Shown here piece by piece: positions 1 through 64,000 of a stretch of DNA of 64,000 nucleotides; position 1 is the stretch's first letter, and each line of letters starts with the position of its first letter. This DNA comes from Dyella sp. SG609 (GTDB lineage Bacteria > Pseudomonadota > Gammaproteobacteria > Xanthomonadales > Rhodanobacteraceae): NCBI RefSeq assembly GCF_012275375.1, contig NZ_JAAZQJ010000002.1:124001-188000 (forward strand), written 5' to 3'. A program made the translations under genes and the position numbers. The notes beneath the pieces are model-generated. The model ran no database searches. It had not been told where the DNA came from and was given only the letters and a program-made list of their open reading frames with translations.

Positions 1-77
1 ACCTCGTAAACCTGATCGATACGCTGGCCCGCCATCGGGCCGGGCTTCACATCAGCGCGGATCACGCCACCCGCTGA
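1..77 (+). CDS. C-terminal fragment of an unknown plus-strand gene
   Basis: An open frame enters from the left edge and ends at TGA 75-77, giving about 24 residues that end in HATR. The codons are consistent with coding DNA in this genome, but the fragment is too short to identify. It could be a chance open frame. Confidence 0.3.
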   Translation, partial: LVNLIDTLARHRAGLHISADHATR

Positions 78-103
78 TGGCGGGCGGCTTCCACGCCAAA
101 AAA

Positions 104-122
104 AAGGCCCCAGCGGGGCCTT
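104..122 (-). terminator. Rho-independent terminator, minus strand
   Basis: Eight-base arms (AAGGCCCC / GGGGCCTT) enclose a 3-base loop. The run of A to its left reads as eight T on the minus strand, so it fits a terminator for leftward transcription, such as from the FkbM gene. On the plus strand only two T follow, so it would be weak for the gene ending at 77. Confidence 0.7.
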
Positions 123-230
123 GGCGGGAAACGTACGTGAACGATAACGCCCGGAGCATCTGCCATCGACCCTGCATGGCCAGCAAAATCCCGCGCGCAG
201 CCCGCCGAAACAGGGAGATCTCGCAAAGAG

Positions 231-254
231 AAGGCCCTCATTGCTGAGGGCCTT
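231..254 (-). terminator. Perfect 10-bp hairpin downstream of the FkbM gene
   Basis: AAGGCCCTCA and TGAGGGCCTT form perfect 10-base arms around TTGC. On the minus strand the hairpin is followed by CTCTTTGCG, which is moderately T-rich. It lies about 185 bp beyond the stop of the methyltransferase gene. The rest of 78-439 shows no convincing gene on either strand. Confidence 0.5.
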
Positions 255-439
255 CGGGGTGACTGCCACAGCTTGTGGCGGTCGGGTGCCAGTGAGAGGA
301 ACGTTTTCACGGGCTGGCTCGAGAATGATCCAGTGGCCCAGGGGGAAGAGAGCTTGGAGTCATGTGTGTCGAGCCGTGTACAGATTGCCGGACGGCCTGC
401 CCGATGTGGACTGGAAAATTCTGAAAGCGGCAACCCGCA

Positions 440-1204
440 TCAGATTTCCATCAGCTGATCGAACACCGTGCCGCCTTCGACCGGCATCGCGATCACGTTC
501 TGCAGCACGCGGCCGGGGAAGATGTTGTCGCCCTGCCCCAGGATGTTGGCCGGGTTGTACATGTGCGGCGCGTGCGACCAGCAGCGGTAGCCGAGCTCCT
601 TGATCGCGCGCACTTCCGCCAGCGCCTGCTCCGGCTCCAGCCGCGCGTAGATCACCGGCCGATGCTTGCGCACCATCTCGACCGCGCCGTGCAGCAGCGG
701 AATGGTCGAACCCGGCACGTTGATCTTGAGCAGGTCCAGGCCATCCAGGCCCAGGTCGTCGACGGCGACCGGACGCACCACGTCGTCGGTCTCGCAGCGC
801 AGCGATGCGCCGCCCGGCAGCGCGCTCAGCGGCGCCGCCGCGCCGGTGCGGCCCAGCCACTGGTTGAGCGTATAGACATTGGTCAGGCCGTTCAGCGCCG
901 CGGTGGCGCACAGCTGCTGGAAGCCGATGCGCGCCGGCTCCGCCACGTAGACCTTGCCGGCCTCGCCCACCACGCGTGCCAGCCACAAGGTGTGCGCGCC
1001 GTATTCGCCGCCGAACTGCAGGACGGTGTGCTGTTCCTGCAGCACGGAGCTGAGCAGATCGATTTCCGCTTCGGCCCATTCGCCGTAGAGCTGCAGCGAG
1101 CGCGCGGCCGGATGCTGCGAAGCGGTGGCGCTGACGACGCCGTAGCGCACGGTCCACAGCAGCGGCGGGACGGGTTCTTGAGCGGCGGCATTGAAAACGT
1201 TCAT
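440..1204 (-). CDS. FkbM-family SAM-dependent methyltransferase
   Basis: A 254-residue protein. ATG at 1204 is chosen because AGAGGAA lies just upstream; a longer in-frame start near 1381 would add an Arg/Ala-rich segment unlike protein. A Rossmann-like segment (LQFGGEYGAHTLWLA) with the acidic VYVAEP strand fits SAM binding. The later stretch DLLKINVPGSTIPLLHGA matches the FkbM signature usually written LLKIDVEG, where the central D and E are here N and P. FkbM enzymes usually O-methylate sugars or small hydroxylated compounds; the substrate here is unknown. It is preceded on the same strand by the protein at 1282-3033 and may share its transcript. Confidence 0.75.
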   Translation of the reverse strand: MNVFNAAAQEPVPPLLWTVRYGVVSATASQHPAARSLQLYGEWAEAEIDLLSSVLQEQHTVLQFGGEYGAHTLWLARVVGEAGKVYVAEPARIGFQQLCATAALNGLTNVYTLNQWLGRTGAAAPLSALPGGASLRCETDDVVRPVAVDDLGLDGLDLLKINVPGSTIPLLHGAVEMVRKHRPVIYARLEPEQALAEVRAIKELGYRCWSHAPHMYNPANILGQGDNIFPGRVLQNVIAMPVEGGTVFDQLMEI

Positions 1205-1281
1205 GGGTAGTTCCTCTTGGATGGTGATGACAACAGATGGATGGAAAGTGGATGGAGCGAGAAAGCGAGCGGCGAATCCGC

Positions 1282-3033
1282 TCAGGCGCTCGCCGCCTGC
1301 GCCGGGCGAAGCGAAGCCGCCAGCGCCGCGGCTTCCGCGCGCTTGGCCTTGGCGGCCGGACCGAGCAGCGCATCGGCCCATAGATGGAGAAGGCGGATCC
1401 TCGCCTCGATCACTTCAGGCGCGCCGTCGCCGGCGCAGGCGTCGTCGAGCGCGCGCAGCTCGAGCAGGCGCCATGCGCCATTCATGGCACCGAGCCGGTC
1501 CAGCCGCAGGTCGACCCAATGGGCCTGCCAGGCGCCGCGCGACGCGGCCGGCACGCTGCGCACCATGCGTTCGGCCAGCGCCTCCACGGCATCCAGCCAA
1601 GGGGCGCGCGCGGCCGGCGGCAAAGCCGCGGCATGGGCGGACAGGCGGCGCGATGCGCCCCACAGCTCCGCTTCGAGTTCCGGCGCGGGCTGGCTTTCCC
1701 AGGCCTTGAGCAAGCTGCCGAGACGAGAGAGCCAGCTTGTGCCGGACTGTTCTTCCTGCGGTGCGGCGGTGATGTCGCAGGCGACCGGCGCCACGGCTTC
1801 GACGATGGGCTGGCGGCTTTCCGGCTCGGCATCCATCACCCCGGATGCAGGCGGCTCGTCCGCGACGGGCATGGGCGATGAAATTTCCGCAGGCAGGTCC
1901 TGCGCATCGTCATGCTGCACGGCCTGATCCTCCACCGGCACAGCTGCGAGATCGGAAGGAGATACATCGAAGACGATTTCCGCCGGCTGCCCGGGCGCTG
2001 GCGCAGGCAACTGCGCGAACGCCTCCACCGGCGCCTCGACCCGTCCGGCGTCCACCTCGAACACCCATTCGAGCTGTCCGCCGACCATCGAAGCCTGCAA
2101 GGCATCGCCATGGATGCTCAGGCCCAGCCGGCACCATCTCGCCAGCGTTTCGGCCGCATCGCCCGCAAACGGCAGGTAATGCCAGTCCGGACGGAACGAC
2201 AGCAACGGCCGCGGCCGCGCCACCGCCCTGCGCCAGCCGGCGAACTGCGCCGCACTCGGCGCGATGCGGCCGGCGATGGCGAGCAGCAGGCGCCAGTCGC
2301 CGGAGATGCTCAAGCCGATCGAGTCCCAGCGCTGCAGGAAGGCATCCGAGTCGAACTGGCCTGGGTCGTAGTCCCAGTGCGGACGGATCAGCTTGGGGCC
2401 GCCCCAGCGGATCGGCGTCCATGCTTCGCGCCGCCGGCGCCGCTGGCGTTCGCGCCGGCGGCGCCAGAGGATGAAGGCTCCGAGCACGCCGCAGCTGGCC
2501 ACCACCAGCCACGCCACCGGATTGGCGCCGGCCTCGGCGCCGGGAGGAAGCGAGGGCGCCAGGTTCGGCGTAGCCACTTCCTCGGTCGCGAGCGGATCGA
2601 CCCATGCGGTGGCAGGCGCCGTCTCCACCGCCGGCGTTTCAGCGGCCTCGGGCGGCGTAAGCTCCGGATCTTCAAGTGCAGGCGTATCGGGCGTGGGCTC
2701 TGCCTGCTTTGCGCGCCGCGCCTGCCGCGACGGCAGCGCGGACGCGGCCCGCGCTTTTCTGGCCTTGCGCTCCGCATCGACCGGCTCGATCGGAAAAGTC
2801 TGCGCCGGCATCGGCGCCGGCGCCGGCGGCGCATCGCCACCCTCGCGTTGCGCCGAGGCGGCGTCCCGGCCCGACGGCCGCTCCTGCCACGGTTCCACGC
2901 CGCAGGCGCCCATCGTCGAGGCGATGAAAACGGCGAGCACGGCCGGATGCAGGCGGCCTGCGCGACGGCGCACCGTCTTGGGCGCCGGCTCTGCCTGCGC
3001 ATGATCGACGCCGTGCATCGTGGTGGCTGACAT
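1282..3033 (-). CDS. Unrecognised two-helix membrane protein with Pro/Glu-rich linker
   Basis: A 583-residue protein. The ATG at 3033 has GGAAGGGGG upstream; the frame stays open to 3279, so a longer form is possible. A basic N-terminus precedes a hydrophobic segment (about 29-45). A long Pro/Ala/Glu-rich stretch (about 50-170) follows, then a second hydrophobic segment (about 172-190) and a strongly basic stretch (RRRRERQRRRRR). The remaining 380 residues contain two similar patches (RPHWDYDPGQF and RPDWHYLPFAG) and an Ala-rich helical C-terminus. This suggests a protein anchored on both sides of the linker with a large cytoplasmic region. I do not recognise the family. It lies upstream of the FkbM gene with about 77 bp between them. 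Confidence 0.7.
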   Translation of the reverse strand: MSATTMHGVDHAQAEPAPKTVRRRAGRLHPAVLAVFIASTMGACGVEPWQERPSGRDAASAQREGGDAPPAPAPMPAQTFPIEPVDAERKARKARAASALPSRQARRAKQAEPTPDTPALEDPELTPPEAAETPAVETAPATAWVDPLATEEVATPNLAPSLPPGAEAGANPVAWLVVASCGVLGAFILWRRRRERQRRRRREAWTPIRWGGPKLIRPHWDYDPGQFDSDAFLQRWDSIGLSISGDWRLLLAIAGRIAPSAAQFAGWRRAVARPRPLLSFRPDWHYLPFAGDAAETLARWCRLGLSIHGDALQASMVGGQLEWVFEVDAGRVEAPVEAFAQLPAPAPGQPAEIVFDVSPSDLAAVPVEDQAVQHDDAQDLPAEISSPMPVADEPPASGVMDAEPESRQPIVEAVAPVACDITAAPQEEQSGTSWLSRLGSLLKAWESQPAPELEAELWGASRRLSAHAAALPPAARAPWLDAVEALAERMVRSVPAASRGAWQAHWVDLRLDRLGAMNGAWRLLELRALDDACAGDGAPEVIEARIRLLHLWADALLGPAAKAKRAEAAALAASLRPAQAASA

Positions 3034-3344
3034 CTTGCCGAAGCCCCCTTCCGACACACTCGCCCGGCTTGGACGGATCGTTCCCATGACCGCCAGCGTA
3101 TGAAAGCGGACCAGTGCGCTGAACCTGAATTTTCCGGAGCTGGGACCTGGCGCCACGCCGCGGTTGCGTTCCGGACTCATCTGCCGAGGCGAAGGAGGAG
3201 GAATGTCGGCGAAAAGTCTTATTCCAGTACGCAGGCTTCGGTGACGGCGAAAGCGGGCAAATTTCTGGATAAATCCCATTCAAGCGATCGTGGCGGATCG
3301 CTAACTTGATCCGGCACCACTCCACACGAACGGCAGGAACTCGC

Positions 3345-4331
3345 ATGAGCATCAGACTGGGTGTCGGCGTCCTGCTTGCCTGCATGGTCACGGTGGCGCT
3401 GGCCTGGCTCGCGGTGGCGCGCCCCTTCGCCGCGCACCCGCCGCACCGTCCGCCCGCGCTGATCGCGCACCGCTGCGGCACCGCGGACGCGCCGGAGAAC
3501 ACGCTCGCCGCCTGCCGCCTGGCCATCTCCTACGGCGTCAAGAAACTCTGGGTCAGCGTGCAGGTCACCCAGGACGGCATTCCGGTGCTGTATCGGCCGC
3601 GCGATCTTTCCGCGCTCACCGACGGCACCGGCGAAGTCGCGCAAACGCCCTATGCGGCGCTGGTGAAACTCAATGCCGGATGGCAGTTCAAGGAAACGGG
3701 AGCCTCCGGCGCCGTGACCTATCCGTACCGGGATACTCCAGTGCATATACCGGCATTGGAGGACCTGATCGACCAGCTGCCGGAAGACGTCGAGCTTTTC
3801 ATCGACATCAAGACGCCGGACGCCGCACACGCGGCGCAAGCCATCGCCGGGGTGCTGCAGCGCCGGCATTTCTGGAGCAGGACCTGGCTCTATTCGACCC
3901 AGGCGGACAACCTGCAGGCCTTCGGGCCCCATGCGCAGGCCCGCCGCTTCGAGGCGCGCGAAGCCACCCGCCAGCGGCTGCTCAGCCTGCTGCTGGAACA
4001 GCGCTGCCCGGGAAGCCCGCCCGCCGGCGCGCAGGTCGGCTTCGAACTGCGCCGCGACCTGGAAGTCACCGAGGCGCTGACTCTGGGCAAGGGCACCAGC
4101 AAGGTCTCGGCACTGCTGTGGAACGACCACGCCATCGCCTGCTTCAACGCGGCCGGCGGCACCCGGATCGTCCTGTTCGGCATCAACAGCGAGCCCGATT
4201 ACCGGCTTGCCGCCGGGCTCGGCGCCGACGCGGTCATGGTGGATTCGCCCAAGGCGGCCTCCGCGTATCGGCTGCGCGACCGCGGCCCGCTGCGGCGCCT
4301 GCTCGCCCGCTGGGGCTGGCCCGGATCCTGA
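3345..4331 (+). CDS. GDPD-fold protein lacking several catalytic residues (putative pseudoenzyme)
   Basis: A 328-residue protein with an N-terminal signal anchor (about 6-26). ATG at 3345 has AGGA upstream; an in-frame TTG at 3306 is less likely. The family signature is clear: H42 in AHRCG, PENT at 50-53, QDGIPV and TDGTG. Glycerophosphodiester phosphodiesterases normally carry a metal-binding E-x-D two turns later and a catalytic HD before the conserved Leu. By alignment these are W69 and S71, and R84-P85. The first catalytic His is kept. The fold is likely intact, but hydrolysis of glycerophosphodiesters is doubtful. A weak hairpin (CCGCC/GGCGG at 4339-4354) follows the stop. Confidence 0.75.
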   Translation: MSIRLGVGVLLACMVTVALAWLAVARPFAAHPPHRPPALIAHRCGTADAPENTLAACRLAISYGVKKLWVSVQVTQDGIPVLYRPRDLSALTDGTGEVAQTPYAALVKLNAGWQFKETGASGAVTYPYRDTPVHIPALEDLIDQLPEDVELFIDIKTPDAAHAAQAIAGVLQRRHFWSRTWLYSTQADNLQAFGPHAQARRFEAREATRQRLLSLLLEQRCPGSPPAGAQVGFELRRDLEVTEALTLGKGTSKVSALLWNDHAIACFNAAGGTRIVLFGINSEPDYRLAAGLGADAVMVDSPKAASAYRLRDRGPLRRLLARWGWPGS

Positions 4332-4510
4332 CCTTTTCCCGCCGTCGATGGCGGCTGTAACTTTCTTGTTATCCCGCCATCGGAAACGATGTTCTGTGCT
4401 AATTTCCATCCGGACAATGGGACCAGTCCTATTCGTCCAGCAGTCTCTCGAGCCGCATCGCCCCCTTCGCCGGGCGGCATGTCCAGCCAACTGACGGGAG
4501 CAGCACAGCG

Positions 4511-7500
4511 ATGGCACTTACACGTCGCGAGTTCATCAAGATCACCGGCCTCGGCCTGGCAGCATCGGGGTTGGGCGTCCTGGGCTTCGGCGCCTCCGGC
4601 GAGGCGCAAGCCGCCGCCGTCAGGCCGTTCAAGCTCACCCACGCCACCGAGACGCGCAACACCTGCACCTACTGCTCGGTGGCCTGCGGCATCCTGATCT
4701 ACAGCATGGGCGACCGCGCCAAGAACGCGCGCTCGAACATCATCCATATCGAAGGCGACCCGGACCATCCGGTGAACCGCGGCACGCTCTGCCCCAAAGG
4801 CTCGGCCCTGCTCGACGTGGTGCATGCGCCCACCCGCCTGAAAGCGCCGCGCTACCGCGCCGCCGGCGGCACCGAGTTCAAGGAAGTCTCCTGGGACTTC
4901 GCGCTGGACCGCATCGCCCGGCTGATGAAGGACGACCGCGACAAGAACTTCATCGCCAAGAACCCGGCCGGCACCACGGTGAACCGCTGGACCACCACCG
5001 GCATGCTCGCCGCGTCGGCCTCGTCCAGCGAAACCGCCTACCTCACCTGGAAGGTGGCCCGCTCCCTCGGCATGGTGGTGTTCGACAACCAGGCGCGCGT
5101 CTGACACGGACCGACGGTGGCCAGTCTGGCCCCATCATTCGGTCGCGGTGCGATGACCAACACCTGGCAGGACATCAAGAACGCCAATGTCGTGGTGGTG
5201 ATGGGCGGCAATGCCGCCGAAGCGCACCCGTGCGGCTTCAAGTGGGTGATCGAGGCGAAGATCGAGAACGGCGCCAAGCTCGTGGTGGTCGATCCGCGCT
5301 TCACGCGCACGGCCTCGGTGGCCGACTACTACGCGCCGATCCGCCCCGGCACCGATATCGCCTTTCTTAATGGCGTGATCCACTACCTGCTGGAAAAGGA
5401 CGCGATCCAGCACGAGTACGTGCGCGCCTACACCAATGCCAGCCTGATCGTGAAAGACGGCTTCGGCTTCCAGGACGGCCTGTTCAGCGGCTACAACGAG
5501 GAAAAGCACAGCTACGACAAGTCCAGCTGGGACTACGAACTGGACAAGGACGGCTACGCCCAGTCCGACGACAGCTGGCAGCACCCGCGCTGCGTGATCA
5601 ACCTGCTCAGGCAGCACGTGTCGCGCTACACGCCGGAAATGGTCTCGCGCATCTGCGGCACGCCGCAGGACAAGTTCCTGCACGTATGCGAGCTGTTCGC
5701 CAGCACCGCCGCGCCGGACAAGGCCATGACCAGCCTGTTCGCGCTGGGCTGGACCCAGCATTCGGTGGGCGCGCAGAACATCCGCAACATGGCCATGGTG
5801 CAGCTGCTGCTGGGCAATATCGGCGTGGCCGGCGGCGGCATGAATGCGCTGCGCGGGCATTCCAACATCCAGGGTTTGACCGACGTCGGCCTGCTCTCCA
5901 ACCAGATGCCCGGCTACCTCACCCTGCCCAACGACCGCGAAACCAGCTTCGACGAATACATGAAGACGAAGCTGTACAAGCCGCTGCGCGCCGGCCAGAC
6001 CAGCTACTGGCAGAACTACCGCAAGTTCGTGGTGAGCCTGCAGAAGGCGCTGTTCGCCGACGCGGCCACCAAGGACAACGACTGGGCCTACGACTGGCTG
6101 CCCAAGCTCGACGTGCCGCTGTACGACATCATTCGCGCGTTCGAGATGATGAACAACGGCCAGATGAACGGCTATATCTGCCAGGGCTTCAATCCGCTGC
6201 AGGCCTTCCCCGACCGCGGCAAGATCCGCCGCGGCCTGGGCAAGCTGAAGTTCCTGGTCACCATGGATCCGCTGGACACCGAAACCTCGCGCTTCTGGCA
6301 GGACTTCGGCCCGCAGAATCCGGCCAAGTCCGCCGAGATCCAGACCGAAGTGTTCCAGCTGCCCACCACGTGCTTTGCCGAGGAGAACGGTTCGCTGGTC
6401 AATTCCGCGCGCTGGCTGCAGTGGCATTGGAAGGCGGCGGATGCGCCGGGCGAGGCGAAATCCGACATCTGGATCATGACCGGCATCTTCCAGCGCCTGC
6501 GCGAGCTGTACCGCAAGGAAGGCGGCGCCTTCCCCGATCCGGTGCTCGGCATGAGCTGGAAGTACACCGATCCGCGCGAACCGGATCCGGAAGAACTGGC
6601 CAAGGAAATGAACGGCCGCGCGCTCACCGACCTCATCGACCCGGCCACCAATGCGGTGGTTACCAAGGCCGGCACCCTGCTCGACGGCTTCGCCCAGCTG
6701 CGCGACGACGGCAGCACGGCTTCGGGCTGCTGGATCTTCAGCGGCTGCTTTACCGAAAAGGGCAACCAGATGGCCCGCCGCGACGCCAGCGACCCGCGCG
6801 AGCAAGGCATCGCGCCGAACTGGGCCTGGGCCTGGCCGGCCAATCGCCGCATCCTCTACAACCGCGCCAGCGCGGACCCGGACGGCAAGCCGTGGAATCC
6901 GGCCAAGCCGGTGATCTCGTGGAACGGCAGCAAGTGGGTGGGCATCGACGTGCCCGACTATGGCCCCACGGTGAAACCGTCCGACGGCGTCGGCCCGTTC
7001 ATCATGAATGCCGAAGGCATGGGCCGCCTGTTCGCCCGCGACCTGATGGCCGAAGGGCCGTTCCCCGAGCACTACGAGCCGCTGGAATCGCCGGTGGAGA
7101 ACGTGCTGCATCCGAAGGTCAGCAGCAATCCGGTCGCGCGCGTGTTTGCCGATGACCGCGCCTCGTTCGGCAGCCCCAAGCAGTTCCCCTATGTGGCGAC
7201 CACCTATCGGCTGACCGAGCATTTCCACTACTGGACCAAGCACGCACTGATCAACGCCATCCTGCAGCCGGAGGAATTCATCGAGATCGGCGAGGTGCTG
7301 GCCAAGGAGAAAGGCATCGAGCAAGGCGGCTGGGTGAAGGTGAGTTCCAAGCGCGGCGAGGTGATCTGCAAGGCCTACGTGACCAAGCGCATCAAGCCGA
7401 TGACGGTGGACGGCAAGCCCACCCACGTGATCGGCGTGCCGATCCACTGGGGCTTCACCGGGCAGGCCCGCAAGGGTTACGGCGCCAACACGCTGACGCC

Positions 7501-7585
7501 GTCGGTGGGCGATGCCAATACGCAGACGCCGGAGTTCAAGGCGTTCCTGGTCAATGTCGAGCGCACCACGGCACCCGCGGCCTGA
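4511..7585 (+). CDS. fdnG: Formate dehydrogenase-N/O alpha subunit, selenocysteine-containing
   Basis: The frame runs 1024 codons before its stop, with an in-frame TGA at 5102-5104 read as Sec198. It is the catalytic molybdopterin subunit that oxidises formate in the periplasm and passes electrons to FdnH. A twin-arginine signal (TRREFIK, R5-R6) is followed by four Cys for one [4Fe-4S] cluster (C52, C55, C59, C94). The flanks of the [11 protein letters not shown] and [17 protein letters not shown], match the E. coli FdnG active site around its Sec. The C-terminal part has the MopB domain (GVPIHWGF). GGGAG precedes the start. fdnH follows after 11 bp. I use fdnG; fdoG would be equally fair. 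Conventional annotation would split it into two ORFs. Confidence 0.96.
5102..5145 (+). promoter_or_regulatory. Bacterial SECIS element in fdnG
   Basis: Directly after UGA, a lower stem ACCGA (5110-5114) / TCGGT (5139-5143) and an upper stem GGCC (5119-5122) / GGCC (5128-5131) enclose the loop AGUCU (5123-5127). Counting the U of UGA as 1, the bulged U is position 17 (5118) and the loop has G23 and U24 (5124-5125). These are the residues reported as important for SelB binding in E. coli fdhF and fdnG. Confidence 0.93.
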
Positions 7586-7596
7586 GGACTCCAGTC

Positions 7597-8511
7597 ATGT
7601 CAGAACTGCAATCGCAAGACTACGTCCGCATCTCCGCCACCACCATGACGCCGCCGATGGCGCGCAGCCATGAGGACCAGGTCGCCAAGCTGATCGACGT
7701 CAGCCGCTGCATCGGCTGCAAGGCCTGCCAGTCCGCCTGCATGGAATGGAACGACCTGCGCCCGGAGATCGGCCACTTCGAAGGCTCGTACGAAAACCCG
7801 GCGGACCTGGGCCCCAGCGTATGGACGCTGATGAAGTTCGCCGAGCACGAGAACGAACAGGGCAACCTCGAGTGGCTGATCCGCAAGGACGGCTGCATGC
7901 ATTGCGAAGACCCGGGCTGCCTGAAGGCCTGCCCTGCCCCGGGTGCGATCGTGCAGTACGCCAACGGCATCGTGGATTTCATCAGCGACAAGTGCATCGG
8001 CTGCGGCTATTGCGTGAAGGGTTGCCCGTTCAACATCCCGCGCATCAGCAAGCAGGATCACAAGTCGTACAAGTGCACGCTGTGCTCGGACCGCGTGTCG
8101 GTCGGGCTGGAACCGGCCTGCGTCAAGGCCTGCCCCACCGGGGCCATCATGTTCGGCGCCAAGACCGACATGCAGCAGCAGGCGCAGCTGCGCATCGTCG
8201 AGCTGAAGACGCGCGGCTTCGAGAACGCCGGCCTGTACGACCCGCAGGAAGTCGGCGGCACTCATGTGATGTACGTGCTGCATCATGCGGACAAGCCTTC
8301 GCTGTATTCGGGCCTGCCCGACAAGCCGCGCATCAGCGCCACCGTCGACCTGTGGAAGGGCTTTATCAAGCCGCTGGGCCTGGCCGGCATCGCGCTCGCC
8401 GCGCTGGCCGGCTTCTTCCACTGGATCAGCGCCGGCCCCAACGAAGTCACCGAGGAAGACGAGGCCGAGGGCGAGCGCGTGCTGCGCGAAGGCGAGGAGA
8501 AGCTGTCATGA
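7597..8511 (+). CDS. fdnH: Formate dehydrogenase beta subunit (four [4Fe-4S] ferredoxin-like)
   Basis: A 304-residue electron-transfer subunit between FdnG and the cytochrome b subunit. Four cysteine clusters are visible: [38 protein letters not shown], and the CTLC plus ACVKACP pair. A single hydrophobic segment near the C-terminus (about 255-275, [16 protein letters not shown]) would anchor it in the membrane, as in E. coli FdnH. An acidic tail follows. It starts 11 bp after fdnG, and its TGA overlaps the fdnI ATG (ATGA), which implies translational coupling. Confidence 0.95.
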
Positions 8512-9179
8512 GCCGCCCGAAGAACGCCATCGTGCGCTACACCCTGGCCAACCGCGTCAATCACTGGATCACCGCGATCTGCTTCGTGCTGCTGGTGCTG
8601 TCGGGCCTGTCGATGTTCCATCCGATGCTGTTCTTCTTGTCCGGCCTGTTCGGCGGCGGGCAATGGACGCGGGCGGTGCATCCGTGGATCGGCGTGGTAT
8701 TGCTGGTGAGCTATCTGGGCCTGATCGTGCAGTTCTGGCGCGAGAACCTGCTGAACCGGGACGATGCCGCGTGGATGAAGTCGATCGACGCGGTGATCGT
8801 CAACGACGAGGAGCACACGCCGCCGGTCGGCCGCAACAATGCCGGCCAGAAGCTGGTGTTCTGGTCGATGACCTTGCTGATTCCGGTACTGTTTTTCAGC
8901 GGGCTGACCCTGTGGGAAGTGTACTTCGGCAGCGCCACCTCGATTCCGGTGCAGCGCGCGGCGGCGCTGATCCATAGCCTGGCGGCATTGGCCGCAATCA
9001 TCATCTGGATCGTGCATGTCTATGCGGCGATCTGGGTGCGCCATTCGGTGCGCGCGATGACCCAGGGCTATGTCACGCCAGGCTGGGCGTGGCGGCACCA
9101 CCGCAAATGGCTGCTGGAACTGGCGCAGCACGGCAAGCAAGACGGCGCGATCGTCAGCACCAGGAAACCACGCACGTGA
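8508..9179 (+). CDS. fdnI: Formate dehydrogenase gamma subunit, cytochrome b556
   Basis: A 223-residue integral membrane protein with four predicted helices (about 20-40, 55-75, 115-135, 150-175). It carries heme b and passes electrons to quinone. Candidate heme-ligand His residues are in NRVNHWITA (helix 1), AVHPWIG (helix 2), LIHSLAAL and [12 protein letters not shown] (helix 4). The length is close to E. coli FdnI. Its ATG overlaps the fdnH stop and its TGA overlaps the fdhE GTG, so the operon is contiguous. Confidence 0.94.
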
Positions 9180-10105
9180 GACAGGCCGAAGCGCCGCCCA
9201 GCGGCAAATGGACCGGACCTTCGCATGCCGGCGTCAAGGCGCCGGACCCGATCCTGCTACCCGATCCTGCCCGGCGCTTCGCCGCCACCGCGCAACGGCT
9301 GGAACAATTATCGGCGGGACATCCGATGGAAGCGTGGCTGCGCTTCGTCGCCGTGCTGGCGCGTGCGCAGCACGAGGTGGCGACCACGCTGGCGCCTGCC
9401 GCCACGCTCGATCCACCCAGCGTCGCGCAATCGATCGAAGCACGCTTGCCGCCGCTGGCGGCCGACGGCCATCGCCGCGACGTGTCCTGGCGCGAAGGGT
9501 TGGCGCTGCTGCTCGACCGCATCGATCGCAACAGCTTGCCCCCTCCGGCGCTGGCTGTCGTCGATGCCTTGCTGGGCTGCGAAGCCGCGATGCAGGAGCG
9601 CCTGGCCGACCAGTTCCTGCGCGGCGGCCTGTCCACCGCCGATGCCGGCGCGGCGATCTATGTCGCCGCCGCGTTGCAGGTCTACTTCACCTGCTCCGCC
9701 GCGCGCCTGAAAGCCGATGAGCTGCGACTGCTGGAAGAACGCGGACTGTGCCCCTGCTGCGGTTCGCCGCCGGTCGCCGGCATGGTCGCCGCCAGCGGCA
9801 GTACGCCGGGGACGCGCTATCTGTACTGCTCGCTGTGCTCCACGGCATGGAACCACGTGCGCGCCGTCTGCATCACCTGCAGCGGCACGCGGCATCTCGC
9901 CCTGCAAGCTATCGAGGGCGATCCCGGCGTGGTGAAGGCCGAGACCTGCGGCGAATGCCAGACCTACGCCAAGCTGCTCTATCAGATTCACGACATGAAG
10001 GCGGACCCGTACGCGGACGATCTCGCTTCGATCGGCCTCGACATCCTGGTCGCCGAAGCGGGTTTCTCGCGGCACGCGCCGAATCCCCTGCTGCTGGTCG
10101 CCTAG
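9176..10105 (+). CDS. fdhE: Formate dehydrogenase accessory protein FdhE
   Basis: A 309-residue cytoplasmic factor needed for maturation of respiratory formate dehydrogenases. GTG at 9176 is chosen because it overlaps the fdnI stop (GTGA), has AGGAAA upstream and gives exactly the E. coli FdhE length. Four CxxC motifs typical of this metal-binding rubredoxin-like family are present: CPCC, CSLC, CITC and CGEC. Its stop TAG lies in a CTAG shared with the stop of the convergent permease gene. fdhD, also needed for maturation, is not in this window. Confidence 0.94.
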   Translation: MRQAEAPPSGKWTGPSHAGVKAPDPILLPDPARRFAATAQRLEQLSAGHPMEAWLRFVAVLARAQHEVATTLAPAATLDPPSVAQSIEARLPPLAADGHRRDVSWREGLALLLDRIDRNSLPPPALAVVDALLGCEAAMQERLADQFLRGGLSTADAGAAIYVAAALQVYFTCSAARLKADELRLLEERGLCPCCGSPPVAGMVAASGSTPGTRYLYCSLCSTAWNHVRAVCITCSGTRHLALQAIEGDPGVVKAETCGECQTYAKLLYQIHDMKADPYADDLASIGLDILVAEAGFSRHAPNPLLLVA

Positions 10106-11157
10106 CGCAAGGCCAGCCACGCGGCGACGGCGCCGCCGAGCAGGCCGCAGCCAACCACCGCGGCGGCTACCGCCAGCAACACCCGCCATGGAAACGAGCG
10201 CGCCAGCATCGCCAATGACGGCAGGCTCACCGGCGGCAAGGTCAACAGCAAGGCCGCCGCCGGCCCGCTGCCCATGCCCAGCGCCAGCATCGCCTGCACG
10301 ATGGGCACTTCGCCGGCGGTCGGAATCACGAACAGCATGCCGGCCAGCGCCATCGCGGCGATCCAGTACCACTGGTCGCCGATGGCCGGTCCGATCACGG
10401 GAAACATCCAGGCGCGGAACGCGCCCAGCAGCAGCACGATCACCAGGTATTCCGGCAGCAGGCGCAGCGCCATGCGTCCGAAGATCGCGGCCCAGCGCTT
10501 GCCGACTTCCGCGAGCGAATGCGGCTCGGGCTCGACGGTTGGCAAATCGGCGGGCGATGACTCATTCGCGGGTGCCGTCATCCGGCCGGCCAGATAGCCC
10601 AGGCCGAACACCAGCGGCACGCCGAAGCACAGGCGGAACACGGTCCAATGCCAACCGAGCACGAAGCCGGTGAACACCAGGGTCGCCGGATTGAGCACGG
10701 TATTGCCGAGCCAGAACGCCAGCGCCGGCCCCGCCGCGGCCTGGTGCCCGCGCATGCCCACCACCACCGGCGCCGCGCAGCAGGTGCACATCATCCCGGG
10801 CAACGCGAGCAGGCCGCCGGCCACCACGCCACCCATACTGCTGCTGCCCAGCACGCGCCGCACCCAGCTCGCCGGCAGCAGGGCCTGGATGCCCGAACCC
10901 AGCAGCAGGCCCAGCAGCATCGCCTGCCAGATCGCCTTGCCATAGGCCAGCGCATAGCCGATGGCCGCCTGCCACGACGGCGACGGCGCGCTCGCCGCAT
11001 CGCCCATCAGGATCGAATGGCCGATCGCATGCCCGGCCGCGGCGACGAAGGCGCGGTCGTAGTACGGATGCCACTTCACGTAGAACAGGCCGGCGACGGC
11101 CAGCAACAGGAACACGCACAGGCGCGCAGCACGCGCAGCCGGCAAGGCGGTGGACAT
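10102..11157 (-). CDS. YraQ/ArsP-type permease (UPF0718/DUF318)
   Basis: A 351-residue membrane protein with about eight to nine hydrophobic helices. The conserved pattern GMMCTCCAAPVVVGMRG and the later repeat-like FVIPTAGEVPIVQAM are characteristic of the permease family that includes YraQ and the organoarsenical exporter ArsP. An Arg/Glu-rich cytoplasmic loop lies between the two halves (about 200-225). ATG at 11157 is chosen because it precedes the first hydrophobic helix directly. The gene converges with fdhE and diverges from selA, so it is embedded in the selenium locus. The substrate is unknown; export or uptake of a thiol-reactive metalloid or selenium species is a guess from family and position. 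Confidence 0.78.
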   Translation of the reverse strand: MSTALPAARAARLCVFLLLAVAGLFYVKWHPYYDRAFVAAAGHAIGHSILMGDAASAPSPSWQAAIGYALAYGKAIWQAMLLGLLLGSGIQALLPASWVRRVLGSSSMGGVVAGGLLALPGMMCTCCAAPVVVGMRGHQAAAGPALAFWLGNTVLNPATLVFTGFVLGWHWTVFRLCFGVPLVFGLGYLAGRMTAPANESSPADLPTVEPEPHSLAEVGKRWAAIFGRMALRLLPEYLVIVLLLGAFRAWMFPVIGPAIGDQWYWIAAMALAGMLFVIPTAGEVPIVQAMLALGMGSGPAAALLLTLPPVSLPSLAMLARSFPWRVLLAVAAAVVGCGLLGGAVAAWLALR

Positions 11158-11316
11158 CGCTATCCCAACCCATGGCTTGGATGTAGCGGCCCTACAGGGC
11201 ACGAAGCTGCCGACCGGTGCCGCAGGATGCAGGCGCTGCGGCGGGGGCAAGACATGCGCAAAAGGAGATCTCCTGCGCGCTGCGCAGAATGCTATGGATC
11301 TCGCGACTGCGTAAAG

Positions 11317-11521
11317 CCCCTCTCCCCCTGGGAGAGGGGTTGGGGTGAGGGTACGGGCGGAGCGCAAGAATGATGTGCACCGCTCCGCCCGGACCCTCAT
11401 CCGGCTGCCGCCACCTTCTCTCCCACGGGGACTACCTTCGGGTCGCCGAAGGGAGAAGGGTTCCAACTTGAAGATTTGAGGAATACCGGAGCGCTGAACC
11501 CCTCTCCCATCGGGAGAGGGG
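11317..11521. repeat. Cluster of Xanthomonadaceae-type dispersed hairpin repeats
   Basis: Two near-identical hairpins, CCCCTCTCCC/GGGAGAGGGG, lie at 11317-11339 (loop CCT) and 11499-11521 (loop ATC). Between them is an inverted, degenerate copy at about 11393-11461 (CCTTCTCTCCC and GGGAGAAGGG). Conserved flanks such as GGTTGGGGTGAGGGT show a mobile, REP-like origin. They fill most of the 500-bp gap between the permease and selA, where no gene is seen. Confidence 0.75.
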
Positions 11522-11658
11522 TTCCACCTTCACTCACGCCTTGACCCTGCCCCGATCCGCGACGCAGCATAGGTCCCGCTGCGCGGCCTGAACTGTCACG
11601 CCAGCTTCGCCAGCGCGCGCTGTAATCGGATACCCGGCAATGCCCATGGACAAGCAAT

Positions 11659-13083
11659 GTGACCGGCCCTGAGGCCACTTCCCTGCGCCACCTCCCCGCG
11701 GTTGCCACGGTATTGGCCACCCGCGAGGCCCTAGTCCTGGTCGAGCGCCATGGCCGCGTGGCCACCACGGACGCCATCCGCGCCGCGATCGATGAAGCAC
11801 GCGACATCATGCGCGCCACGTCTTCGAGCGCACCCGGCGCCGACGAACTGGCGCAACGCGCCGCGGCGCGGCTGGATGCGCAACGGCCCAGCCTGCGCCC
11901 GCTGTTCAATCTCACCGGCACCGTGCTGCACACCAACCTCGGCCGCGCGCTGCTGGCCGAAGCCGCCATCGAAGCCGCCACCGCGGCGATGCGCCATGCG
12001 GTGGCGCTGGAATACGACCTGGACGAAGGCGAACGCGGCGAACGCGACGACCACATACGCGGCCTGCTGCGCGAACTGACCGGTGCCGAAGACGCCACCG
12101 TGGTCAACAACAACGCCGCCGCCGTGCTGCTGTGCCTCAACACCTTTGCGCTGGGCCGCGATGCGGTGGTCTCGCGCGGCGAGCTGATCGAGATCGGCGG
12201 CGCCTTCCGCCTGCCCGAGATCATGGCGCGCGCCGGCGCGCGCATGATCGAAGTGGGCACCACCAACCGCACCCATCCCGCCGACTACCGCGAAGCGCTC
12301 GGCGAACGCACCGGCCTGGTGCTCAAGGTGCATACCTCCAACTACCGCATCCAGGGCTTCACCGCGGAAGTGGGCGCGCGCGAACTGGCGGGCATCGCCG
12401 ATGCCGCGGGCGTGCCGCTATTGAACGACCTGGGCTCCGGCATGCTGGTCGACCTGGCGCGCTACGGCCTGGCCAAGGAGCCGACCGTGCGCGAAGCGGT
12501 GGCCGAGGGCGCGCGGCTGGTCACCTTCTCCGGCGACAAGTTACTGGGCGGCCCACAGGCCGGCTTTATCGTCGGCGACCGCGCACTGATCGAACGCATC
12601 AACCGCAACCCGCTCAAGCGCGCGCTGCGCGTGGACAAGCTGCGCCTCGCGGCGATCGAAGCCACGCTCAAGCTCTATCGCGATCCGGACCGCCTGGCCG
12701 AACGCCTGCCGACCTTGCGCTTTCTTGCACGCACGCAAGCGGCGATCGCAGCCCAGGCGCATCGATTGCAACCGGCGGTTGCCGAACGGCTCGGCAACCG
12801 CTTCGACGTGGCGGTGGGCGATTGCCTCAGCCAGGTCGGCTCCGGCGCACTGCCCCTGGATACGCTGGCCAGCGCCGCACTGCTGATCCGTCCGCACGGC
12901 AGCCAGGCCGTGCTGGAACGCCTGTCCGCCGCCATGCGCGCCTTGCCGCAGCCGGTGCTCGGCCGCATTGCCGACGGCGCGCTGCGCCTGGATCTGCGCT
13001 GCCTGGCCGAGGCGGACGAAGCGGACCTGCTGGCCAGCCTGGCCTGGCTCGATCTCGACGGACTCCACGCGGGCACTCCATGA
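11659..13083 (+). CDS. selA: L-seryl-tRNA(Sec) selenium transferase
   Basis: A 474-residue PLP enzyme that converts Ser-tRNA(Sec) to Sec-tRNA(Sec) using selenophosphate. The motifs [50 protein letters not shown] and [11 protein letters not shown] match E. coli SelA closely. The PLP-binding lysine is K294 in [12 protein letters not shown] at 11659 gives an N-terminus equivalent to E. coli. No strong ribosome site is visible; TGGACAAG is the best candidate. Its TGA overlaps the selB ATG. Confidence 0.95.
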
Positions 13084-15068
13084 TCGTCGGTACCGCGGGC
13101 CATATCGATCACGGCAAAACCTCGCTGATCAAGGCCCTGACCGGCGTCGACGGCGACCGCCTGAAGGAAGAAAAAGCCCGCGGCATCACCATCGACCTCG
13201 GCTTCGCCTACCTGCCGCTGGGCGACGCCGGCACGCTCGGTTTCGTCGACGTGCCCGGCCACGAGCGCTTCGTGCACACGATGGTGGCCGGCGCCAGCGG
13301 CATCGATATCGCCCTGCTGGTGGTGGCGGTCGACGATGGCGTGATGCCGCAGACGCTGGAACATCTGGCGATCCTGGACCTGCTGCAGATCCGCCGCGGC
13401 GTGATCGCGCTGACCAAGGTCGACCTGGCGCCACCGGGAAGGCTGGCCGAAGTAGGCGCGCAGATCCGCGCCGCCACCGCGGGCACGGCGCTCGGCGATG
13501 CCGACATGTTCCCGGTTTCTTCCGCCACGGGCCTTGGCATCGACGCGCTGCGCGAGCGCCTGGCCACCGAAGCGCGGACGCTGGGCGAACGCGCCGCCGA
13601 TGGCCGCTTCCGCCTGGCAGTCGACCGCGTATTCACCCTGCCCGGCATCGGCCTGACGGTGACCGGCACGGTGCTGTCCGGCACGGTGCGCGTGAAAGAC
13701 CAGGTGCTGCTCAGCCCTTCCGGCTTAAGCGCGCGCGTGCGCTCGCTGCACGCACAGAACCGTGCGGTGGAACTTGGGCGCGCCGGCGACCGCTGCGCGC
13801 TCAACCTCAGCGGCGAGGACATCGCCAAGGATGCGATCCGCCGCGGCGACATGGTGGTCGATCCGTTCCTGCATGCGCCGGTCGAACGCATCGACGCGCG
13901 CCTGCGCCTGCTGCCCGGCGAACCGAAGCCGATGAGCCAGTGGTTTCCCGCGCGCCTGCACCACGGCGCCAGCGAGGTGGGCGTGCGCGTGGTGCTGGTC
14001 GAAGGCGAGCAGCTGGCGCCCGGGGAGGCGGCCGACGTGCAACTGGTGCTGAGCCGTCCGATCGCCGCCGCCGCGCTGGACCGCTTCGTGCTGCGCGACG
14101 TCTCCGCACAGCGCACCATCGGCGGCGGCCAGTTCCTGGACCTGCGCGGTCCGCCGCGCCAGCGCCGCACCGCCGAGCGCCAGGCGCAGCGCGCAGCGCT
14201 GCTGATGAGCGATCCGCTGCAGGCGTTCGCGGCACTGCTCGATGCGCCGCCGTTCGCCTGGGACCTGGCGGCATTCGCAAGAGATCGCGCCTTATCTGCT
14301 GCCCGCGCGGACGATATTGCCGCCGCGCTGGCGCCCGTCATCTTCGCCGATGGCGCCGAACGCATCGCCATCGGCCAAGTGCATTGGCAACATTTCGTGG
14401 CGCGGCTGCTCGAGTTTCTCGGGGCCTTCCATACGGCCAATCCGGACCTGCAAGGCATCGGCCGCGAACGCCTGCGCCTGGCCCTGCAGCCGCGCCTGCC
14501 GGCGTCCGCCTTCGCGCAGGCGCTGCAGCATCCGGATCTGGCCGGGCGCATCGTCCGCGACGGCGCCTTCGTGCGCCTGCCCGGCCATACCCTGCGGCTG
14601 AGCCCCGAACGCGAAGCGCTGTGGCAGGCCATCGCCCCGCTGCTGGATGGCGAGGCCCGCTTCCGCCCGCCGCGGGTGCGCGACCTGGCCTGGGCGCTGG
14701 GGCGGCAGGAGCCTGAAGTGCGGCAGCTGCTGCGCTTCGCCGCGCGGCTGGGCCGGGTCGACGAGGTGGCGCACGATCATTTCTTCCTGCGCGCGACCAT
14801 GCACGAGATGGCCCTGATCGCCGCCGCGCTCGCAGCCGAAGGCACGGACGGCCGCTTTACCGCCGCGCAGTTCCGCGACCGGCTGGACAATGGTCGTAAA
14901 GTGGCGATCCAGATCCTAGAATTCTTCGACCGGCAAGGCGTGACGCTCAATCGCGGCACCTTGCGCCGGGTGCAGGCGCGGTATCTGGACCTGTTCGCGC
15001 CGGCGGCAAACGCAGCGCATGGAAGAGAATCGTCTCCGGTGGGGCGTCCGGACTTCAAATCCGGGTGA
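13080..15068 (+). CDS. selB: Selenocysteine-specific elongation factor
   Basis: A 662-residue GTPase that brings Sec-tRNA(Sec) to UGA codons marked by a SECIS hairpin. G1 is GHIDHGKT (7-14), followed by DVPGHE and a TKVD motif. Beta-barrel domains follow, then winged-helix domains that bind SECIS RNA in the last 250 residues. ATG at 13080 overlaps the selA stop. The final 15 residues ([13 protein letters not shown] at the end) are encoded inside the tRNA-Sec gene, and the stop TGA (15066-15068) lies in the tRNA just 3' of the anticodon arm. The true functional end is probably near the LDLFAP stretch. Confidence 0.94.
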
Positions 15069-15117
15069 GGCAGATCAGACTGTCTCGGGTGGGTTCGACT
15101 CCCACTCTCTTCCGCCA
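15021..15117 (+). tRNA. selC: tRNA-Sec, anticodon TCA
   Basis: A 97-nt tRNA with encoded CCA. The acceptor GGAAGAGA (15021-15028) pairs with TCTCTTCC (15106-15113), the extended 8-bp acceptor of bacterial tRNA-Sec, followed by G and CCA. The anticodon loop CTTCAAA holds TCA at 15055-15057. A long variable arm and the GGTTCGACTCC T-arm follow. It starts inside selB and overlaps its last 48 bases. It is presumably made from the selAB transcript or an internal promoter. Confidence 0.95.
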
Positions 15118-15155
15118 ACGTCGTTCGGCGTGGCGGTATCGCCAGCGTTGAATTG

Positions 15156-15189
15156 GCTCGTCATCCCGGCGCAGGCCGGGATGACGAGC
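15156..15189. repeat. CGTCATCCCGGC-type hairpin repeat, copy 1
   Basis: Perfect 15-bp arms (GCTCGTCATCCCGGC and its complement) enclose the loop GCAG. It sits between the convergent selC and selD ends, where it could act as a bidirectional terminator. A second copy lies at 21550-21579. Confidence 0.75.
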
Positions 15190-15218
15190 ATGGGACGACG
15201 GCGCACATACCAGCTGCC

Positions 15219-16259
15219 TCAAACCACGTCGATACCAGGCAGCCCTTTTTCCACTGTTCCGATGATGCTCGCCCGCGGATATCCCGCCGCCTCGATCGTT
15301 GCGCGTATTTCCTCGGCCCTGCCGGCCTTGCAAGCCACCAGCAAACCACCGGAAGTCTGTGGATCGGTCAGCAGCGCACGCCACCATTCCGGTACATCGG
15401 CAGGCAGCACCACACCGTCGCCATAGCTGCTCCAGTTGCGTTTCGATGCACCCGTTACGTAACCCGCTTCGGCCAGGGCTTCCGCGCGCGCGAACAGCGG
15501 CAGGCTTGCCAGCTCGATGCGGATCCGCGCACCGCTGCCGCGCGCCATCTCCAGCGCATGCCCGAGCAGGCCGAAGCCGGTGACATCGGTGAGCGCGTGC
15601 ACGTCCTCGTCCTGCGCCAGCTCGTGGCCCACGCGGTTGAGCAAGGTGGTGGAAGCGAGCATCTCGTCATACGAATCCATCGGCAGCATCTGCTTCTTGA
15701 ATGCCGCCGAATAAATGCCGACGCCGATGCCCTTGGTGAGAATCAGCGCATCGCCTGGCCGTGCCCCCGCGTTGCGGCGCACCTGCGCCGGCGTGCACAG
15801 GCCGATCGCCGCCAGGCCATAGATCGGCTCGGCCGAATCGATGGAATGGCCACCCGCCACCGGGATGCCGGCCTGCGCGCAGATCGACTCGCCGCCGGCG
15901 AGAATGGCGCGCACCGTGTCCACCTCCAGCTTGCCCAGCGGCATGCCCAGAATGGCCAGGGCCATGATCGGCTTGCCGCCCATGGCGTACACGTCGGACA
16001 GCGCATTGGCCGCGGCGATGCGGCCGAAATCGTAAGGGTCGTCCACCACCGGCATGAAGAAATCGGTGGTGGCGATCACGCAGGTGCGTTCGTCCACCTG
16101 CCATACCGCCGCGTCGTCGCTGGATTCGGTGCCCACCAGCAGTTGCGCGAACGGCTGCAGCGCAGGCTTGCCGGCCAGCAATTCCTGCAGCACCGCGGGC
16201 GCCAGCTTGCAGCCGCAACCGCCACCGTGGGCCAGATCGGTCAAACGTTCAGAGGCCAT
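15219..16259 (-). CDS. selD: Selenophosphate synthetase (selenide, water dikinase)
   Basis: A 346-residue ATP-dependent enzyme making selenophosphate, the selenium donor for SelA. The N-terminal GGGCGCK has the active-site Cys at position 17 and not Sec. [29 protein letters not shown] and [11 protein letters not shown] are all typical of SelD. The length equals E. coli SelD. It is convergent with selB-selC and has about 125 bp to the next gene upstream, so it has its own promoter. Confidence 0.96.
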
Positions 16260-16384
16260 GCCGCATCCCTTGAAGAGCCGCTGGCCCGAGGCCGGGCCGC
16301 GGCCAGCATAACGGAACGATTACCCACTTTCCGTCACACGGCGGGGCTATAGTCGGACGTCCATTCCGCCAAGCGCTTACGTCC

Positions 16385-17215
16385 ATGCCGAACTTTTCCC
16401 GCCTCGCCTTCGCCCTGGCCCTCGCCGCCTCCGCCCTGTCCGCCTCCGCGGCGGAGCTGAAAGTGATGAGCTTCAATGTCCGCACCCTCGCCGCCCAGGA
16501 CGGACCCAATGCCTGGGACAAGCGCCGCGAACTGTTCGCCGAAACCATACGCCAGGTGCATCCGGACGTGATCGGCACGCAGGAACTGTTCAAGCAGCAG
16601 GGCGACGACACCGTGCAGCGCCTGCCGGAATACACCTGGTTCGGCCGCGACCGCTTCGGCAAGCATGCCGAGGAGCACATGGGCATCTTCTATCGCAAGG
16701 ATCGGCTGAAGCTGGTGAAGTCCGGCGACTTCTGGCTGTCGGATACGCCCGACAAGGTGGCCAGCATCACCTGGGGCAATGTCTTTCCGCGCATGGTCAA
16801 CTGGGCGCTGTTCGAGCGCCTGGACGACCACAAGCGCTTCTATCTGCTCGACACCCATTTCCCCTACCGCGACCAGGACGAGGACGCCCGCACCAAGGGC
16901 GCGCGCGAAATGGCCGCCTGGATCGCCAAGCTGCCGGCCGACGTACCGGTGATCGTCACCGGCGACTTCAATACCGAGCCGAGCAGCGAAGCGCACAAGG
17001 TGCTGACCGCGGAACTGAAAGACGCCTGGGACACCGCGCCCAAGCGCGAAGGCCCGGCCAAGACCTTCCACGACTTCACCGGCCAGCCGACCGTGCAGAT
17101 CGACTGGATCCTCTATCGCGGCGTGAAGGCCGACGCGGTACGCGTGCTGACCACCTCGAAGGACGGACGCTATCCGTCGGACCATTTCCCGATCGCGGCC
17201 GATTTCACCTTGTAA
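16385..17215 (+). CDS. Secreted endonuclease/exonuclease/phosphatase-family hydrolase
   Basis: A 276-residue protein with a signal peptide (cleavage likely after ALSASAA, about 22). It has the DNase I-like fold motifs in order: MSFNVR, the metal-binding Glu in GTQELF, DTHF, GDFN, IDWIL and the terminal SDHFPI. Family members cleave phosphodiesters in nucleic acids, phospholipids or inositol phosphates, so the substrate is open. An exported phosphatase/phosphodiesterase role is likely. Confidence 0.85.
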   Translation: MPNFSRLAFALALAASALSASAAELKVMSFNVRTLAAQDGPNAWDKRRELFAETIRQVHPDVIGTQELFKQQGDDTVQRLPEYTWFGRDRFGKHAEEHMGIFYRKDRLKLVKSGDFWLSDTPDKVASITWGNVFPRMVNWALFERLDDHKRFYLLDTHFPYRDQDEDARTKGAREMAAWIAKLPADVPVIVTGDFNTEPSSEAHKVLTAELKDAWDTAPKREGPAKTFHDFTGQPTVQIDWILYRGVKADAVRVLTTSKDGRYPSDHFPIAADFTL

Positions 17216-17302
17216 GCCGCGCATCGCAACCATTCGCCGCCGCGGGGCGACTCAGTAGTGATCCAGGGCATCCGGCCCTGGCGAGCGACCGTCGCCCCGC
17301 CC

Positions 17303-18157
17303 ATGAACGCACCGCAGCTTCGTCCCGCCGCCGGCCCGGGCCTCCTGGGCGATACCGTCGCCCGCGATTACTCGCACAAGCTACGGCTGTTCAATGCCTA
17401 CGCCGAACCGGAACTGCGCCAGGCCATCGCCGCCCTGGACCTGCAGCCGGGCATGCGCGTACTGGATGCAGGCTGCGGCACCGGCGAAGCGCTGGGCTGG
17501 CTGGCCGCCAGGGTTGGCCATGCGGGCATGGTGGTGGGACTGGACCTGGCCTCGGCGCATACCTCGGCGGCGCGCACCTGTGCGCCGCGCGATGCCTGGA
17601 TCATGCAGGCCAACCTGCTGATGGCGCCGCTGGCGCGCGAGACCTTCGACCTGGTGTGGTCGGTCAATACGGTCAACCACCTGCGCGATCCCGAACAGGG
17701 CGTACGCGCCCTCGCCGCCCTGCTGCGCCCGGGCGGCCGCATCGCGCTGGGCCAGAGTTCGCTGCTGCCGGACATGTATTTCGCCTGGGACTCGCGCCTG
17801 GAGCGCGTAACCAACGAAGCCGTGCGCCAGTACTACCGCGACCGCTACGGCCTGCACGAGCGCGATCTCGCCGCGGTGCGCTCGCTGGTCGGACTGCTGC
17901 GCCGCAGCGGCCTGCGCAACGTGGCCGTGCGCACCTGCCTGATCGAGCGGGTGGCGCCGGTGAGCGCGGCGGACGAGGCGTATCTGGTCGAAGCGATCTT
18001 TCGCGGCAGCTGGGGTGAGCGGCTGCGGCCTTATCTGTCGGATGGGGATTACGCCGCCCTGGTGCGGCTGTGCGACCCCGAACATCCGGACTTCGCCCTG
18101 CGCCGTCCGGATTTCCATTTCCTGCAGAGCTTCACCCTCGCCGTCGGCGCGATCTGA
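17303..18157 (+). CDS. Class I SAM-dependent methyltransferase
   Basis: A 284-residue protein with the SAM-binding motif VLDAGCGTGEALGWLA (about 53-68) and the acidic GLDLAS strand. FDLVWSVNTVNHLRDP (motif II) and LRPGGRIALG complete the Methyltransf_11/25-like core. A C-terminal extension of about 110 residues, rich in Arg and Asp, follows. ATG at 17303 is chosen. An in-frame GTG at 17258 would add 15 residues and has GGGGCGA upstream, so the start is uncertain. Substrate unknown. Confidence 0.8.
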   Translation: MNAPQLRPAAGPGLLGDTVARDYSHKLRLFNAYAEPELRQAIAALDLQPGMRVLDAGCGTGEALGWLAARVGHAGMVVGLDLASAHTSAARTCAPRDAWIMQANLLMAPLARETFDLVWSVNTVNHLRDPEQGVRALAALLRPGGRIALGQSSLLPDMYFAWDSRLERVTNEAVRQYYRDRYGLHERDLAAVRSLVGLLRRSGLRNVAVRTCLIERVAPVSAADEAYLVEAIFRGSWGERLRPYLSDGDYAALVRLCDPEHPDFALRRPDFHFLQSFTLAVGAI

Positions 18158-18239
18158 TCGACAGAATCGGCGGCGGCGCCCCATGCCGCCCGCAGGCCAT
18201 GTGTTAAGGTCGGCCGCCTAACGGGTACAGGACATTTAT

Positions 18240-18707
18240 ATGGCTATCAATCTGAAGTTGCTTTCCGCCGACCAGCTGGCAACCCTGATCTCCAATGCCC
18301 GCTCGCAACTGGAACAGTCGCGCAGCCAGCAGATCGGCGAAGTGCGCGGCAAGATCGAAGCGCTGCTGAAGTCCTCCGGCCTGACCCTGGCCGAGGTGTT
18401 TCCGCGCCAGGTCGGCAAGGGCAAGGCCAAGGGCACGGTGGCGGCCAAGTACCGCAACCCGGAAGACCCGAGCCAGACCTGGTCGGGCCGCGGCAAGCGC
18501 CCGCTGTGGCTGGTGGCCCAGCTGAAGAAGCGCGGCGTCACGCTGGACAGCCTGCTGATCGACGGCACGGCCGCACCGGCCCGCAAGAACGTCGCCGCCA
18601 AGCGGGTGGCCAAGAAGGCCGCCGGCAAGAAGACCGGCAAGCGCGCACCGGCGCGTGCCGCGAAGAAGGCCACGAAGAAGACCGTGCGCCGCGCCCGCAA
18701 GGGCTGA
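18240..18707 (+). CDS. H-NS-family nucleoid protein with histone H1-like tail
   Basis: A 155-residue protein. An N-terminal helical oligomerisation region (about 1-50) is followed by the H-NS DNA-binding core: AAKYRNPEDPSQTWSGRGKRP with PLWL after it (about 68-93). The last 45 residues are almost only Lys, Ala and Arg, with AAKK- and KKA-type repeats, as in histone H1 and AlgP. Two DNA-binding modes in one chain suggest silencing and bridging of AT-rich DNA. ATG at 18240 has AGGA eight bases upstream. It probably forms a single-gene unit. Confidence 0.88.
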   Translation: MAINLKLLSADQLATLISNARSQLEQSRSQQIGEVRGKIEALLKSSGLTLAEVFPRQVGKGKAKGTVAAKYRNPEDPSQTWSGRGKRPLWLVAQLKKRGVTLDSLLIDGTAAPARKNVAAKRVAKKAAGKKTGKRAPARAAKKATKKTVRRARKG

Positions 18708-18896
18708 GATCCTGCCGCATGGCGTGGCGCTTGCCGCGCCGTGCACTGCCGCTCGATGGCTTTCCCTGCTGATTCGGCATGAATCCCCCTTCGACCGGAC
18801 GGCGCCCCCGCACCGCACCCGATCTCAGCGCACGAGATCACCGGTTTCCGTGACATAACCCGCAGTGGCCGCAGCCACGCAGGTTCCGTAACGCAA

Positions 18897-18920
18897 AGTG
18901 CCCCGCAAAGGCGGGGCACT
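18897..18920 (-). terminator. Rho-independent terminator of the lipoprotein gene
   Basis: AGTGCCCCGC and GCGGGGCACT form 10-bp arms around AAAG. On the minus strand the stem is followed by TTGCGTT. It lies 30 bp past the stop of the minus-strand lipoprotein gene at 18950. It may also stop plus-strand read-through from the H-NS gene. Confidence 0.7.
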
Positions 18921-18949
18921 GGATGCTGCATCGAAGCCGCCGGTGGCGC

Positions 18950-19261
18950 TTACTGGTGCACCTGCACCGGATTGCAGCTGGGCGAGCTCAGCGTCGGCGG
19001 CGAGGCCAGCAGGCCCGGGGTCTGCACCGACGAGCAGTTGAACACGCGACCCTTGGTGGTGGTGGCGGTATAGGTCAGCTGCTGGGCGCCGAGCTTGTCC
19101 GGCTCGCCCGCCTTGACGTTGGAGATGGTCAGCTCGTCCGACGAGGCCAGGCCGATCATCTTCGCCGTCTCGGTCTGCAGCGGCACGATCGCCTCATTGA
19201 CGCTCATGGTGGAGCAGCCGGCCAGCGCCAGCATGGACAACAGGCTCAAAGTCTTCCTCAT
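18950..19261 (-). CDS. Small lipoprotein of unknown function
   Basis: A 103-residue protein. MRKTLSLLSMLALAGCS is a lipoprotein signal with lipobox LAGC, Cys at 16, and Ser at +2, which favours the outer membrane. The mature part has a short helical start and then predicted strands (TISNVKAG, QQLTYTATTTKGRVFNC). Two further Cys near the end (FNCSS and SPSCNP) could form a disulfide. No domain is recognised. A terminator follows at 18897-18920. Confidence 0.75.
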   Translation of the reverse strand: MRKTLSLLSMLALAGCSTMSVNEAIVPLQTETAKMIGLASSDELTISNVKAGEPDKLGAQQLTYTATTTKGRVFNCSSVQTPGLLASPPTLSSPSCNPVQVHQ

Positions 19262-19686
19262 GATTCCCTTTCCTTTTCCATGGTCGGTGTGGTCCCGCCG
19301 CCGTCGCGGACAAACGGAGGAACGCCAGAAGCGCGCGGGGTGGATGGTCTTGCCGGTATCCCCTGAGCAGCGTGGAATCTCCCTTTCGACGCCGTAGCGC
19401 TTCGCGGCAAGATCCCTTTTCCGCCGACCGAGACACCGGCAATGCGACCGATCCGACAGGGTGTTCCTGGATCGGACGCATGACCGGCGCGCCTCGCCGC
19501 CGAGGATAGCACGCAGGTATTTGCGTACCAGACGCGGATCTCGGCCAGCGGAAATCCGTCACGTAATGCGCCCGTACCGGCAATGCAGGGCAGTGGCGCA
19601 CGCACCGGCACGGAGCACCATCGGCGCATCGGTCACGTCACGCAAAGCCGATGACGCGGCACCGTCACGCTCGCCGCGGCAACACC
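19262..19686. other. Intergenic region without a convincing gene
   Basis: No frame here has coding-like codon use and a ribosome site. It holds the promoter side of the lipoprotein gene, a short inverted repeat around CCGATCC/GGATCGG (about 19450-19477), and a CGTCACGTAATG motif at 19557-19568 that resembles the palindrome at 19993-20004. Confidence 0.4.
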
Positions 19687-19959
19687 CTAGGTATCGAGAG
19701 CGTCTTCCTCGCGCCGGCTTGCCGTCGCCGCGACCAGCGACTCCAGCTCGTAGCGAGCCATCCCCGTATCGCCCTGCTCCAGATAACCGAGCGCCTTCTG
19801 CAGGCGCTCGCGCAGCACCTGTGCCTGCGCTTCGCGGCGGGCACGGAAACGCGCCTGGCGCTGGGCACCGGTGAGCGGACTTTCCTTGCGCGGACGACCG
19901 CGGCTGCGCTTGAACGCCAAGGGCAGCTGCAGGGTGCCGGGATCGCGTGCGTCGACCAT
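19687..19959 (-). CDS. Small AT-hook/basic regulator-like protein
   Basis: A 90-residue protein. RGRPRK at 20-25 is an AT-hook-like motif. It is followed by PLTGAQRQARFRARR, a basic segment seen in many small phage- and plasmid-type proteins, and a heptad-like helix with Leu (QVLRERLQKALGYLEQ). The C-terminus is acidic. AGGAG lies eight bases before ATG 19959. A promoter with 17-bp spacing lies just upstream with a palindrome in its spacer, so it may bind DNA and repress itself. The family name is unknown to me, and the DNA-binding role is inferred. Confidence 0.72.
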   Translation of the reverse strand: MVDARDPGTLQLPLAFKRSRGRPRKESPLTGAQRQARFRARREAQAQVLRERLQKALGYLEQGDTGMARYELESLVAATASRREEDALDT

Positions 19960-19986
19960 GTTCGTGCTCCTGGTGAGATGGCGGGT

Positions 19987-20015
19987 ATTTTAAGTTACGT
20001 AACTATAAATAGCAA
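19987..20015 (-). promoter_or_regulatory. Promoter of the AT-hook gene with a palindromic operator in the spacer
   Basis: On the minus strand, TTGCTA (20010-20015) and TAAAAT (19987-19992) are -35 and -10 hexamers 17 bp apart. The perfect palindrome AGTTACGTAACT (19993-20004) fills the spacer next to the -10. Predicted transcription starts near 19980, about 20 bases before the ATG. Confidence 0.65.
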
Positions 20016-20031
20016 GCGAAAATCCATCATT

Positions 20032-20078
20032 TCTGGAAGAAATTTCCAGATAAATAAGTTCTTTAAGAAATTTTCTTA
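20032..20078. repeat. Inverted repeats in an AT-rich intergenic island
   Basis: TCTGGAA/TTCCAGA (20032-20038 and 20044-20050, loop GAAAT) and the palindrome TAAGAAA-T-TTTCTTA (20064-20078) lie in a stretch of about 100 bp (19985-20090) that is far more AT-rich than the surroundings. They are candidate regulator or H-NS sites between the divergent AT-hook gene and the SGNH hydrolase. Confidence 0.55.
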
Positions 20079-20132
20079 GAGTGATTTGTCTTGCCGTGGC
20101 GCGATCTTTTGCCCAGCCGAGGGCGCCGGGCA

Positions 20133-20148
20133 GACGTCACGTAACGTC
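20133..20148. promoter_or_regulatory. Palindromic site GACGTYACGTRACGTC
   Basis: GACGTCACGTAACGTC is a near-perfect palindrome with the same core as the spacer palindrome at 19993-20004. It lies 150 bp upstream of the SGNH hydrolase start. It is a candidate binding site of the neighbouring small regulator. Confidence 0.4.
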
Positions 20149-20297
20149 GCCTCGCATCGCCAGGAAAAAGGAGCACCCACCCTTCAGGCCGCGCGCATCG
20201 GGCCGGCCCGTCTGATTTTGCAAACGCCGGTCGCGGATACCGTAAGCGCGACTTTGTTATACAAACTCCCCCGATCACCCCAGGCAAAGGATCCGGC

Positions 20298-21515
20298 ATG
20301 CACCGTCACCTCCTGCAGTTTTTCCTGGCCGGCGCACTGTGCGCCCTGCTCGCCCCGGCCCTCGCCGCCCCCGCAAAAGACGCGCATTGGGTGGCCGCCT
20401 GGAGTGCATCCATGGATTCGCCGGGGCCGCGGCTGTCGGACCAGACCGTGCGGCAGATCGCCCGCGTCAGCATCGGCGGCAGCGCGGTGCGCGTGCGGCT
20501 ATCCAATCTCTATGGCGACGGGCCGGTGACGCTGGGGCCGGTGCATGTCGCCGTGCGCGCCGAGGGTTCTTCGACCGTGGCCGGTTCCGATCGCGAACTT
20601 CGCTTCGGCGGCAAATCCACCGTCACCATTGCAAAGGGCGGCAGCGCCCTGAGCGACGCCGTGACGATGGAAGTGAAGCCGCTGCAGGAACTGGCGGTAA
20701 GCCTCTATGTTCCCGCCGGCGCCGCGCCGGGCCCGTCGACGTTACATAACGCCGGCCTCGCCACCGCGTATCTGACCGAGCACGGCGACGCCACCGCAGC
20801 CACCTCATACCCCGGCACCGAAGTGCACGGCAGCCGCTTCTTTCTCAGCGACATCCAGGTCGCCGGCCCTGCAGAACGCCACGCCGTAGTGGCCTTCGGC
20901 GACTCCATCACCGACGGCGTCGGCGGCCAGCAGAACACCTACGAGCGCTGGCCCGACCAGCTCGCCGCACGCCTGCGCGCCGACCCGGCGCTGGCCACGG
21001 TGGCGGTGGCGAATGCCGGCATCGGCGGCAATCGTGTCTTGAACGACAACTTCGGCCCCAGCGCGCAGAAGCGCTTCGACCGCGACGCGCTGGACCAGCC
21101 CGGCGTGCGCTGGATCGTGCTGCTGGAGGGCATCAACGACATCGGCGGCTCCGGCCAGCCGGCCACGCCGAAGGACGACGTCTCCGCCGAGCAGATCATC
21201 GAAGGCATGAAGGCATTGATCGCCCGCGCGCACGCCAGGGGCGTGAAGATCTACGGCGCCACGCTCACCCCGTTCGGCGGCGCGGGCTGGCCGTATCACT
21301 CGTCACGTAACGAGCAGAAACGGCAGGCGGTGAATGCGTGGATCCGCAGCGGCGGCGCCTTCGATGGCGTGGCGGATTTCGACCAGGCCACCCAGGACCC
21401 GGCCCACCCGGACCGCATGCTGCCGGCCTACGACAGCGGCGATCACCTGCATCCGAACGGGGCGGGGTTCGAGGCGATGGCGAAGGCGGTCGACCTGAAG
21501 TGGTTTGCGCACTGA
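20298..21515 (+). CDS. Secreted SGNH/GDSL hydrolase (esterase)
   Basis: A 405-residue protein with a signal peptide (cleavage near ALAAPA, about 26). An N-terminal beta-sandwich-like region (about 30-190) precedes the SGNH catalytic domain. Block I is AFGDSITDG with the nucleophile Ser, block II GIGGNR, block III LEGINDIGG, and block V DHLHPNG with the catalytic Asp-His. This two-part architecture is common in secreted carbohydrate or lipid esterases. AAAGGAT precedes the ATG. Two CGTYACRTAACG-like motifs lie within the gene (20740 and 21301). Confidence 0.9.
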   Translation: MHRHLLQFFLAGALCALLAPALAAPAKDAHWVAAWSASMDSPGPRLSDQTVRQIARVSIGGSAVRVRLSNLYGDGPVTLGPVHVAVRAEGSSTVAGSDRELRFGGKSTVTIAKGGSALSDAVTMEVKPLQELAVSLYVPAGAAPGPSTLHNAGLATAYLTEHGDATAATSYPGTEVHGSRFFLSDIQVAGPAERHAVVAFGDSITDGVGGQQNTYERWPDQLAARLRADPALATVAVANAGIGGNRVLNDNFGPSAQKRFDRDALDQPGVRWIVLLEGINDIGGSGQPATPKDDVSAEQIIEGMKALIARAHARGVKIYGATLTPFGGAGWPYHSSRNEQKRQAVNAWIRSGGAFDGVADFDQATQDPAHPDRMLPAYDSGDHLHPNGAGFEAMAKAVDLKWFAH

Positions 21516-21549
21516 TCTGACATCCATCCGATAGCCACCTCTCCATCAA

Positions 21550-21579
21550 ACGTCATCCCGGCGCTGGCCGGGATGACGT
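21550..21579. repeat. CGTCATCCCGGC-type hairpin repeat, copy 2
   Basis: Perfect 13-bp arms (ACGTCATCCCGGC) around GCTG match the hairpin at 15156-15189 in core and loop length. It lies 34 bp after the SGNH hydrolase stop and may terminate it. Confidence 0.75.
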
Positions 21580-21662
21580 AGCGGGCCCTGGTCGATTTCC
21601 GGAAACTCCATTCGTCGTTCCCGTACAAGCCGGATGCACCGGCCCGACCTGGAGACCCGATC

Positions 21663-22229
21663 ATGCGACGCCTTATCCTGAAAATGTCCATCTCGCTCGA
21701 CGGCTTCGTCGCCGGCCCCAACGGCGAAGGCGACTGGATGGTGCCCAGCCGCGACGAAGGCGGCCGCGAGTGGGTCGGGGAGACGCTCGCGCAGGCCGGC
21801 CTGCATCTGATGGGGCGCAAGTCGTTTTTCAGCATGGCCGGTTATTGGCCGACCGCCGGCGACGCTCTCGCCGTGCACATGAACGAGATTCCCAAGGCGG
21901 TCTTTACCCGGCAGGACGCGCTGGATGTGAGCTCGGCCGGCTCGGGCAACTGGCCACAGGCCGAAGTGATCCGCGGCGACCTGGTGGCCGAGGTCAACCG
22001 GCTCAAGCAGCAGCCGGGCAAATACATCCTGGCCCAGGGCGGCGTCGAATTCGCGCAGCACCTGGCGGCGGCCGGGCTGATCGACGAATACCGGCTGGTG
22101 GTGCACCCGGTGGCACTGGGCTCGGGCCAGGCGCTGTTCGCCCGGTTACCCAAGCCGCTGCATCTGCAGCTGCGCTCGTCGACGGTGTTCCGCTCCGGCG
22201 CCATGGCCCAGGTTTTCCGGCCCGCCTGA
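21663..22229 (+). CDS. Dihydrofolate reductase-family protein (RibD C-terminal-like)
   Basis: A 188-residue protein. The start RRLILKMSISLDGFVAG is typical of the family, as is HLMGRKSF near residue 50. YILAQGGVEFAQHLAAAGLIDEY is the conserved NADPH-site and dimer region. VVHPVALGSGQALF follows. Such stand-alone domains are thought to be NADPH-dependent reductases with unknown substrates; it is unlikely to be the housekeeping FolA. GGAGACCCG precedes ATG 21663. Confidence 0.85.
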   Translation: MRRLILKMSISLDGFVAGPNGEGDWMVPSRDEGGREWVGETLAQAGLHLMGRKSFFSMAGYWPTAGDALAVHMNEIPKAVFTRQDALDVSSAGSGNWPQAEVIRGDLVAEVNRLKQQPGKYILAQGGVEFAQHLAAAGLIDEYRLVVHPVALGSGQALFARLPKPLHLQLRSSTVFRSGAMAQVFRPA

Positions 22230-22309
22230 TGCCGCTCAGCCGGGCGGCGCGAGCTTCCCGGCGGCCGCTTCCAGCGCAAGGCACAGCTCCGCGGCGGCCT
22301 GGGTGGTGC

Positions 22310-22645
22310 TCAAGCCGGATGCTGTTTCCCGCACCCCATGCAACGCCGGTAGCGCCCCCAGCGCCCTTCGCCCACGCCGCCGAGCAGGCAGCCGCAGACA
22401 TAGCAGACCGCGCCGCGCCCGCGCCGCCAGCGCAGCAGCCGCCCGGCCTGCACCGCATACAAGGCCACGCTCGCCGCGCCGCCGGCGACGATCAGATACG
22501 AAGGAAGATCCAGCGCCGACACGCCATGCGCCACGCGCGGAAGGCCGAGCAGGCTTTCCGTGCCCCATGCGAACAGTGCGCCGCACAGGGCCGGCAACAG
22601 GCAGGGCGCCATCAGGCGCAGGCACATCCGGTCGACGTACGACAT
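22310..22645 (-). CDS. Small membrane protein with zinc-ribbon-like C-terminus (probable 3' frameshift)
   Basis: A 111-residue frame with two hydrophobic segments (about 12-28 and 48-65) and then CYVCG and CMGCG, two CxxC pairs about 20 residues apart that suggest a zinc ribbon. The frame stops at 22310, straight after CGKQHPA. A neighbouring frame downstream of about 22330 continues with strong GC third-position bias to a stop at 22236, ending in AAGKLAPPG. One base missing in the TTT, CCC or CCCC runs at 22325-22337 would join them into one gene of about 136 residues. Function unknown. Confidence 0.55.
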   Translation of the reverse strand: MSYVDRMCLRLMAPCLLPALCGALFAWGTESLLGLPRVAHGVSALDLPSYLIVAGGAASVALYAVQAGRLLRWRRGRGAVCYVCGCLLGGVGEGRWGRYRRCMGCGKQHPA

Positions 22646-22737
22646 GGCGGGCTTTCCGGGGACGAGTCGGAAAGCGTCGCCCAGGCACATCTCAGGGATT
22701 GAGACCGGCCGGCCGGGCGGCCCGGCCAGGCGGTCGG

Positions 22738-23559
22738 CTAGACGGCATGAATCAGCGGCCGCCCCTCGCCATCGCGCGCGCAGGCGAGGGCCACGCCATA
22801 GATCTTCGACAACACCTGCGCATCCAGCACCTGATCGCGGCCGCCATGGCGCACCAGCCGCCCCTGCGCCAGCAGGGCGACATCGTCGGCGTAGCGCGCG
22901 GCAAGATTGAGCTCGTGCAGCACGGCGATCACGCCGAAGCCCTGCCCCGCCAGCTGCCGCGCGTGTCCAAGCAATTCGTGCTGGTGGGCGATATCCAGCC
23001 CGGCCTCCGGCTCGTCCAGCAACAGCCAGCCCGGCGCCTCGCGGCAATCCCAGATCTGCGCCAGCACGCGCGCCAGCTGCACGCGCTGCTGCTCGCCGCC
23101 GGACAGCTCCAGGTAATTGCGCTGGCGCAGCTCCCAGGTACCGGTGGCCCGCAACACCGCCTCGACGATGCGGCGATCGGATGCCTGCGGCGACGCGGCG
23201 CCATGCGGACTGCGCCCCAGCATCGCCACTTCCTCCGCGCGAAAACCGAAACCCAGCTGCACGCGCTGCGACAGCATGGCGCGCCGCCGGGCCAGTTCCG
23301 GTGCCGGCCAGCGCGCCAGCGACACGCCATCGAGCATGGCCATGCCCAGCGAAGGCCGCAGCAGGCCGGCCAGCACGCCGAGCAGACTGCTCTTGCCGGC
23401 GCCATTGGGACCGATCAGCGCCAGCACACGCCCCGGTTGCGCACGCAGGTTGACCGCTTGCAGCACGCGGCGCGAGCCATAGTGCAGATGCACGTCGCGC
23501 GCTTCGAGCACGCGTTCGTCCGCGCCGGATACGGCGCGCCAATCCACCGCGAGGTTCAT
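22738..23559 (-). CDS. hmuV: Hemin ABC transporter ATP-binding protein
   Basis: A 273-residue ATPase that powers hemin import. Walker A is GPNGAGKSS, the signature LSGGEQQRVQLARVL, Walker B WLLLDEPEAGLD, and the H-loop VLHELNLAARY. The ATG at 23559 overlaps the hmuU stop (ATGA). No T-rich terminator is obvious; a GC palindrome lies at about 22711-22727. Confidence 0.9.
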   Translation of the reverse strand: MNLAVDWRAVSGADERVLEARDVHLHYGSRRVLQAVNLRAQPGRVLALIGPNGAGKSSLLGVLAGLLRPSLGMAMLDGVSLARWPAPELARRRAMLSQRVQLGFGFRAEEVAMLGRSPHGAASPQASDRRIVEAVLRATGTWELRQRNYLELSGGEQQRVQLARVLAQIWDCREAPGWLLLDEPEAGLDIAHQHELLGHARQLAGQGFGVIAVLHELNLAARYADDVALLAQGRLVRHGGRDQVLDAQVLSKIYGVALACARDGEGRPLIHAV

Positions 23560-24614
23560 CCCGCCTCTCCCGTGCGCAGCCGCGACAGCAGCCATAAGAA
23601 GAACGGCCCGCCCAGCAGCGCGGTGATCACGCCCACCGGCAATTCCGCTGGCGCCACCGCGACACGCGCCACTGCATCCGCGCCAATCATCAGACCGGCC
23701 CCGGCCAGCGCCGAACCCGGCAGCAGCAGGCGATGGTCCGGCCCCCACACCAGCCGCAGCAGATGCGGCACCAGCAGGCCGACGAAGCCGATCACGCCGC
23801 ACATCGCCACCGCCGCACCCGTCGCCAAGGCCACTACCGTCACCAGCCGGCGGCGCAGCTTTCGCGGTTCGAAACCGAGCAGGCTGGCCTCGCGCTCGCC
23901 GAGCAGCAGCGCGTTCAGTGCGCGCGCCTGGGTCGGCAACCACAGCAGCGGCAGCAGCAGCAGCGGCGCCACCGCGCCGAGCCGCGCCCAGCTGGTGCCG
24001 CCGAGGCTGCCCAGGGTCCAGAAAGTGAGATCGCGCAGCTGGTGCTCGTTCGCCAGATAAGTAAGCACACCCACCCCAGCCATCGCGATCGCATTGATCG
24101 CCACGCCGGCGAGCAGCAAGGTGGCGACGCCGGGGCGGCGGCTGCCGAACCGATAGACCAGGAAGGTCGCCAGCAAGCCGCCACCGAACGCGGCACCCGC
24201 GATGGCGAACGAACCGAGCAAGGGCGACAGCACCGCGGTCACCGCACCGCCGAGCACGATCATCCCGATCGCACCCAGCGCCGCGCCAGCCGACACGCCC
24301 ACCAGTCCCGGTTCCACCAGCGGATTGCGGAACAGGCCCTGCATGGTGGCGCCGCTGCACGCCAGGGCCGCGCCGACCAGGCTGGCCATCAGCACGCGTG
24401 GCAGGCGCAGCGTCAGCACCACCGCGTCCTGGCCCTGCATCGGCAGGCCATCCAGCCAGCGCAGCAAGGCGCCGAGCACTTGCGTGGCCGACAACGGCAT
24501 CGCGCCGACCGCCATGCCGCCGATTGCCGCAACCGCCAGCAGCGCCGCCAGTCCGCCCAGCGCCCAGGCGCGAGCGCTCAGGGCATGGCGGCGAGGCAAG
24601 GCAATGCTGTTCAC
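23556..24614 (-). CDS. hmuU: Hemin ABC transporter permease (FecCD family)
   Basis: A 352-residue permease with about nine to ten helices. The FecCD signatures LRLPRVLMASLVGAALACSG, MQGLFRNPLVEPGLVGVSAGA and GVIGFVGLLVPHLLR are clear. It forms the membrane channel with HmuV and receives heme from HmuT. It starts with GTG at 24614, which overlaps the hmuT stop. Confidence 0.9.
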   Translation of the reverse strand: MNSIALPRRHALSARAWALGGLAALLAVAAIGGMAVGAMPLSATQVLGALLRWLDGLPMQGQDAVVLTLRLPRVLMASLVGAALACSGATMQGLFRNPLVEPGLVGVSAGAALGAIGMIVLGGAVTAVLSPLLGSFAIAGAAFGGGLLATFLVYRFGSRRPGVATLLLAGVAINAIAMAGVGVLTYLANEHQLRDLTFWTLGSLGGTSWARLGAVAPLLLLPLLWLPTQARALNALLLGEREASLLGFEPRKLRRRLVTVVALATGAAVAMCGVIGFVGLLVPHLLRLVWGPDHRLLLPGSALAGAGLMIGADAVARVAVAPAELPVGVITALLGGPFFLWLLSRLRTGEAG

Positions 24615-25459
24615 GGCTGCACGCCGGCGAAGACGCGCTGCAGCTCCAGTTCGTGTTCGGCGTTGCGCGGACCGAAACCGAGCAAGGCCTGGCCGTCGAC
24701 GAAGACGATGCGGCGCGCCTTGCCCGCGGGCGTCAATGCCACGCCGGGGAGTTGCAATACGCCACTCACGCCGCCCACCTCATCCGCGCGCTCGCGCATC
24801 AGCAGGATCACGTCCGGCGCCAGAGCGACGAGCGCTTCGGCGGAGACCGGCTTGTAGCCGGTGAAGCCGTCCGCGATCTGCGTGCCGCCGGCCAGCACGA
24901 TGGCGCTGGCGGCGGCGGTCTCGCGGCCGCCGGCCTTGGGACTGCCTTCGGTGGCCATCAGGAACAGCACGCGCGGGTGGCTTTTCATGCCGGCGACGGC
25001 TTTCGACAGTTCGGCGTATTGCGTTTCGATCCGGTGCGCGATGGCATCGGCTGCCGCCTCGCGCCCCAGCGCGCGGCCGATCTCCCGTACTTTCGCCACC
25101 ACGCCTTCGGGCGTGCGCGTGGCCGGCATCAGCTCGATGCGCACGCCCGCCTCGCGCAACTGCGCCATCACCGGCGGCGGACCTGCATCGTGCGTGGCGA
25201 GAATCAGGTTCGGCCGCAAGGCCAGCACGCCCTCGGCAGCCAGTTGCCGCACATAGCCCACGTTCGGCAGCTCGCGCGCCGCCGCCGGCCACAGGCTGGT
25301 GCTGTCGACGCCGACCAGGCTCTGTTGCGCGTCCAGCGCATACACGGTTTCGGTGATGTCGCCACCGAGTGCAACCACGCGCGGCGCGTCAGCAGCCGCC
25401 ACCTGCGCGCACAACGCGAGCGCCACCGCGCCCAACCAGCAACGGCTGCGCTCAAACAT
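24611..25459 (-). CDS. hmuT: Periplasmic hemin-binding protein
   Basis: A 282-residue class III solute-binding protein with a signal peptide (LGAVALALCAQVAAA, about 8-22). RVVALGGDITETVYALDA starts the mature fold, and LRPNLILATHDAGPP and LAPDVILLM are the paired strands of the two lobes. It would carry heme across the periplasm to HmuUV. It overlaps hmuS by 8 bp. Confidence 0.88.
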   Translation of the reverse strand: MFERSRCWLGAVALALCAQVAAADAPRVVALGGDITETVYALDAQQSLVGVDSTSLWPAAARELPNVGYVRQLAAEGVLALRPNLILATHDAGPPPVMAQLREAGVRIELMPATRTPEGVVAKVREIGRALGREAAADAIAHRIETQYAELSKAVAGMKSHPRVLFLMATEGSPKAGGRETAAASAIVLAGGTQIADGFTGYKPVSAEALVALAPDVILLMRERADEVGGVSGVLQLPGVALTPAGKARRIVFVDGQALLGFGPRNAEHELELQRVFAGVQP

Positions 25460-26537
25460 GCGGCACCTCCGCATCGGCCAGGCCTTCGGCCAGTTCGCGC
25501 CAGGCCGCCAGTTCCGGCGTACCGGGTTTGCGCTTGCCAAAGAACTGCACGATCTGGCCACCGCCGCCGTCGTACAGCTCCAGCGAAGTGACCTGCCCTT
25601 CCGGGCTGGGCTTGCGCACCATCCAGCTCTCGGCGATGCGGTCCTCGCGCAGATGCAGGTTGAAATCCTCGTCCAGCACGTTGAGCCAGGGTCCGACGGT
25701 TTTGATGTTACGTACCGGACCGGTGTGGATCTGCACGACACCGGGCGAACCGACAAACACCATGACCGGCAGGCCGCTGGCCGCGGCACTGTCCAGCACC
25801 GTGCGCACCGCGCCGCCATCGACGCGCCGCGCGAATTCGGCGCCGGCCAGGCGCAAGGCCTGGGTGCGCGTCACCTCGTGCTTCTTCAGCAGCGCGAAGA
25901 AATCGTGCGGATCGCGCATGCGGCGCCATTGTTCGCGCAGCGAGGCGACGTCCACCGCCTCGTCGTCGCGGCGCAGCGGCAGCGGGTCTTCCACCGCCGC
26001 CAGCTCCAGCAAGGGCGACTGCACCGGCGCCGCGAAACGCGCCACCAGGCCGGACCAGGCATCCTGCAGGCTCTGTTCGGTGAGATACACCTTGTGCACC
26101 GCGCGCCCGTCGCCATCGAAGAACTGCAGGCTGCGCAGCCAGCGCCCGCGCGATTCCTCGCGCACCGCAAAGCCGAATACCCAGTGGCGCAGGAACAGGC
26201 GCAGGTCGATAGCCTCATCCAGCACCACGCCCATGCTGCCGCCGATCTCGATGTTGGCGAACGCGCCCTTCTTCTCGTGCACGCAATGCTCGTTGCGGGT
26301 CAGCACCATCACCGGGCCCAGTTCCGGCAAGGCGCGTATCAGTCCGGCCCACGGACCTTGCAGGCGGGTAACGCCGTCGCCGCAGCGGCTGGCGACCAGC
26401 TCGGCCTCGCTCACGCCCAGCCGTTCGGCCAGGTCGCGGGCGCGCAGTTGCGGCTGTTCCTCGCGCAGGCGGCGCCAGGCCTCGAGCAGTTCCGGCAGCG
26501 AGGGCGCGGCGGAAGCGGAAGTGATTTCGTTCAACAT
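25452..26537 (-). CDS. hmuS: Cytoplasmic hemin-degrading/trafficking factor
   Basis: A 361-residue HemS/HmuS/ChuS-type protein with two homologous halves (about 30-180 and 215-345). Conserved motifs are VMVLTRNEHCVHEKKG in the first half and VMVFVGSPGVVQIHTGPV in the second; NFNLHLREDRI-like sequence (DFNLHLREDRI) follows. The second-half His near IHTGPV corresponds to heme-contacting positions in the family. It accepts imported heme and may release its iron. It lies between hmuR and hmuT. Confidence 0.92.
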   Translation of the reverse strand: MLNEITSASAAPSLPELLEAWRRLREEQPQLRARDLAERLGVSEAELVASRCGDGVTRLQGPWAGLIRALPELGPVMVLTRNEHCVHEKKGAFANIEIGGSMGVVLDEAIDLRLFLRHWVFGFAVREESRGRWLRSLQFFDGDGRAVHKVYLTEQSLQDAWSGLVARFAAPVQSPLLELAAVEDPLPLRRDDEAVDVASLREQWRRMRDPHDFFALLKKHEVTRTQALRLAGAEFARRVDGGAVRTVLDSAAASGLPVMVFVGSPGVVQIHTGPVRNIKTVGPWLNVLDEDFNLHLREDRIAESWMVRKPSPEGQVTSLELYDGGGGQIVQFFGKRKPGTPELAAWRELAEGLADAEVPHV

Positions 26538-26551
26538 GTGCGGCACTCCTT

Positions 26552-28843
26552 TCAGAACGCGATGCGCGCGGCCACGCTGAAGCTGCGGCCGGGCATGGAG
26601 AGGCGGTCGGCCGGGATGCCGCCGGTGCCGGCGTCGTTGATCCCGTTGCCGGTGACGAGGTTGCCGAGCGCGCCGGTGTTCAAGCCGCCCCAGCCCCAGT
26701 ACTTGCGGTCGGCCAGGTTGCTGATGCCGGCATACAACTCGACGTTGGCGAGCGGCGAGTAATGCGCGTACAGATCCAGCGTGGCGTAGCCGCCGGGGCG
26801 GAAGGCGCCGGGATCGCTCAGCCGGCTGTGCCGGCGCACGCCGGTGCCGATCAGTTCCGCGCCCCACCGGTTGGCGTCGTAGGCGATGCCCACCACCAGC
26901 TTGGCCGGATCCACCGTATTGAGCGGGCGGTAGCCGCTCGCACCGGGTTCGATCAGGCGCCCGCTGGCCACCGCCGCGCTGCCGCGCACGGACCAGCCCT
27001 GCAAGGCTTCGTTGAAATAAGCCAGCCGCAGCGCGCCGCTGGCTTCGGCACCCTTGATATAGGCCTTGCGCGCATTCACCGCCTGATAGAACAGGTTCAT
27101 GCCGGGGTTGACCTGCACCCAGTCCGGCACCTGGCTGGCCTTGAGCTGGTAGCCCGACCAGATGAAATCGCGATAGCGGTTGTAGTAAGCGGCGACGTTG
27201 AACCAGCCCGCCTCGCCCTTGCCGCGCAGGCCCAGCTCCAGCCCGCGGCTGGTCTCGGCCTTGAGCTTTTCGTTCGGCAGGAAGGCGATATTGAAGCCGG
27301 GGAACGGCTGCTCGTTCCAGGCGCCGGCGATCTCGCTGTACAGCGGTGGGCGAAAGCCCTGCGCGTAGTTGGCATACGCACTGAGCACGCCGTTGAAATG
27401 CCACAGCACGCCCAGCTTGGGCGAGGCGTGGGTCTTGCTGTAGTCCTGCCGCACGTAGCCGGGGTTGTAGGCGGCGTAGAGCGCGTCGTCCTGCGGCTTG
27501 TACGAGTAGCGGTCCACGCGCACGGCCGGCGTGAGTTCCAGCCTGCCGCCGAGCAGGCCGATCTCGTCCTGCGCGAAGGCGGAGTAGCGATCGGTTTCGC
27601 TGTCCGGAATCAGATGCAAGGGATAGTTGCCCGGCATGAACGGCTTGCCGCTGCCGCTCGCGCCGGTGCGCTTGTTGACGCCATAGCCGCCGGCGTACGA
27701 CTGCGCATCGGTGCGCGACAGCTCCACGCCATAGCTGATCGCCTGCGTGACCGGCCCGCCCTCGCCCAGCTGCTTCACCGCCACCAGCTTGCCGCCGAAC
27801 ACCTTCTCCTGCAGCGGCAGGCTCTGGTAGTAGCGCGTGAGCGTGGCGGTTTCGGTCTGCGTGCTGGTGCGGGTGCGGCTCTTCTGCCAATACACGTTCC
27901 AGTCCAGCGTGTCGGCCAGCGCGCTGCCCAGTTGCGGAAACCATTGGCCGGCGTTGGCGCGCACGCGCATGTTCTCGTCCTGCGAGCGGTAATAGCCGGC
28001 GGCCGGCGTCACGTTCGAGAGCGAATTGGTGCGCGTGCGCGTCTGCGAGCCATCCACGCCGATGCGGTCGGCGCGGCCGCTGTCGGCGGTGTGCACGTAT
28101 TTGCCGAGGAAACTGTCCAGGCTGTAGCTGCGCGGATCCGGCCGCGTGCGCGCGGCGCCGGTACCGCCGGCCTCGCCCTGGTTGGCAAGCTCGCTGCCCT
28201 CGCGGTGGTTGCCGACAAACAGGATGCCGTTGCGCTTGTCGCCACCGGCCAAGGTCACCGTGGAGGTGAGGCTGCGGTCGCTGCTGTCGTACAGCTCTTT
28301 CAGCGAGACATAGGTATCGCGCCCGTCGCGCAGATAGTCCGCCGGATCCTTGGTGCGCAGGCTGACCACGCCGCCCAAGGCGTCGGAGGGATACAGCACC
28401 GAGGCCGGGCCGCGCACGATCTCCACGGATTTGAGCTGATCCAGGTCGACGAAGTTGCGTCCCGCGCGGAAACTGCCGCCGGCCACGTCGGCGCCGAACG
28501 ACGCCGGCATCGACACACCGTCGATCTCGATGCGCGTGCGGTTGCCGGACAGGCCGCGGATATTGAAGCTGTCCAGCCCGAAGCGGCCGCCGCTGCCGAT
28601 CACCGACACGCCGGGCTCGTAGCGCACCAGGTCGCGGATGGACACATTCAGATGCCGGTCCATCTGCGCGCGGTCGATGGTCGACACCGTGCCGGGCACA
28701 TTGAGCTGGATCGACGGCGCCAGCGCGGTGACCTGCACGCGCGGCAGATCGGTGGCGTCGGCGGGCGCGGCCGACTCGGCGGCCACGGCGGGAACAGCAA
28801 GCAGCGCGCCGATCACGGCGGCCAATGGGGCGATGCGAAGCAT
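26552..28843 (-). CDS. hmuR: TonB-dependent hemin/hemoglobin outer-membrane receptor
   Basis: A 763-residue receptor with a signal peptide (about 1-21). The plug domain (about 50-160) has IRGLSGNRTRIEIDG and VEIVRGPASVLYPSDALGG. The barrel ends in the typical aromatic VAARIAF. Heme receptors carry FRAP and NPDL-type boxes; here they read GFRPP and LPNEKLKAE with the usual spacing. No His lies between the two boxes, so heme contacts may differ. It is the first gene of the uptake operon and is 14 bp from hmuS. Confidence 0.9.
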   Translation of the reverse strand: MLRIAPLAAVIGALLAVPAVAAESAAPADATDLPRVQVTALAPSIQLNVPGTVSTIDRAQMDRHLNVSIRDLVRYEPGVSVIGSGGRFGLDSFNIRGLSGNRTRIEIDGVSMPASFGADVAGGSFRAGRNFVDLDQLKSVEIVRGPASVLYPSDALGGVVSLRTKDPADYLRDGRDTYVSLKELYDSSDRSLTSTVTLAGGDKRNGILFVGNHREGSELANQGEAGGTGAARTRPDPRSYSLDSFLGKYVHTADSGRADRIGVDGSQTRTRTNSLSNVTPAAGYYRSQDENMRVRANAGQWFPQLGSALADTLDWNVYWQKSRTRTSTQTETATLTRYYQSLPLQEKVFGGKLVAVKQLGEGGPVTQAISYGVELSRTDAQSYAGGYGVNKRTGASGSGKPFMPGNYPLHLIPDSETDRYSAFAQDEIGLLGGRLELTPAVRVDRYSYKPQDDALYAAYNPGYVRQDYSKTHASPKLGVLWHFNGVLSAYANYAQGFRPPLYSEIAGAWNEQPFPGFNIAFLPNEKLKAETSRGLELGLRGKGEAGWFNVAAYYNRYRDFIWSGYQLKASQVPDWVQVNPGMNLFYQAVNARKAYIKGAEASGALRLAYFNEALQGWSVRGSAAVASGRLIEPGASGYRPLNTVDPAKLVVGIAYDANRWGAELIGTGVRRHSRLSDPGAFRPGGYATLDLYAHYSPLANVELYAGISNLADRKYWGWGGLNTGALGNLVTGNGINDAGTGGIPADRLSMPGRSFSVAARIAF

Positions 28844-28967
28844 GGGCGAACCAGTCCTTTGCCTGAGCGTGGAATCACGCGGCGGGCTGGCAAAGGAAAC
28901 GGAACTGCGGTCCCTGAGGCTGGCGGCCGATCGATGGAAAGCGGCGGGGCGCTGAGGCCGCCGCCAA

Positions 28968-28990
28968 CAAATGAGAATCTATCTCATTTG
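28968..28990. promoter_or_regulatory. Fur-box-like inverted repeat
   Basis: CAAATGAGA and TCTCATTTG form perfect 9-bp arms around ATCTA. The ATGAGAAT...TCTCATT core fits Fur sites. It lies 125 bp upstream of hmuR, implying a long leader, and is the only AT-rich block in the region. Iron-dependent repression of the hemin operon is the natural reading. Confidence 0.75.
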
Positions 28991-29349
28991 GAAAACGGAT
29001 GTCCAGATGAGCCCGCTGGAGCGCGGCGAGTGGGGCCGCCGTGGCTGCAATCTGCCGCCCAACGTCACCTGGAACGAGACAAATGCCATGCCGTTTTCCG
29101 CTGACCAGGCATCCGATAAGCCACGAATGCCGGCCCATGGAGGATGCGCATCTCCATACAAACGCGTTTCGACGCAGCCATCAGGCCACTGCAGTTACCC
29201 GGAAGAGCGAAATTCACACCGCAACCACATCGCTGAATTTGCCGAGCCAGAAAAACGTGATGCAACTCACACGTGATCTGCGCATCTGGCCCAGCCCCTG
29301 CTTACCTGCCATCGAGGCCAGAAGCCTCGGCTTTGCAGGGGAAATCAAT
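28991..29349. other. Intergenic region between hmuR and the small gene at 29350
   Basis: No frame here looks coding. It contains an imperfect palindrome (ATGGAGGATGCGCATCTCCA, about 29138-29157) and somewhat AT-rich DNA near 29200-29280, plausible as promoter DNA for the plus-strand gene at 29350. Confidence 0.35.
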
Positions 29350-29616
29350 ATGGAACAGATCGTCGAATGCCTGATCGCCGGAGGTCCGCAGCATGGACTG
29401 GTGCGCCGGCAACTGTGGGATCCGGACTACCCGGTAGCGCCGGTGCTGGCCTCCGCCGACGGCGAACTCTGCACCGCCGCGGCACGCCGCCCCGCCGGCC
29501 CGTGCAGCAACCGCTATCTGCTGCTGCATCCGCGCGCGACCGGCTCGGAAATCCTGTCCATGATGGCGGTGCTCGCCGGGCAGGCCGACAGCGCCTATAT
29601 CTGCATCAAGCACTGA
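29350..29616 (+). CDS. Small hypothetical protein
   Basis: An 88-residue protein. ATG 29350 has AGGGGAAA at good spacing, and third positions are GC-rich. It starts MEQIVECLIAGGPQHGLVRR and contains four Cys, including PCSNRY and a final YICIKH. There is no signal or membrane segment. It ends 18 bp from the convergent hybrid kinase. No family is recognised. Confidence 0.6.
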   Translation: MEQIVECLIAGGPQHGLVRRQLWDPDYPVAPVLASADGELCTAAARRPAGPCSNRYLLLHPRATGSEILSMMAVLAGQADSAYICIKH

Positions 29617-29634
29617 GCCGGCGATGCAGCGGCC

Positions 29635-31554
29635 TCAGGCCAGCATCTGCATCAGCACGGCCTTGTCGATCGCCTGCATCAGTTCGGCGCGGCCATACGG
29701 CTTGGCCAGGCGCACCACGTTTCCAGGCAGATCCTTCGGCGTTTCCGAATAGCCCGACGCCAGGATCGCCGGCAGCTGCGGCCACTGCGCACGCACCTGC
29801 AGCAGCAATTGATGGCCCTGCACGCCCGGCATCATCTGGTCGGTGATCAAAAGGTCCAGCTCCACGCCGCCGAACAGCGCTTCCAATGCTTCGTTCGCCG
29901 AGGACTTCTCATAGGTGAGATGGCCCATGTCCTCCAGCACCGCCGCGGTGGTGGCGAGAATCAGCGGGTCGTCATCCACCAGCATCACGCGCAGCTGGCC
30001 GTTGCGCGAAGGCTCGTCCATCGGCGAGGGCGGCGTCTCCATCTGCGTCTCCGTCGGCGCCACCGGCAGCCACACTTCCGCGCGCGTACCCTGCTCCGTT
30101 TCGCTGTGCAGCACCAGCCGGCCGCCGGACTGCTCGGCCAGGCCATGCACCATCGACAAGCCCAGTCCGGTGCCCTTGCCCACGCCCTTGGTGGTGAAGA
30201 ACGGCTCGGTGGCGCGTTCCAGCGTGGCCGCATCCATGCCCTGCCCCTCGTCGGTCACCGACAGGCAGACATAGCGGCCGGGCGCCAGGCCCACCGCATG
30301 GCCTTCGTCCACCTGCACCGACTGCGCGCCCAGCGTGATGCGTCCGCCTTCCGGCATCGCATCGCGCGCATTCATCACCAGGTTGAGAATAGCCAGCTCC
30401 AGCTGGTTGGCGTCCACCAGCACGCGTTCCAGCGAGATCGGAAACGCCAGGTCGACGCCGATGCGCGGCCCCAGCGAACGCTCCATCAGCCCGACCAGGT
30501 TGCGCGCCAGCGGACGCAGATCCAGCGCCGCGGGTTTCAGCTCCTGCCGCCGCGCGAAAGCCAGCATGCGCTTGGTCAGCGTGGCGCCGCGCTCGGCGCC
30601 GGACAGCGCGTTGTTGAGCAGGGCGAGGCTGGAAGGATCGTGCTGCAGGCGGCGGGTGAGCAGTTCCAGATTGCCGATGATCGCCATCAGCAGATTGTTG
30701 AAATCGTGTGCGACGCCGCCGGTAAGCTGGCCCACGGCTTCCATCTTCTGCGCGTGGAACAGCGCCTCGCGCGTGTTCGCCAGCTCCTGCTCGGCCTCGC
30801 GCCGGGCGGTGATGTCGCGGGTGATCTTGGCGTAGCCCACGTGCCGGCCGTGGTCGTCCAGGATACGGTCGATCACGATATGCGCCCAGAAGCGGCTGCC
30901 GTCCTTGCGCACGCGCCAGCCTTCGTTCTCGAAGCGGCCGATCCGCGCGGCGGTGGCCAGGCCCTTGGCCGGCAGCCCGCGTTCGCGGTCCTCGTCGGTA
31001 TAGAAAGTGGAGAAATGCTTGCCGATGATTTCGCGCGGCGCATAGCCCTTGATGCGCTGCGCGCCGGCATTCCAGCTGGACACCTTGCCTTCCGGGTCCA
31101 GCAGATAGATGGCGTAGTCGGTCACGCCCTGCACCAGGATGCGGAACTGCTCCTCGCTGCGCCGCAGGGTTTCCTGCGCCTGCTTCGCGGCGGTGAGGTC
31201 GCGCGCCAGGATGGCGTAGCCGGCCTGCTCGCCGTCGTCGCCGCAGGCCGGATCCACCGTTACCTGCGCCCAGAAGCGGCTGCCGTCCTTGCGCAGCTGC
31301 CAGCATTCCAGGTCGTGGCGTCCTTGTTCCCGCGCCTTGGCGAGAATCTCCGCGGGCAAGCCCAGCGCGCGGTCTTCGGGCACGAAGAAGGTCTCGAAGG
31401 GCGCGCCGAGGATCTCCTGCGCACCGTAGCCTTCGCAGCGTTCCGCCCCCCGGTTCCAGCTGCGCACCGCTCCGTCGGTGTCCAGCATGTAGATGGCGTG
31501 ATCGATGGTGGCGTCCACTAGCAGTCTGTACTTGTTCTCTTCGGTGAGGGGCAT
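29635..31554 (-). CDS. PAS-PAS hybrid histidine kinase with receiver domain
   Basis: A 639-residue cytoplasmic sensor with no membrane segment. PAS1 (about 8-125) and PAS2 (about 135-250) are followed by a HisKA domain with phospho-acceptor H283 in GGVAHDFNN. The ATPase domain has N395 in NLVMNARDAM, DEGQGM and GTGLGLSMVHG (to about 500). The C-terminal receiver (about 520-635) has D572 in LLITDQMMPG. The PAS domains share KDGSRFWA, suggesting duplication. ATG at 31554 is chosen; the frame stays open to 31770 but that part is not protein-like. No partner regulator is adjacent, so the signal and output are unknown. Confidence 0.88.
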   Translation of the reverse strand: MPLTEENKYRLLVDATIDHAIYMLDTDGAVRSWNRGAERCEGYGAQEILGAPFETFFVPEDRALGLPAEILAKAREQGRHDLECWQLRKDGSRFWAQVTVDPACGDDGEQAGYAILARDLTAAKQAQETLRRSEEQFRILVQGVTDYAIYLLDPEGKVSSWNAGAQRIKGYAPREIIGKHFSTFYTDEDRERGLPAKGLATAARIGRFENEGWRVRKDGSRFWAHIVIDRILDDHGRHVGYAKITRDITARREAEQELANTREALFHAQKMEAVGQLTGGVAHDFNNLLMAIIGNLELLTRRLQHDPSSLALLNNALSGAERGATLTKRMLAFARRQELKPAALDLRPLARNLVGLMERSLGPRIGVDLAFPISLERVLVDANQLELAILNLVMNARDAMPEGGRITLGAQSVQVDEGHAVGLAPGRYVCLSVTDEGQGMDAATLERATEPFFTTKGVGKGTGLGLSMVHGLAEQSGGRLVLHSETEQGTRAEVWLPVAPTETQMETPPSPMDEPSRNGQLRVMLVDDDPLILATTAAVLEDMGHLTYEKSSANEALEALFGGVELDLLITDQMMPGVQGHQLLLQVRAQWPQLPAILASGYSETPKDLPGNVVRLAKPYGRAELMQAIDKAVLMQMLA

Positions 31555-32086
31555 AGATCGGCTCTGTCGCATCGGCAGCGCACCGCGGCAGCGCCGCGGC
31601 GTCGCATGCCAGAGGTTGGCATCGGACCGATAGTGAAACCTTTGACCGCCCCTTCGCAAGCTTTCGCAAAGCTCGCCCCTGCAATCTGCATGGAACGCGT
31701 CAGGCGATTTCGCGCGGCAGCGTAGACAGCGCGAAGTGATGGGGGCGTGACCCGGATTCGCTGCTTGCACTCACTCCTGCGCGGCATCGTCAACGATCTG
31801 GTCCATGCGTGTTTCACGGCATGCGTGGCGTGCGCCTGCCGATACTGCGAAGACGAGCCCGACAGCGCGCGATGCACTGCGCGGCACGCGATCGCAGCGC
31901 CACGGAGAGTCCATGAGCAGCACTCGTCTTCACGCCATGCAGGGTCGCGCTATACGCGTGCTTGATCGAGGCATGCATAGCCTGTGCCTGCCGGATGCTC
32001 CCTCATCCGCGCTCCCCGACCGGCTTCTGCCGCTGCCTGGCCGCACGCATCCCGCGGCCGCGGTGTCCTACGCGAGATAAGTGCCC
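31555..32086. other. Intergenic region upstream of the glycogen operon
   Basis: No convincing gene is seen in about 530 bp. It separates the divergent kinase from glgA and must hold both promoters. A short direct repeat TTCGCAA-GC-TTTCGCAA occurs near 31661-31677. No clear operator was found. Confidence 0.35.
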
Positions 32087-33628
32087 ATGCCCTTCCAGCA
32101 CAAGGATCCCCTGCCTTCCCACCGCCACGGCGAATCGCTGGCCCGCCGCGTGCTGACGGACCGCCATCGCCATGCGCGCCCCACGCGCATCGCGCCGACG
32201 CCGCCCTCGCGCGTACTGTTCGTCACCACCGAGATGACCGACTTCGTCAAGACCGGCGGCCTCGGCGACGTCGCCGCCGCGCTGCCGCGCGCGCTGCGCT
32301 CGATGCTCGACGTCCGCGTGCTGCTGCCTGCTTACCCGAGCGTGCTCGACAAGGCGCGCTCGGTGGTATGGGAAGGACGCACGCAAGCGCGCGCCGGCCT
32401 GCCCGCCTGCGAGATCGGCCGCATGCAGACCGAAGACGGCCTCACCATCTACGTGCTGAAGCAGCCGGAACTGTTCGAGCGTCCCGGCTCGCCGTACGTC
32501 AGCCCCGTCGGCGCCGACTGGAGCGACAACGCGCTGCGCTTCGCCACGCTGTCCATGGCCGCGGCGCAGATCGCCGCGGGCCGGGCGCACCTGCCCTGGC
32601 AGCCGGAGCTGCTGCATCTCAACGACTGGCCCACCGCGATGGCCGCCGCCTATGCGCGCTGGGACGGCTGCCGGATACCCACGGTGCTCACCCTGCACAA
32701 CCTCGCCTATCAAGGCTATTTCCCGCTGGCGCTGCGCAGCCTGCTGGACATTCCGCCGCATGCGGCGGAGGCGGAAGCGCACGGCCAGCTGTGCTTCCTG
32801 CGCGCCGGCATGGCGCATGCGGATCACCTCACCACGGTCAGCCCCAGCTACGCCCGCGAGATCACCGAAGGCGCGCACGGCATGGGCCTGCACCAGCTGC
32901 TGCGGAAGAAGGCCGCGCTGGGGCAGCTGGCCGGCATTCTCAACGGCATCGACGACAGCTGGGACCCGGCGGTCGATCCGGCCTTGCCGGCGCCGTTCAC
33001 CGCCCATCGCAGCGAGGCCCGCGCGGAAACCGCCCAGCGCGTGCGGGTGGAACTGGGCCTGCGCGACAGCCGCGGGCCGCTGTTTGCGATGGTCGCGCGG
33101 CTGGTGCACCAGAAAGGCATCGACATGGTGTGCGAGGCCGCGCCGCAGATCGTTGCCGCGGGCGGCCAGCTGGCACTGATCGGCTGCGGCGATCCGGGCA
33201 TGGAGCGCGAAGTCGCGCGGCTGGCGCGGCGCTTTCCCGGCCAGGTGGCCGCGCATGTCGGCTTCCGCGAAGCGCTGGCGCGGCGCATGTTCGCCGGTTC
33301 CGATTTCCTGCTGATGCCCTCGCGCTTCGAACCCTGCGGCCTCAGCCAGATGTACGCGCAGGCCTATGGCAGCCTGCCGATCGCCTATGCCACCGGCGGC
33401 CTGCTCGACACCGTGGAAGACGGCGTCACCGGCCTGCTGTTCCGCGAGCCGAGCGTGGCCGGCCTGCGCCGCGCGCTGCAGCGCGCGTTCCGCATCCACG
33501 AGGAACCGCGCCTGCTGGCCGCGATGCGCCGCGCGGCGATGCTGCAGCGGCACGACTGGAGCCGCTCGGCGCACGCCTATGCCGCGCTGTACGCGTCGCT
33601 GCTGCCGCGCCGCTCCGCGGCGGCCTGA
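32087..33628 (+). CDS. glgA: Glycogen synthase (ADP-glucose type)
   Basis: A 513-residue GT5 transferase that extends alpha-1,4-glucan from ADP-glucose. The N-terminal [10 protein letters not shown] is the ADP-glucose-binding KxGGL motif. [19 protein letters not shown] and [15 protein letters not shown] (with the catalytic Glu) are all typical. A His/Arg-rich leader of about 40 residues precedes the Rossmann start [15 protein letters not shown] at 32087 is chosen; GTG at 32081 is possible. It is the first gene of the operon; glgC is not in the window. Confidence 0.95.
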
Positions 33629-33632
33629 ACCG

Positions 33633-35873
33633 ATGGAACACCGGCGCTCCAGCACCGCCGCGCCCGCGCAGGAGGAACACACCCGGAGCGAGCCGCGCGA
33701 ACACGCGCACGCCAGCGGCCTGCTGGCGGCAGGCCGCCACCACGATCCGTTCGCCTGGCTGGGCCCGCATCGCGACGGCGCGGACGACGTGGTGCGCATC
33801 TGCGCCCCCGGCGCACTCGGCGTGGACGTGCTGCATGCGGACGGCCGGATCTGGGCCGCTGCGCAGCCGGCCGATGCACACGGCATCTTCGCCGCGCGCG
33901 GCCGCGCCCTGCCGCCCGGCTACCTGCTGCGCCTGCGCTGGCCCGGCAGCGTCGAGGTGGTGGCCGACGCCTATGCGTTCGGCCCCTTGCTGGACGAATC
34001 GGCGCTGGATCAGTTCCACCGTGGCAAGCTGCTGCGTCCGGGCGAGGTGTTCGGCGCGCATCCGGTCACGCTGAACGGCGTCGGCGGCGTGCGCTTCGCG
34101 GTGTGGGCGCCGAATGCGCGGCGCGTGTCGGTGGTGGGCGACTTCAATGGCTGGGACGGCCGCCGCCATCCCATGCGCTGCCGCCACGCCGCCGGCGTGT
34201 GGGAAATCTTCCTGCCCGGCGTCGTGCCCGGCGCGCGCTACAAGTACGAACTGCTGGACCGCCATGGCCGCCTGCTGCCGCTGAAGGCCGATCCGTATGC
34301 GCGCCAGATGGAACACCCGCCCGCCTCCGCCTCGGTGGTGGCCGCGCCGCTGCGGGTCAAATGGCACGACGCGCACTGGATGGAACGCCGCACGCGGCAT
34401 GCGCGGCGCGACGCGCCGCTGTCGATCTACGAAGTGCACGCCGGCTCCTGGCGCCGCGCCGAGGACGGCTCCGGCTACGACTGGCCGCGCCTGGCGCGCG
34501 AACTGATTCCCTACGTGCAGGAGCTGGGCTTCACCCATATCGAGCTGCTGCCGGTGAGCGAGCATCCGTTCGGCGGCTCCTGGGGCTATCAGCCGGTGGG
34601 CCTGTATGCGCCCACCGCGCGCCTGGGCAGTCCGGACGACTTCGCGCGCTTCGTCGACTCCTGCCACGTCGCCGGCATCGGCGTGATCGTGGACTGGGTC
34701 GCCGCGCACTTCCCCGACGACGCCCACGGCCTGCAGCGCTTCGACGGCACCGCGCTGTACGAGCATGCCGATCCGCGCGAAGGCTTCCATCACGACTGGC
34801 ACACGCTGATCTACAACTACGGCCGCCGCGAGGTCAGCCAGTTCCTGCTCGGCAATGCGCTGGAATGGCTGGAGCGTTTCCACGTCGACGGCCTGCGCGT
34901 GGATGCGGTGGCCAGCATGCTCTACCGCGACTACAGCCGCCGCGAGGGCGAATGGATTCCCAATCATCAAGGCGGCCGCGAAAACCTGGAAGCGATCGGC
35001 TTCCTGCGCCATCTCAACCGGCGCGTGGCCGAGCACTGCCCCGGCGCGATGCTGATCGCGGAAGAGTCCACCGCCTGGCCCGGCGTGACCGGCAGCGCCA
35101 GCGACGGCGGCCTGGGCTTCGCCTACAAATGGAACATGGGCTGGATGCACGACACGCTCGGCTACATGAAGCGCGATCCGATCCATCGCCGGCATCACCA
35201 TCACGAGCTCACCTTCGGCATGACCTACGCGTTCGCCGAGCGCTTCATCCTGGCCCTCTCGCACGACGAAGTGGTGCATGGCAAAGGCTCGCTGCTGCAG
35301 CGCATGCCCGGCGACGAATGGCAGCGCTTCGCCAACCTGCGCGCGTATTACGGCTTCATGTGGGCGCATCCCGGCAAGAAACTGCTGTTCATGGGCGGCG
35401 AATTCGCCAGCCCCTGGGAATGGAGCCACGATGGCGCGCTCGACTGGAGCCTGCTGCGGTATCCGCTGCACGAAGGCGTGCGCCGCCTGCTCGCCGACCT
35501 CAACCGCCTGCTGGTGGTGGAACCGGCACTGCACGAGAACGACGATCATCCGCGCGGCTTCTCGTGGGTGGTGGCCGACGATACGGCGCAGTCGGTCTAC
35601 GCCTTCCTGCGCTTCGGCCAGCACCAGGCGCCGCCGCTGCTGGCGGTATGCAACTTCACCCCGGTGCCGCGCCACGGCTACCGCGTCGGCGTGCCGCATG
35701 CCGGCACCTGGCGCGAGCTGTGCAATACCGACAGCGCCGCCTATGGCGGCAGCAACCTGGGCAACGGCGGCATGCTGGCGAGCGAGCCGGTGCCCAGCCA
35801 CGGCCACGCCCATTCGCTATCGCTGCTGCTGCCGCCGCTGGCCACGGTGATCCTGCGCGCCGAAGGCGATTGA
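33633..35873 (+). CDS. glgB: 1,4-alpha-glucan branching enzyme
   Basis: A 746-residue GH13_9 enzyme that adds alpha-1,6 branches to glycogen. An N-terminal extension and CBM48 region ([24 protein letters not shown] near 150-175) precede the barrel. Catalytic residues are the nucleophile Asp in [13 protein letters not shown], the Glu in [11 protein letters not shown], and the Asp in [16 protein letters not shown] at 33633 is four bases after the glgA stop. The treZ ATG starts one base after its stop. Confidence 0.96.
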
Positions 35874-35874
35874 G

Positions 35875-37626
35875 ATGGCGGCGCAGGCCTGCCGCTACGG
35901 CGCCATCCTCACCGGGCGCGGCGTGCGCTTTCGCCTGTGGGCGCCGGCGGCGCGGCGCGTGGAGCTGATAATCGGAGCGCAAGCGCACGCGATGCGCGCA
36001 AAGCCGCACGGCGAGTTCGAACTGCTGCTCGACGTGCCCGCGGGTACCGCGTACCGCTATCGCATCGATGGCGCCAGCGAAGTGCCGGACCCGGCTTCGC
36101 GCCGCCAGCAAGGCGATGTGGACGGCTATAGCGTGGTGGTCGATCCGCACTATCCATGGCGCCATCCCGATTGGGCCGGCCGGCCGTGGAAAGAAGCCGT
36201 CATCTGCGAACTGCACGTGGGCTGCCTCGGCGGCTACGACGGCGTGCGCGAGCGCCTGGCGTCGATCCGCGCCGCCGGCTATACCGCGATCGAACTGATG
36301 CCGGTGGGCGAATTTCCCGGCCAGCGCAACTGGGGCTACGACGGCGTGCTGCCGTATGCGCCGGAGTCCTCGTACGGCACGCCGGACGCGCTCAAGGCCC
36401 TGGTCGACGCCGCGCACGGACTGGGCCTGATGGTTCTGCTCGACGTGGTCTACAACCACTTCGGCCCGCACGGCAACTATCTGCACGCCTATGCACCCGC
36501 ATTCTTCCGCGGCGACCAGGCCACGCCCTGGGGCGCGGCCATCGATTTCCGCCGCGCACAGGTGCGCCGCTTCTTTATCGACAACGCGCTGATGTGGCTG
36601 GAGGAGTTCCGCCTGGACGGCTTGCGCCTGGATGCGGTGCATGCGATCGCCTCGCCCACCTTTGTGCCGCGGCTGGCACAGGCCGTGCGCGAGCGCCTGC
36701 CGCGCGGCCGCCACGTGCATCTCGTGCTGGAAAACGAGCGCAACGACGCCGGCCTGCTGCGCGGCGCGGCCCGCGCGCAATGGAACGACGACGGCCACAA
36801 CGCGCTGCACGTGCTGCTGACCGGCGAACACGAGGGCTACTACGCCGACTATGCACGCGATCCGCTGGGCCGGCTCGCCCGGGTGCTGTCCGAAGGCTTC
36901 GCCTTCCAGGGCCAGCGCGACCGCCACGGCCGCCGCCGCGGCCAGCCCAGCGGCGACCTGGCGCCGACGTCGTTCGTGCTGTTCCTGCAGAACCACGACC
37001 AGATCGGCAACCGCGCACTGGGTGAACGGCTGAGCGCGCTGGTGCCGCCGGCGCGCTGGCGGGTGGCGATGGCGCTGGTGGCGCTGAGCCCGATGGTGCC
37101 GCTGTTCTTCATGGGCGACGAATGGGGCTGCGCCACGCCGTTCCTGTACTTCACCAGCCATCCGGCGGAGCTGGGCGCGAAAGTGCGCGAGGGCCGGCGC
37201 GCGGAGTTCGCCGCGTTCAGCGCGTATGCGTCGGCGCAGCAGCGGGCGCGGATTCCCGACCCGAATGCGCGGGCGACGTTCGAGGCTTCGGTGCCGCGCG
37301 TGGACGATGCCGGCGCTGCGGCGGCCGCGCGTGCATGGTTCCGCGGCCTGCTGGAGCTGCGCCTGCGCGTACTGGTGCCACGGCTGGAACCTTGCCGCGC
37401 GCTCGGCTGCGAACGCCTGGGCGAAGCCGCGCTGGCGGCACGCTGGGAGCTTGCCGATGGTTCGCTGTGGACGCTGGCGTTCAATCTCGGCGAGCGCGCG
37501 GTCGCTTTCGCCGCGCCCGATGGCAGCCGCCGCGTGCATGGGGAAGACGCGCATGGCGCCGCATCCGGCGATGGCCTGCCGCCCGGCAGTTTCGGTGCCT
37601 GGCATGGACCCGGCCATGCCGCGTGA
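35875..37626 (+). CDS. treZ: Malto-oligosyltrehalose trehalohydrolase
   Basis: A 583-residue GH13 hydrolase that releases trehalose from maltooligosyl-trehalose made by TreY. N-terminal VRFRLWAPAARRVEL is the CBM48-like start. The barrel has WGYDGVLPYAPESSYG, DVVYNHFGPHGNY, the nucleophile in DGLRLDAVHAI, LENERND, and FLQNHDQIGNRA. It overlaps the malQ start by 11 bp. Its partner treY lies two genes downstream. Confidence 0.94.
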   Translation: MAAQACRYGAILTGRGVRFRLWAPAARRVELIIGAQAHAMRAKPHGEFELLLDVPAGTAYRYRIDGASEVPDPASRRQQGDVDGYSVVVDPHYPWRHPDWAGRPWKEAVICELHVGCLGGYDGVRERLASIRAAGYTAIELMPVGEFPGQRNWGYDGVLPYAPESSYGTPDALKALVDAAHGLGLMVLLDVVYNHFGPHGNYLHAYAPAFFRGDQATPWGAAIDFRRAQVRRFFIDNALMWLEEFRLDGLRLDAVHAIASPTFVPRLAQAVRERLPRGRHVHLVLENERNDAGLLRGAARAQWNDDGHNALHVLLTGEHEGYYADYARDPLGRLARVLSEGFAFQGQRDRHGRRRGQPSGDLAPTSFVLFLQNHDQIGNRALGERLSALVPPARWRVAMALVALSPMVPLFFMGDEWGCATPFLYFTSHPAELGAKVREGRRAEFAAFSAYASAQQRARIPDPNARATFEASVPRVDDAGAAAAARAWFRGLLELRLRVLVPRLEPCRALGCERLGEAALAARWELADGSLWTLAFNLGERAVAFAAPDGSRRVHGEDAHGAASGDGLPPGSFGAWHGPGHAA

Positions 37627-39529
37627 CGGCCTGCAGGCACGGGCGGCGGCGGCCGGCATCCGGGTGCGCTGGACCGATGCGCAGGGCAAGCCATGCCGTC
37701 TCTCCGACCGTACGCTGGAAGGACTGCTGCATGCACTGCCTCCGATCGACGCGCATGAAGAGCCTTGTCTTGTGCTTCCCATCGGCGGCGAACTGCCTGG
37801 CGGCGGCGCGCGGCATGCCGTGGACGAGGCAGGCCGCCGCATGGCATTGAAGGACGGCTGCGCACCGTCGACGCCCGGCTATTACAGCTGGCGGTGCGGT
37901 GCCCGCACGCTGACGCTCGCGGTGGCGCCACCGCGCTGCTTCGGCCCGGCCGATCTCGCCGGCCGCCCGCCGCGCCTGTGGGGTCTGGCGTCGCAGGTGT
38001 ACAGCCTGCGGCGCAGCGGCGATGGCGGCCTGGGCGACAGCCGCGCCGTCGGCGAACTGGGCACCCGGGTCGGCGCGGCCGGCGGCGATGCGCTGGCTTT
38101 GAGTCCGCTGCACGCGGCCGCTCCGGTGACCGGGCTGCACAGTCCTTATGCGCCGTCGCATCGCGCGTGGCTGGACTGGCTGCAGATCGATCCGGCCACC
38201 GTCTTCGGCGAAAGCGCCTTGCACGATGCCATCCGGCACGCCGGCGCCGCCGAAGCCTGGGCGCGCGCCGAACGGGCGCGCCTTATCGACTGGCCCGCGC
38301 AGTACGCGCTGCGCCATCGCGTGTGGTGGCAGTTGTTCGAACGCCATGGCGAACGCGAACCCGCGCTGGCCGGGCTGCGCCGGTTCGTGCGCCAGGGCGG
38401 CGCCGCGCTGCGCGCCTACGCCGGCTTCGCCGCCTATCAACGCTGGCAGCTCGAACGGGACGGCACCCCCGATGGGCGCAGCGGGCGCGACCCGCGCGGC
38501 CTCGATGCCGCCGTGCGCGCCTTCGCCCGCGCGCATCCGCCGCGCATCGCCTTCGAGTGCTTCCTGCAATGGCTGGCCGCCACCTGCTGGGCGCATGCAC
38601 ACGCGCAGGCGCGGCAGGCGGGGCAGCGCCTGGGGCTGGTGTGGGATATCGCGGCAGGTTTCCAGCCGGGCGGCGGCGAAGCCTGGCAATCCCGCGACCT
38701 GCTGATGCAAGGCGCGCAACTCGGCGCGCCACCGGACGCCTTCAATGCGCAGGGCCAGGCCTGGGGCCTCGCCGCCTACGCGCCGCAAGGCCTGCGCGCC
38801 AGCGGCTACCGCCCGCTGATCGACCTGCTGCGCGCGGCGATGTCGCGCGGCGGCGGCGTGCGCATCGACCATATCCTCGGCTGGTCGCGCGCCTGGCTCA
38901 TTCCTGCCGGCCTCGACGCGAACGAAGGCGGCTACGTGCGCTATCCGCTGCGCGAGCTGCTCGGCCTGCTGGCGCTGGAATCGTGGCGCCACCGCTGCGT
39001 GGTGATCGGCGAAGACCTCGGCACCGTGCCCGCCGGCCTGCGCGCCACGCTGGCCCGGCACGGCGTGCTGGGCCTGGACGTGCTGCTGTTCACCCGCGAT
39101 GCGCGCGGCCGCTTCATCGACCCCGCGCAATGGCGCCGCGGCGCGGTGGCGATGAGCACCACCCACGACCTGCCGCCGCTGGCCGGCTGGCGCGACGGCG
39201 TGGACCTCGACGTGCTGGCGCGTGCACAGCAATGGCCCGCCGGCGCGCAGCGCCGTGCCCACGCCGCGCGGCGGCGCGAGGCCGCCGCGCTCGATCGCGC
39301 CGCCGCGCGGCGCGGCCTTTCACCGGCGCGCGCGGCCATCGCCATGACCCTGCGCGCGGCCTCGCCCCTGGCGCTGATTCCCCTCGAAGACCTGCTCGAA
39401 CGCCGCGAGCAAGTCAACGTGCCGGGCACCGTGGCCGAACACCCCAACTGGCGCCGCCGCCTGCGCTGGCAAGGCGTGCGCCTGCGCGAGGCGCTGGACT
39501 GGCTGTCGCGCGAACGGAGTCCCGCATGA
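37616..39529 (+). CDS. malQ: 4-alpha-glucanotransferase (amylomaltase)
   Basis: A 637-residue GH77 enzyme that transfers maltodextrin segments between glucans and trims short products. The catalytic region shows VRIDHILGWSRAW with the nucleophile Asp, VIGEDLGTVP with the acid Glu, and STTHDLPPLAGW. NVPGTVAEHPNWRRR is the family C-terminal signature. ATG at 37616 overlaps treZ; ATG 37604 is an alternative. Its TGA overlaps the treY ATG. Confidence 0.93.
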   Translation: MPRDGLQARAAAAGIRVRWTDAQGKPCRLSDRTLEGLLHALPPIDAHEEPCLVLPIGGELPGGGARHAVDEAGRRMALKDGCAPSTPGYYSWRCGARTLTLAVAPPRCFGPADLAGRPPRLWGLASQVYSLRRSGDGGLGDSRAVGELGTRVGAAGGDALALSPLHAAAPVTGLHSPYAPSHRAWLDWLQIDPATVFGESALHDAIRHAGAAEAWARAERARLIDWPAQYALRHRVWWQLFERHGEREPALAGLRRFVRQGGAALRAYAGFAAYQRWQLERDGTPDGRSGRDPRGLDAAVRAFARAHPPRIAFECFLQWLAATCWAHAHAQARQAGQRLGLVWDIAAGFQPGGGEAWQSRDLLMQGAQLGAPPDAFNAQGQAWGLAAYAPQGLRASGYRPLIDLLRAAMSRGGGVRIDHILGWSRAWLIPAGLDANEGGYVRYPLRELLGLLALESWRHRCVVIGEDLGTVPAGLRATLARHGVLGLDVLLFTRDARGRFIDPAQWRRGAVAMSTTHDLPPLAGWRDGVDLDVLARAQQWPAGAQRRAHAARRREAAALDRAAARRGLSPARAAIAMTLRAASPLALIPLEDLLERREQVNVPGTVAEHPNWRRRLRWQGVRLREALDWLSRERSPA

Positions 39530-42126
39530 AACCCTGGACCGCCACCGCGCGCCTGCAGCTGCGCCCGGAATTCGACCTGCGCGCCGCCGCCGCGCAGGTG
39601 CCCTACTACGCGGCGCTGGGCATCAGCCATCTGTATCTGTCGCCGATCGCGCAGGCCCGCACCGGTTCCACGCACGGCTACGACGCGGTCGATCCGACCC
39701 GCGTCAGCGCGGCGCTCGGCGGGGAGGAGGCCCTGGCCGCGCTGGTCGAGGCGCTGCATGCGCACGGCATGGGCCTGCTGCTGGACATCGTGCCGAACCA
39801 TATGGCCGCGTCCGTCGAGAACCCCTGGTGGCGCGACGTGCTGCAGCACGGACGTGAAAGCCGCTACGCCGGATGGTTCGACATCGACTGGAGCTCGCCC
39901 GAAGCCGAGGGGCGCGTATGGCTGCCGGTGCTGGCCAAGCCGCTGGCCGAGGTGCTGGACGAAGGCGGCCTCACGCTCACGCACGCGGGCGAAGCGGACA
40001 GCGAGCTGGCCTATGGCGAACTGCGCCTGCCGCTGGCGCAAGGTTCGCTCGAACATCTGCGCAGCCTGGGCCTGCCGCTGGACCTGCCCCTGCCGCCCGC
40101 GGCGATGCGCCGCCTGCTGGAACTGCAGCACTACCGTCCGGCGTGGTGGCGCAGCGGACCGGACGTGATCAATTACCGGCGGTTCTTCGATATCGACGCG
40201 CTGGTGGCGCTGGACATGGACCACGGCGAGGCCTTCGACGCCGTGCATGCGCTGCCGTTGGCGCTGATCGCGCGCGGCTGGGTCGATGGCCTGCGCGTGG
40301 ATCACGTGGACGGCATCGCCTGCCCGCGCCTGTATCTGCGGCGCCTGCGCACCGCGATGGACGAGGCTGCCGCGCAGTCCGGCCGTCCGGCGCAGGCGGT
40401 GCGCCTGTATGTGGAAAAAATCCTCGCCCCCGGCGAAACATTGCCGCGCGACTGGCCGGTGGAAGGCAGCACCGGCTACGACGCGATGGACCTGATCGGC
40501 GCCGTGCAGCACGATCCGCGCGGCCACGCCGCGCTCGCACGCCTGTGGCAGGCCTGCACCGGCCACGCGCCGGACTTCCGCCGCGAGGAACGCCGCGCGC
40601 GCCGGCTATGGTTGCGCTACGGCCTGCGCAGCGATTTCATCCGCTGCCTGCGCCAGTGGGAAACCTATCTGGCCACCCAGCCGGAAGACGGCGACCTCAG
40701 CGCCGCCGCGCTGGCGCGCGCCTTGTACGGCGTGCTCGCGCGCCTGCCGGTCTACCGCAGCTATCTCGGCCCCGCGATCGCCACCGCGGCGGACAGCGAG
40801 GCGCTGGTCATCGCCTTCGAACGCGCCGCGCGCGACGGCCGCAGCGACGATCGCCCCGCCCGCGAATGGCTGCGCCGGCAGCTGCTGGAACGCGTGCCGT
40901 CGGCGATGCCCGGCCTGGCCGGCGTGGCGCTGAAGCGCGCGCGGCAGCGCTTCGAGCAGCTGGCTGCGCCGCTGTGCGCCAAGGCGGTGGAAGACACCGC
41001 GGGCTATCGCTATGGCGTGCTGCTTTCGCGCAACGAAGTGGGCAGCGATCCGGCCATCTTCGCGCTGGCGCCGGAGGCTTTCCATGCGGCCATGCAGCGC
41101 CGCGCCGGGCAATGGCCGCACAGCCTCAACGCCACCGCCACGCACGACCACAAGCGCGGCGAGGACACCCGCGCGCGGCTGGCCGTGCTGAGCGAGCTGG
41201 CCGGCGACTGGAGCGTGCGCGCCGATGCGTGGATACGTGCGCTGCAGGCGCGTTGCAGCATCGATGCCGGCGATCTGTCGATGCTGCTGCAGACCATCGT
41301 CGCCGCCTGGCCGCTGGAGCTGCAGCCGCGGCAAGCCGCGGCGCTGGCCGCCTATCGCGAGCGCATCCATGCCTGGTGGATGAAAGCCTTGCGCGAAGCG
41401 CGCCTGCGCACCAGCTGGACCGCGCCGGACGAAGCCTGCGAAGGCGCGGCGCAGGCGCTGCTGCAGGAGCTGTTCGTACCCGACGGCAGGTTGCTGCACG
41501 AGATCGCCGCCGCGGCCCATGAGCTGGACGTGCCGGGCGCGGCGAAAGGTCTGGCGACAGTGGTCCTGCGCAACACCATGCCCGGCCTGCCGGATCTCTA
41601 CCAGGGCACCGACTACTGGGATCAGTCGCTGGTCGATCCCGACAACCGGCGCGCGGTCGACTACGCGGCGCGCAGCGCCACGGCGGCCGCGGAAACACCG
41701 GTGGCCGAACTGCTCGAACGCTTCCGCGACGGCGCGATCAAGCAATGGCTGCTCGCGCGCCTGCTGCATCTGCGCCGCCGCGTGCCCGTCGTGTTCGATG
41801 CCGGCGGCTATCGCCCCGTGCCGGTGGAAGGCGCCGCGCGCGAACGCGTGCTGGCCTTCGAGCGGCGCTGCCATGGCCACCGCCTCGTCGTCGCCGTGCC
41901 GCATCTGTGCGCGGACTGGCTGCGCGGCGCGTGCACGCCGCGCATACCGCAAGAACACTGGGGCGACGGCAGACTGCGCCTGGAAGACCCGCCGCCCGGC
42001 GGCTTCATCGACGCGCTGGACGGGCGTCGCGCGATGCCCGGCGGCGCGGCGGCAGGATTCTGTTCCGCCCTGTTCGCGCAGCTGCCGCTGGCGGTGCTGT
42101 ACGCGCAGGACCAGGAGGCCACATGA
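39526..42126 (+). CDS. treY: Malto-oligosyltrehalose synthase
   Basis: An 866-residue GH13_26 enzyme that turns the reducing end of a maltooligosaccharide into a trehalose unit. The start TARLQLRPEFDLRAAAAQVPYY is family-typical, as are ISHLYLSPI, STHGYDAVDP and DIVPNHMA. Catalytic motifs are DGLRVDHVDGI and the Glu in YVEKIL. THDHKRGEDTRARL follows. GGAGT precedes ATG 39526, which overlaps the malQ stop. With TreZ it links glycogen to trehalose. Confidence 0.95.
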   Translation: MKPWTATARLQLRPEFDLRAAAAQVPYYAALGISHLYLSPIAQARTGSTHGYDAVDPTRVSAALGGEEALAALVEALHAHGMGLLLDIVPNHMAASVENPWWRDVLQHGRESRYAGWFDIDWSSPEAEGRVWLPVLAKPLAEVLDEGGLTLTHAGEADSELAYGELRLPLAQGSLEHLRSLGLPLDLPLPPAAMRRLLELQHYRPAWWRSGPDVINYRRFFDIDALVALDMDHGEAFDAVHALPLALIARGWVDGLRVDHVDGIACPRLYLRRLRTAMDEAAAQSGRPAQAVRLYVEKILAPGETLPRDWPVEGSTGYDAMDLIGAVQHDPRGHAALARLWQACTGHAPDFRREERRARRLWLRYGLRSDFIRCLRQWETYLATQPEDGDLSAAALARALYGVLARLPVYRSYLGPAIATAADSEALVIAFERAARDGRSDDRPAREWLRRQLLERVPSAMPGLAGVALKRARQRFEQLAAPLCAKAVEDTAGYRYGVLLSRNEVGSDPAIFALAPEAFHAAMQRRAGQWPHSLNATATHDHKRGEDTRARLAVLSELAGDWSVRADAWIRALQARCSIDAGDLSMLLQTIVAAWPLELQPRQAAALAAYRERIHAWWMKALREARLRTSWTAPDEACEGAAQALLQELFVPDGRLLHEIAAAAHELDVPGAAKGLATVVLRNTMPGLPDLYQGTDYWDQSLVDPDNRRAVDYAARSATAAAETPVAELLERFRDGAIKQWLLARLLHLRRRVPVVFDAGGYRPVPVEGAARERVLAFERRCHGHRLVVAVPHLCADWLRGACTPRIPQEHWGDGRLRLEDPPPGGFIDALDGRRAMPGGAAAGFCSALFAQLPLAVLYAQDQEAT

Positions 42127-42296
42127 GCGACACAGCGAGCGGCGACGAGGAGCGCGAGCAGCGCATCCGCGAACTCGCCCACCATATCTGGGAAGCGGAA
42201 GGCTGTCCGGCCGGACAGGAGCTGCGCCACTGGTACGCGGCCACGCGGCTGGTGGAAGCGGAGGAAAGCAGCGGTGGCGACGACGATGCCCCCTGA
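42123..42296 (+). CDS. DUF2934-family small protein
   Basis: A 57-residue acidic protein. ERIRELAHHIWEAEGCPAG-like sequence (EQRIRELAHHIWEAEGCPAG) and the following HWYAATRL match the DUF2934 signature. ATG 42123 overlaps the treY stop, and the 3' end overlaps glgX by 23 bp, so it is translated as part of the operon. Its function is unknown; its place between treY and glgX suggests a role in glucan metabolism. Confidence 0.82.
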   Translation: MSDTASGDEEREQRIRELAHHIWEAEGCPAGQELRHWYAATRLVEAEESSGGDDDAP

Positions 42297-44463
42297 AGAG
42301 CGCCGCGCCAAGCCGGTGGATCCGCACGACGCCGCGCCGCACCCGGCGCGCCGCCAGTCGCGCGTGCGCGAAGGCCTGCCCTATCCGCTGGGCGCGACCT
42401 GGGACGGGCTGGGCGTCAACTTCGCCTTGTTCTCCGCGTATGCCACGCGCGTCGAGCTGTGCCTGTTCGATCGGGACGGCAAGGAAACCGAACGCATCGT
42501 GCTGCCCGAGTACACCGACGAGGTATGGCACGGCTATCTGCCCGATGCGCGCCCCGGCCAGATCTACGGCTACCGCGTGCACGGCCCCTACGAACCGGAC
42601 GAAGGCCATCGCTTCAATCCGAACAAGCTGCTGCTGGACCCTTATGCCAAGCACATCGTCGGCGAACTGCAATGGCACGACGCCGTGTTCGGCTACACGC
42701 TGGGCCATCGCGACCGCGACCTGTCGTTCGACACGCGCGACAGCGCGCCCTACGTACCCAAGGCCCGCGTGATCGACCCGGCCTTTACCTGGGGCCGCCA
42801 CCGCGCGCCGCGGGTGGCGTGGGAAAACACGGTGATCTACGAGGCCCACGTGCGCGGCTACACCATGCGCCACCCCGGCATCGCGCCGGAACTGCGCGGC
42901 AGCTTCGCCGGCATGGCGGCGCAGGAGGTCACCGACTACATCCGCTCGCTCGGCGTCACCTCGGTGGAGCTGCTGCCGGTGCATGCCTTCGTCGACGACA
43001 AGCACCTGCTGGAGAAGGGCCTGCGCAACTACTGGGGCTACAACACGCTGGCGTTCTTCGCGCCGCACCCAGGCTATATGAGCGTGCACAGCATCGACGA
43101 GTTCAAGTCGATGGTCTCGCATTTCCACGACGCCGGACTGGAGGTGCTGCTGGACGTGGTCTACAACCACACCGCCGAAGGCAACGAACTCGGACCCACG
43201 CTGTCGCTGCGCGGCATCGACAACCGCAGCTACTACCGGCTGGCCGACGATCCGCGCCGCTACATCAACGACACCGGCACCGGCAACACGCTCAATCTCA
43301 GCCATCCGCGCACCCTGCAGCTGGTGACCGATTCGCTGCGCTACTGGGCGCGCGACATGCGCGTGGACGGCTTCCGCTTCGACCTGGCCACCATCCTTGG
43401 GCGCGAATCGCACGGCTTCGACCAGGACGGCGGCTTTTTCGACACCTGCGGGCAGGATCCCATCCTCAGCCGCGTGAAACTGATCGCCGAGCCCTGGGAC
43501 CTGGGCCCCGGCGGCTACCAGAGCGGCGGCTTCCCGCCCGGCTGGGCCGAATGGAACGACCGCTTCCGCGATACCTTGCGCGCGTTCTGGCGCGGCGACG
43601 AAGGCATGATCGGCGAACTGGCCACGCGCCTTACCGGTTCGGCCGACCTGTTCGACCGGCGCGGGCGCCGGCCGTATGCCTCGGTCAACCTGGTCACCGC
43701 GCACGACGGCTTCACCCTGGCCGACCTGGTCAGCTACGAGCAGAAGCACAACGAAGCCAACGGCGAAGACAACCGCGACGGCAACGACCACAACCTCAGC
43801 CGCAACTACGGCGTGGAAGGTCCGAGCGGCGACGAAGCGATCGAGAGCGTGCGCCGCAAGCAATGCCGCAACCTGCTCGCCTCCCTGCTGCTGGCGCGCG
43901 GCACGCCCATGCTGGTGGCGGGCGATGAATTCGCGCGCACCCAGCAGGGCAACAACAATGCTTATTGCCAGGATAACGAACTGGCCTGGCTGGACTGGCG
44001 CGGACCGCGCGCCAACGAGGAGCTGGTGCGCTTCGTGCGCAAGCTCACCTCATTGCGCAAGCGCCACACCCTGCTGCGCCGCAACCGCTTCCTGACCGGC
44101 GAGCCGGACGACGTGTTCGGCGTGCGCGACGTGACCTGGCTCACCGCCGCCGGCACGCCCATGCAGGAGGCCGACTGGCACGAAGCTTCCAGCCGCAGCC
44201 TGGGCATGCTGCTCGACGGCCGCGCCAGCCCCACCGGCATCCGCCGCATGGGCGAGGACCTCAGCCTGCTGCTGATCGTCCATGCCGGCGAAGAGCCGCT
44301 GCGCTTCCAGCTGCCGGCGGTGGAAGACGTGCAGGAATGGCGGCTGCTGCTGTCGACCGACGCCTCGCTGCAGGAAAACAGCCGCTACGACAGCCCGGGA
44401 ATGCTGACGGTGCCTGGGCGCACCCTGTGCCTGCTCAGGGCGCGCAGCCGGCGCGACGCATAA
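42274..44463 (+). CDS. glgX: Glycogen debranching enzyme
   Basis: A 729-residue GH13_11 isoamylase-type enzyme that hydrolyses alpha-1,6 branches. CBM48-type GLGVNFALFSAYATRVELCLFD is near residue 45. The barrel shows DVVYNHTAEGNE, GFRFDLATILG with the nucleophile, LIAEPWDLGPGGY, and VTAHDGFTLADLVSY. AGGAAA lies before GTG 42274, which therefore decides the start over ATG 42286. It is the last gene of the glg-tre operon. Confidence 0.95.
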   Translation: MATTMPPEERRAKPVDPHDAAPHPARRQSRVREGLPYPLGATWDGLGVNFALFSAYATRVELCLFDRDGKETERIVLPEYTDEVWHGYLPDARPGQIYGYRVHGPYEPDEGHRFNPNKLLLDPYAKHIVGELQWHDAVFGYTLGHRDRDLSFDTRDSAPYVPKARVIDPAFTWGRHRAPRVAWENTVIYEAHVRGYTMRHPGIAPELRGSFAGMAAQEVTDYIRSLGVTSVELLPVHAFVDDKHLLEKGLRNYWGYNTLAFFAPHPGYMSVHSIDEFKSMVSHFHDAGLEVLLDVVYNHTAEGNELGPTLSLRGIDNRSYYRLADDPRRYINDTGTGNTLNLSHPRTLQLVTDSLRYWARDMRVDGFRFDLATILGRESHGFDQDGGFFDTCGQDPILSRVKLIAEPWDLGPGGYQSGGFPPGWAEWNDRFRDTLRAFWRGDEGMIGELATRLTGSADLFDRRGRRPYASVNLVTAHDGFTLADLVSYEQKHNEANGEDNRDGNDHNLSRNYGVEGPSGDEAIESVRRKQCRNLLASLLLARGTPMLVAGDEFARTQQGNNNAYCQDNELAWLDWRGPRANEELVRFVRKLTSLRKRHTLLRRNRFLTGEPDDVFGVRDVTWLTAAGTPMQEADWHEASSRSLGMLLDGRASPTGIRRMGEDLSLLLIVHAGEEPLRFQLPAVEDVQEWRLLLSTDASLQENSRYDSPGMLTVPGRTLCLLRARSRRDA

Positions 44464-44521
44464 GAAGGGTTTCCCTCTCGCGGCGTTCGGCGCGAACATA
44501 GCCTGATTCCCGGAGCCCATC

Positions 44522-44893
44522 ATGCCCATCGCCACCCTGGTCCACGCCCCCCAGATCGCCTTCGACCTGGGCGAACTCGACGCCCTGCTCACCGGCCTGC
44601 CCGGCGATTTCCCGCCTCCGCTCTACCGCACCCTCGAGGAACTGCACACCCGCCTCAGCGACTACCACCGCCTGGCCGGCACCATCGTCCCGCGCGACGA
44701 ACTGGCCGCCCTGTACGAAGCCATCGTGGCCCCGCTGGACGAAGTGGAAGCGCAGTCGCGCGCCCGCGTGCTCAGCGAATCGATGGAACACTGGTGCCAC
44801 GAAGTGAATCGCCAGATGACCCCGCTGCGCGAGGCGATCACCGGCGAAGCCACCGATATCGCGGCGTTCGACGACGAAGGCTGGGACGCCTGA
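44522..44893 (+). CDS. Conserved-looking hypothetical protein
   Basis: A 123-residue soluble, acidic, probably helical protein. CGGAGC precedes ATG 44522 and codon use is coding-like. It begins MPIATLVHAPQIAFDLGELD and has a helical core (LDEVEAQSRARVLSESMEHW). No known domain is seen. It follows glgX by about 60 bp and may belong to the end of the glycogen operon. Confidence 0.65.
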   Translation: MPIATLVHAPQIAFDLGELDALLTGLPGDFPPPLYRTLEELHTRLSDYHRLAGTIVPRDELAALYEAIVAPLDEVEAQSRARVLSESMEHWCHEVNRQMTPLREAITGEATDIAAFDDEGWDA

Positions 44894-45048
44894 GCGGGCT
44901 GACGCAGGTTTTTTCGGCGAAACTGACTGGCGGCGAAACCATCGCGTGATGTATCGCGGCTTTTTTGACAGCCTCTTCACCGCGCATTTCAAAAATTCCG
45001 GCATCGGCCGTCTTGGCTTCCGTTCAAGCGGCTTGGACCGGAATCCTC

Positions 45049-46068
45049 ATGAAGGCAGCAGTACACGAAGAGTGGCTGGACGCAGCCCCTGCGGCGCTAG
45101 CGCCGCGAGCGGGAGCGCTCTTGCTGCTGCGGTCGTTCCAGGGGCGCTGGGACCTGGGCTACACCCCCGCACCGCGCCAGATCCACGGCTATCTGAGCCA
45201 CGCCCGCCATAGCCTCGCCTATCTGCCGCGCCAGCTGGACTGGCTGCGTTTTCTCGACGGTTCCGAAGAAATGCGCCAGGCCGTGCGCAGCGACCCCGGC
45301 CTCTACAGCCGCTGGCATGCGCCCTTTATTTCGCGCGAACTCGATGCCCCGGCACGCCTGCGCATCCTGCAGGCGCATTACCGGTTCCTGCTCGAACGTT
45401 TTCCGCCGCGCCTGCGCGACAAGCTGCTGCGCGGCCACGACGTGCGCATCGGCACCCTGCGGCTGCGCAACGGCGAAGCCGTCCATCTGCATCTGCGCAA
45501 GCCCGCCGTGCGTGCGATGGGCGAACTGGGGCTCTATCTGGTCACCGGCAGCAAGGAAGTGCTGTCCTCGTGCATCTTCACCTTCGGCGGCGAGGACGGC
45601 CTGCTGATCGGCGCGATGCAGGGCTCGTGGTCGTTCCTGGGCCGCGCGCCGATCCGCGAGTTCACCCGCGGCAGCCACGGCGTGCGGCCGAAGAACCTGC
45701 TGCTTACCTTGATGCGCGTGCTTGCGCGCCTGTACGGCATCGAGCGCCTGCGCGGCGTGGCGCAAGCGGCGCATCCCTTCGCCGCGCGCATCCACGCCGA
45801 CTACGACAGCTTCTGGCAGGAAAACGGCGGCATCCCCGGCAAGCACGGCTTCCACGAACTCCCGCGCTTCGGCGCCCGCCGCCCGGTACGCCTGCTGCCC
45901 AGCAAGCGCCGCGCCGCACGCCGGCAGCGCGAACAGTTCCTGGATGAAGCGCGTGCCGTGTTCCTGCGCGCGCTGGACTGGCGCCGCCCTTCGCAACCCT
46001 CGCCCGACGATCAGCGCGATGCTTCGCGGCTGCCGCCAGCAGCACTGCACCCGCGCGCCTGGGCCTGA
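45049..46068 (+). CDS. VirK/YbjX-family protein (DUF535)
   Basis: A 339-residue protein. Family features include SRELDAPARLRILQAHY, LTLRLRNGEAVHLHL-like sequence (GTLRLRNGEAVHLHL), LIGAMQGS, and near the end HADYDSFWQENGG. Members (VirK, YbjX) are linked to envelope stress and antimicrobial-peptide resistance in enterics, with an unclear biochemical role. ATG 45049 with CCGGAA is preferred; an in-frame TTG at 44965 is less likely. It is convergent with the flagellar operon end, 3 bp from the stop at 46072. Confidence 0.82.
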   Translation: MKAAVHEEWLDAAPAALAPRAGALLLLRSFQGRWDLGYTPAPRQIHGYLSHARHSLAYLPRQLDWLRFLDGSEEMRQAVRSDPGLYSRWHAPFISRELDAPARLRILQAHYRFLLERFPPRLRDKLLRGHDVRIGTLRLRNGEAVHLHLRKPAVRAMGELGLYLVTGSKEVLSSCIFTFGGEDGLLIGAMQGSWSFLGRAPIREFTRGSHGVRPKNLLLTLMRVLARLYGIERLRGVAQAAHPFAARIHADYDSFWQENGGIPGKHGFHELPRFGARRPVRLLPSKRRAARRQREQFLDEARAVFLRALDWRRPSQPSPDDQRDASRLPPAALHPRAWA

Positions 46069-46071
46069 GGT

Positions 46072-46425
46072 TCAGCGCAAGGCGTGCAGCGCCTCGCGCA
46101 GCACGGCCTGCAGGCGCGGATCGCGCAACATCGCCTCGTTCACCGCGCTGACCACGCCTGCAAAGGCCGGATCGCTCTCCACGTCCTCACCCCACTCATG
46201 CTGCAGGATGCAGCGCAGCAGCTGGGGCTGGATCGCGCGTAAGGCTTCCTCGCTGTCGATATCTACGCCCGCCGCAAGGCTGCGCAGTTCGCCACGCAGA
46301 TCCGGTGGCGCGGTATCGCCCGCCGCAGCGCCCGTTTCTGTGTCCGCCGCGCCCGCTTTCGACCTGGAAAGCTTGCGCAGCGCATCGATCAGGGCCGAAG
46401 TCTGGGTAGGGCGTATGCGATCCAT
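46072..46425 (-). CDS. Unknown protein at the end of the flagellar operon
   Basis: A 117-residue protein. It begins MDRIRPTQTSALIDALRKLSR, is rich in Ala and acidic residues, and has helical repeats (DPAFAGVVSAVNEAMLRDPRL). No membrane segment or known motif is present. AGG lies eight bases upstream of ATG 46425. It is the last gene of the flagellar run, 33 bp after the sigma factor, so a flagellar or regulatory (anti-sigma or chaperone-like) role is possible but unsupported by sequence. Confidence 0.6.
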   Translation of the reverse strand: MDRIRPTQTSALIDALRKLSRSKAGAADTETGAAAGDTAPPDLRGELRSLAAGVDIDSEEALRAIQPQLLRCILQHEWGEDVESDPAFAGVVSAVNEAMLRDPRLQAVLREALHALR

Positions 46426-46458
46426 CGGGAGACCTGGTTGGGCCGGGCAAGCCGGCAG

Positions 46459-47178
46459 CTAAAGCACGAATTGCCAGGCGTCCGCCTGCATCAGCGATCT
46501 TAACCGTTCGAGTCCCTGTCGATGCAGCTGGGAAATCCTGCCCTTGGTCAGCGCCAGCGCCAGGGCGATCTCCACGAAGGCCATATGCTGCAGATAATGC
46601 AGCTGCAGCACCAGGCGCTCCCGCTCAGGCAGGCGGGCCAGATGGCGATGGACGCGATCGCTCAGCTGGTGGCGCACCGCCTCGTCGTAGGGCGTGGGCA
46701 CGCTGCTGTGTTCCGGTTCGACCGGCACCGACAAGGCATAGCCCGCACCCAGCGACGCCACCAGCCGCACCAGGCGCTCGACCGGATCGTCCTCGGTTTC
46801 TTCCAGCAGGGAATCGATGCCATCGGCGCGCACCTGCTGGCGCACCTCGTGCGTGCCCGCCAGCGCGCGCAATCCGTTGAACACCGCGCCGCGCACGCGC
46901 TGCCTGGCATAGGCCTCGAACGGCACGCCGCGCCGGTGGTCGAAAGCGTCGATGGCTTCGATCAGGCCGATCGAGGCGTTCTGCACGTAATCCGGCCAGT
47001 CGGCGCTGCGTCCGCGCACGCGCATAAATACGGCGCGCGCCAGCTTGCGCGCCCAGCCCACGTAGTGTCCGAGCAAGGCCTCGCGCGCCTGCATGTCCCC
47101 GGCCACGCGCCAGCGCGTCCACAGCTCGGCGCCGGGTTCGGCGGCGTGCTCCTGCGCTGGATACGGCATGGCGGCCAT
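46459..47178 (-). CDS. FliA-like RNA polymerase sigma factor
   Basis: A 239-residue sigma-70 family protein. Region 2 is visible as DYVQNASIGLIEAIDAFDHRRGV with FEAYARQRVRGAVFNGLR (about 63-105). Region 4 is LARLPERERLVLQLHYLQHM with a helix-turn-helix ALTKGRISQLHRQGLERLR (about 180-230). Length and region pattern fit FliA (sigma-28), but region 3 is divergent. It starts one base after fliP, so it is co-translated with structural genes. It may drive late genes elsewhere; no FlgM is in the window. Confidence 0.8.
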   Translation of the reverse strand: MAAMPYPAQEHAAEPGAELWTRWRVAGDMQAREALLGHYVGWARKLARAVFMRVRGRSADWPDYVQNASIGLIEAIDAFDHRRGVPFEAYARQRVRGAVFNGLRALAGTHEVRQQVRADGIDSLLEETEDDPVERLVRLVASLGAGYALSVPVEPEHSSVPTPYDEAVRHQLSDRVHRHLARLPERERLVLQLHYLQHMAFVEIALALALTKGRISQLHRQGLERLRSLMQADAWQFVL

Positions 47179-47179
47179 T

Positions 47180-47932
47180 TCAGTGCCTGTAGCTTCCCAG
47201 CAGGGCCTGCGCCACGAGCACCCAGCCGTTGATCAGCAGGAACAGCAGGACCTTCAGCGGTAGGCTCACCGTGGCCGGCGGCACCATGATCATGCCCAGC
47301 GCCATCAGGATCGCCGCCACCACCAGGTCGATCAGCAGAAACGGCAGGAAGATCACGAAGCCGATCTGGAAGGCTGTGCGCAACTCGCTCAGCATGAAGG
47401 CCGGAATCAGGTGCAGTGCCTGTACGTCGGCCAGCGACTTGGGCTGCGCCGCGCCGGCCATGTCCACCACCGCGCGCAGATCGCCTTCGCGGGTCTGCCG
47501 GATCATGAACTCCTTGAACGGTTGAAAGCCCTGCGTCACCGCCGTTTCCGTGCTGATGCCGTTGGCCAGCCACGGATCCAGCGCATGGTCCTTGGCCGAC
47601 TGCAGCACCGGCATCATCGAAAACAAGGTAAGGAACAGCGACAGCGTGATCACCACCGCGTTCGGCGGCGTCTGCTGCAGGCCCAGCGCCGTGCGCAGCA
47701 TGGACAGCACGATCACGATGCGGGTGAACGAGGTCATCGCGATCAGCAGCGCCGGCAGCAACGACAGCGCCGTGAGCACCGCCACCTGCCGCAGCGCGGG
47801 CGCGAGATCCGCACTGTTCTGGTTCACCGCATCGCGCAGCGGATCGATCGCCGCGGCCGCGGGCAGGCAGAACGCTACGCCGAGCACTGCCGCGAAAGCC
47901 AGCCACACATAGCGCCGCAAGCGCGCCTTCAT
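47180..47932 (-). CDS. fliP: Flagellar export gate protein FliP
   Basis: A 250-residue core export protein. A cleavable signal (about 8-27) is followed by the conserved LLIAMTSFTRIVIVLSMLR, QTPPNAVVITLSLFLTLF and FVIFLPFLLIDLVVAAILMALGM. Four mature helices fit the family. Its ATG overlaps the fliO stop. fliQ and fliR are not seen here and may lie to the right of the window. Confidence 0.95.
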   Translation of the reverse strand: MKARLRRYVWLAFAAVLGVAFCLPAAAAIDPLRDAVNQNSADLAPALRQVAVLTALSLLPALLIAMTSFTRIVIVLSMLRTALGLQQTPPNAVVITLSLFLTLFSMMPVLQSAKDHALDPWLANGISTETAVTQGFQPFKEFMIRQTREGDLRAVVDMAGAAQPKSLADVQALHLIPAFMLSELRTAFQIGFVIFLPFLLIDLVVAAILMALGMIMVPPATVSLPLKVLLFLLINGWVLVAQALLGSYRH

Positions 47933-48306
47933 GGCGCTGCTCCATCGTTGGCCGTTGACGCAAGCGGACGCAGCGCAGTTACCTGCACACCGCTGCGCGC
48001 CTCCACCACCAGCAGCCGCTCGTCGCCATCATGCAGCACATAGGCCGAACAACCGGGCCCCAGGCGCAGCCGTTGCGCAACGCTGACGCCGGGCGCTTGT
48101 GTGCGCGGCCCATTGATCAGTGCGCCACCTTTCCAGCCGCTGCGCTTGAGCAACCATAAAGCGGCAAACGCTGCGCCCAGCAATAAAGCGGCAACCAGCA
48201 GGCTGCCACCTCCCGAAGCGGCAGGCGCGCTCTCATGGCTGAAAGGAATCGGCGCGGCCGGCGCGACCGAAGCCGCGACCGCTGGCATGGCAACATCCAC
48301 ATGCAT
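47929..48306 (-). CDS. fliO: Flagellar assembly protein FliO
   Basis: A 125-residue single-span protein. A Pro/Ala-rich periplasmic start is followed by one helix (about 35-53, SLLVAALLLGAAFAALWLL) and a cytoplasmic part with VSVAQRLRLGPGCSAYVLHDGDERLLVV, the FliO signature. It assists FliP assembly and sits directly before fliP. Confidence 0.85.
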   Translation of the reverse strand: MHVDVAMPAVAASVAPAAPIPFSHESAPAASGGGSLLVAALLLGAAFAALWLLKRSGWKGGALINGPRTQAPGVSVAQRLRLGPGCSAYVLHDGDERLLVVEARSGVQVTALRPLASTANDGAAP

Positions 48307-48310
48307 GGGC

Positions 48311-48625
48311 TTACAGCACCTGCACGATCTGCACGCCGAAGTGATCGCCCACCGCCATCAACTGCGCGGTGGCCACGGGCTTGCCGTTGAGCTGCAGAGT
48401 CACCGGCTCTTCCAGTCCTTGTCCCAAGGTAAGCACCTTGCCTGCCTTCAGCTCGAACAGTTCGGCCAGGCTTACTTCGGTTTCGCCGAGCACGGCGGTC
48501 AGGCGCACTTTGACGTGGCCCACCAGGCTCAGATCGGGCGCCGCGGCACGAGCGGATGCGCCTTCGTCCGCTTCGGCATCGGCGAGCGGCGGCAAGACGA
48601 GCGGTTCAACCAGTACGGAATTCAT
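48311..48625 (-). CDS. fliN: Flagellar motor switch protein FliN
   Basis: A 104-residue protein dominated by a SpoA domain: HVKVRLTAVLGETEVSLAELFELKAGKVLTL, then PVTLQLNGKPVATAQLMAVGDHFGVQI (about 38-100). It forms the lower C-ring and a FliH docking site. ATG 48625 overlaps the stop of the FliM-like gene. Confidence 0.9.
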   Translation of the reverse strand: MNSVLVEPLVLPPLADAEADEGASARAAAPDLSLVGHVKVRLTAVLGETEVSLAELFELKAGKVLTLGQGLEEPVTLQLNGKPVATAQLMAVGDHFGVQIVQVL

Positions 48626-49365
48626 GGTGCGGACTCCAGATGTTCGGTGGACGCCAGGCGCAGGGCGCGGCGTCCGCCGCGCTCGCCCAGCAGTCCCTGA
48701 AAGAGCGGCCGGTCGACGCCGGCCACGGTGATATCCAGCGGGCGCGACAGCGGCGCCAGCGTGGCAATCACGTCGCCGGGCGCCAGGCCTTGCAGTTCGT
48801 CGAGCGAGATCTCGCCCAGATCGAGCGACGCGCGCAGTTGCGCGGACGCCGGCGCAATCGCTTCGATCCGCGGTACCAGCGCAGCCACGCGCGGCGCGGA
48901 AGCCGGCGCCCAATGCGCCGCCGCACGCCGGTCCAGCCACAGGCGCAAGCGCAATCCGCCGATGCCAAGCACCAGCGCACAGCCGCCCCAGCGCGGATCG
49001 GCCAGCGTGTCCGGCACGGCTTCGATCGCGCCGAGGCTGGCATCGTCCAGCGTCTCGACGCCGGTCATGCGGCGCGCCAGATCCAGCAGCGCGGAACGCT
49101 CCAGATGCGCGGCAAGTTCACCACCCTGGCTGGCCGCGAGGCCGGTCAGCGAACCGACCAGATCGCCATCGACGCAGAACGCCACGCCGCGGCTTTCGAC
49201 CTGCCGGCACACGCCATCCGGCACCACGTCGGCGCCGCCGTCGGCAAGCACCTGCGCCGCGCTCATGGCCCAGGCATTCCACCACGCCTGCACCACGGCG
49301 CCCGCCTTCGCCATGACGGCGTGGCGGCGCGTTTCGCCCATCCAACCAAACGCCTTAGCCGCCAC
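48622..49365 (-). CDS. fliM: Short FliM-like/SctQ-like switch protein
   Basis: A 247-residue protein, well short of typical FliM (about 330). The C-terminal SpoA domain is clear: DLGEISLDELQGLAPGDVIATL with ITVAGVDRPLFQGLLG (about 180-235). The N-terminus lacks the CheY-binding leader found in chemotactic FliM, and the middle region has no obvious GGxG-type FliG-binding motif. In length and layout it resembles type III secretion SctQ/HrcQ. It overlaps flgE by 11 bp and fliN by 4. The symbol is by position. Confidence 0.75.
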   Translation of the reverse strand: MAAKAFGWMGETRRHAVMAKAGAVVQAWWNAWAMSAAQVLADGGADVVPDGVCRQVESRGVAFCVDGDLVGSLTGLAASQGGELAAHLERSALLDLARRMTGVETLDDASLGAIEAVPDTLADPRWGGCALVLGIGGLRLRLWLDRRAAAHWAPASAPRVAALVPRIEAIAPASAQLRASLDLGEISLDELQGLAPGDVIATLAPLSRPLDITVAGVDRPLFQGLLGERGGRRALRLASTEHLESAP

Positions 49366-50524
49366 CGCCGCCTCCCGTGCTGGAATACAGCTGCTGCAGC
49401 ATGCTGTCGGTCACGGTGAGCACGCGCGAGCTGGCCTGGTAGCCGCGCTGCACGATAATCATCTCGGTCAGCTCGCGGGTCAGGTCGACGTTCGACTGTT
49501 CCAGGCTGCCGCCCAGGATCTTGCCCAGATGGCCGGAGGTGGCCTTGCCGTAATTGAGCTTCACATCCGGCCCTGCGGTATAGAGCGCGCCGGGACCTAG
49601 CTGCAGCAGCTGCTCGTCGGCCACTTCGGCCAGCGCCAGCTGCGGGCCGGTCTTCTTCTCGTTGTCCGAGTAGGTGATCTGCAGCAGGCCAGCACTATCG
49701 AAGCTCACCTGCGACATGCCCACTACGGCGTGGCCGTCGACCGCATGCGCACCGATATTGGAGCTCGCGCCGGTAATCTGCGTCGCGCCGGAGAACCCGC
49801 CCGGCGTACCCGCATTGAAGGTCACCTGCTGGCTCGCGCCGTTGCCGCTGATGGTGACGTTGAAGCTGTTGAAACCCGGCGTCGGCGTACCGCTGGTATC
49901 GAAACGCAGCTCGCCGCTGCCGACCACGTTGCTGCCCTCCTTCACGGAGACTAGCCAGTCGTTGGCGGTGACGGCCTTGTTGTTGGTCAGCGTCACCGTC
50001 AGCGTGTGCAGGCCGCCGGAAGCGTCGTACACCTGCAGCCCGGTGACCTGCTGAGTGGTGTCGTTCGGCGAAAGATTGCCGCTGAAATTCACCGAGGTGG
50101 TGGCCTGCGGCGGCAGCGTCTGCAGATCGGCAATGCTGAAATCCGCCAGCCCGCCAGCATCGTTGAGCGCGGCCACGCGGTAGCCGGTGACGTCGTCGAT
50201 CAGCTGGCCGCTGTCGTCGAAACGGAAATGGCCGCCCCGCGTGTAGAACAGATTGCCGTTGTCGTCCCGCAGCACGAACAGGCCCTTGCCCTGGATCGCC
50301 GCGTCGGTGCTGGTGCCGGTCTGCTGCGTATCGCCCTGGCCCAGGTCGGTCACGTCCTGCGACAGCTTGGTGCCGATGCCGTCGCCGGCGTTCTCGAAGA
50401 ACGCAGCCTGGCCGCGGAAGCCCGGCGTATTCATATTGGAAATGTTGTTGCCGATCTTCTCCAGGTCGCGCGAGAAGCCCAGCAGGCCCGACAGGCCGTT
50501 GAACAGTGCTTGCATCATGGGCAT
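49355..50524 (-). CDS. flgE: Flagellar hook protein FlgE
   Basis: A 389-residue hook subunit. The N-terminal ALFNGLSGLLGFSRDLEKIGNNISNMNTPGFRG is the flagellar rod/hook signature, followed by GKGLFVLRD. The D1-D2 region is Thr/Gly-rich. The C-terminal GSLEQSNVDLTRELTEMIIVQRGYQASSRVL is the matching coiled-coil half. It ends in an unusual six-glycine run. It lies 11 bp after flgD. Confidence 0.93.
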   Translation of the reverse strand: MPMMQALFNGLSGLLGFSRDLEKIGNNISNMNTPGFRGQAAFFENAGDGIGTKLSQDVTDLGQGDTQQTGTSTDAAIQGKGLFVLRDDNGNLFYTRGGHFRFDDSGQLIDDVTGYRVAALNDAGGLADFSIADLQTLPPQATTSVNFSGNLSPNDTTQQVTGLQVYDASGGLHTLTVTLTNNKAVTANDWLVSVKEGSNVVGSGELRFDTSGTPTPGFNSFNVTISGNGASQQVTFNAGTPGGFSGATQITGASSNIGAHAVDGHAVVGMSQVSFDSAGLLQITYSDNEKKTGPQLALAEVADEQLLQLGPGALYTAGPDVKLNYGKATSGHLGKILGGSLEQSNVDLTRELTEMIIVQRGYQASSRVLTVTDSMLQQLYSSTGGGGGG

Positions 50525-50535
50525 GGCGCTATTCC

Positions 50536-50961
50536 TCAGGGCTGCACAAGGGTGATCTGCGACAGGCGCACGCCGGTCATCACGTTGCCGCCGCTGCTGG
50601 CGGTCACCGACAGCTGCACGCCGCCAGTGGTGAAGGACACGGCCGTGATCTTGCCGGCGGTGGTCGAACCATCCACGCCGGTGACCTGCACCGGATGGTT
50701 GAGCAGGCTGATCGACTGGTCGGTGGACTTCATGCTGAGCAAGTCCTGGATGCCCTGGTTCATCTCGCCATTGAGCTCGATGCCCTCGAACTGCGACAGC
50801 TGCAGCAGGAACTGGCTGTTATCCAGCGGCTGCATCGGGTCCTGGAACTGCAGCTCGCTGACGAACAGGCGGATGAAGTCCTCCTGGTTGATCGCCTTGT
50901 TGCTGACGCCCGAGGCGGTGGCAGGCGCGCCGAGGACGGCGCCGATCGAATCAACGGCCAT
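50536..50961 (-). CDS. flgD: Hook-cap protein FlgD, compact form
   Basis: A 141-residue protein, shorter than the usual 220-230. It keeps the N-terminal signature NQEDFIRLFVSELQFQDPMQPLDNSQFLLQLSQFEGIE, then a shortened domain (SLLNHPVQVTG to the end), so the FlgD Ig-like/tudor part is reduced. It caps the growing hook. It overlaps the FliK-position gene by 11 bp. Confidence 0.9.
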   Translation of the reverse strand: MAVDSIGAVLGAPATASGVSNKAINQEDFIRLFVSELQFQDPMQPLDNSQFLLQLSQFEGIELNGEMNQGIQDLLSMKSTDQSISLLNHPVQVTGVDGSTTAGKITAVSFTTGGVQLSVTASSGGNVMTGVRLSQITLVQP

Positions 50962-51688
50962 GCGGTTCTCCCTTGCCGATATCCTGGTTAACGGCGCCTG
51001 CGCGCCAGATGTCCTGCCCGTTGAGCACGATGCGCTGCAACGGCTGGCCCGCACCGCGGGCGAATGAGTGCAATTGTTCGACCAGCGCGCGCTGCTGCGG
51101 CGCATCCAGGCGGTAGTCGCGGATCCACAGCGTGGCGGTGCCGTCGCTGAGGCGCACCATGCGGCGCGCCCATTCGGCGAAGTCGCCGCTGGTGCCGGTG
51201 CGCAGTGCGGTGGCTTCAACGGTAGCGCTGCTGTCTCGCTCGATCGGAATAGCCATTCCATCGGTGCGGATGGCAACCGCGTCGGCATCGCTGCCAACCG
51301 CCATAGCATCGGCTGATGCGTGTGGCACGGGCATGGCATCGGGTGTCGACGCCAACGCCAACTCCGGCGAAACGCCGCCGGCCGCATGGCCGTCCGCGCC
51401 GTCACGGTTGCTGTCGAGCATCGACAGATAACCGGTCGCATGCAGCCCCTGCGGGTAGATCCTTCCCGACATGCCCGCCATCGCCAGACGCACGTCGAGC
51501 GGTGCGGCGGCATCGTCGGCGCGAGGCTGAGCATGCTGGCGGCTTTGCGACAAACCATCGGCGCCGCTTTGCTCCGATGCGTGCGACGAACGCACATGCG
51601 CCTCGAAATCCTTGCGCGGATTCGGCTTGGGCGGAGCCGGCCTGGCAGGCAATACATCCGGCGTATTGAGCGGCAACAAAGGGTTCAC
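50951..51688 (-). CDS. FliK-position protein (candidate hook-length regulator)
   Basis: A 245-residue protein starting with GTG 51688, overlapping the fliJ stop (GTGA). The first two thirds are low-complexity, Pro/Ala/Asp-rich and probably unfolded, as expected of a molecular ruler. The last 70 residues are folded-looking: DFAEWARRMVRLSDGTATLWIRDYRL and LQRIVLNGQDIWRAG. The usual FliK C-terminal LxLxPxxLGxVEV signature is not seen. The role is inferred from position and architecture only. Confidence 0.6.
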   Translation of the reverse strand: MNPLLPLNTPDVLPARPAPPKPNPRKDFEAHVRSSHASEQSGADGLSQSRQHAQPRADDAAAPLDVRLAMAGMSGRIYPQGLHATGYLSMLDSNRDGADGHAAGGVSPELALASTPDAMPVPHASADAMAVGSDADAVAIRTDGMAIPIERDSSATVEATALRTGTSGDFAEWARRMVRLSDGTATLWIRDYRLDAPQQRALVEQLHSFARGAGQPLQRIVLNGQDIWRAGAVNQDIGKGEPHGR

Positions 51689-52128
51689 TTCGCCGACTCC
51701 CTGCCTAGCCACAGATCCATCAGATCGGCGGCTGCCTTGGCTTCGACCGCCTGTTCTGCCTGCTCTCGTGCTTCGGTGGCGCGCTCGCCGGCCATATCTC
51801 GCCGTGCGCGGGCCAAGGTCCAGTCCTCCGAAGCTTGCCGGAGCGCCGTTTCGCTCTGCGCCAGCGTGTCGGTGCTGCGCGCAAGGACGGTTTCGGCGGC
51901 CATGGCCGCGTCCGCATACAGCGCATAGCGCGCCATATCCGCCGCAGGATGATGCAGGGCCGATTCGCGTGCGCGCTCGAAGGTCTCCAGCGTGGCTTCG
52001 TCGCGCTCCTTGATCTCGCGCGCGGCCTGCGCATCCGCATGCGCAGTGGCCAACTGCTGCCGCGCGCGTTCTTCGCGGAAGCGCTCCAGCGCGGCAAGAC
52101 GGACCAGGGTCGCGGCGCGATCGCTCAT
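51685..52128 (-). CDS. fliJ: Flagellar export chaperone FliJ
   Basis: A 147-residue, almost wholly helical, highly charged coiled-coil protein (AALERFREERARQQLATAHADA onwards), as in FliJ/SctO. It would act as the central stalk of the FliI ATPase. It lies directly after fliI, with an ATGA overlap. Confidence 0.82.
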   Translation of the reverse strand: MSDRAATLVRLAALERFREERARQQLATAHADAQAAREIKERDEATLETFERARESALHHPAADMARYALYADAAMAAETVLARSTDTLAQSETALRQASEDWTLARARRDMAGERATEAREQAEQAVEAKAAADLMDLWLGRESAK

Positions 52129-53459
52129 CGGGCGAGGTTCCCCTGGCCATTCAGAATCGACGCCAGCGCCGCATAACCTTCGTGGCGATCCAGGCTGACG
52201 TCGGGCGTCTGCCGCAGGCTCTGCTCCAATGCCGGAGCCAGCTCGACGGCGCGGTCCAGCCGCGGATTGGCGCCGCGCTGATACGCACCCATGTCGATCA
52301 GGTCGCGCGAGGCTTCATAGGTGGCCAGCAGCGCCTGCGCTTCGGCCACATGCCGGCGCTCTTCCGCCGTGGTCAACCGCCCCAGCCAGCGGCTGACGCT
52401 GCGCAGGGGATCCACCGCCGGCAGCTGCCCGCGATGGGACAGATCGCGCGACAGCACGATATGCCCGTCCAGCAGCGCACGCATATGGTCGGCCACCGGC
52501 TCATTCATATCGTCGCCCTCGACCAGCACGCTGTAGACGCAGCTGATCGATCCCGAACCCTTGAGCGCACCGCCGCGCTCGGTCAGGCGCGGCAATGCAT
52601 TGAAGACGGAAGGCGGATAGCCGCGCGACGTCGGCGGCTCGCCCGCGGCCAGGCCGATCTCGCGCTGCGCCATGGCGAAGCGCGTCACCGAGTCCACCAT
52701 CAGCAGCACGTCCTTGCCCTGGTCGCGGAAGTATTCCGCCACCGCATGCACGGCATGGGTGGCATGCGCGCGCACCAGCGGCGGCTGGTCCGAGGTGGCT
52801 GCCACCACCACCGCATGGCGCATGCCCTGTTCACCCAGCGCCTGGGTGACGAAATCGCCAACCTCGCGCCCGCGCTCGCCGATCAGGCCGACCACCACCA
52901 CGTCCGCGCGCACGTGCCGCGCCAGCATGCCCAGCAGCGTGGTCTTGCCCACGCCGGAGCCGGCGAACACGCCCATGCGCTGGCCTTTGCCCATCGGCAG
53001 CAGCGTGTCGACCACGCGCACGCCGGTTTCCAGCACCGTATCTTCCTCGCGGCGCGACAAGGGATCGATCGGCGCGCGGTAGACCTCGTAATGCGCTTCC
53101 GCGACCAGAGCACCCTTGCCGTCCAGCGGTGCACCGAACGCATCGACCACGCGCCCGAGCATGCCCATGCCCACCGGGATGCGCAGGCTGTGGCCCAGCG
53201 CACGCAGGCGATCGCCCACGCGCAAGCCCGCGGCCTGGCCCATCGGCATCAGCAGCACACGGCCATCGCGGAAGCCGATCACCTGCATCAGCAAGGCCTC
53301 GGTGCTGCCGGACTTCCGCAACTCGCACAGCTCGCCCAGATGCGCATCGGGGCCGATCGCCTCCACCACCAGGCCATTGCTCGCCACCACCTCGCCTTCG
53401 CGCACGAACGCGGGCAGCTGGCGCAATTGCTCGTGGAAACGGGCGACCAGGGCGCTCAT
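52125..53459 (-). CDS. fliI: Flagellum-specific ATPase FliI
   Basis: A 444-residue F1-beta-like export ATPase. Walker A is FAGSGVGKTTLLG (about 160-172), followed by GLIGERGREV and Walker B DVLLMVDSVTRFA. The PPSVFNALPRLTERGG and SISCVYSVLVEGDDMNEP motifs mark the FliI/SctN family. ATGA overlaps occur on both sides (fliH and fliJ). Confidence 0.96.
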   Translation of the reverse strand: MSALVARFHEQLRQLPAFVREGEVVASNGLVVEAIGPDAHLGELCELRKSGSTEALLMQVIGFRDGRVLLMPMGQAAGLRVGDRLRALGHSLRIPVGMGMLGRVVDAFGAPLDGKGALVAEAHYEVYRAPIDPLSRREEDTVLETGVRVVDTLLPMGKGQRMGVFAGSGVGKTTLLGMLARHVRADVVVVGLIGERGREVGDFVTQALGEQGMRHAVVVAATSDQPPLVRAHATHAVHAVAEYFRDQGKDVLLMVDSVTRFAMAQREIGLAAGEPPTSRGYPPSVFNALPRLTERGGALKGSGSISCVYSVLVEGDDMNEPVADHMRALLDGHIVLSRDLSHRGQLPAVDPLRSVSRWLGRLTTAEERRHVAEAQALLATYEASRDLIDMGAYQRGANPRLDRAVELAPALEQSLRQTPDVSLDRHEGYAALASILNGQGNLAR

Positions 53460-54130
53460 GCGTGGGCGTCGCCGTCATGGAGTGCGGCGAGCAAGGCATG
53501 GCGCAGTTGCTGCGTGCGCACGTCGAGGCCCGCATTGAAGCGGCCTCGGCGGCTTTCCAGCACGCAGCTGCCCGCCTGCAGGCTGGCATCGGCGACAACG
53601 GGGATACCTGGCATCAGTGCCTGCAGCGCCGCCGCATCAGCTTCCGCCACGCGGACGCTGACCACCTCGCTGCCCAGCTCGCGGCGCGCTTGTTCGCACA
53701 AGGCCGCGACCAGGCTACGGTCCGCGGCCTTGTCGCCAAGCACGCGCAGCATCGCGGCATAAGCCATCTCGACGGCAGCCGACTCCGCCCAGCGGCGGTC
53801 TTCTTCCAGCGCGGCAGTCAATGCATCCGACACCGTGGCGAGGCGTTCGTGCTCGACGCGCAACGTCTGCTGCGCTTCATCCAACGCTGTCTTCGCCTGC
53901 TGCTCAAATTCAGTGCGCGCCTGCGCCGCGGCGGCCTCGAACTCCGTCCTCGCCTGGCGCAAGCCATCGCGATAACCCTGTTCGAAACCGAAGCGATGTT
54001 CCTCCGCGTCGGCCTCCTCCGGCATGATGCTGGCGAGCGTTTCGCCACGTTCCCCGAACGCGCGCGACTGTCCCTGCACGATATCGTGCCGTGACAGCCG
54101 GCGGGCGCCTTTGGTCAAATCCTGGCTCAT
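53456..54130 (-). CDS. fliH: Flagellar export stator protein FliH
   Basis: A 224-residue SctL/FliH-type protein: a helical, Glu/Ala/Arg-rich N-terminal half, including FGFEQGYRDGLRQARTEFE, and a C-terminal domain (DASLQAGSCVLESRRGRFNAGLDVRTQQL) similar to V/F-type peripheral stalks. It regulates FliI and docks it to FliN. ATG 54130 overlaps the upstream stop. Confidence 0.88.
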   Translation of the reverse strand: MSQDLTKGARRLSRHDIVQGQSRAFGERGETLASIMPEEADAEEHRFGFEQGYRDGLRQARTEFEAAAAQARTEFEQQAKTALDEAQQTLRVEHERLATVSDALTAALEEDRRWAESAAVEMAYAAMLRVLGDKAADRSLVAALCEQARRELGSEVVSVRVAEADAAALQALMPGIPVVADASLQAGSCVLESRRGRFNAGLDVRTQQLRHALLAALHDGDAHA

Positions 54131-54573
54131 AGCCACTCCGCGAAGCTACCGGCCTTGCCGGGCCATTGCGCCAGCGCTGCACGCAGCGAAGGCGGCAACG
54201 GCTGTATCAGGCGCGCGGCTTCTTCGCGCACCTTGCGGGCGCGCGTCACGCCGAGGCTGTCGAGGTCGACATCCCGATCTTCCGGCTGATGCGCAGCCAG
54301 CCAAAGCGCGATCCAGGCGGGATCGACCTGCTTCAAGGCGGCAGGCAGCGCAGCCTGCGTCACCGTCGCTTCCGTTTCCGCGGCCGCGATAGCGGGAGCC
54401 GGAATCTCCAGCTCGCCCAACTGTCCGCTCCAGCGCTTCAGTTCCGGCGAACGCAGCACCCTCTGCAACGCGCGTGCGTGCTCCACGGGCAGCTGCTTCA
54501 GCAGCCAGGCGCGGTCACCGGGATGCAGCGCCGCGAGCCGCGCGGCGGCTATGCGCAGGCCCTGGGTGTTCAT
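54127..54573 (-). CDS. Truncated FliG-like protein in the fliG slot
   Basis: A 148-residue protein located between fliF and fliH, with ATGA overlaps on both sides. FliG is normally about 330 residues. LRIAAARLAALHPGDRAWLLKQLPVEHARALQRVL resembles a FliG N-domain helix array, and VDPAWIALWLAAHQPED weakly resembles the middle-domain EHPQTIALILAHL. The C-terminal torque domain, with its charged helix, is absent. Type III secretion operons hold the short SctK in the same place between ring and stator genes, so it may serve as a C-ring adaptor. No frameshift remnant of the missing part is seen. Confidence 0.65.
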   Translation of the reverse strand: MNTQGLRIAAARLAALHPGDRAWLLKQLPVEHARALQRVLRSPELKRWSGQLGELEIPAPAIAAAETEATVTQAALPAALKQVDPAWIALWLAAHQPEDRDVDLDSLGVTRARKVREEAARLIQPLPPSLRAALAQWPGKAGSFAEWL

Positions 54574-55940
54574 GGACGCTCCGGTGCGTCGATCCAGCGG
54601 CGCACGTCCTGCAGCAAGCGCTCGCGCTCCGCGGCGGGCAGCCGCTTCGGCGAACGCAGGCGCGCCATGCCGACACCGGTGCCGAAACACAGCAGGCCCA
54701 GCAGGCCGGCCATCGCCCAAGGTGCGCCGGGCGGCAGTTTCGAAGACGCCGCAACCATCTCCGCCGGGCGTGCGCCGCGCTGGCTGGCCACGGGAGGCAG
54801 CACGATGGCGGTCTTCGGCGCGGCAGCTACCGCCGCGATATCCAGGCGGTCGCCGCGCTGCGCATCCAGACCGACCGCGGCACCGATCACCGAGGCCAGC
54901 TTGGCGCTGGTTACCTCGTCCACCGACGAAGGCAACATGATGCCCAGACTGATCCGCTGCACCTGCCCCGGCGCCACTTCGATCTCTTCCTGCTGGCGGC
55001 CGTGCGCGTATTCCAGTTCCGACTCGCCCGCGCTGCTCGCCGCACGGGCGGTGTCGCCCTCCGGGCCCGGTGCGCCATGCGTGTTCGACGTCTTCTGCCG
55101 CACCAGCAGTCCGTTGCCATCCTTGCCCTGCGCCAGCAGCGTGTCCTTCACCTGCTTGATGCGGTCGTAGTTGAGCTGCACGTTCACCGACACCGCGAAC
55201 GAAGCCGATTCGCCCAGCGCCTCGCGCAACAGCGCTTCGACGCGCTGGCGCAGGCGCGTTTCCACGCGCGCCTGCTCCTCGCCGCTGTCGCCGGCCGTGC
55301 CACCCGACAAGATGGCACCGCCCTGCCCCAGCACCGTGACGGCATCCGGCGACAGACCATCCACCGCGGATGCAACGAGGCGCTGGATGCCGGTCACCTG
55401 CTTGGGCGCCAGCGAGCGCCCAGGCTGCAACGCCAGGCTGACCGAGGCCTTCGAAGGCGAATCCTGGCTTTCGAACATACCCGCGCGGCGCAAGGTGAGA
55501 TGCACGCGCGCGGCCTGCACGTCCGGAATGGTGGCAATGGTGCGTTCCAGTTCGCCCTGCAGCGCGCGCTGGTAATTCACCCGCTGGGCGAACTCGGTCA
55601 CGCCGAAATCCGAATCCTTGAACACCTCGAAGCCCACGCTGCCGCCGTGCGGCACGCCTTGCGCGACCAGCTTCATGCGCGCGTCGTAGACCGACTCCTC
55701 CGGCACCAGCACAGTGGCGCCGTCGTCGGCGAAGCGGTGCGGCACCTGCAGGCCATCCAGCGCGCCGGCGATTTCCGCGGCGTCGACCTGTTTCAACTCG
55801 GTGAACAGCACGCCGTAGCGCGTGCGCGTCGACCACCACGTCAGGCCGGCGGCCAGCACCACGATCAGCAGCAGGCCGATGCCGAATGCGAGGCGGCGCC
55901 CATGCGACCAGCTGCCCCAGAGCGAACGAAGGAATTCCAT
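54570..55940 (-). CDS. fliF: Flagellar MS-ring protein FliF
   Basis: A 456-residue ring protein, shorter than the usual 550. Two membrane helices (about 16-35 and 402-425) flank the periplasmic ring-building domains. GVLFTELKQVDAAEIAGALDG and ALQGELERTIATIPDVQAARVHL are the conserved YscJ-like parts; FSVSVNVQLNYD-like sequence (FAVSVNVQLNYD) follows. The tail ERLLQDVRRWID resembles the FliG-binding end of FliF. Missing length is mainly in the central periplasmic loop. Confidence 0.94.
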   Translation of the reverse strand: MEFLRSLWGSWSHGRRLAFGIGLLLIVVLAAGLTWWSTRTRYGVLFTELKQVDAAEIAGALDGLQVPHRFADDGATVLVPEESVYDARMKLVAQGVPHGGSVGFEVFKDSDFGVTEFAQRVNYQRALQGELERTIATIPDVQAARVHLTLRRAGMFESQDSPSKASVSLALQPGRSLAPKQVTGIQRLVASAVDGLSPDAVTVLGQGGAILSGGTAGDSGEEQARVETRLRQRVEALLREALGESASFAVSVNVQLNYDRIKQVKDTLLAQGKDGNGLLVRQKTSNTHGAPGPEGDTARAASSAGESELEYAHGRQQEEIEVAPGQVQRISLGIMLPSSVDEVTSAKLASVIGAAVGLDAQRGDRLDIAAVAAAPKTAIVLPPVASQRGARPAEMVAASSKLPPGAPWAMAGLLGLLCFGTGVGMARLRSPKRLPAAERERLLQDVRRWIDAPERP

Positions 55941-55947
55941 GGACGGC

Positions 55948-56244
55948 TCAGACCTGCATGCTGGTGATGTCGCGGTACGCCGCCAGCACGCGGTTGCGCA
56001 CCTGCACGACGAACTGGAGATCGATGCGCGCCTTTTCCAGCGCGATCATCACGTCGTGCACCGGCAGGTCCGCGCCGGCGGCCAGCGCACGCGTCGCCTG
56101 GTCGGCGGCGTTGAGCTGCTGGTTGACGCCTTCGACGCCTTGGGCCACCAGACTGTCGAAGCCCGGCGCGGTCTGCACCGGCGTGGCGCGCGCGGAAGGA
56201 GCGATATCGCCGAGCGCGGCAAGGGGAGCAATGGGTTCGATCAT
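55948..56244 (-). CDS. fliE: Hook-basal body protein FliE
   Basis: A 98-residue rod adaptor between MS ring and rod. The C-terminal signature DLPVHDVMIALEKARIDLQFVVQVRNRVLAAYRDI is clear. It lies 7 bp from fliF and one base from flgC. Confidence 0.93.
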   Translation of the reverse strand: MIEPIAPLAALGDIAPSARATPVQTAPGFDSLVAQGVEGVNQQLNAADQATRALAAGADLPVHDVMIALEKARIDLQFVVQVRNRVLAAYRDITSMQV

Positions 56245-56245
56245 C

Positions 56246-56629
56246 TCAGCGGCCTCCGATGCTCAACGATTTCAGCAACATGCCATGCAGCGTATTGAAG
56301 GCGCGGATATCGGCCTGGTACGCGCGCTGCGCGGACATCAGCGTGGCCATCTCCTGCGCCAGGTCGACGTCCGGGTACTGCACCGTGCCGTCCGGCCCGG
56401 CCAGCGGATTGGACGGATCGAGCACGGTCTGCCCGGCGCCATCCGCGCTGGACGCGCCGGCGGCAATGGCCGGCCCATCCACTTCGCGGGTGAACGCAGC
56501 CGCCTGCGCCGCGGCGCGCTGCTGCACCGGCATGTCGGCGGTGGCGATGCGCTGGCTGGCCGCCTCCATGCGCATGCGCTCGTAATCCAGGCCGGAACGC
56601 GTCACGGCGAACATGGCATCAAGACTCAT
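56246..56629 (-). CDS. flgC: Proximal rod protein FlgC
   Basis: A 127-residue rod subunit. N-terminal FAVTRSGLDYERMRMEAASQRIATADMP and C-terminal VDLAQEMATLMSAQRAYQADIRAFNTLH are the paired rod helices. The usual NxANxxT motif is altered to RIATADMP. It belongs to the flgB-flgC-fliE block. Confidence 0.93.
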   Translation of the reverse strand: MSLDAMFAVTRSGLDYERMRMEAASQRIATADMPVQQRAAAQAAAFTREVDGPAIAAGASSADGAGQTVLDPSNPLAGPDGTVQYPDVDLAQEMATLMSAQRAYQADIRAFNTLHGMLLKSLSIGGR

Positions 56630-56639
56630 GACTGCAGAC

Positions 56640-57014
56640 TCATGACTGGTCTCCGCTGAGCGCCAGGCTCATGAGGGCGAACTGGCGCGTAGCCGCTTCC
56701 GACAAGGCCTGGTAGTGCGCGCTGGCCAGGGCCAGTTCGGTCACTTCGTGATCCAGGCTGAGCGAGCCGTCGGCGCTGTCGATGCGCTGCGAGGTAGTGC
56801 TGCCCAGGCGGGCCGAGGCAAGCGCGCCGGCATCGACGTCGCCACCGTCGGCAACCCGCTGCAGCAGGTCCAGCGCGTCGCCGAAGTCCGCGCGCTGCAC
56901 GGTGCCGTCGGGCCGGTTGGCAAAGGCCACGTTGTGGCTGGCGATCTCCGCCCGCCGCTGGGCCATGTCCAGCGCAAGGCCGATGGCGCCGAGAGTGACA
57001 TTGTGATCGGACAT
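56640..57014 (-). CDS. flgB: Proximal rod protein FlgB
   Basis: A 124-residue rod subunit. ALDMAQRRAEIASHNVAFANRPD matches the FlgB N-terminus (normally ...NxANxxTP), and the C-terminus LALASAHYQALSEAATRQFALM the paired helix. AAGGGGAA before ATG 57014 is a strong ribosome site. Confidence 0.9.
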   Translation of the reverse strand: MSDHNVTLGAIGLALDMAQRRAEIASHNVAFANRPDGTVQRADFGDALDLLQRVADGGDVDAGALASARLGSTTSQRIDSADGSLSLDHEVTELALASAHYQALSEAATRQFALMSLALSGDQS

Positions 57015-57025
57015 CCGTATTCCCC

Positions 57026-58150
57026 TTACTGGATGAGCAATTCGCCGCGCAACGCACCGGCCGCCTTGATCGACTGCAGCACGGTGATGACATCGCGGGT
57101 GGAAAGATGGATCGCGCGCAGCGCGGAAATCAGGTCGCCCACGGTGGCGCCGGTGGGCAGCTGCACCATGCGGGCATCGTCTTCGTTCACCTTGATTTTG
57201 GTCTGCGGCACGATGGCGGTGCGGATATTGCGCGAGGGATCGACAAACACGCCGTCGCCCGGCTGCGAAACCAGGTAGTCGGTCTTGATCGACACGCGCA
57301 GGTCGCCCTGCGAAATGGTCACGCTGGCCAGCTGCACGTCGCCGCCGGACACCACCGTGCCGGTGCGCTCGTTGACCACCACGCGCGCGACCTGGTCGGG
57401 CTGCACCATCACGTTTTCCAGCGCGGCGATGTTCTGCACCGCGCTGCTGGGCTGGCTGAAATGCACCACCACCTTGCCGGCGTGCGCGGCGCTGGCCTCG
57501 ACGCCGGGCAGCGTGCGCTGCACCGCCTGCGCCACGCGCGAGGCGGTGGTGAAATCGGGCTGGTACAGAATCAGATTGATGGTGCCGCCCGGCCCCAGCG
57601 CACCCAGCGGCGCGGAACGCTGCACGGTGGCGCCTTCCGGTACCAGGCCAGCGGTGGGATGGTTCTTCTGTTCCAGGTTGCCGTGCGACTGCACCTTGTA
57701 GCCGCCGACCGAAATCGCGCCCTGGGCCAGCGCATAGACCTGACCGTCAGGGCCATCGAGCGGCGTCAGCAGCAAGGTGCCGCCGCCGAGGCTGCGCGCA
57801 TCGCCGACCGAGGCCACCGACACGTCCAGCTTCTGGCCGGATTCCGCAAACGCCGGCAGCGTCGCGGTCACCATCACGGCCGCCACGTTGCGGCTGTTCA
57901 GATCGTCGGTGGACACGTTGACGCCAAAGTGGCTGAGCGTGTTCGCCACCGACTGCAAAGTGGCGTGGTTGCGGTTGGTATCGCCGGAGCCGGCCAGGCC
58001 GACCACCAGGCCGTAGCCGATCAGCGCGTTGTCCTGCACGCCTTCGGCGCGTGCGATTTCCTTCAGGCGCACGCCCACGAAGGTCTGCGTCTGCGCCGAA
58101 GCCGCGAACGCAGCCACAGCCAGCAGCACGGTACAGAGCCCGCGCCTCAT
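57026..58150 (-). CDS. flgI: Flagellar P-ring protein FlgI
   Basis: A 374-residue periplasmic protein with a signal peptide (LCTVLLAVAAFAASAQ, about 5-20). RLKEIARAEGVQDNALIGYGLVVGLAGSGD is the FlgI signature, and LLTPLDGPDGQVYALAQGAI and VVNERTGTVVSGGDV follow. ATG 58150 overlaps the flgH stop and is preferred to ATG 58165. It assembles the P ring around the rod. Confidence 0.96.
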   Translation of the reverse strand: MRRGLCTVLLAVAAFAASAQTQTFVGVRLKEIARAEGVQDNALIGYGLVVGLAGSGDTNRNHATLQSVANTLSHFGVNVSTDDLNSRNVAAVMVTATLPAFAESGQKLDVSVASVGDARSLGGGTLLLTPLDGPDGQVYALAQGAISVGGYKVQSHGNLEQKNHPTAGLVPEGATVQRSAPLGALGPGGTINLILYQPDFTTASRVAQAVQRTLPGVEASAAHAGKVVVHFSQPSSAVQNIAALENVMVQPDQVARVVVNERTGTVVSGGDVQLASVTISQGDLRVSIKTDYLVSQPGDGVFVDPSRNIRTAIVPQTKIKVNEDDARMVQLPTGATVGDLISALRAIHLSTRDVITVLQSIKAAGALRGELLIQ

Positions 58151-58728
58151 AGCAACCCCAGCCATTTGCTGACCCTGTAGATGATGCTGCGCTTCTGCGG
58201 CTCGCTGACGTCGCCGCGGCCGGTGAATTCGATGTTCGCTTCGCTGATGCGGTTGGACAGGATGGTGTTGGAGGAGGAGATGTCCTCCGGCCGCACCGCG
58301 CCGCTCAGCGCAATGCGCTGCTTCTCGCCGTTGACCACCACCGATTGCTCGCCGCGGATGCGCAGGGTGCCGACGTCGTCGATGCCGGTGACCCTCACCG
58401 CGATCTGCGCCTGCACCGCGCCCGAGCGCGTGGTCTGCCCCGCGCCGCTGTCGCTGCCGGAAAGACCGAGATTGCCGTTGTAATCGTGATGCGTGGTGCG
58501 CAGGCTGCCGCCCAGACTCACGTTATTGGCCGAGTCGGTGTTCGCGGCGGCTGACGCGCGCGAAGTCTCCACCACCAGGATGGTGAGCGTGTCGCCCACG
58601 CGGTGCGCGCGGCGATCCTCGGCCAGGCCGCGGTAGGTGCGCGGGTCGATCATGCCGCCGCCGTCCTGCGCGCATGCGGCAGGCAGGCCGAGCAGCAGCA
58701 GGGTTGCGAATGTGTATTCACGGAACAA
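58147..58728 (-). CDS. flgH: Flagellar L-ring protein FlgH
   Basis: A 193-residue outer-membrane ring lipoprotein. The start is a TTG at 58728 with GGGGAG upstream; no ATG or GTG precedes the signal. The lipobox LPAAC (Cys 19) is atypical, with Pro at -3. RAHRVGDTLTILVVETSRASA and EDISSSNTILSNRISEANIEFTGRG are diagnostic. It overlaps flgA by 11 bp. Confidence 0.93.
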   Translation of the reverse strand: MFREYTFATLLLLGLPAACAQDGGGMIDPRTYRGLAEDRRAHRVGDTLTILVVETSRASAAANTDSANNVSLGGSLRTTHHDYNGNLGLSGSDSGAGQTTRSGAVQAQIAVRVTGIDDVGTLRIRGEQSVVVNGEKQRIALSGAVRPEDISSSNTILSNRISEANIEFTGRGDVSEPQKRSIIYRVSKWLGLL

Positions 58729-59419
58729 CTTGCGCCACTCCCCGGTCCGTCACCGTCGCCTTTACGGGTTCGCTGGTACCGGCCACCTGCACTGGCACCG
58801 TCTCGCCCTTGTTCGCAGCGCGCATGGCCACGCCCGCGCGCTCCACCGTGATCCCGCCGTAGCTCGCCATCAGGCGTACCTGCTGGCGATTGTCGACGTC
58901 GGGCACGTCCTCGAAATCTTCGATGCTGGCCACCTGCCCCGCGCGCACCGGATGGCGCAGGCGCTTGCCTTTGAGCGCATCCGGCGAGGCCAGCGGCGCG
59001 GACGAGCCGAGCGCCACGTCCACATTGCGTTCTTCCAGCTGCAGTTGATCGGCCGGCAGCCGCTCGGCCACGTCGTCGCGATAAACCCAGGCCTGCCCCG
59101 TCGCCGACAGCGCAAAACCCACCGGCACTATGCGCAGCACGCGGCCGCCGCTGCGCACTTCCACCATCGCGGTGAAGCGTGCGCGCGGCCAGCGGCCGGC
59201 GATCGGCAGCGCGCGAAATTCCAGCGCGCCCTTGGCGGCCGGCAGATGTTCCGGACGCGTCGTCACGTCCAGCTGCACATGCTCGTAGCCATGGCCGAGG
59301 CGCTGCTCCACCGCCGCACGCGCAGCCGCCACCGCGCCATCCGCGGCGGCATCGCTGGCGCACGCGGCGGCCGGCGCCAGGCACGCCAGTGCGAACAAGC
59401 TGGCAAGGCGAAGGCTCAT
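58718..59419 (-). CDS. flgA: P-ring chaperone FlgA
   Basis: A 233-residue periplasmic chaperone for FlgI with a signal peptide (about 1-20). The C-terminal SAF domain (about 95-230) includes ALKGKRLRHPVRAGQVASIEDFE and GITVERAGVAMRAANKGETVPVQ, conserved in FlgA. It lies between flgG and flgH, adjacent to the ring genes. Confidence 0.93.
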   Translation of the reverse strand: MSLRLASLFALACLAPAAACASDAAADGAVAAARAAVEQRLGHGYEHVQLDVTTRPEHLPAAKGALEFRALPIAGRWPRARFTAMVEVRSGGRVLRIVPVGFALSATGQAWVYRDDVAERLPADQLQLEERNVDVALGSSAPLASPDALKGKRLRHPVRAGQVASIEDFEDVPDVDNRQQVRLMASYGGITVERAGVAMRAANKGETVPVQVAGTSEPVKATVTDRGVAQVVP

Positions 59420-60186
59420 CGATTGAGATTGTTGATGGTGTCCAGGATCTGGTCGGTCGCCTGCAGCACGCGCGCATTAAGCTGGTACGCGCGCTGCGCC
59501 AGCACCAGGGCAGACATCTCGCCTACCAGGTCGACGTTGGAACCCTCGACATAACCCTGCGACAGCGTGCCGAAGCCCGCATCGCCCGGCTTGCCCACCA
59601 CCGGGTCGCCCGAATCCGGCGTCACCGCGAAATTGTTGCCGCCGACCGAGCGCAGCGCTTCCGGCGCGGCGAACGTCACCAGCTGCAGGTTGCCGACCAC
59701 GCTGTCCTTGGCGTCGCTGCCGAGCTGTGCGTGCACATCGCCATTGCTACTGACCGTGATATGGGTGGCGTCGGCGGGAATCTGGATGCCCTGCGCCAGG
59801 CGATGGCCTGCGGCGGTGACCAGATAGCCGTCGTTGTCCACCTTGAGCTGGCCGGCGCGCGTGTACAGGCGGCCGCCGTCTTCGCCGCTTTCGATTTCGA
59901 AGAAGCCCGCGCCCTGGATCGCCAGGTCCCAGGTGTTGCCGGTCTGCTGCAGGGCGCCGTCGATCATCACCGGCGCGGTCTCGCTGATGCGCGTGCCGGC
60001 GCCGAGCTGGTTGGCCGCAAGGCCTTGCTGCGCCTGCGCCGGCGTCAGCGCCGACACGTCGGTGAAGGCCACGCGCGAGCGCTTGTAGCCCGGCGTCTGC
60101 ATATTGGCCAGGTTGTTGGAGATCACGTCGATCTGCTGCTGCTGCGAGTTGAGCCCGCTGGCGGCGATATGGAGTGCTTCGATCAT
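59416..60186 (-). CDS. flgG: Distal rod protein FlgG
   Basis: A 256-residue rod subunit of standard length. ALHIAASGLNSQQQQIDVISNNLANMQTPGYKRSR and IQGAGFFEIE open it, and SNVDLVGEMSALVLAQRAYQLNARVLQ closes it. All family motifs are intact. It overlaps flgA by 4 bp. Confidence 0.96.
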   Translation of the reverse strand: MIEALHIAASGLNSQQQQIDVISNNLANMQTPGYKRSRVAFTDVSALTPAQAQQGLAANQLGAGTRISETAPVMIDGALQQTGNTWDLAIQGAGFFEIESGEDGGRLYTRAGQLKVDNDGYLVTAAGHRLAQGIQIPADATHITVSSNGDVHAQLGSDAKDSVVGNLQLVTFAAPEALRSVGGNNFAVTPDSGDPVVGKPGDAGFGTLSQGYVEGSNVDLVGEMSALVLAQRAYQLNARVLQATDQILDTINNLNR

Positions 60187-60193
60187 GGCGTCC

Positions 60194-60871
60194 TCAGGAG
60201 TCCTTGCCGATCTGGTCGATACCGGCCACGAGAGCCGTGTGATAGGTGGAAATCGCGTGCTGGATGGAACTGGCGTGGCGCGACAGCTGCATCAGCCGCA
60301 CCATTTCCTCGCCGGGGTCGACGTTGGAACCTTCGAGCGCGCCCTGGTGCACGCGCACATCGGCGTCCGCGGTGGCGCTGGCGGCGTACATGCCGCCACC
60401 CAGCGGCTGCAGCGTGGCGCCGTCGGCCACGTCGACCAGGGCCAGCTGCGCCACCACGTCCTTGCCGTCGTGGATGGCGCCGTCTTCGCCGATGGTTACG
60501 GCAGAACTCGAGAGCACGATGGGGCCGTCGGCGCCGAGCACCGCGCGGCCCTGCGCGTCCACCAGGCGTCCGCTGGCATCCAGCGAGAACTGGCCGGCGC
60601 GCGTCAGGAACACCTGCTCGTCGCCGGCGCTCACCTGGAAAAAGCCTTGCCCCTGCAGGGCAAGATCCAGCGGGCGACCGGTCTGGATCAGGGCGCCATC
60701 GCGCTGGTCCACGCGCGTGGGCGCCGCGCCCAACGTACCTTCGAAACCTTCGGCGCGCTGTACCGCGCGATAGCCCGGCGTGGTCAGGTTGGCCACGTTC
60801 TGGCTGAGCGTGCCTAACGCGCGCACGTCGGCGCTCAAGTAACGGGCAATCGAGCTGATGGGGTCGCTCAC
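60194..60871 (-). CDS. flgF: Proximal rod protein FlgF
   Basis: A 225-residue rod subunit. LSADVRALGTLSQNVANLTTPGYRAVQR and LALQGQGFFQV are present, and the end is SNVDPGEEMVRLMQLSRHASSIQHAI. The start is GTG 60871 with a strong AAGGAG. It lies 7 bp from flgG and 9 bp from flhA. Confidence 0.93.
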   Translation of the reverse strand: MSDPISSIARYLSADVRALGTLSQNVANLTTPGYRAVQRAEGFEGTLGAAPTRVDQRDGALIQTGRPLDLALQGQGFFQVSAGDEQVFLTRAGQFSLDASGRLVDAQGRAVLGADGPIVLSSSAVTIGEDGAIHDGKDVVAQLALVDVADGATLQPLGGGMYAASATADADVRVHQGALEGSNVDPGEEMVRLMQLSRHASSIQHAISTYHTALVAGIDQIGKDS

Positions 60872-60880
60872 TGGGTCTCC

Positions 60881-62962
60881 TTATGCCGCGGCCGGCGCCG
60901 CCGCGGTGGGCGTCACGCTGCCGAAGGCCCGCACCACGATGGTGCCGGGCAGTTCGTTGATGCCGATCACCGCCACATGCGGCAGCGAGCGCTGGATCAG
61001 GGCGCGCACGTGCCGGCGCAGCAGCGACGGGCACAGCAGCACCGGTGAAAGGTTCTTGGCCAGCATCGCGTCGGACTGCCGGGCCAGGCTGCCCAGGAAG
61101 CCGTCGAGCATGTTCGGATCGGTCAACAGCATCGAATGCCCCTCGCGCTGGCGCGCCGCCTGCAGCATCGAACGCTCGAATTCCGGTGCAAGGGTCAGCA
61201 CGTGCAGTTCGCCCTGTTCGTTGCTGGCTTTCTGGCAGATGCCCGCGCCCAGGCGCTCGCGCACCTTCTCGGCAAGGTCCTCGGCCTGCTTGCTCACCTT
61301 GCCGGCGTCCACCAGCACTTCGAAGATGGTTTCCAGCTGACGGATGCTGACCAGTTCGCGCAGCAGGATCTGCAGCACCTTCTGCACGTCCGTATAGCTC
61401 AGGACGGTGGGCACCAGTTCGTCGACCAGACCGGCCTGGCGTTCCTTCAGGCGCAGCGCAAGGCGCTCGACTTCGGCGCGCGTGAGCAGGTCCGCCGCGT
61501 GGCGCTTGGCCAGTTCGTTGAGGTGAGTGACCAGCACCGTATCCGGATCGACCAGGGTGTAGCCCGCGCCGCGCGCGTACTGGCGCGCATCCGGCGAAAT
61601 CCATTGCGCCGGCAGTCCGTAGGCCGGATCGCGCGTTTCGCGGCCTTCCAGCTTGGGCCGCTTGCCGCCCGGGTTGATCGCCAGCACCGCGTCGAAATGC
61701 AGCTCGCCCTGCCCGATGCGGTTGCCGTTGAGCAGCACCTGATACTGATGTTCGCCCAGCGTGCCCGCGGTGGCTTCGCGCGTCATCACCGGCGGCAGCA
61801 CGAAGCCGAAGTCCAGCGCGAACTGCTTGCGCAGGCTCTGCATGCGTTCGTTGAGTTCCGCCGCGCGGTGCTGGAAGACTTCCTTCACGGCCGCGCCCAG
61901 GCGCAGTTCGAGCGGGTCGATCTGCAGGCTGCGGTAGAAATCCTCTTCGCCCTTGGGCTTCGCTTCGGGCGTGTCCGCTTCGGTTTCCGCCGCGGATTCG
62001 GTGGATGCGCTACGCCTTGCCAGCCAGATCATCGCCGCGATGCCGGCCAGCACGAAGGCCACCGGCAAGACCGGCAGGCCGGGCAGCAGCATCACGATAA
62101 ACAGCGTGATGCCCACCACCATCAAGGTGCGCGGGTTGGACAGCACCTGCTTGGCGATCTCGCCGCCCAGCTCCGCATCCGACGCGGCGCGCGTGATGAT
62201 GATGCCGGTCGCCACCGCGATCACCAGCGAGGGAATCTGCGTGACGATGCCGTCGCCCACCGTCAGCAGGGTGTAGCGGTGCACGGCCTCGGTCCACGGC
62301 ATCCCATGCTGGAGCATGCCGATGGACAGGCCGCCGATGATGTCGATCAGCAGAATGACGATGCCGGCGATGGCGTCGCCCTTGACGAACTTGGTGGCGC
62401 CGTCCATCGCGCCGTAGAAGTTCGCCTCGCGCTCGATCAGGGAGCGGCGGCGGCGGGCCTCGGCCTCGTCGATCAGCCCCATGTTCATGTCGGCGTCGAT
62501 GCTCATCTGCTTGCCGGGCATGCTGTCCAGGGTGAAGCGCGCGGCCACTTCCGCCACGCGCTGCGCGCCGCTGGTCACCACCACGTACTGCACCACCACC
62601 AGGATCAGGAACACCACCAGGCCGATCACATAGTTGCCGCCCACCACATAGCTGCCCACCGCACCGATCACATGGCCGGCGCTGCCGCCGTTGAGGATCA
62701 GCCGCGTGGCCGACACGTTCAGCGCCAGGCGGAACAGCGTGGTGATCAGCAGCAGCGACGGAAAGGTGGAAAAGCTCAGCGGCGAGTCGGTGAGGAAGGT
62801 GATCAGCAGCACCAGCAAGGCGATGCTGAAGTTCACGATCAGCAGGAAATCCAGCAGCCCCGGCGAGACCGGCACGAACAGGATGGTGAGGATGAAGATC
62901 ATCGCGCCGACCAGCGCGAGATCCCGCCTGCCATCCAGCAGCTGGCGCAGCAGCCCCTTCAT
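60881..62962 (-). CDS. flhA: Flagellar export gate protein FlhA
   Basis: A 693-residue core of the export channel. About eight N-terminal helices include FSTFPSLLLITTLFRLALNVSATRLIL, and the FHIPEP-type loop carries EAEARRRRSLIEREANFYGAMDGA with KFVKGDAIAG (about 160-210). A linker (about 330-350) leads to the cytoplasmic substrate-docking domain. ATG 62962 overlaps the flhB stop. Confidence 0.97.
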   Translation of the reverse strand: MKGLLRQLLDGRRDLALVGAMIFILTILFVPVSPGLLDFLLIVNFSIALLVLLITFLTDSPLSFSTFPSLLLITTLFRLALNVSATRLILNGGSAGHVIGAVGSYVVGGNYVIGLVVFLILVVVQYVVVTSGAQRVAEVAARFTLDSMPGKQMSIDADMNMGLIDEAEARRRRSLIEREANFYGAMDGATKFVKGDAIAGIVILLIDIIGGLSIGMLQHGMPWTEAVHRYTLLTVGDGIVTQIPSLVIAVATGIIITRAASDAELGGEIAKQVLSNPRTLMVVGITLFIVMLLPGLPVLPVAFVLAGIAAMIWLARRSASTESAAETEADTPEAKPKGEEDFYRSLQIDPLELRLGAAVKEVFQHRAAELNERMQSLRKQFALDFGFVLPPVMTREATAGTLGEHQYQVLLNGNRIGQGELHFDAVLAINPGGKRPKLEGRETRDPAYGLPAQWISPDARQYARGAGYTLVDPDTVLVTHLNELAKRHAADLLTRAEVERLALRLKERQAGLVDELVPTVLSYTDVQKVLQILLRELVSIRQLETIFEVLVDAGKVSKQAEDLAEKVRERLGAGICQKASNEQGELHVLTLAPEFERSMLQAARQREGHSMLLTDPNMLDGFLGSLARQSDAMLAKNLSPVLLCPSLLRRHVRALIQRSLPHVAVIGINELPGTIVVRAFGSVTPTAAAPAAA

Positions 62963-64000
62963 GTATGCACCTTGTGGCCCGGGCGCGACATCACCCAGCG
63001 GTAGACGGCGCCGACCTCGCCATAGCGTTCGGCCGGCACGCTCTCGTCCAGCGCGCATTCGCGGAACAGCGCACGGGCCAGCGCCGGCGAGCGCACGATC
63101 GGCACGCCATGCCGCGCCGCCACCTGGCGGATGCGCGCGCTGAGCCAGCCGCTGCCCTTGGACAGCACCACCGGCGCGAGCATGCGCGAGCGGCGGTACT
63201 GCAAGGCCACCGCCACGTGCGTGGGGTTGGTCACCACCACGTCGGCGGACGGCACGCGCGCCACCGACTGGATGCGCTTGAGCATGTCGCGCGCAAGGCG
63301 GCGGCGCTTGGAGCGGATGGCCGGGTCGCCTTCGCGGCGCTTGTGTTCGTCCTTCAGCTCGCGGCGGCTCATGCGCAGCTTGCGGATGAATTCGCGGCGC
63401 GAGAACAGCAGGTCCAGCACCGCGATCAGGCCGAATACGAACAGCAGCCACTTGGCCAGATGGCCGAACAGATCCGCCAGCTCCGCCGGAATCGCCGCCG
63501 GCGCCGCGACCGCGGTAGCCATCAGCGGCTGCCACAGCGCATGCGCCATCCACGCCAGCACGGCGGCCAGGATGCCCAGCTTCAGCAGCAGGCGGCCCAG
63601 GTCCCACAGCGTGCGCAGCGAGACGATGCGCTTGAAACCCTTGACGGGATTCAGTCGCGAAGCGTCGGGCTTCAATGGCTGCGTCGAGAACATCGGCCCG
63701 GTCTGCAGCAGATTGGCGGCGATGGCGGCGATGACCAATGCAAAGATCGACGGCGCCAGCGCATGCCACACCGGCGCGAACGCACCGCCCAGCCAATGCC
63801 ACAGTCCGGCGCCGGGCGCCGGCGCCGCGCCGGCCATCGCCAGCGAAGCGCGCACCGCATCGGCCATGGCGCGGCCGATGCCGGCCAGCCCCGCGATAAA
63901 GGCGAAGCAGAACACCGCCAGGCAGATCACCGCCGTCAGCTCGGTGCTGCGCGCGGCCTGCCCTTTCTCGCGCGCTTCCTGCAGGCGGAACGGCGATGGC
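62959..64000 (-). CDS. flhB: Flagellar export switch protein FlhB (N-terminus beyond window)
   Basis: The last 346 or so residues, running off the right edge; only a few N-terminal residues are missing, since PSPFRLQEAREKGQAARS is the usual FlhB start. Four helices are followed by the cytoplasmic autocleavage domain with VVVTNPTHVAVALQY (NPTH intact), so substrate switching should work. AIRSKRRRLARDML lies between. It is the most upstream flagellar gene visible. Confidence 0.95.
   Translation of the reverse strand, partial: PSPFRLQEAREKGQAARSTELTAVICLAVFCFAFIAGLAGIGRAMADAVRASLAMAGAAPAPGAGLWHWLGGAFAPVWHALAPSIFALVIAAIAANLLQTGPMFSTQPLKPDASRLNPVKGFKRIVSLRTLWDLGRLLLKLGILAAVLAWMAHALWQPLMATAVAAPAAIPAELADLFGHLAKWLLFVFGLIAVLDLLFSRREFIRKLRMSRRELKDEHKRREGDPAIRSKRRRLARDMLKRIQSVARVPSADVVVTNPTHVAVALQYRRSRMLAPVVLSKGSGWLSARIRQVAARHGVPIVRSPALARALFRECALDESVPAERYGEVGAVYRWVMSRPGHKVHT

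Follow-up and report, generated by a model that had tools for sequence, protein, structure and literature searches.

An operon in the 64,000-nucleotide stretch of DNA analysed here (the window; C2:124001-188000 of the 5.13-Mb genome of Dyella sp. SG609, labelled G000) encodes a motorless flagellum, keeps its gene content and order among relatives, persists in genomes devoid of rotary motor genes, and is genetically tied to giant YD-repeat toxins. We consider it probable that its products assemble into a hook-basal body which would not rotate, and through which giant polymorphic YD toxins would be exported. Since the machine usually travels with giant toxin-like genes in relatives, these data suggest that a swimming motor has been rebuilt as a protein-export device; the motorless flagellum is very probably the general form of an apparatus described from Lysobacter.

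The genes of the operon are listed in Table 1. Beyond flhB, outside the window, lie fliR and fliQ (Pfam-confirmed), a TPR gene and then a giant YD-repeat gene. The TPR-repeat protein that heads the operon (L003 3050-4210) is possibly a chaperone or secretion factor. Next to the other end of the operon, on the opposite strand, is a DUF535 gene (window 44965-46068, plus strand), which we take to be VirK-like.

Table 1. Operon genes and the neighbouring YD-repeat gene (window positions unless a contig is named)
Gene or product	Position	Strand	Basis or remark
conserved 117-aa protein	46072..46425	-	no Pfam match; at either operon end in relatives; could be an anti-sigma factor or chaperone
FliA/WhiG-like sigma factor	46459..47178	-	below family cut-off
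fliP	47180..47932	-	Pfam
fliO	47929..48306	-	by position; Pfam FliO E 0.094, below cut-off
fliN	48311..48625	-	SpoA domain
short fliM, 247 aa	48622..49365	-	SpoA C-terminal domain alone matches classical FliM
flgE, hook	49355..50524	-	
flgD, hook cap	50536..50961	-	Pfam
fliK-like	50951..51688	-	by position, start inferred; no Pfam match
fliJ	51685..52128	-	by position; no Pfam family match
fliI, ATPase	52125..53459	-	Pfam
fliH	53456..54130	-	
mini-FliG, 148 aa	54127..54573	-	FliG-N-like half and FliG-M-like half, without FliG-C
fliF, 456 aa	54570..55940	-	C-terminal tail with Trp kept
fliE	55948..56244	-	Pfam
flgC, rod	56246..56629	-	rod C-terminal domain, Pfam
flgB	56640..57014	-	by position; no Pfam match; family profile matches flgB-position ORFs of outgroup loci
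flgI, P ring	57026..58165	-	Pfam
flgH, L ring	58147..58728	-	Pfam
flgA	58718..59419	-	Pfam
flgG, rod	59416..60186	-	Pfam
flgF, rod	60194..60871	-	Pfam
flhA	60881..62962	-	nearer flagellar than injectisome model
flhB	62959..64000	-	extends past window end; Pfam
giant YD-repeat gene	C2:194125-210940 (L131; L003 8123-18916)		5605-aa open frame, outside window, beside operon

The gene set reads as that of a second, flagellum-derived type III export machine with a predicted MS ring, rod, hook, L and P rings, export gate and ATPase; its cytoplasmic ring would be cut down to mini-FliG, a short FliM and FliN, and the operon has no filament or stator genes. When the short FliM was compared with four classical FliM sequences, the SpoA domain alone aligned (E 3e-6), and neither the CheY-binding N-terminal motif nor the middle domain was matched. 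An N-terminal motif, presumably the one that binds CheY, is present in the classical FliM at locus L002 and absent from the short FliM.

The short gene between fliF and fliH

A preliminary description of this DNA had claimed that a lone gene of 148 codons lies between fliF and fliH, with ATGA overlaps on both sides. The ORF coordinates confirm this; the start and stop of the gene overlap those of its two neighbours, and the interval leaves room for no other gene. Sequence comparison indicates that the shortness of the gene is no artefact of truncation, because homologues of 144-158 aa recur in 22 of the 233 genomes of the window's family and in all 18 named operon loci (L036-L053), an outcome which also answers the question of conservation raised in that description. 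In the loci checked, the start of the gene is coupled to its neighbour through ATGA or GTGA.

On sequence comparison, mini-FliG is a remote homologue of FliG, comprising part of FliG-N and, less surely, of FliG-M. Scanned singly, it gave no Pfam match over the cut-off and no NCBIfam match. A profile of the 22 family members retrieved two PDB sequences at E<=10, both of them FliG; the best was 3hjl (E 0.016), and 5tdy, the FliG-N of a FliF:FliG complex, matched weakly (E 0.59). When aligned by hhalign with classical FliG, mini-FliG scored 40.6 (E 2.4e-5; FliG residues 8 to 183, with a gap), whereas 26 unrelated profiles of the same operon, used as a control, scored at most 18.1; by domain, the E-values were 8.6e-5 for N (8-58), 7.7e-4 for M (116-183) and 0.013 for C. 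A broader profile placed 14 of 15 classical FliGs above inclusion, with a best value of 1e-10 in that small set, although its 29 operon-locus ORFs are not noise-free, in that three genomes are represented twice and two ORFs were later judged false.

The preliminary description had proposed structure prediction as a check on kinship with the C ring, and the matches obtained point, each of them weakly, to FliG. The AlphaFold model consists of two bundles of helices with a loose linker between them (pLDDT 77.6, pTM 0.51), and when it was compared with the PDB by Foldseek, the top 20 of 35 matches were FliG or FliG-containing entries, some of which name only the complex in their title; the best E was 0.072, and none reached 0.001. 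Against homology it can be held that every single FliG match is weak, in the PDB profile search as in Foldseek, and that the commonest weak Pfam match of the 22 members, taken singly up to E 1, was MgtE_N (14 members, best 1e-3) and not a FliG domain (FliG_N 2, FliG_M 1, FliG_C 1). The MgtE_N fold is related to FliG-M. By fold, the second half of mini-FliG matches both M pieces and C pieces of FliG; since the sequence comparison alone favours M (7.7e-4 vs 0.013), we assign this half, less surely than the first, to FliG-M rather than to a piece of FliG-C. An identity with SctK, another comparison proposed at the outset, is not favoured, since the Pfam matches of the 22 members include no SctK family.

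The torque domain, which the encoded machine had been claimed to lack, is indeed missing; 148 residues leave no room for FliG-C, and PF01706 gave only 12.2 bits against a cut-off of 23.3. The C-terminal tail of classical FliF binds FliG-N, and the tail tryptophan is kept in the window and in all 27 FliF rows having a C-terminus (24 genomes). We propose that mini-FliG keeps the FliF-binding part, FliG-N, together with an M-like part, having lost the torque domain, and that it would bridge the FliF tail to FliM and FliN, forming a static cargo docking platform that could not be turned.

A search with the single mini-FliG protein recovers 4 of 61 relatives only, and a locus scan with it returned nothing; FliF was used instead, since mini-FliG is too diverse for patterns. 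Several candidates were set aside: the match in G196 (L035) is an unrelated ORF, which reduced the listed family genomes from 23 to 22, and those in G492 (L092) and G140 (L094), which belong to the 29 rows making up the broader profile, are lone ORFs antisense to longer ones, with no operon genes nearby. The match in G028 was left out of the counts. Six weak class-level profile matches fall in frames of 450-500 aa, perhaps MgtE.

Persistence with and without a rotary motor

A single FliG_C (PF01706) match over threshold was found in the Dyella genome, on contig C3 (141 bits). The flagellar cluster of this contig includes flagellin, FliD, a FliF of 563 aa, a FliG of 335 aa, a FliM of 338 aa and a FleQ-like regulator (names assigned by reading, backed by BLAST for FliI, FliM and FliP), and because a complete classical flagellum is thus encoded on C3, the operon of the window represents a second system. 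The three flagellin-type matches of the genome are all on C3; stator (MotA) and flagellin matches lie on C3 and C5, with none on C2. A look elsewhere for fliG, motAB, fliC and fliD, as first advised, therefore finds FliG, flagellin and FliD on C3 and the stator and flagellin matches on C3 and C5. The suggestion that the real FliG is encoded elsewhere stands in that a 335-aa FliG exists, and falls in that this FliG is part of the other flagellar cluster.

Among the 27 mini-FliG genomes covered by the motor-gene test (G315, G501, G152 and G724 were outside it), FliG_C, flagellin and MotA were each found in 20, the same 20 for all three and G000 among them, and all three were absent from G173, G200, G024, G450, G460, G476 and G335. 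The system therefore persists without a rotary motor, in keeping with the non-rotating secretion device that had been envisaged. In the 20 genomes the operon could instead yield a second flagellum that does rotate, with FliG-C, stators and filament supplied by the cell's classical system, an explanation we regard as very unlikely: it is already strained by the seven genomes which have the operon and no match to FliG_C, flagellin or MotA, and the short FliM matches classical FliM, in the shallow set of four, through its SpoA part alone. A second, weaker FliG_C match was seen in G120 (G120:C23:243125-243442; 81 bits, 354-aa frame), perhaps reflecting a third flagellar system.

The order TPR-fliQ-fliR-flhB-flhA-flgF-flgG-flgA-flgH-flgI-flgB-flgC-fliE-fliF-miniFliG-fliH-fliI-fliJ-fliK-flgD-flgE-fliM-fliN-fliO-fliP-sigma, with the 117-aa gene at one end, is kept in two families and one distant lineage, as judged from family profiles among the maps listed for loci that reach far enough; fliJ escapes its profile in some. 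The system occurs in 9 genera of the window's family, and the 18 named holders comprise eleven Dyella, the others including a Rhodanobacter, Stenotrophomonas ginsengisoli and four MAGs. In another family of the same order the operon was found in G335, G450, G460, G469 (a 4-kb contig only), G476, G315 and G501, and in G724, from the same class and a different family, it runs from TPR through fliP, with no sigma gene detected at the locus. A FliI tree of 37 rows, which contains no injectisome and to which four loci contributed nothing, separates the 25 rows of the system from the classical FliI of the same genome by a single branch (100/98; present in each of 200 bootstrap trees); the program warns that long branches meet there.

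The missing filament, stator and rotor domain would also be expected of a degenerate flagellum on its way out, with the short FliG and FliM as products of decay, and in G476 fliF is split in two frames. The same gene set, order and sizes across two families (mini-FliG of 144-158 aa in 22 family genomes) and the deep FliI clade speak against general decay, as does the fact that G476 has the sole split fliF among the maps listed, and we give this explanation very little credence. The G476 copy itself (L089 13643-15024), whose adjacent YD frames are also broken, is possibly decaying.

Giant YD-repeat genes and their leader

The YD-repeat frame beside the operon of G000 contains 15 RHS stretches, a LysM and a C-terminal CdiA_C_tRNase match (E 8e-41), in a Pfam scan that read 3597 of its 5605 residues; a second YD gene with the same leader was seen at C4:193579. 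Beside the operon of relatives, such frames reach 7853 aa. Among the 27 genomes with a visible operon flank, 24 have a YD gene within 12 kb of the operon, where random placement predicts 0.43 (G000, G007, G024, G032, G099, G106, G107, G109, G110, G118, G120, G121, G122, G123, G125, G152, G173, G214, G315, G335, G450, G460, G476 and G501). This count was made by reading several flank and leader comparisons together; it leaves out G132, G163 and G469, whose flanks are not visible, keeps G724 apart, and treats the operon of G032, split over two contigs, as one. It includes contig-end pieces in G125, where Pfam finds a LysM and no RHS repeat, and G152, as well as broken frames in G476 and G450, the G450 span merging the coordinates, not the letters, of two frames. 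The operon showed no neighbouring YD gene in G203, G200 and G213; the first two have one elsewhere. The gap between operon and YD gene is about 0.1 to 11 kb, an approximate figure measured from an assumed operon extent, and the YD gene is on the opposite strand in G460, G450 and G173. In six named loci (L037, L041, L043, L044, L045 and L053) the leader starts 137-656 bp past the sigma gene.

All 13 YD N-termini read share a common leader, roughly M-V-A-V-(I/V)-x-G-N-G-L-G-L-x-N-T-S-L-x-Q-L-G, which is diverged in G335. In an alignment of 13 rows, the maximal 12-residue hydropathy mean was 1.78, and the first 30 positions included no more than one basic residue; by hydropathy only, the leader does not look like a Sec signal. 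A 60-residue leader profile matched 21 of the 233 family genomes, 20 of them among the 22 mini-FliG holders, vs 1 of the 211 other genomes (Fisher p 1.2e-25); when the 12 genomes that supplied profile rows were removed, the leader was found in 8 of 10 holders vs 1 of 211 (p 3.2e-12), both p-values being too small because the genomes are related. The one positive genome without a mini-FliG match is G152 (E 4e-5), which has the operon at a contig end. Applied to the order, the search matched 23 of 398 genomes, including each of the five mini-FliG genomes from the other family and, in addition, G315, G465 and G501; the leader thus led to operons in G315, G501 and G152 that the mini-FliG search had missed. 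In G465 a fragment of the leader was found, with no operon within 20 kb, and two mini-FliG MAGs (G163 and G213) gave no leader match. In G724 a YD frame lies about 5 kb past fliP; truncated where the contig stops, it spans at least 2392 aa and begins M-A-S-I-I-V-G-N-D-L-G-V-Q-N-S-S-L-N-K-I-G, a start that resembles the leader. Between fliP and this frame lies a 1381-aa protein, surface-like by reading (L109 2545-6690).

The C-termini of the YD proteins differ: that of G000 resembles a tRNase, that of G007 is Scabin-like (E 3.6e-21, other ADP-ribosyltransferase toxin families matching less strongly), and that of G110 has a weak metallopeptidase match; 8 of the 10 C-termini scanned had no Pfam match. 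Among the matches listed, RHS frames of at least 3000 aa occur in 17 of 20 genomes with the operon vs 1 of 20 without; this list holds the best rows, in which the 4663-aa frame of G335 and the matches of three operon-free genomes do not appear. The YD frames measure about 3700-7850 aa, against 260-2002 aa (one of 3622) among the listed rows of operon-free genomes. The best reading of these sequences is that the neighbours are giant polymorphic toxins, with RHS repeats and an exchangeable C-terminal toxin domain. Among the titles and abstract openings listed in literature searches, none connects flagellar export to YD/Rhs proteins or to Dyella.

We reasoned that these giant Rhs-like proteins are the likely cargo, that their shared leader is a probable export signal, that the hook tube, with the L and P rings as its bushings, would lead out of the cell, and that the sigma factor may time expression. 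Adjacency could instead reflect shared regulation or transfer, such that a non-rotating flagellar exporter serves other cargo (hook subunits, lytic enzymes or pilus factors), with the YD genes mere neighbours, for example co-regulated by the sigma factor or co-transferred. Such a role would suit the reports, in the available parts of the sources, that flhA, flhB, fliI and fliR of Lysobacter affect twitching and fliI affects PilA secretion (PMC7277350), and that FlgD is secreted by the Lysobacter apparatus (PMC9927559). The distances and opposite strands noted above likewise mean that YD genes are not always operon members, and the three genomes without an adjoining YD gene and the stray leader of G465 weigh against export. 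We nevertheless judge the other-cargo explanation unlikely: the leader tracks the machine even where no YD gene adjoins it (G200 and G203), it pointed to operons that had been missed, and G724 shares the pair of operon and YD gene. Beyond export of YD toxins, we lean towards a separate lineage of export machines, in which a motorless flagellum with rod, hook and outer rings launches YD toxins bearing a flagellar-type leader; this would be an independent case in which a flagellum became a weapon, its platform protein being an unusually short FliG.

Comparison with known systems

The route from rotary flagellum to protein-injection machine has long been debated on the basis of injectisomes and a myxobacterial intermediate. 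The system described here would offer a series of extant machines which have shed the motor and filament parts and retain rod, hook and rings, in many genomes alongside a classical flagellum that is intact; it suggests how giant YD-repeat toxins might be exported, and points to the minimal part of FliG that export may need.

The injectisome sorting platform (SctK, SctQ and SctL) is a reduced, non-rotary docking platform. In likeness to it, the FliN-type protein of the window scores 64.8 and 60.2 bits with the SctQ model and FliN, respectively, both below the cut-off; in contrast, FlhA scores 756 bits with the flagellar model and 575 with that of the injectisome, short of the respective cut-offs of 772 and 692, and the operon has no secretin or needle gene, flgH, flgI and flgE being present instead. 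The classical flagellum on C3 shares homologous FliF, FliG, FliM, FliI and export gate, and differs in its full-length FliG (335 aa) and FliM (338 aa), its flagellins and FliD, and a FliI that falls outside the clade of the system. The needle-less T3SS* of Myxococcus ('Myxo' NF-T3SS) is likewise flagellum-derived and without motility parts, and is used in contact killing according to the available parts of PMC10433427 and PMC3459982; unlike the window's operon, which keeps rod, hook and L/P-ring genes, it is without any outer-membrane part.

Rhs/YD polymorphic toxins resemble the neighbours of the operon in their RHS repeats and differing C-terminal domains, some from toxin families, whereas the operon-linked proteins stand apart by their giant frames and a leader of their own. 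Several export routes, T3SS among them for some toxin domains, are described for polymorphic toxins in the available part of PMC3482391, as is an RNase gene in flagellar operons of firmicutes, which sets a precedent for toxins near flagellar genes.

The window's system is very probably the 'FT3SS' of Lysobacter, which bears out the lead given in the preliminary description, where a flagellar export system without flagella had been mentioned for that genus. G450 and G460, both of genus g86, carry the operon including mini-FliG (L086/L087 and L088, respectively). Because a lytic protease of G450 is identical at 192 of 194 positions to PDB 5mrr, which we take to be an enzyme from Lysobacter, g86 is very probably that genus. 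By family profiles, both operons hold flgB, fliE, mini-FliG and the short FliM in short or divergent forms, the very genes (fliG, fliM, fliE and flgB) reported lost on BLAST evidence in the available part of PMC9927559, where the apparatus is said to work without a FliG homologue; a mini-FliG is the simpler account, and would correct the view of the apparatus as FliG-free. Release of foreign flagellin by the L. enzymogenes apparatus depends on flhB and fliI (PMC7277350, available part), which fits the proposed export mechanism, as does the secretion of FlgD noted above (PMC9927559). As far as the available part of PMC4657364 goes, 22 flagellar genes occur in three Lysobacter species and none in L. 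antibioticus, with a separate, secretin-less T3SS in all five strains. The likeness to the Lysobacter apparatus thus consists in the same gene set in two genomes assigned by us to that genus; the system of the window differs in extending over nine genera of Dyella's family, in standing beside an intact flagellum in 20 of 27 genomes, and in its linkage with giant YD proteins.
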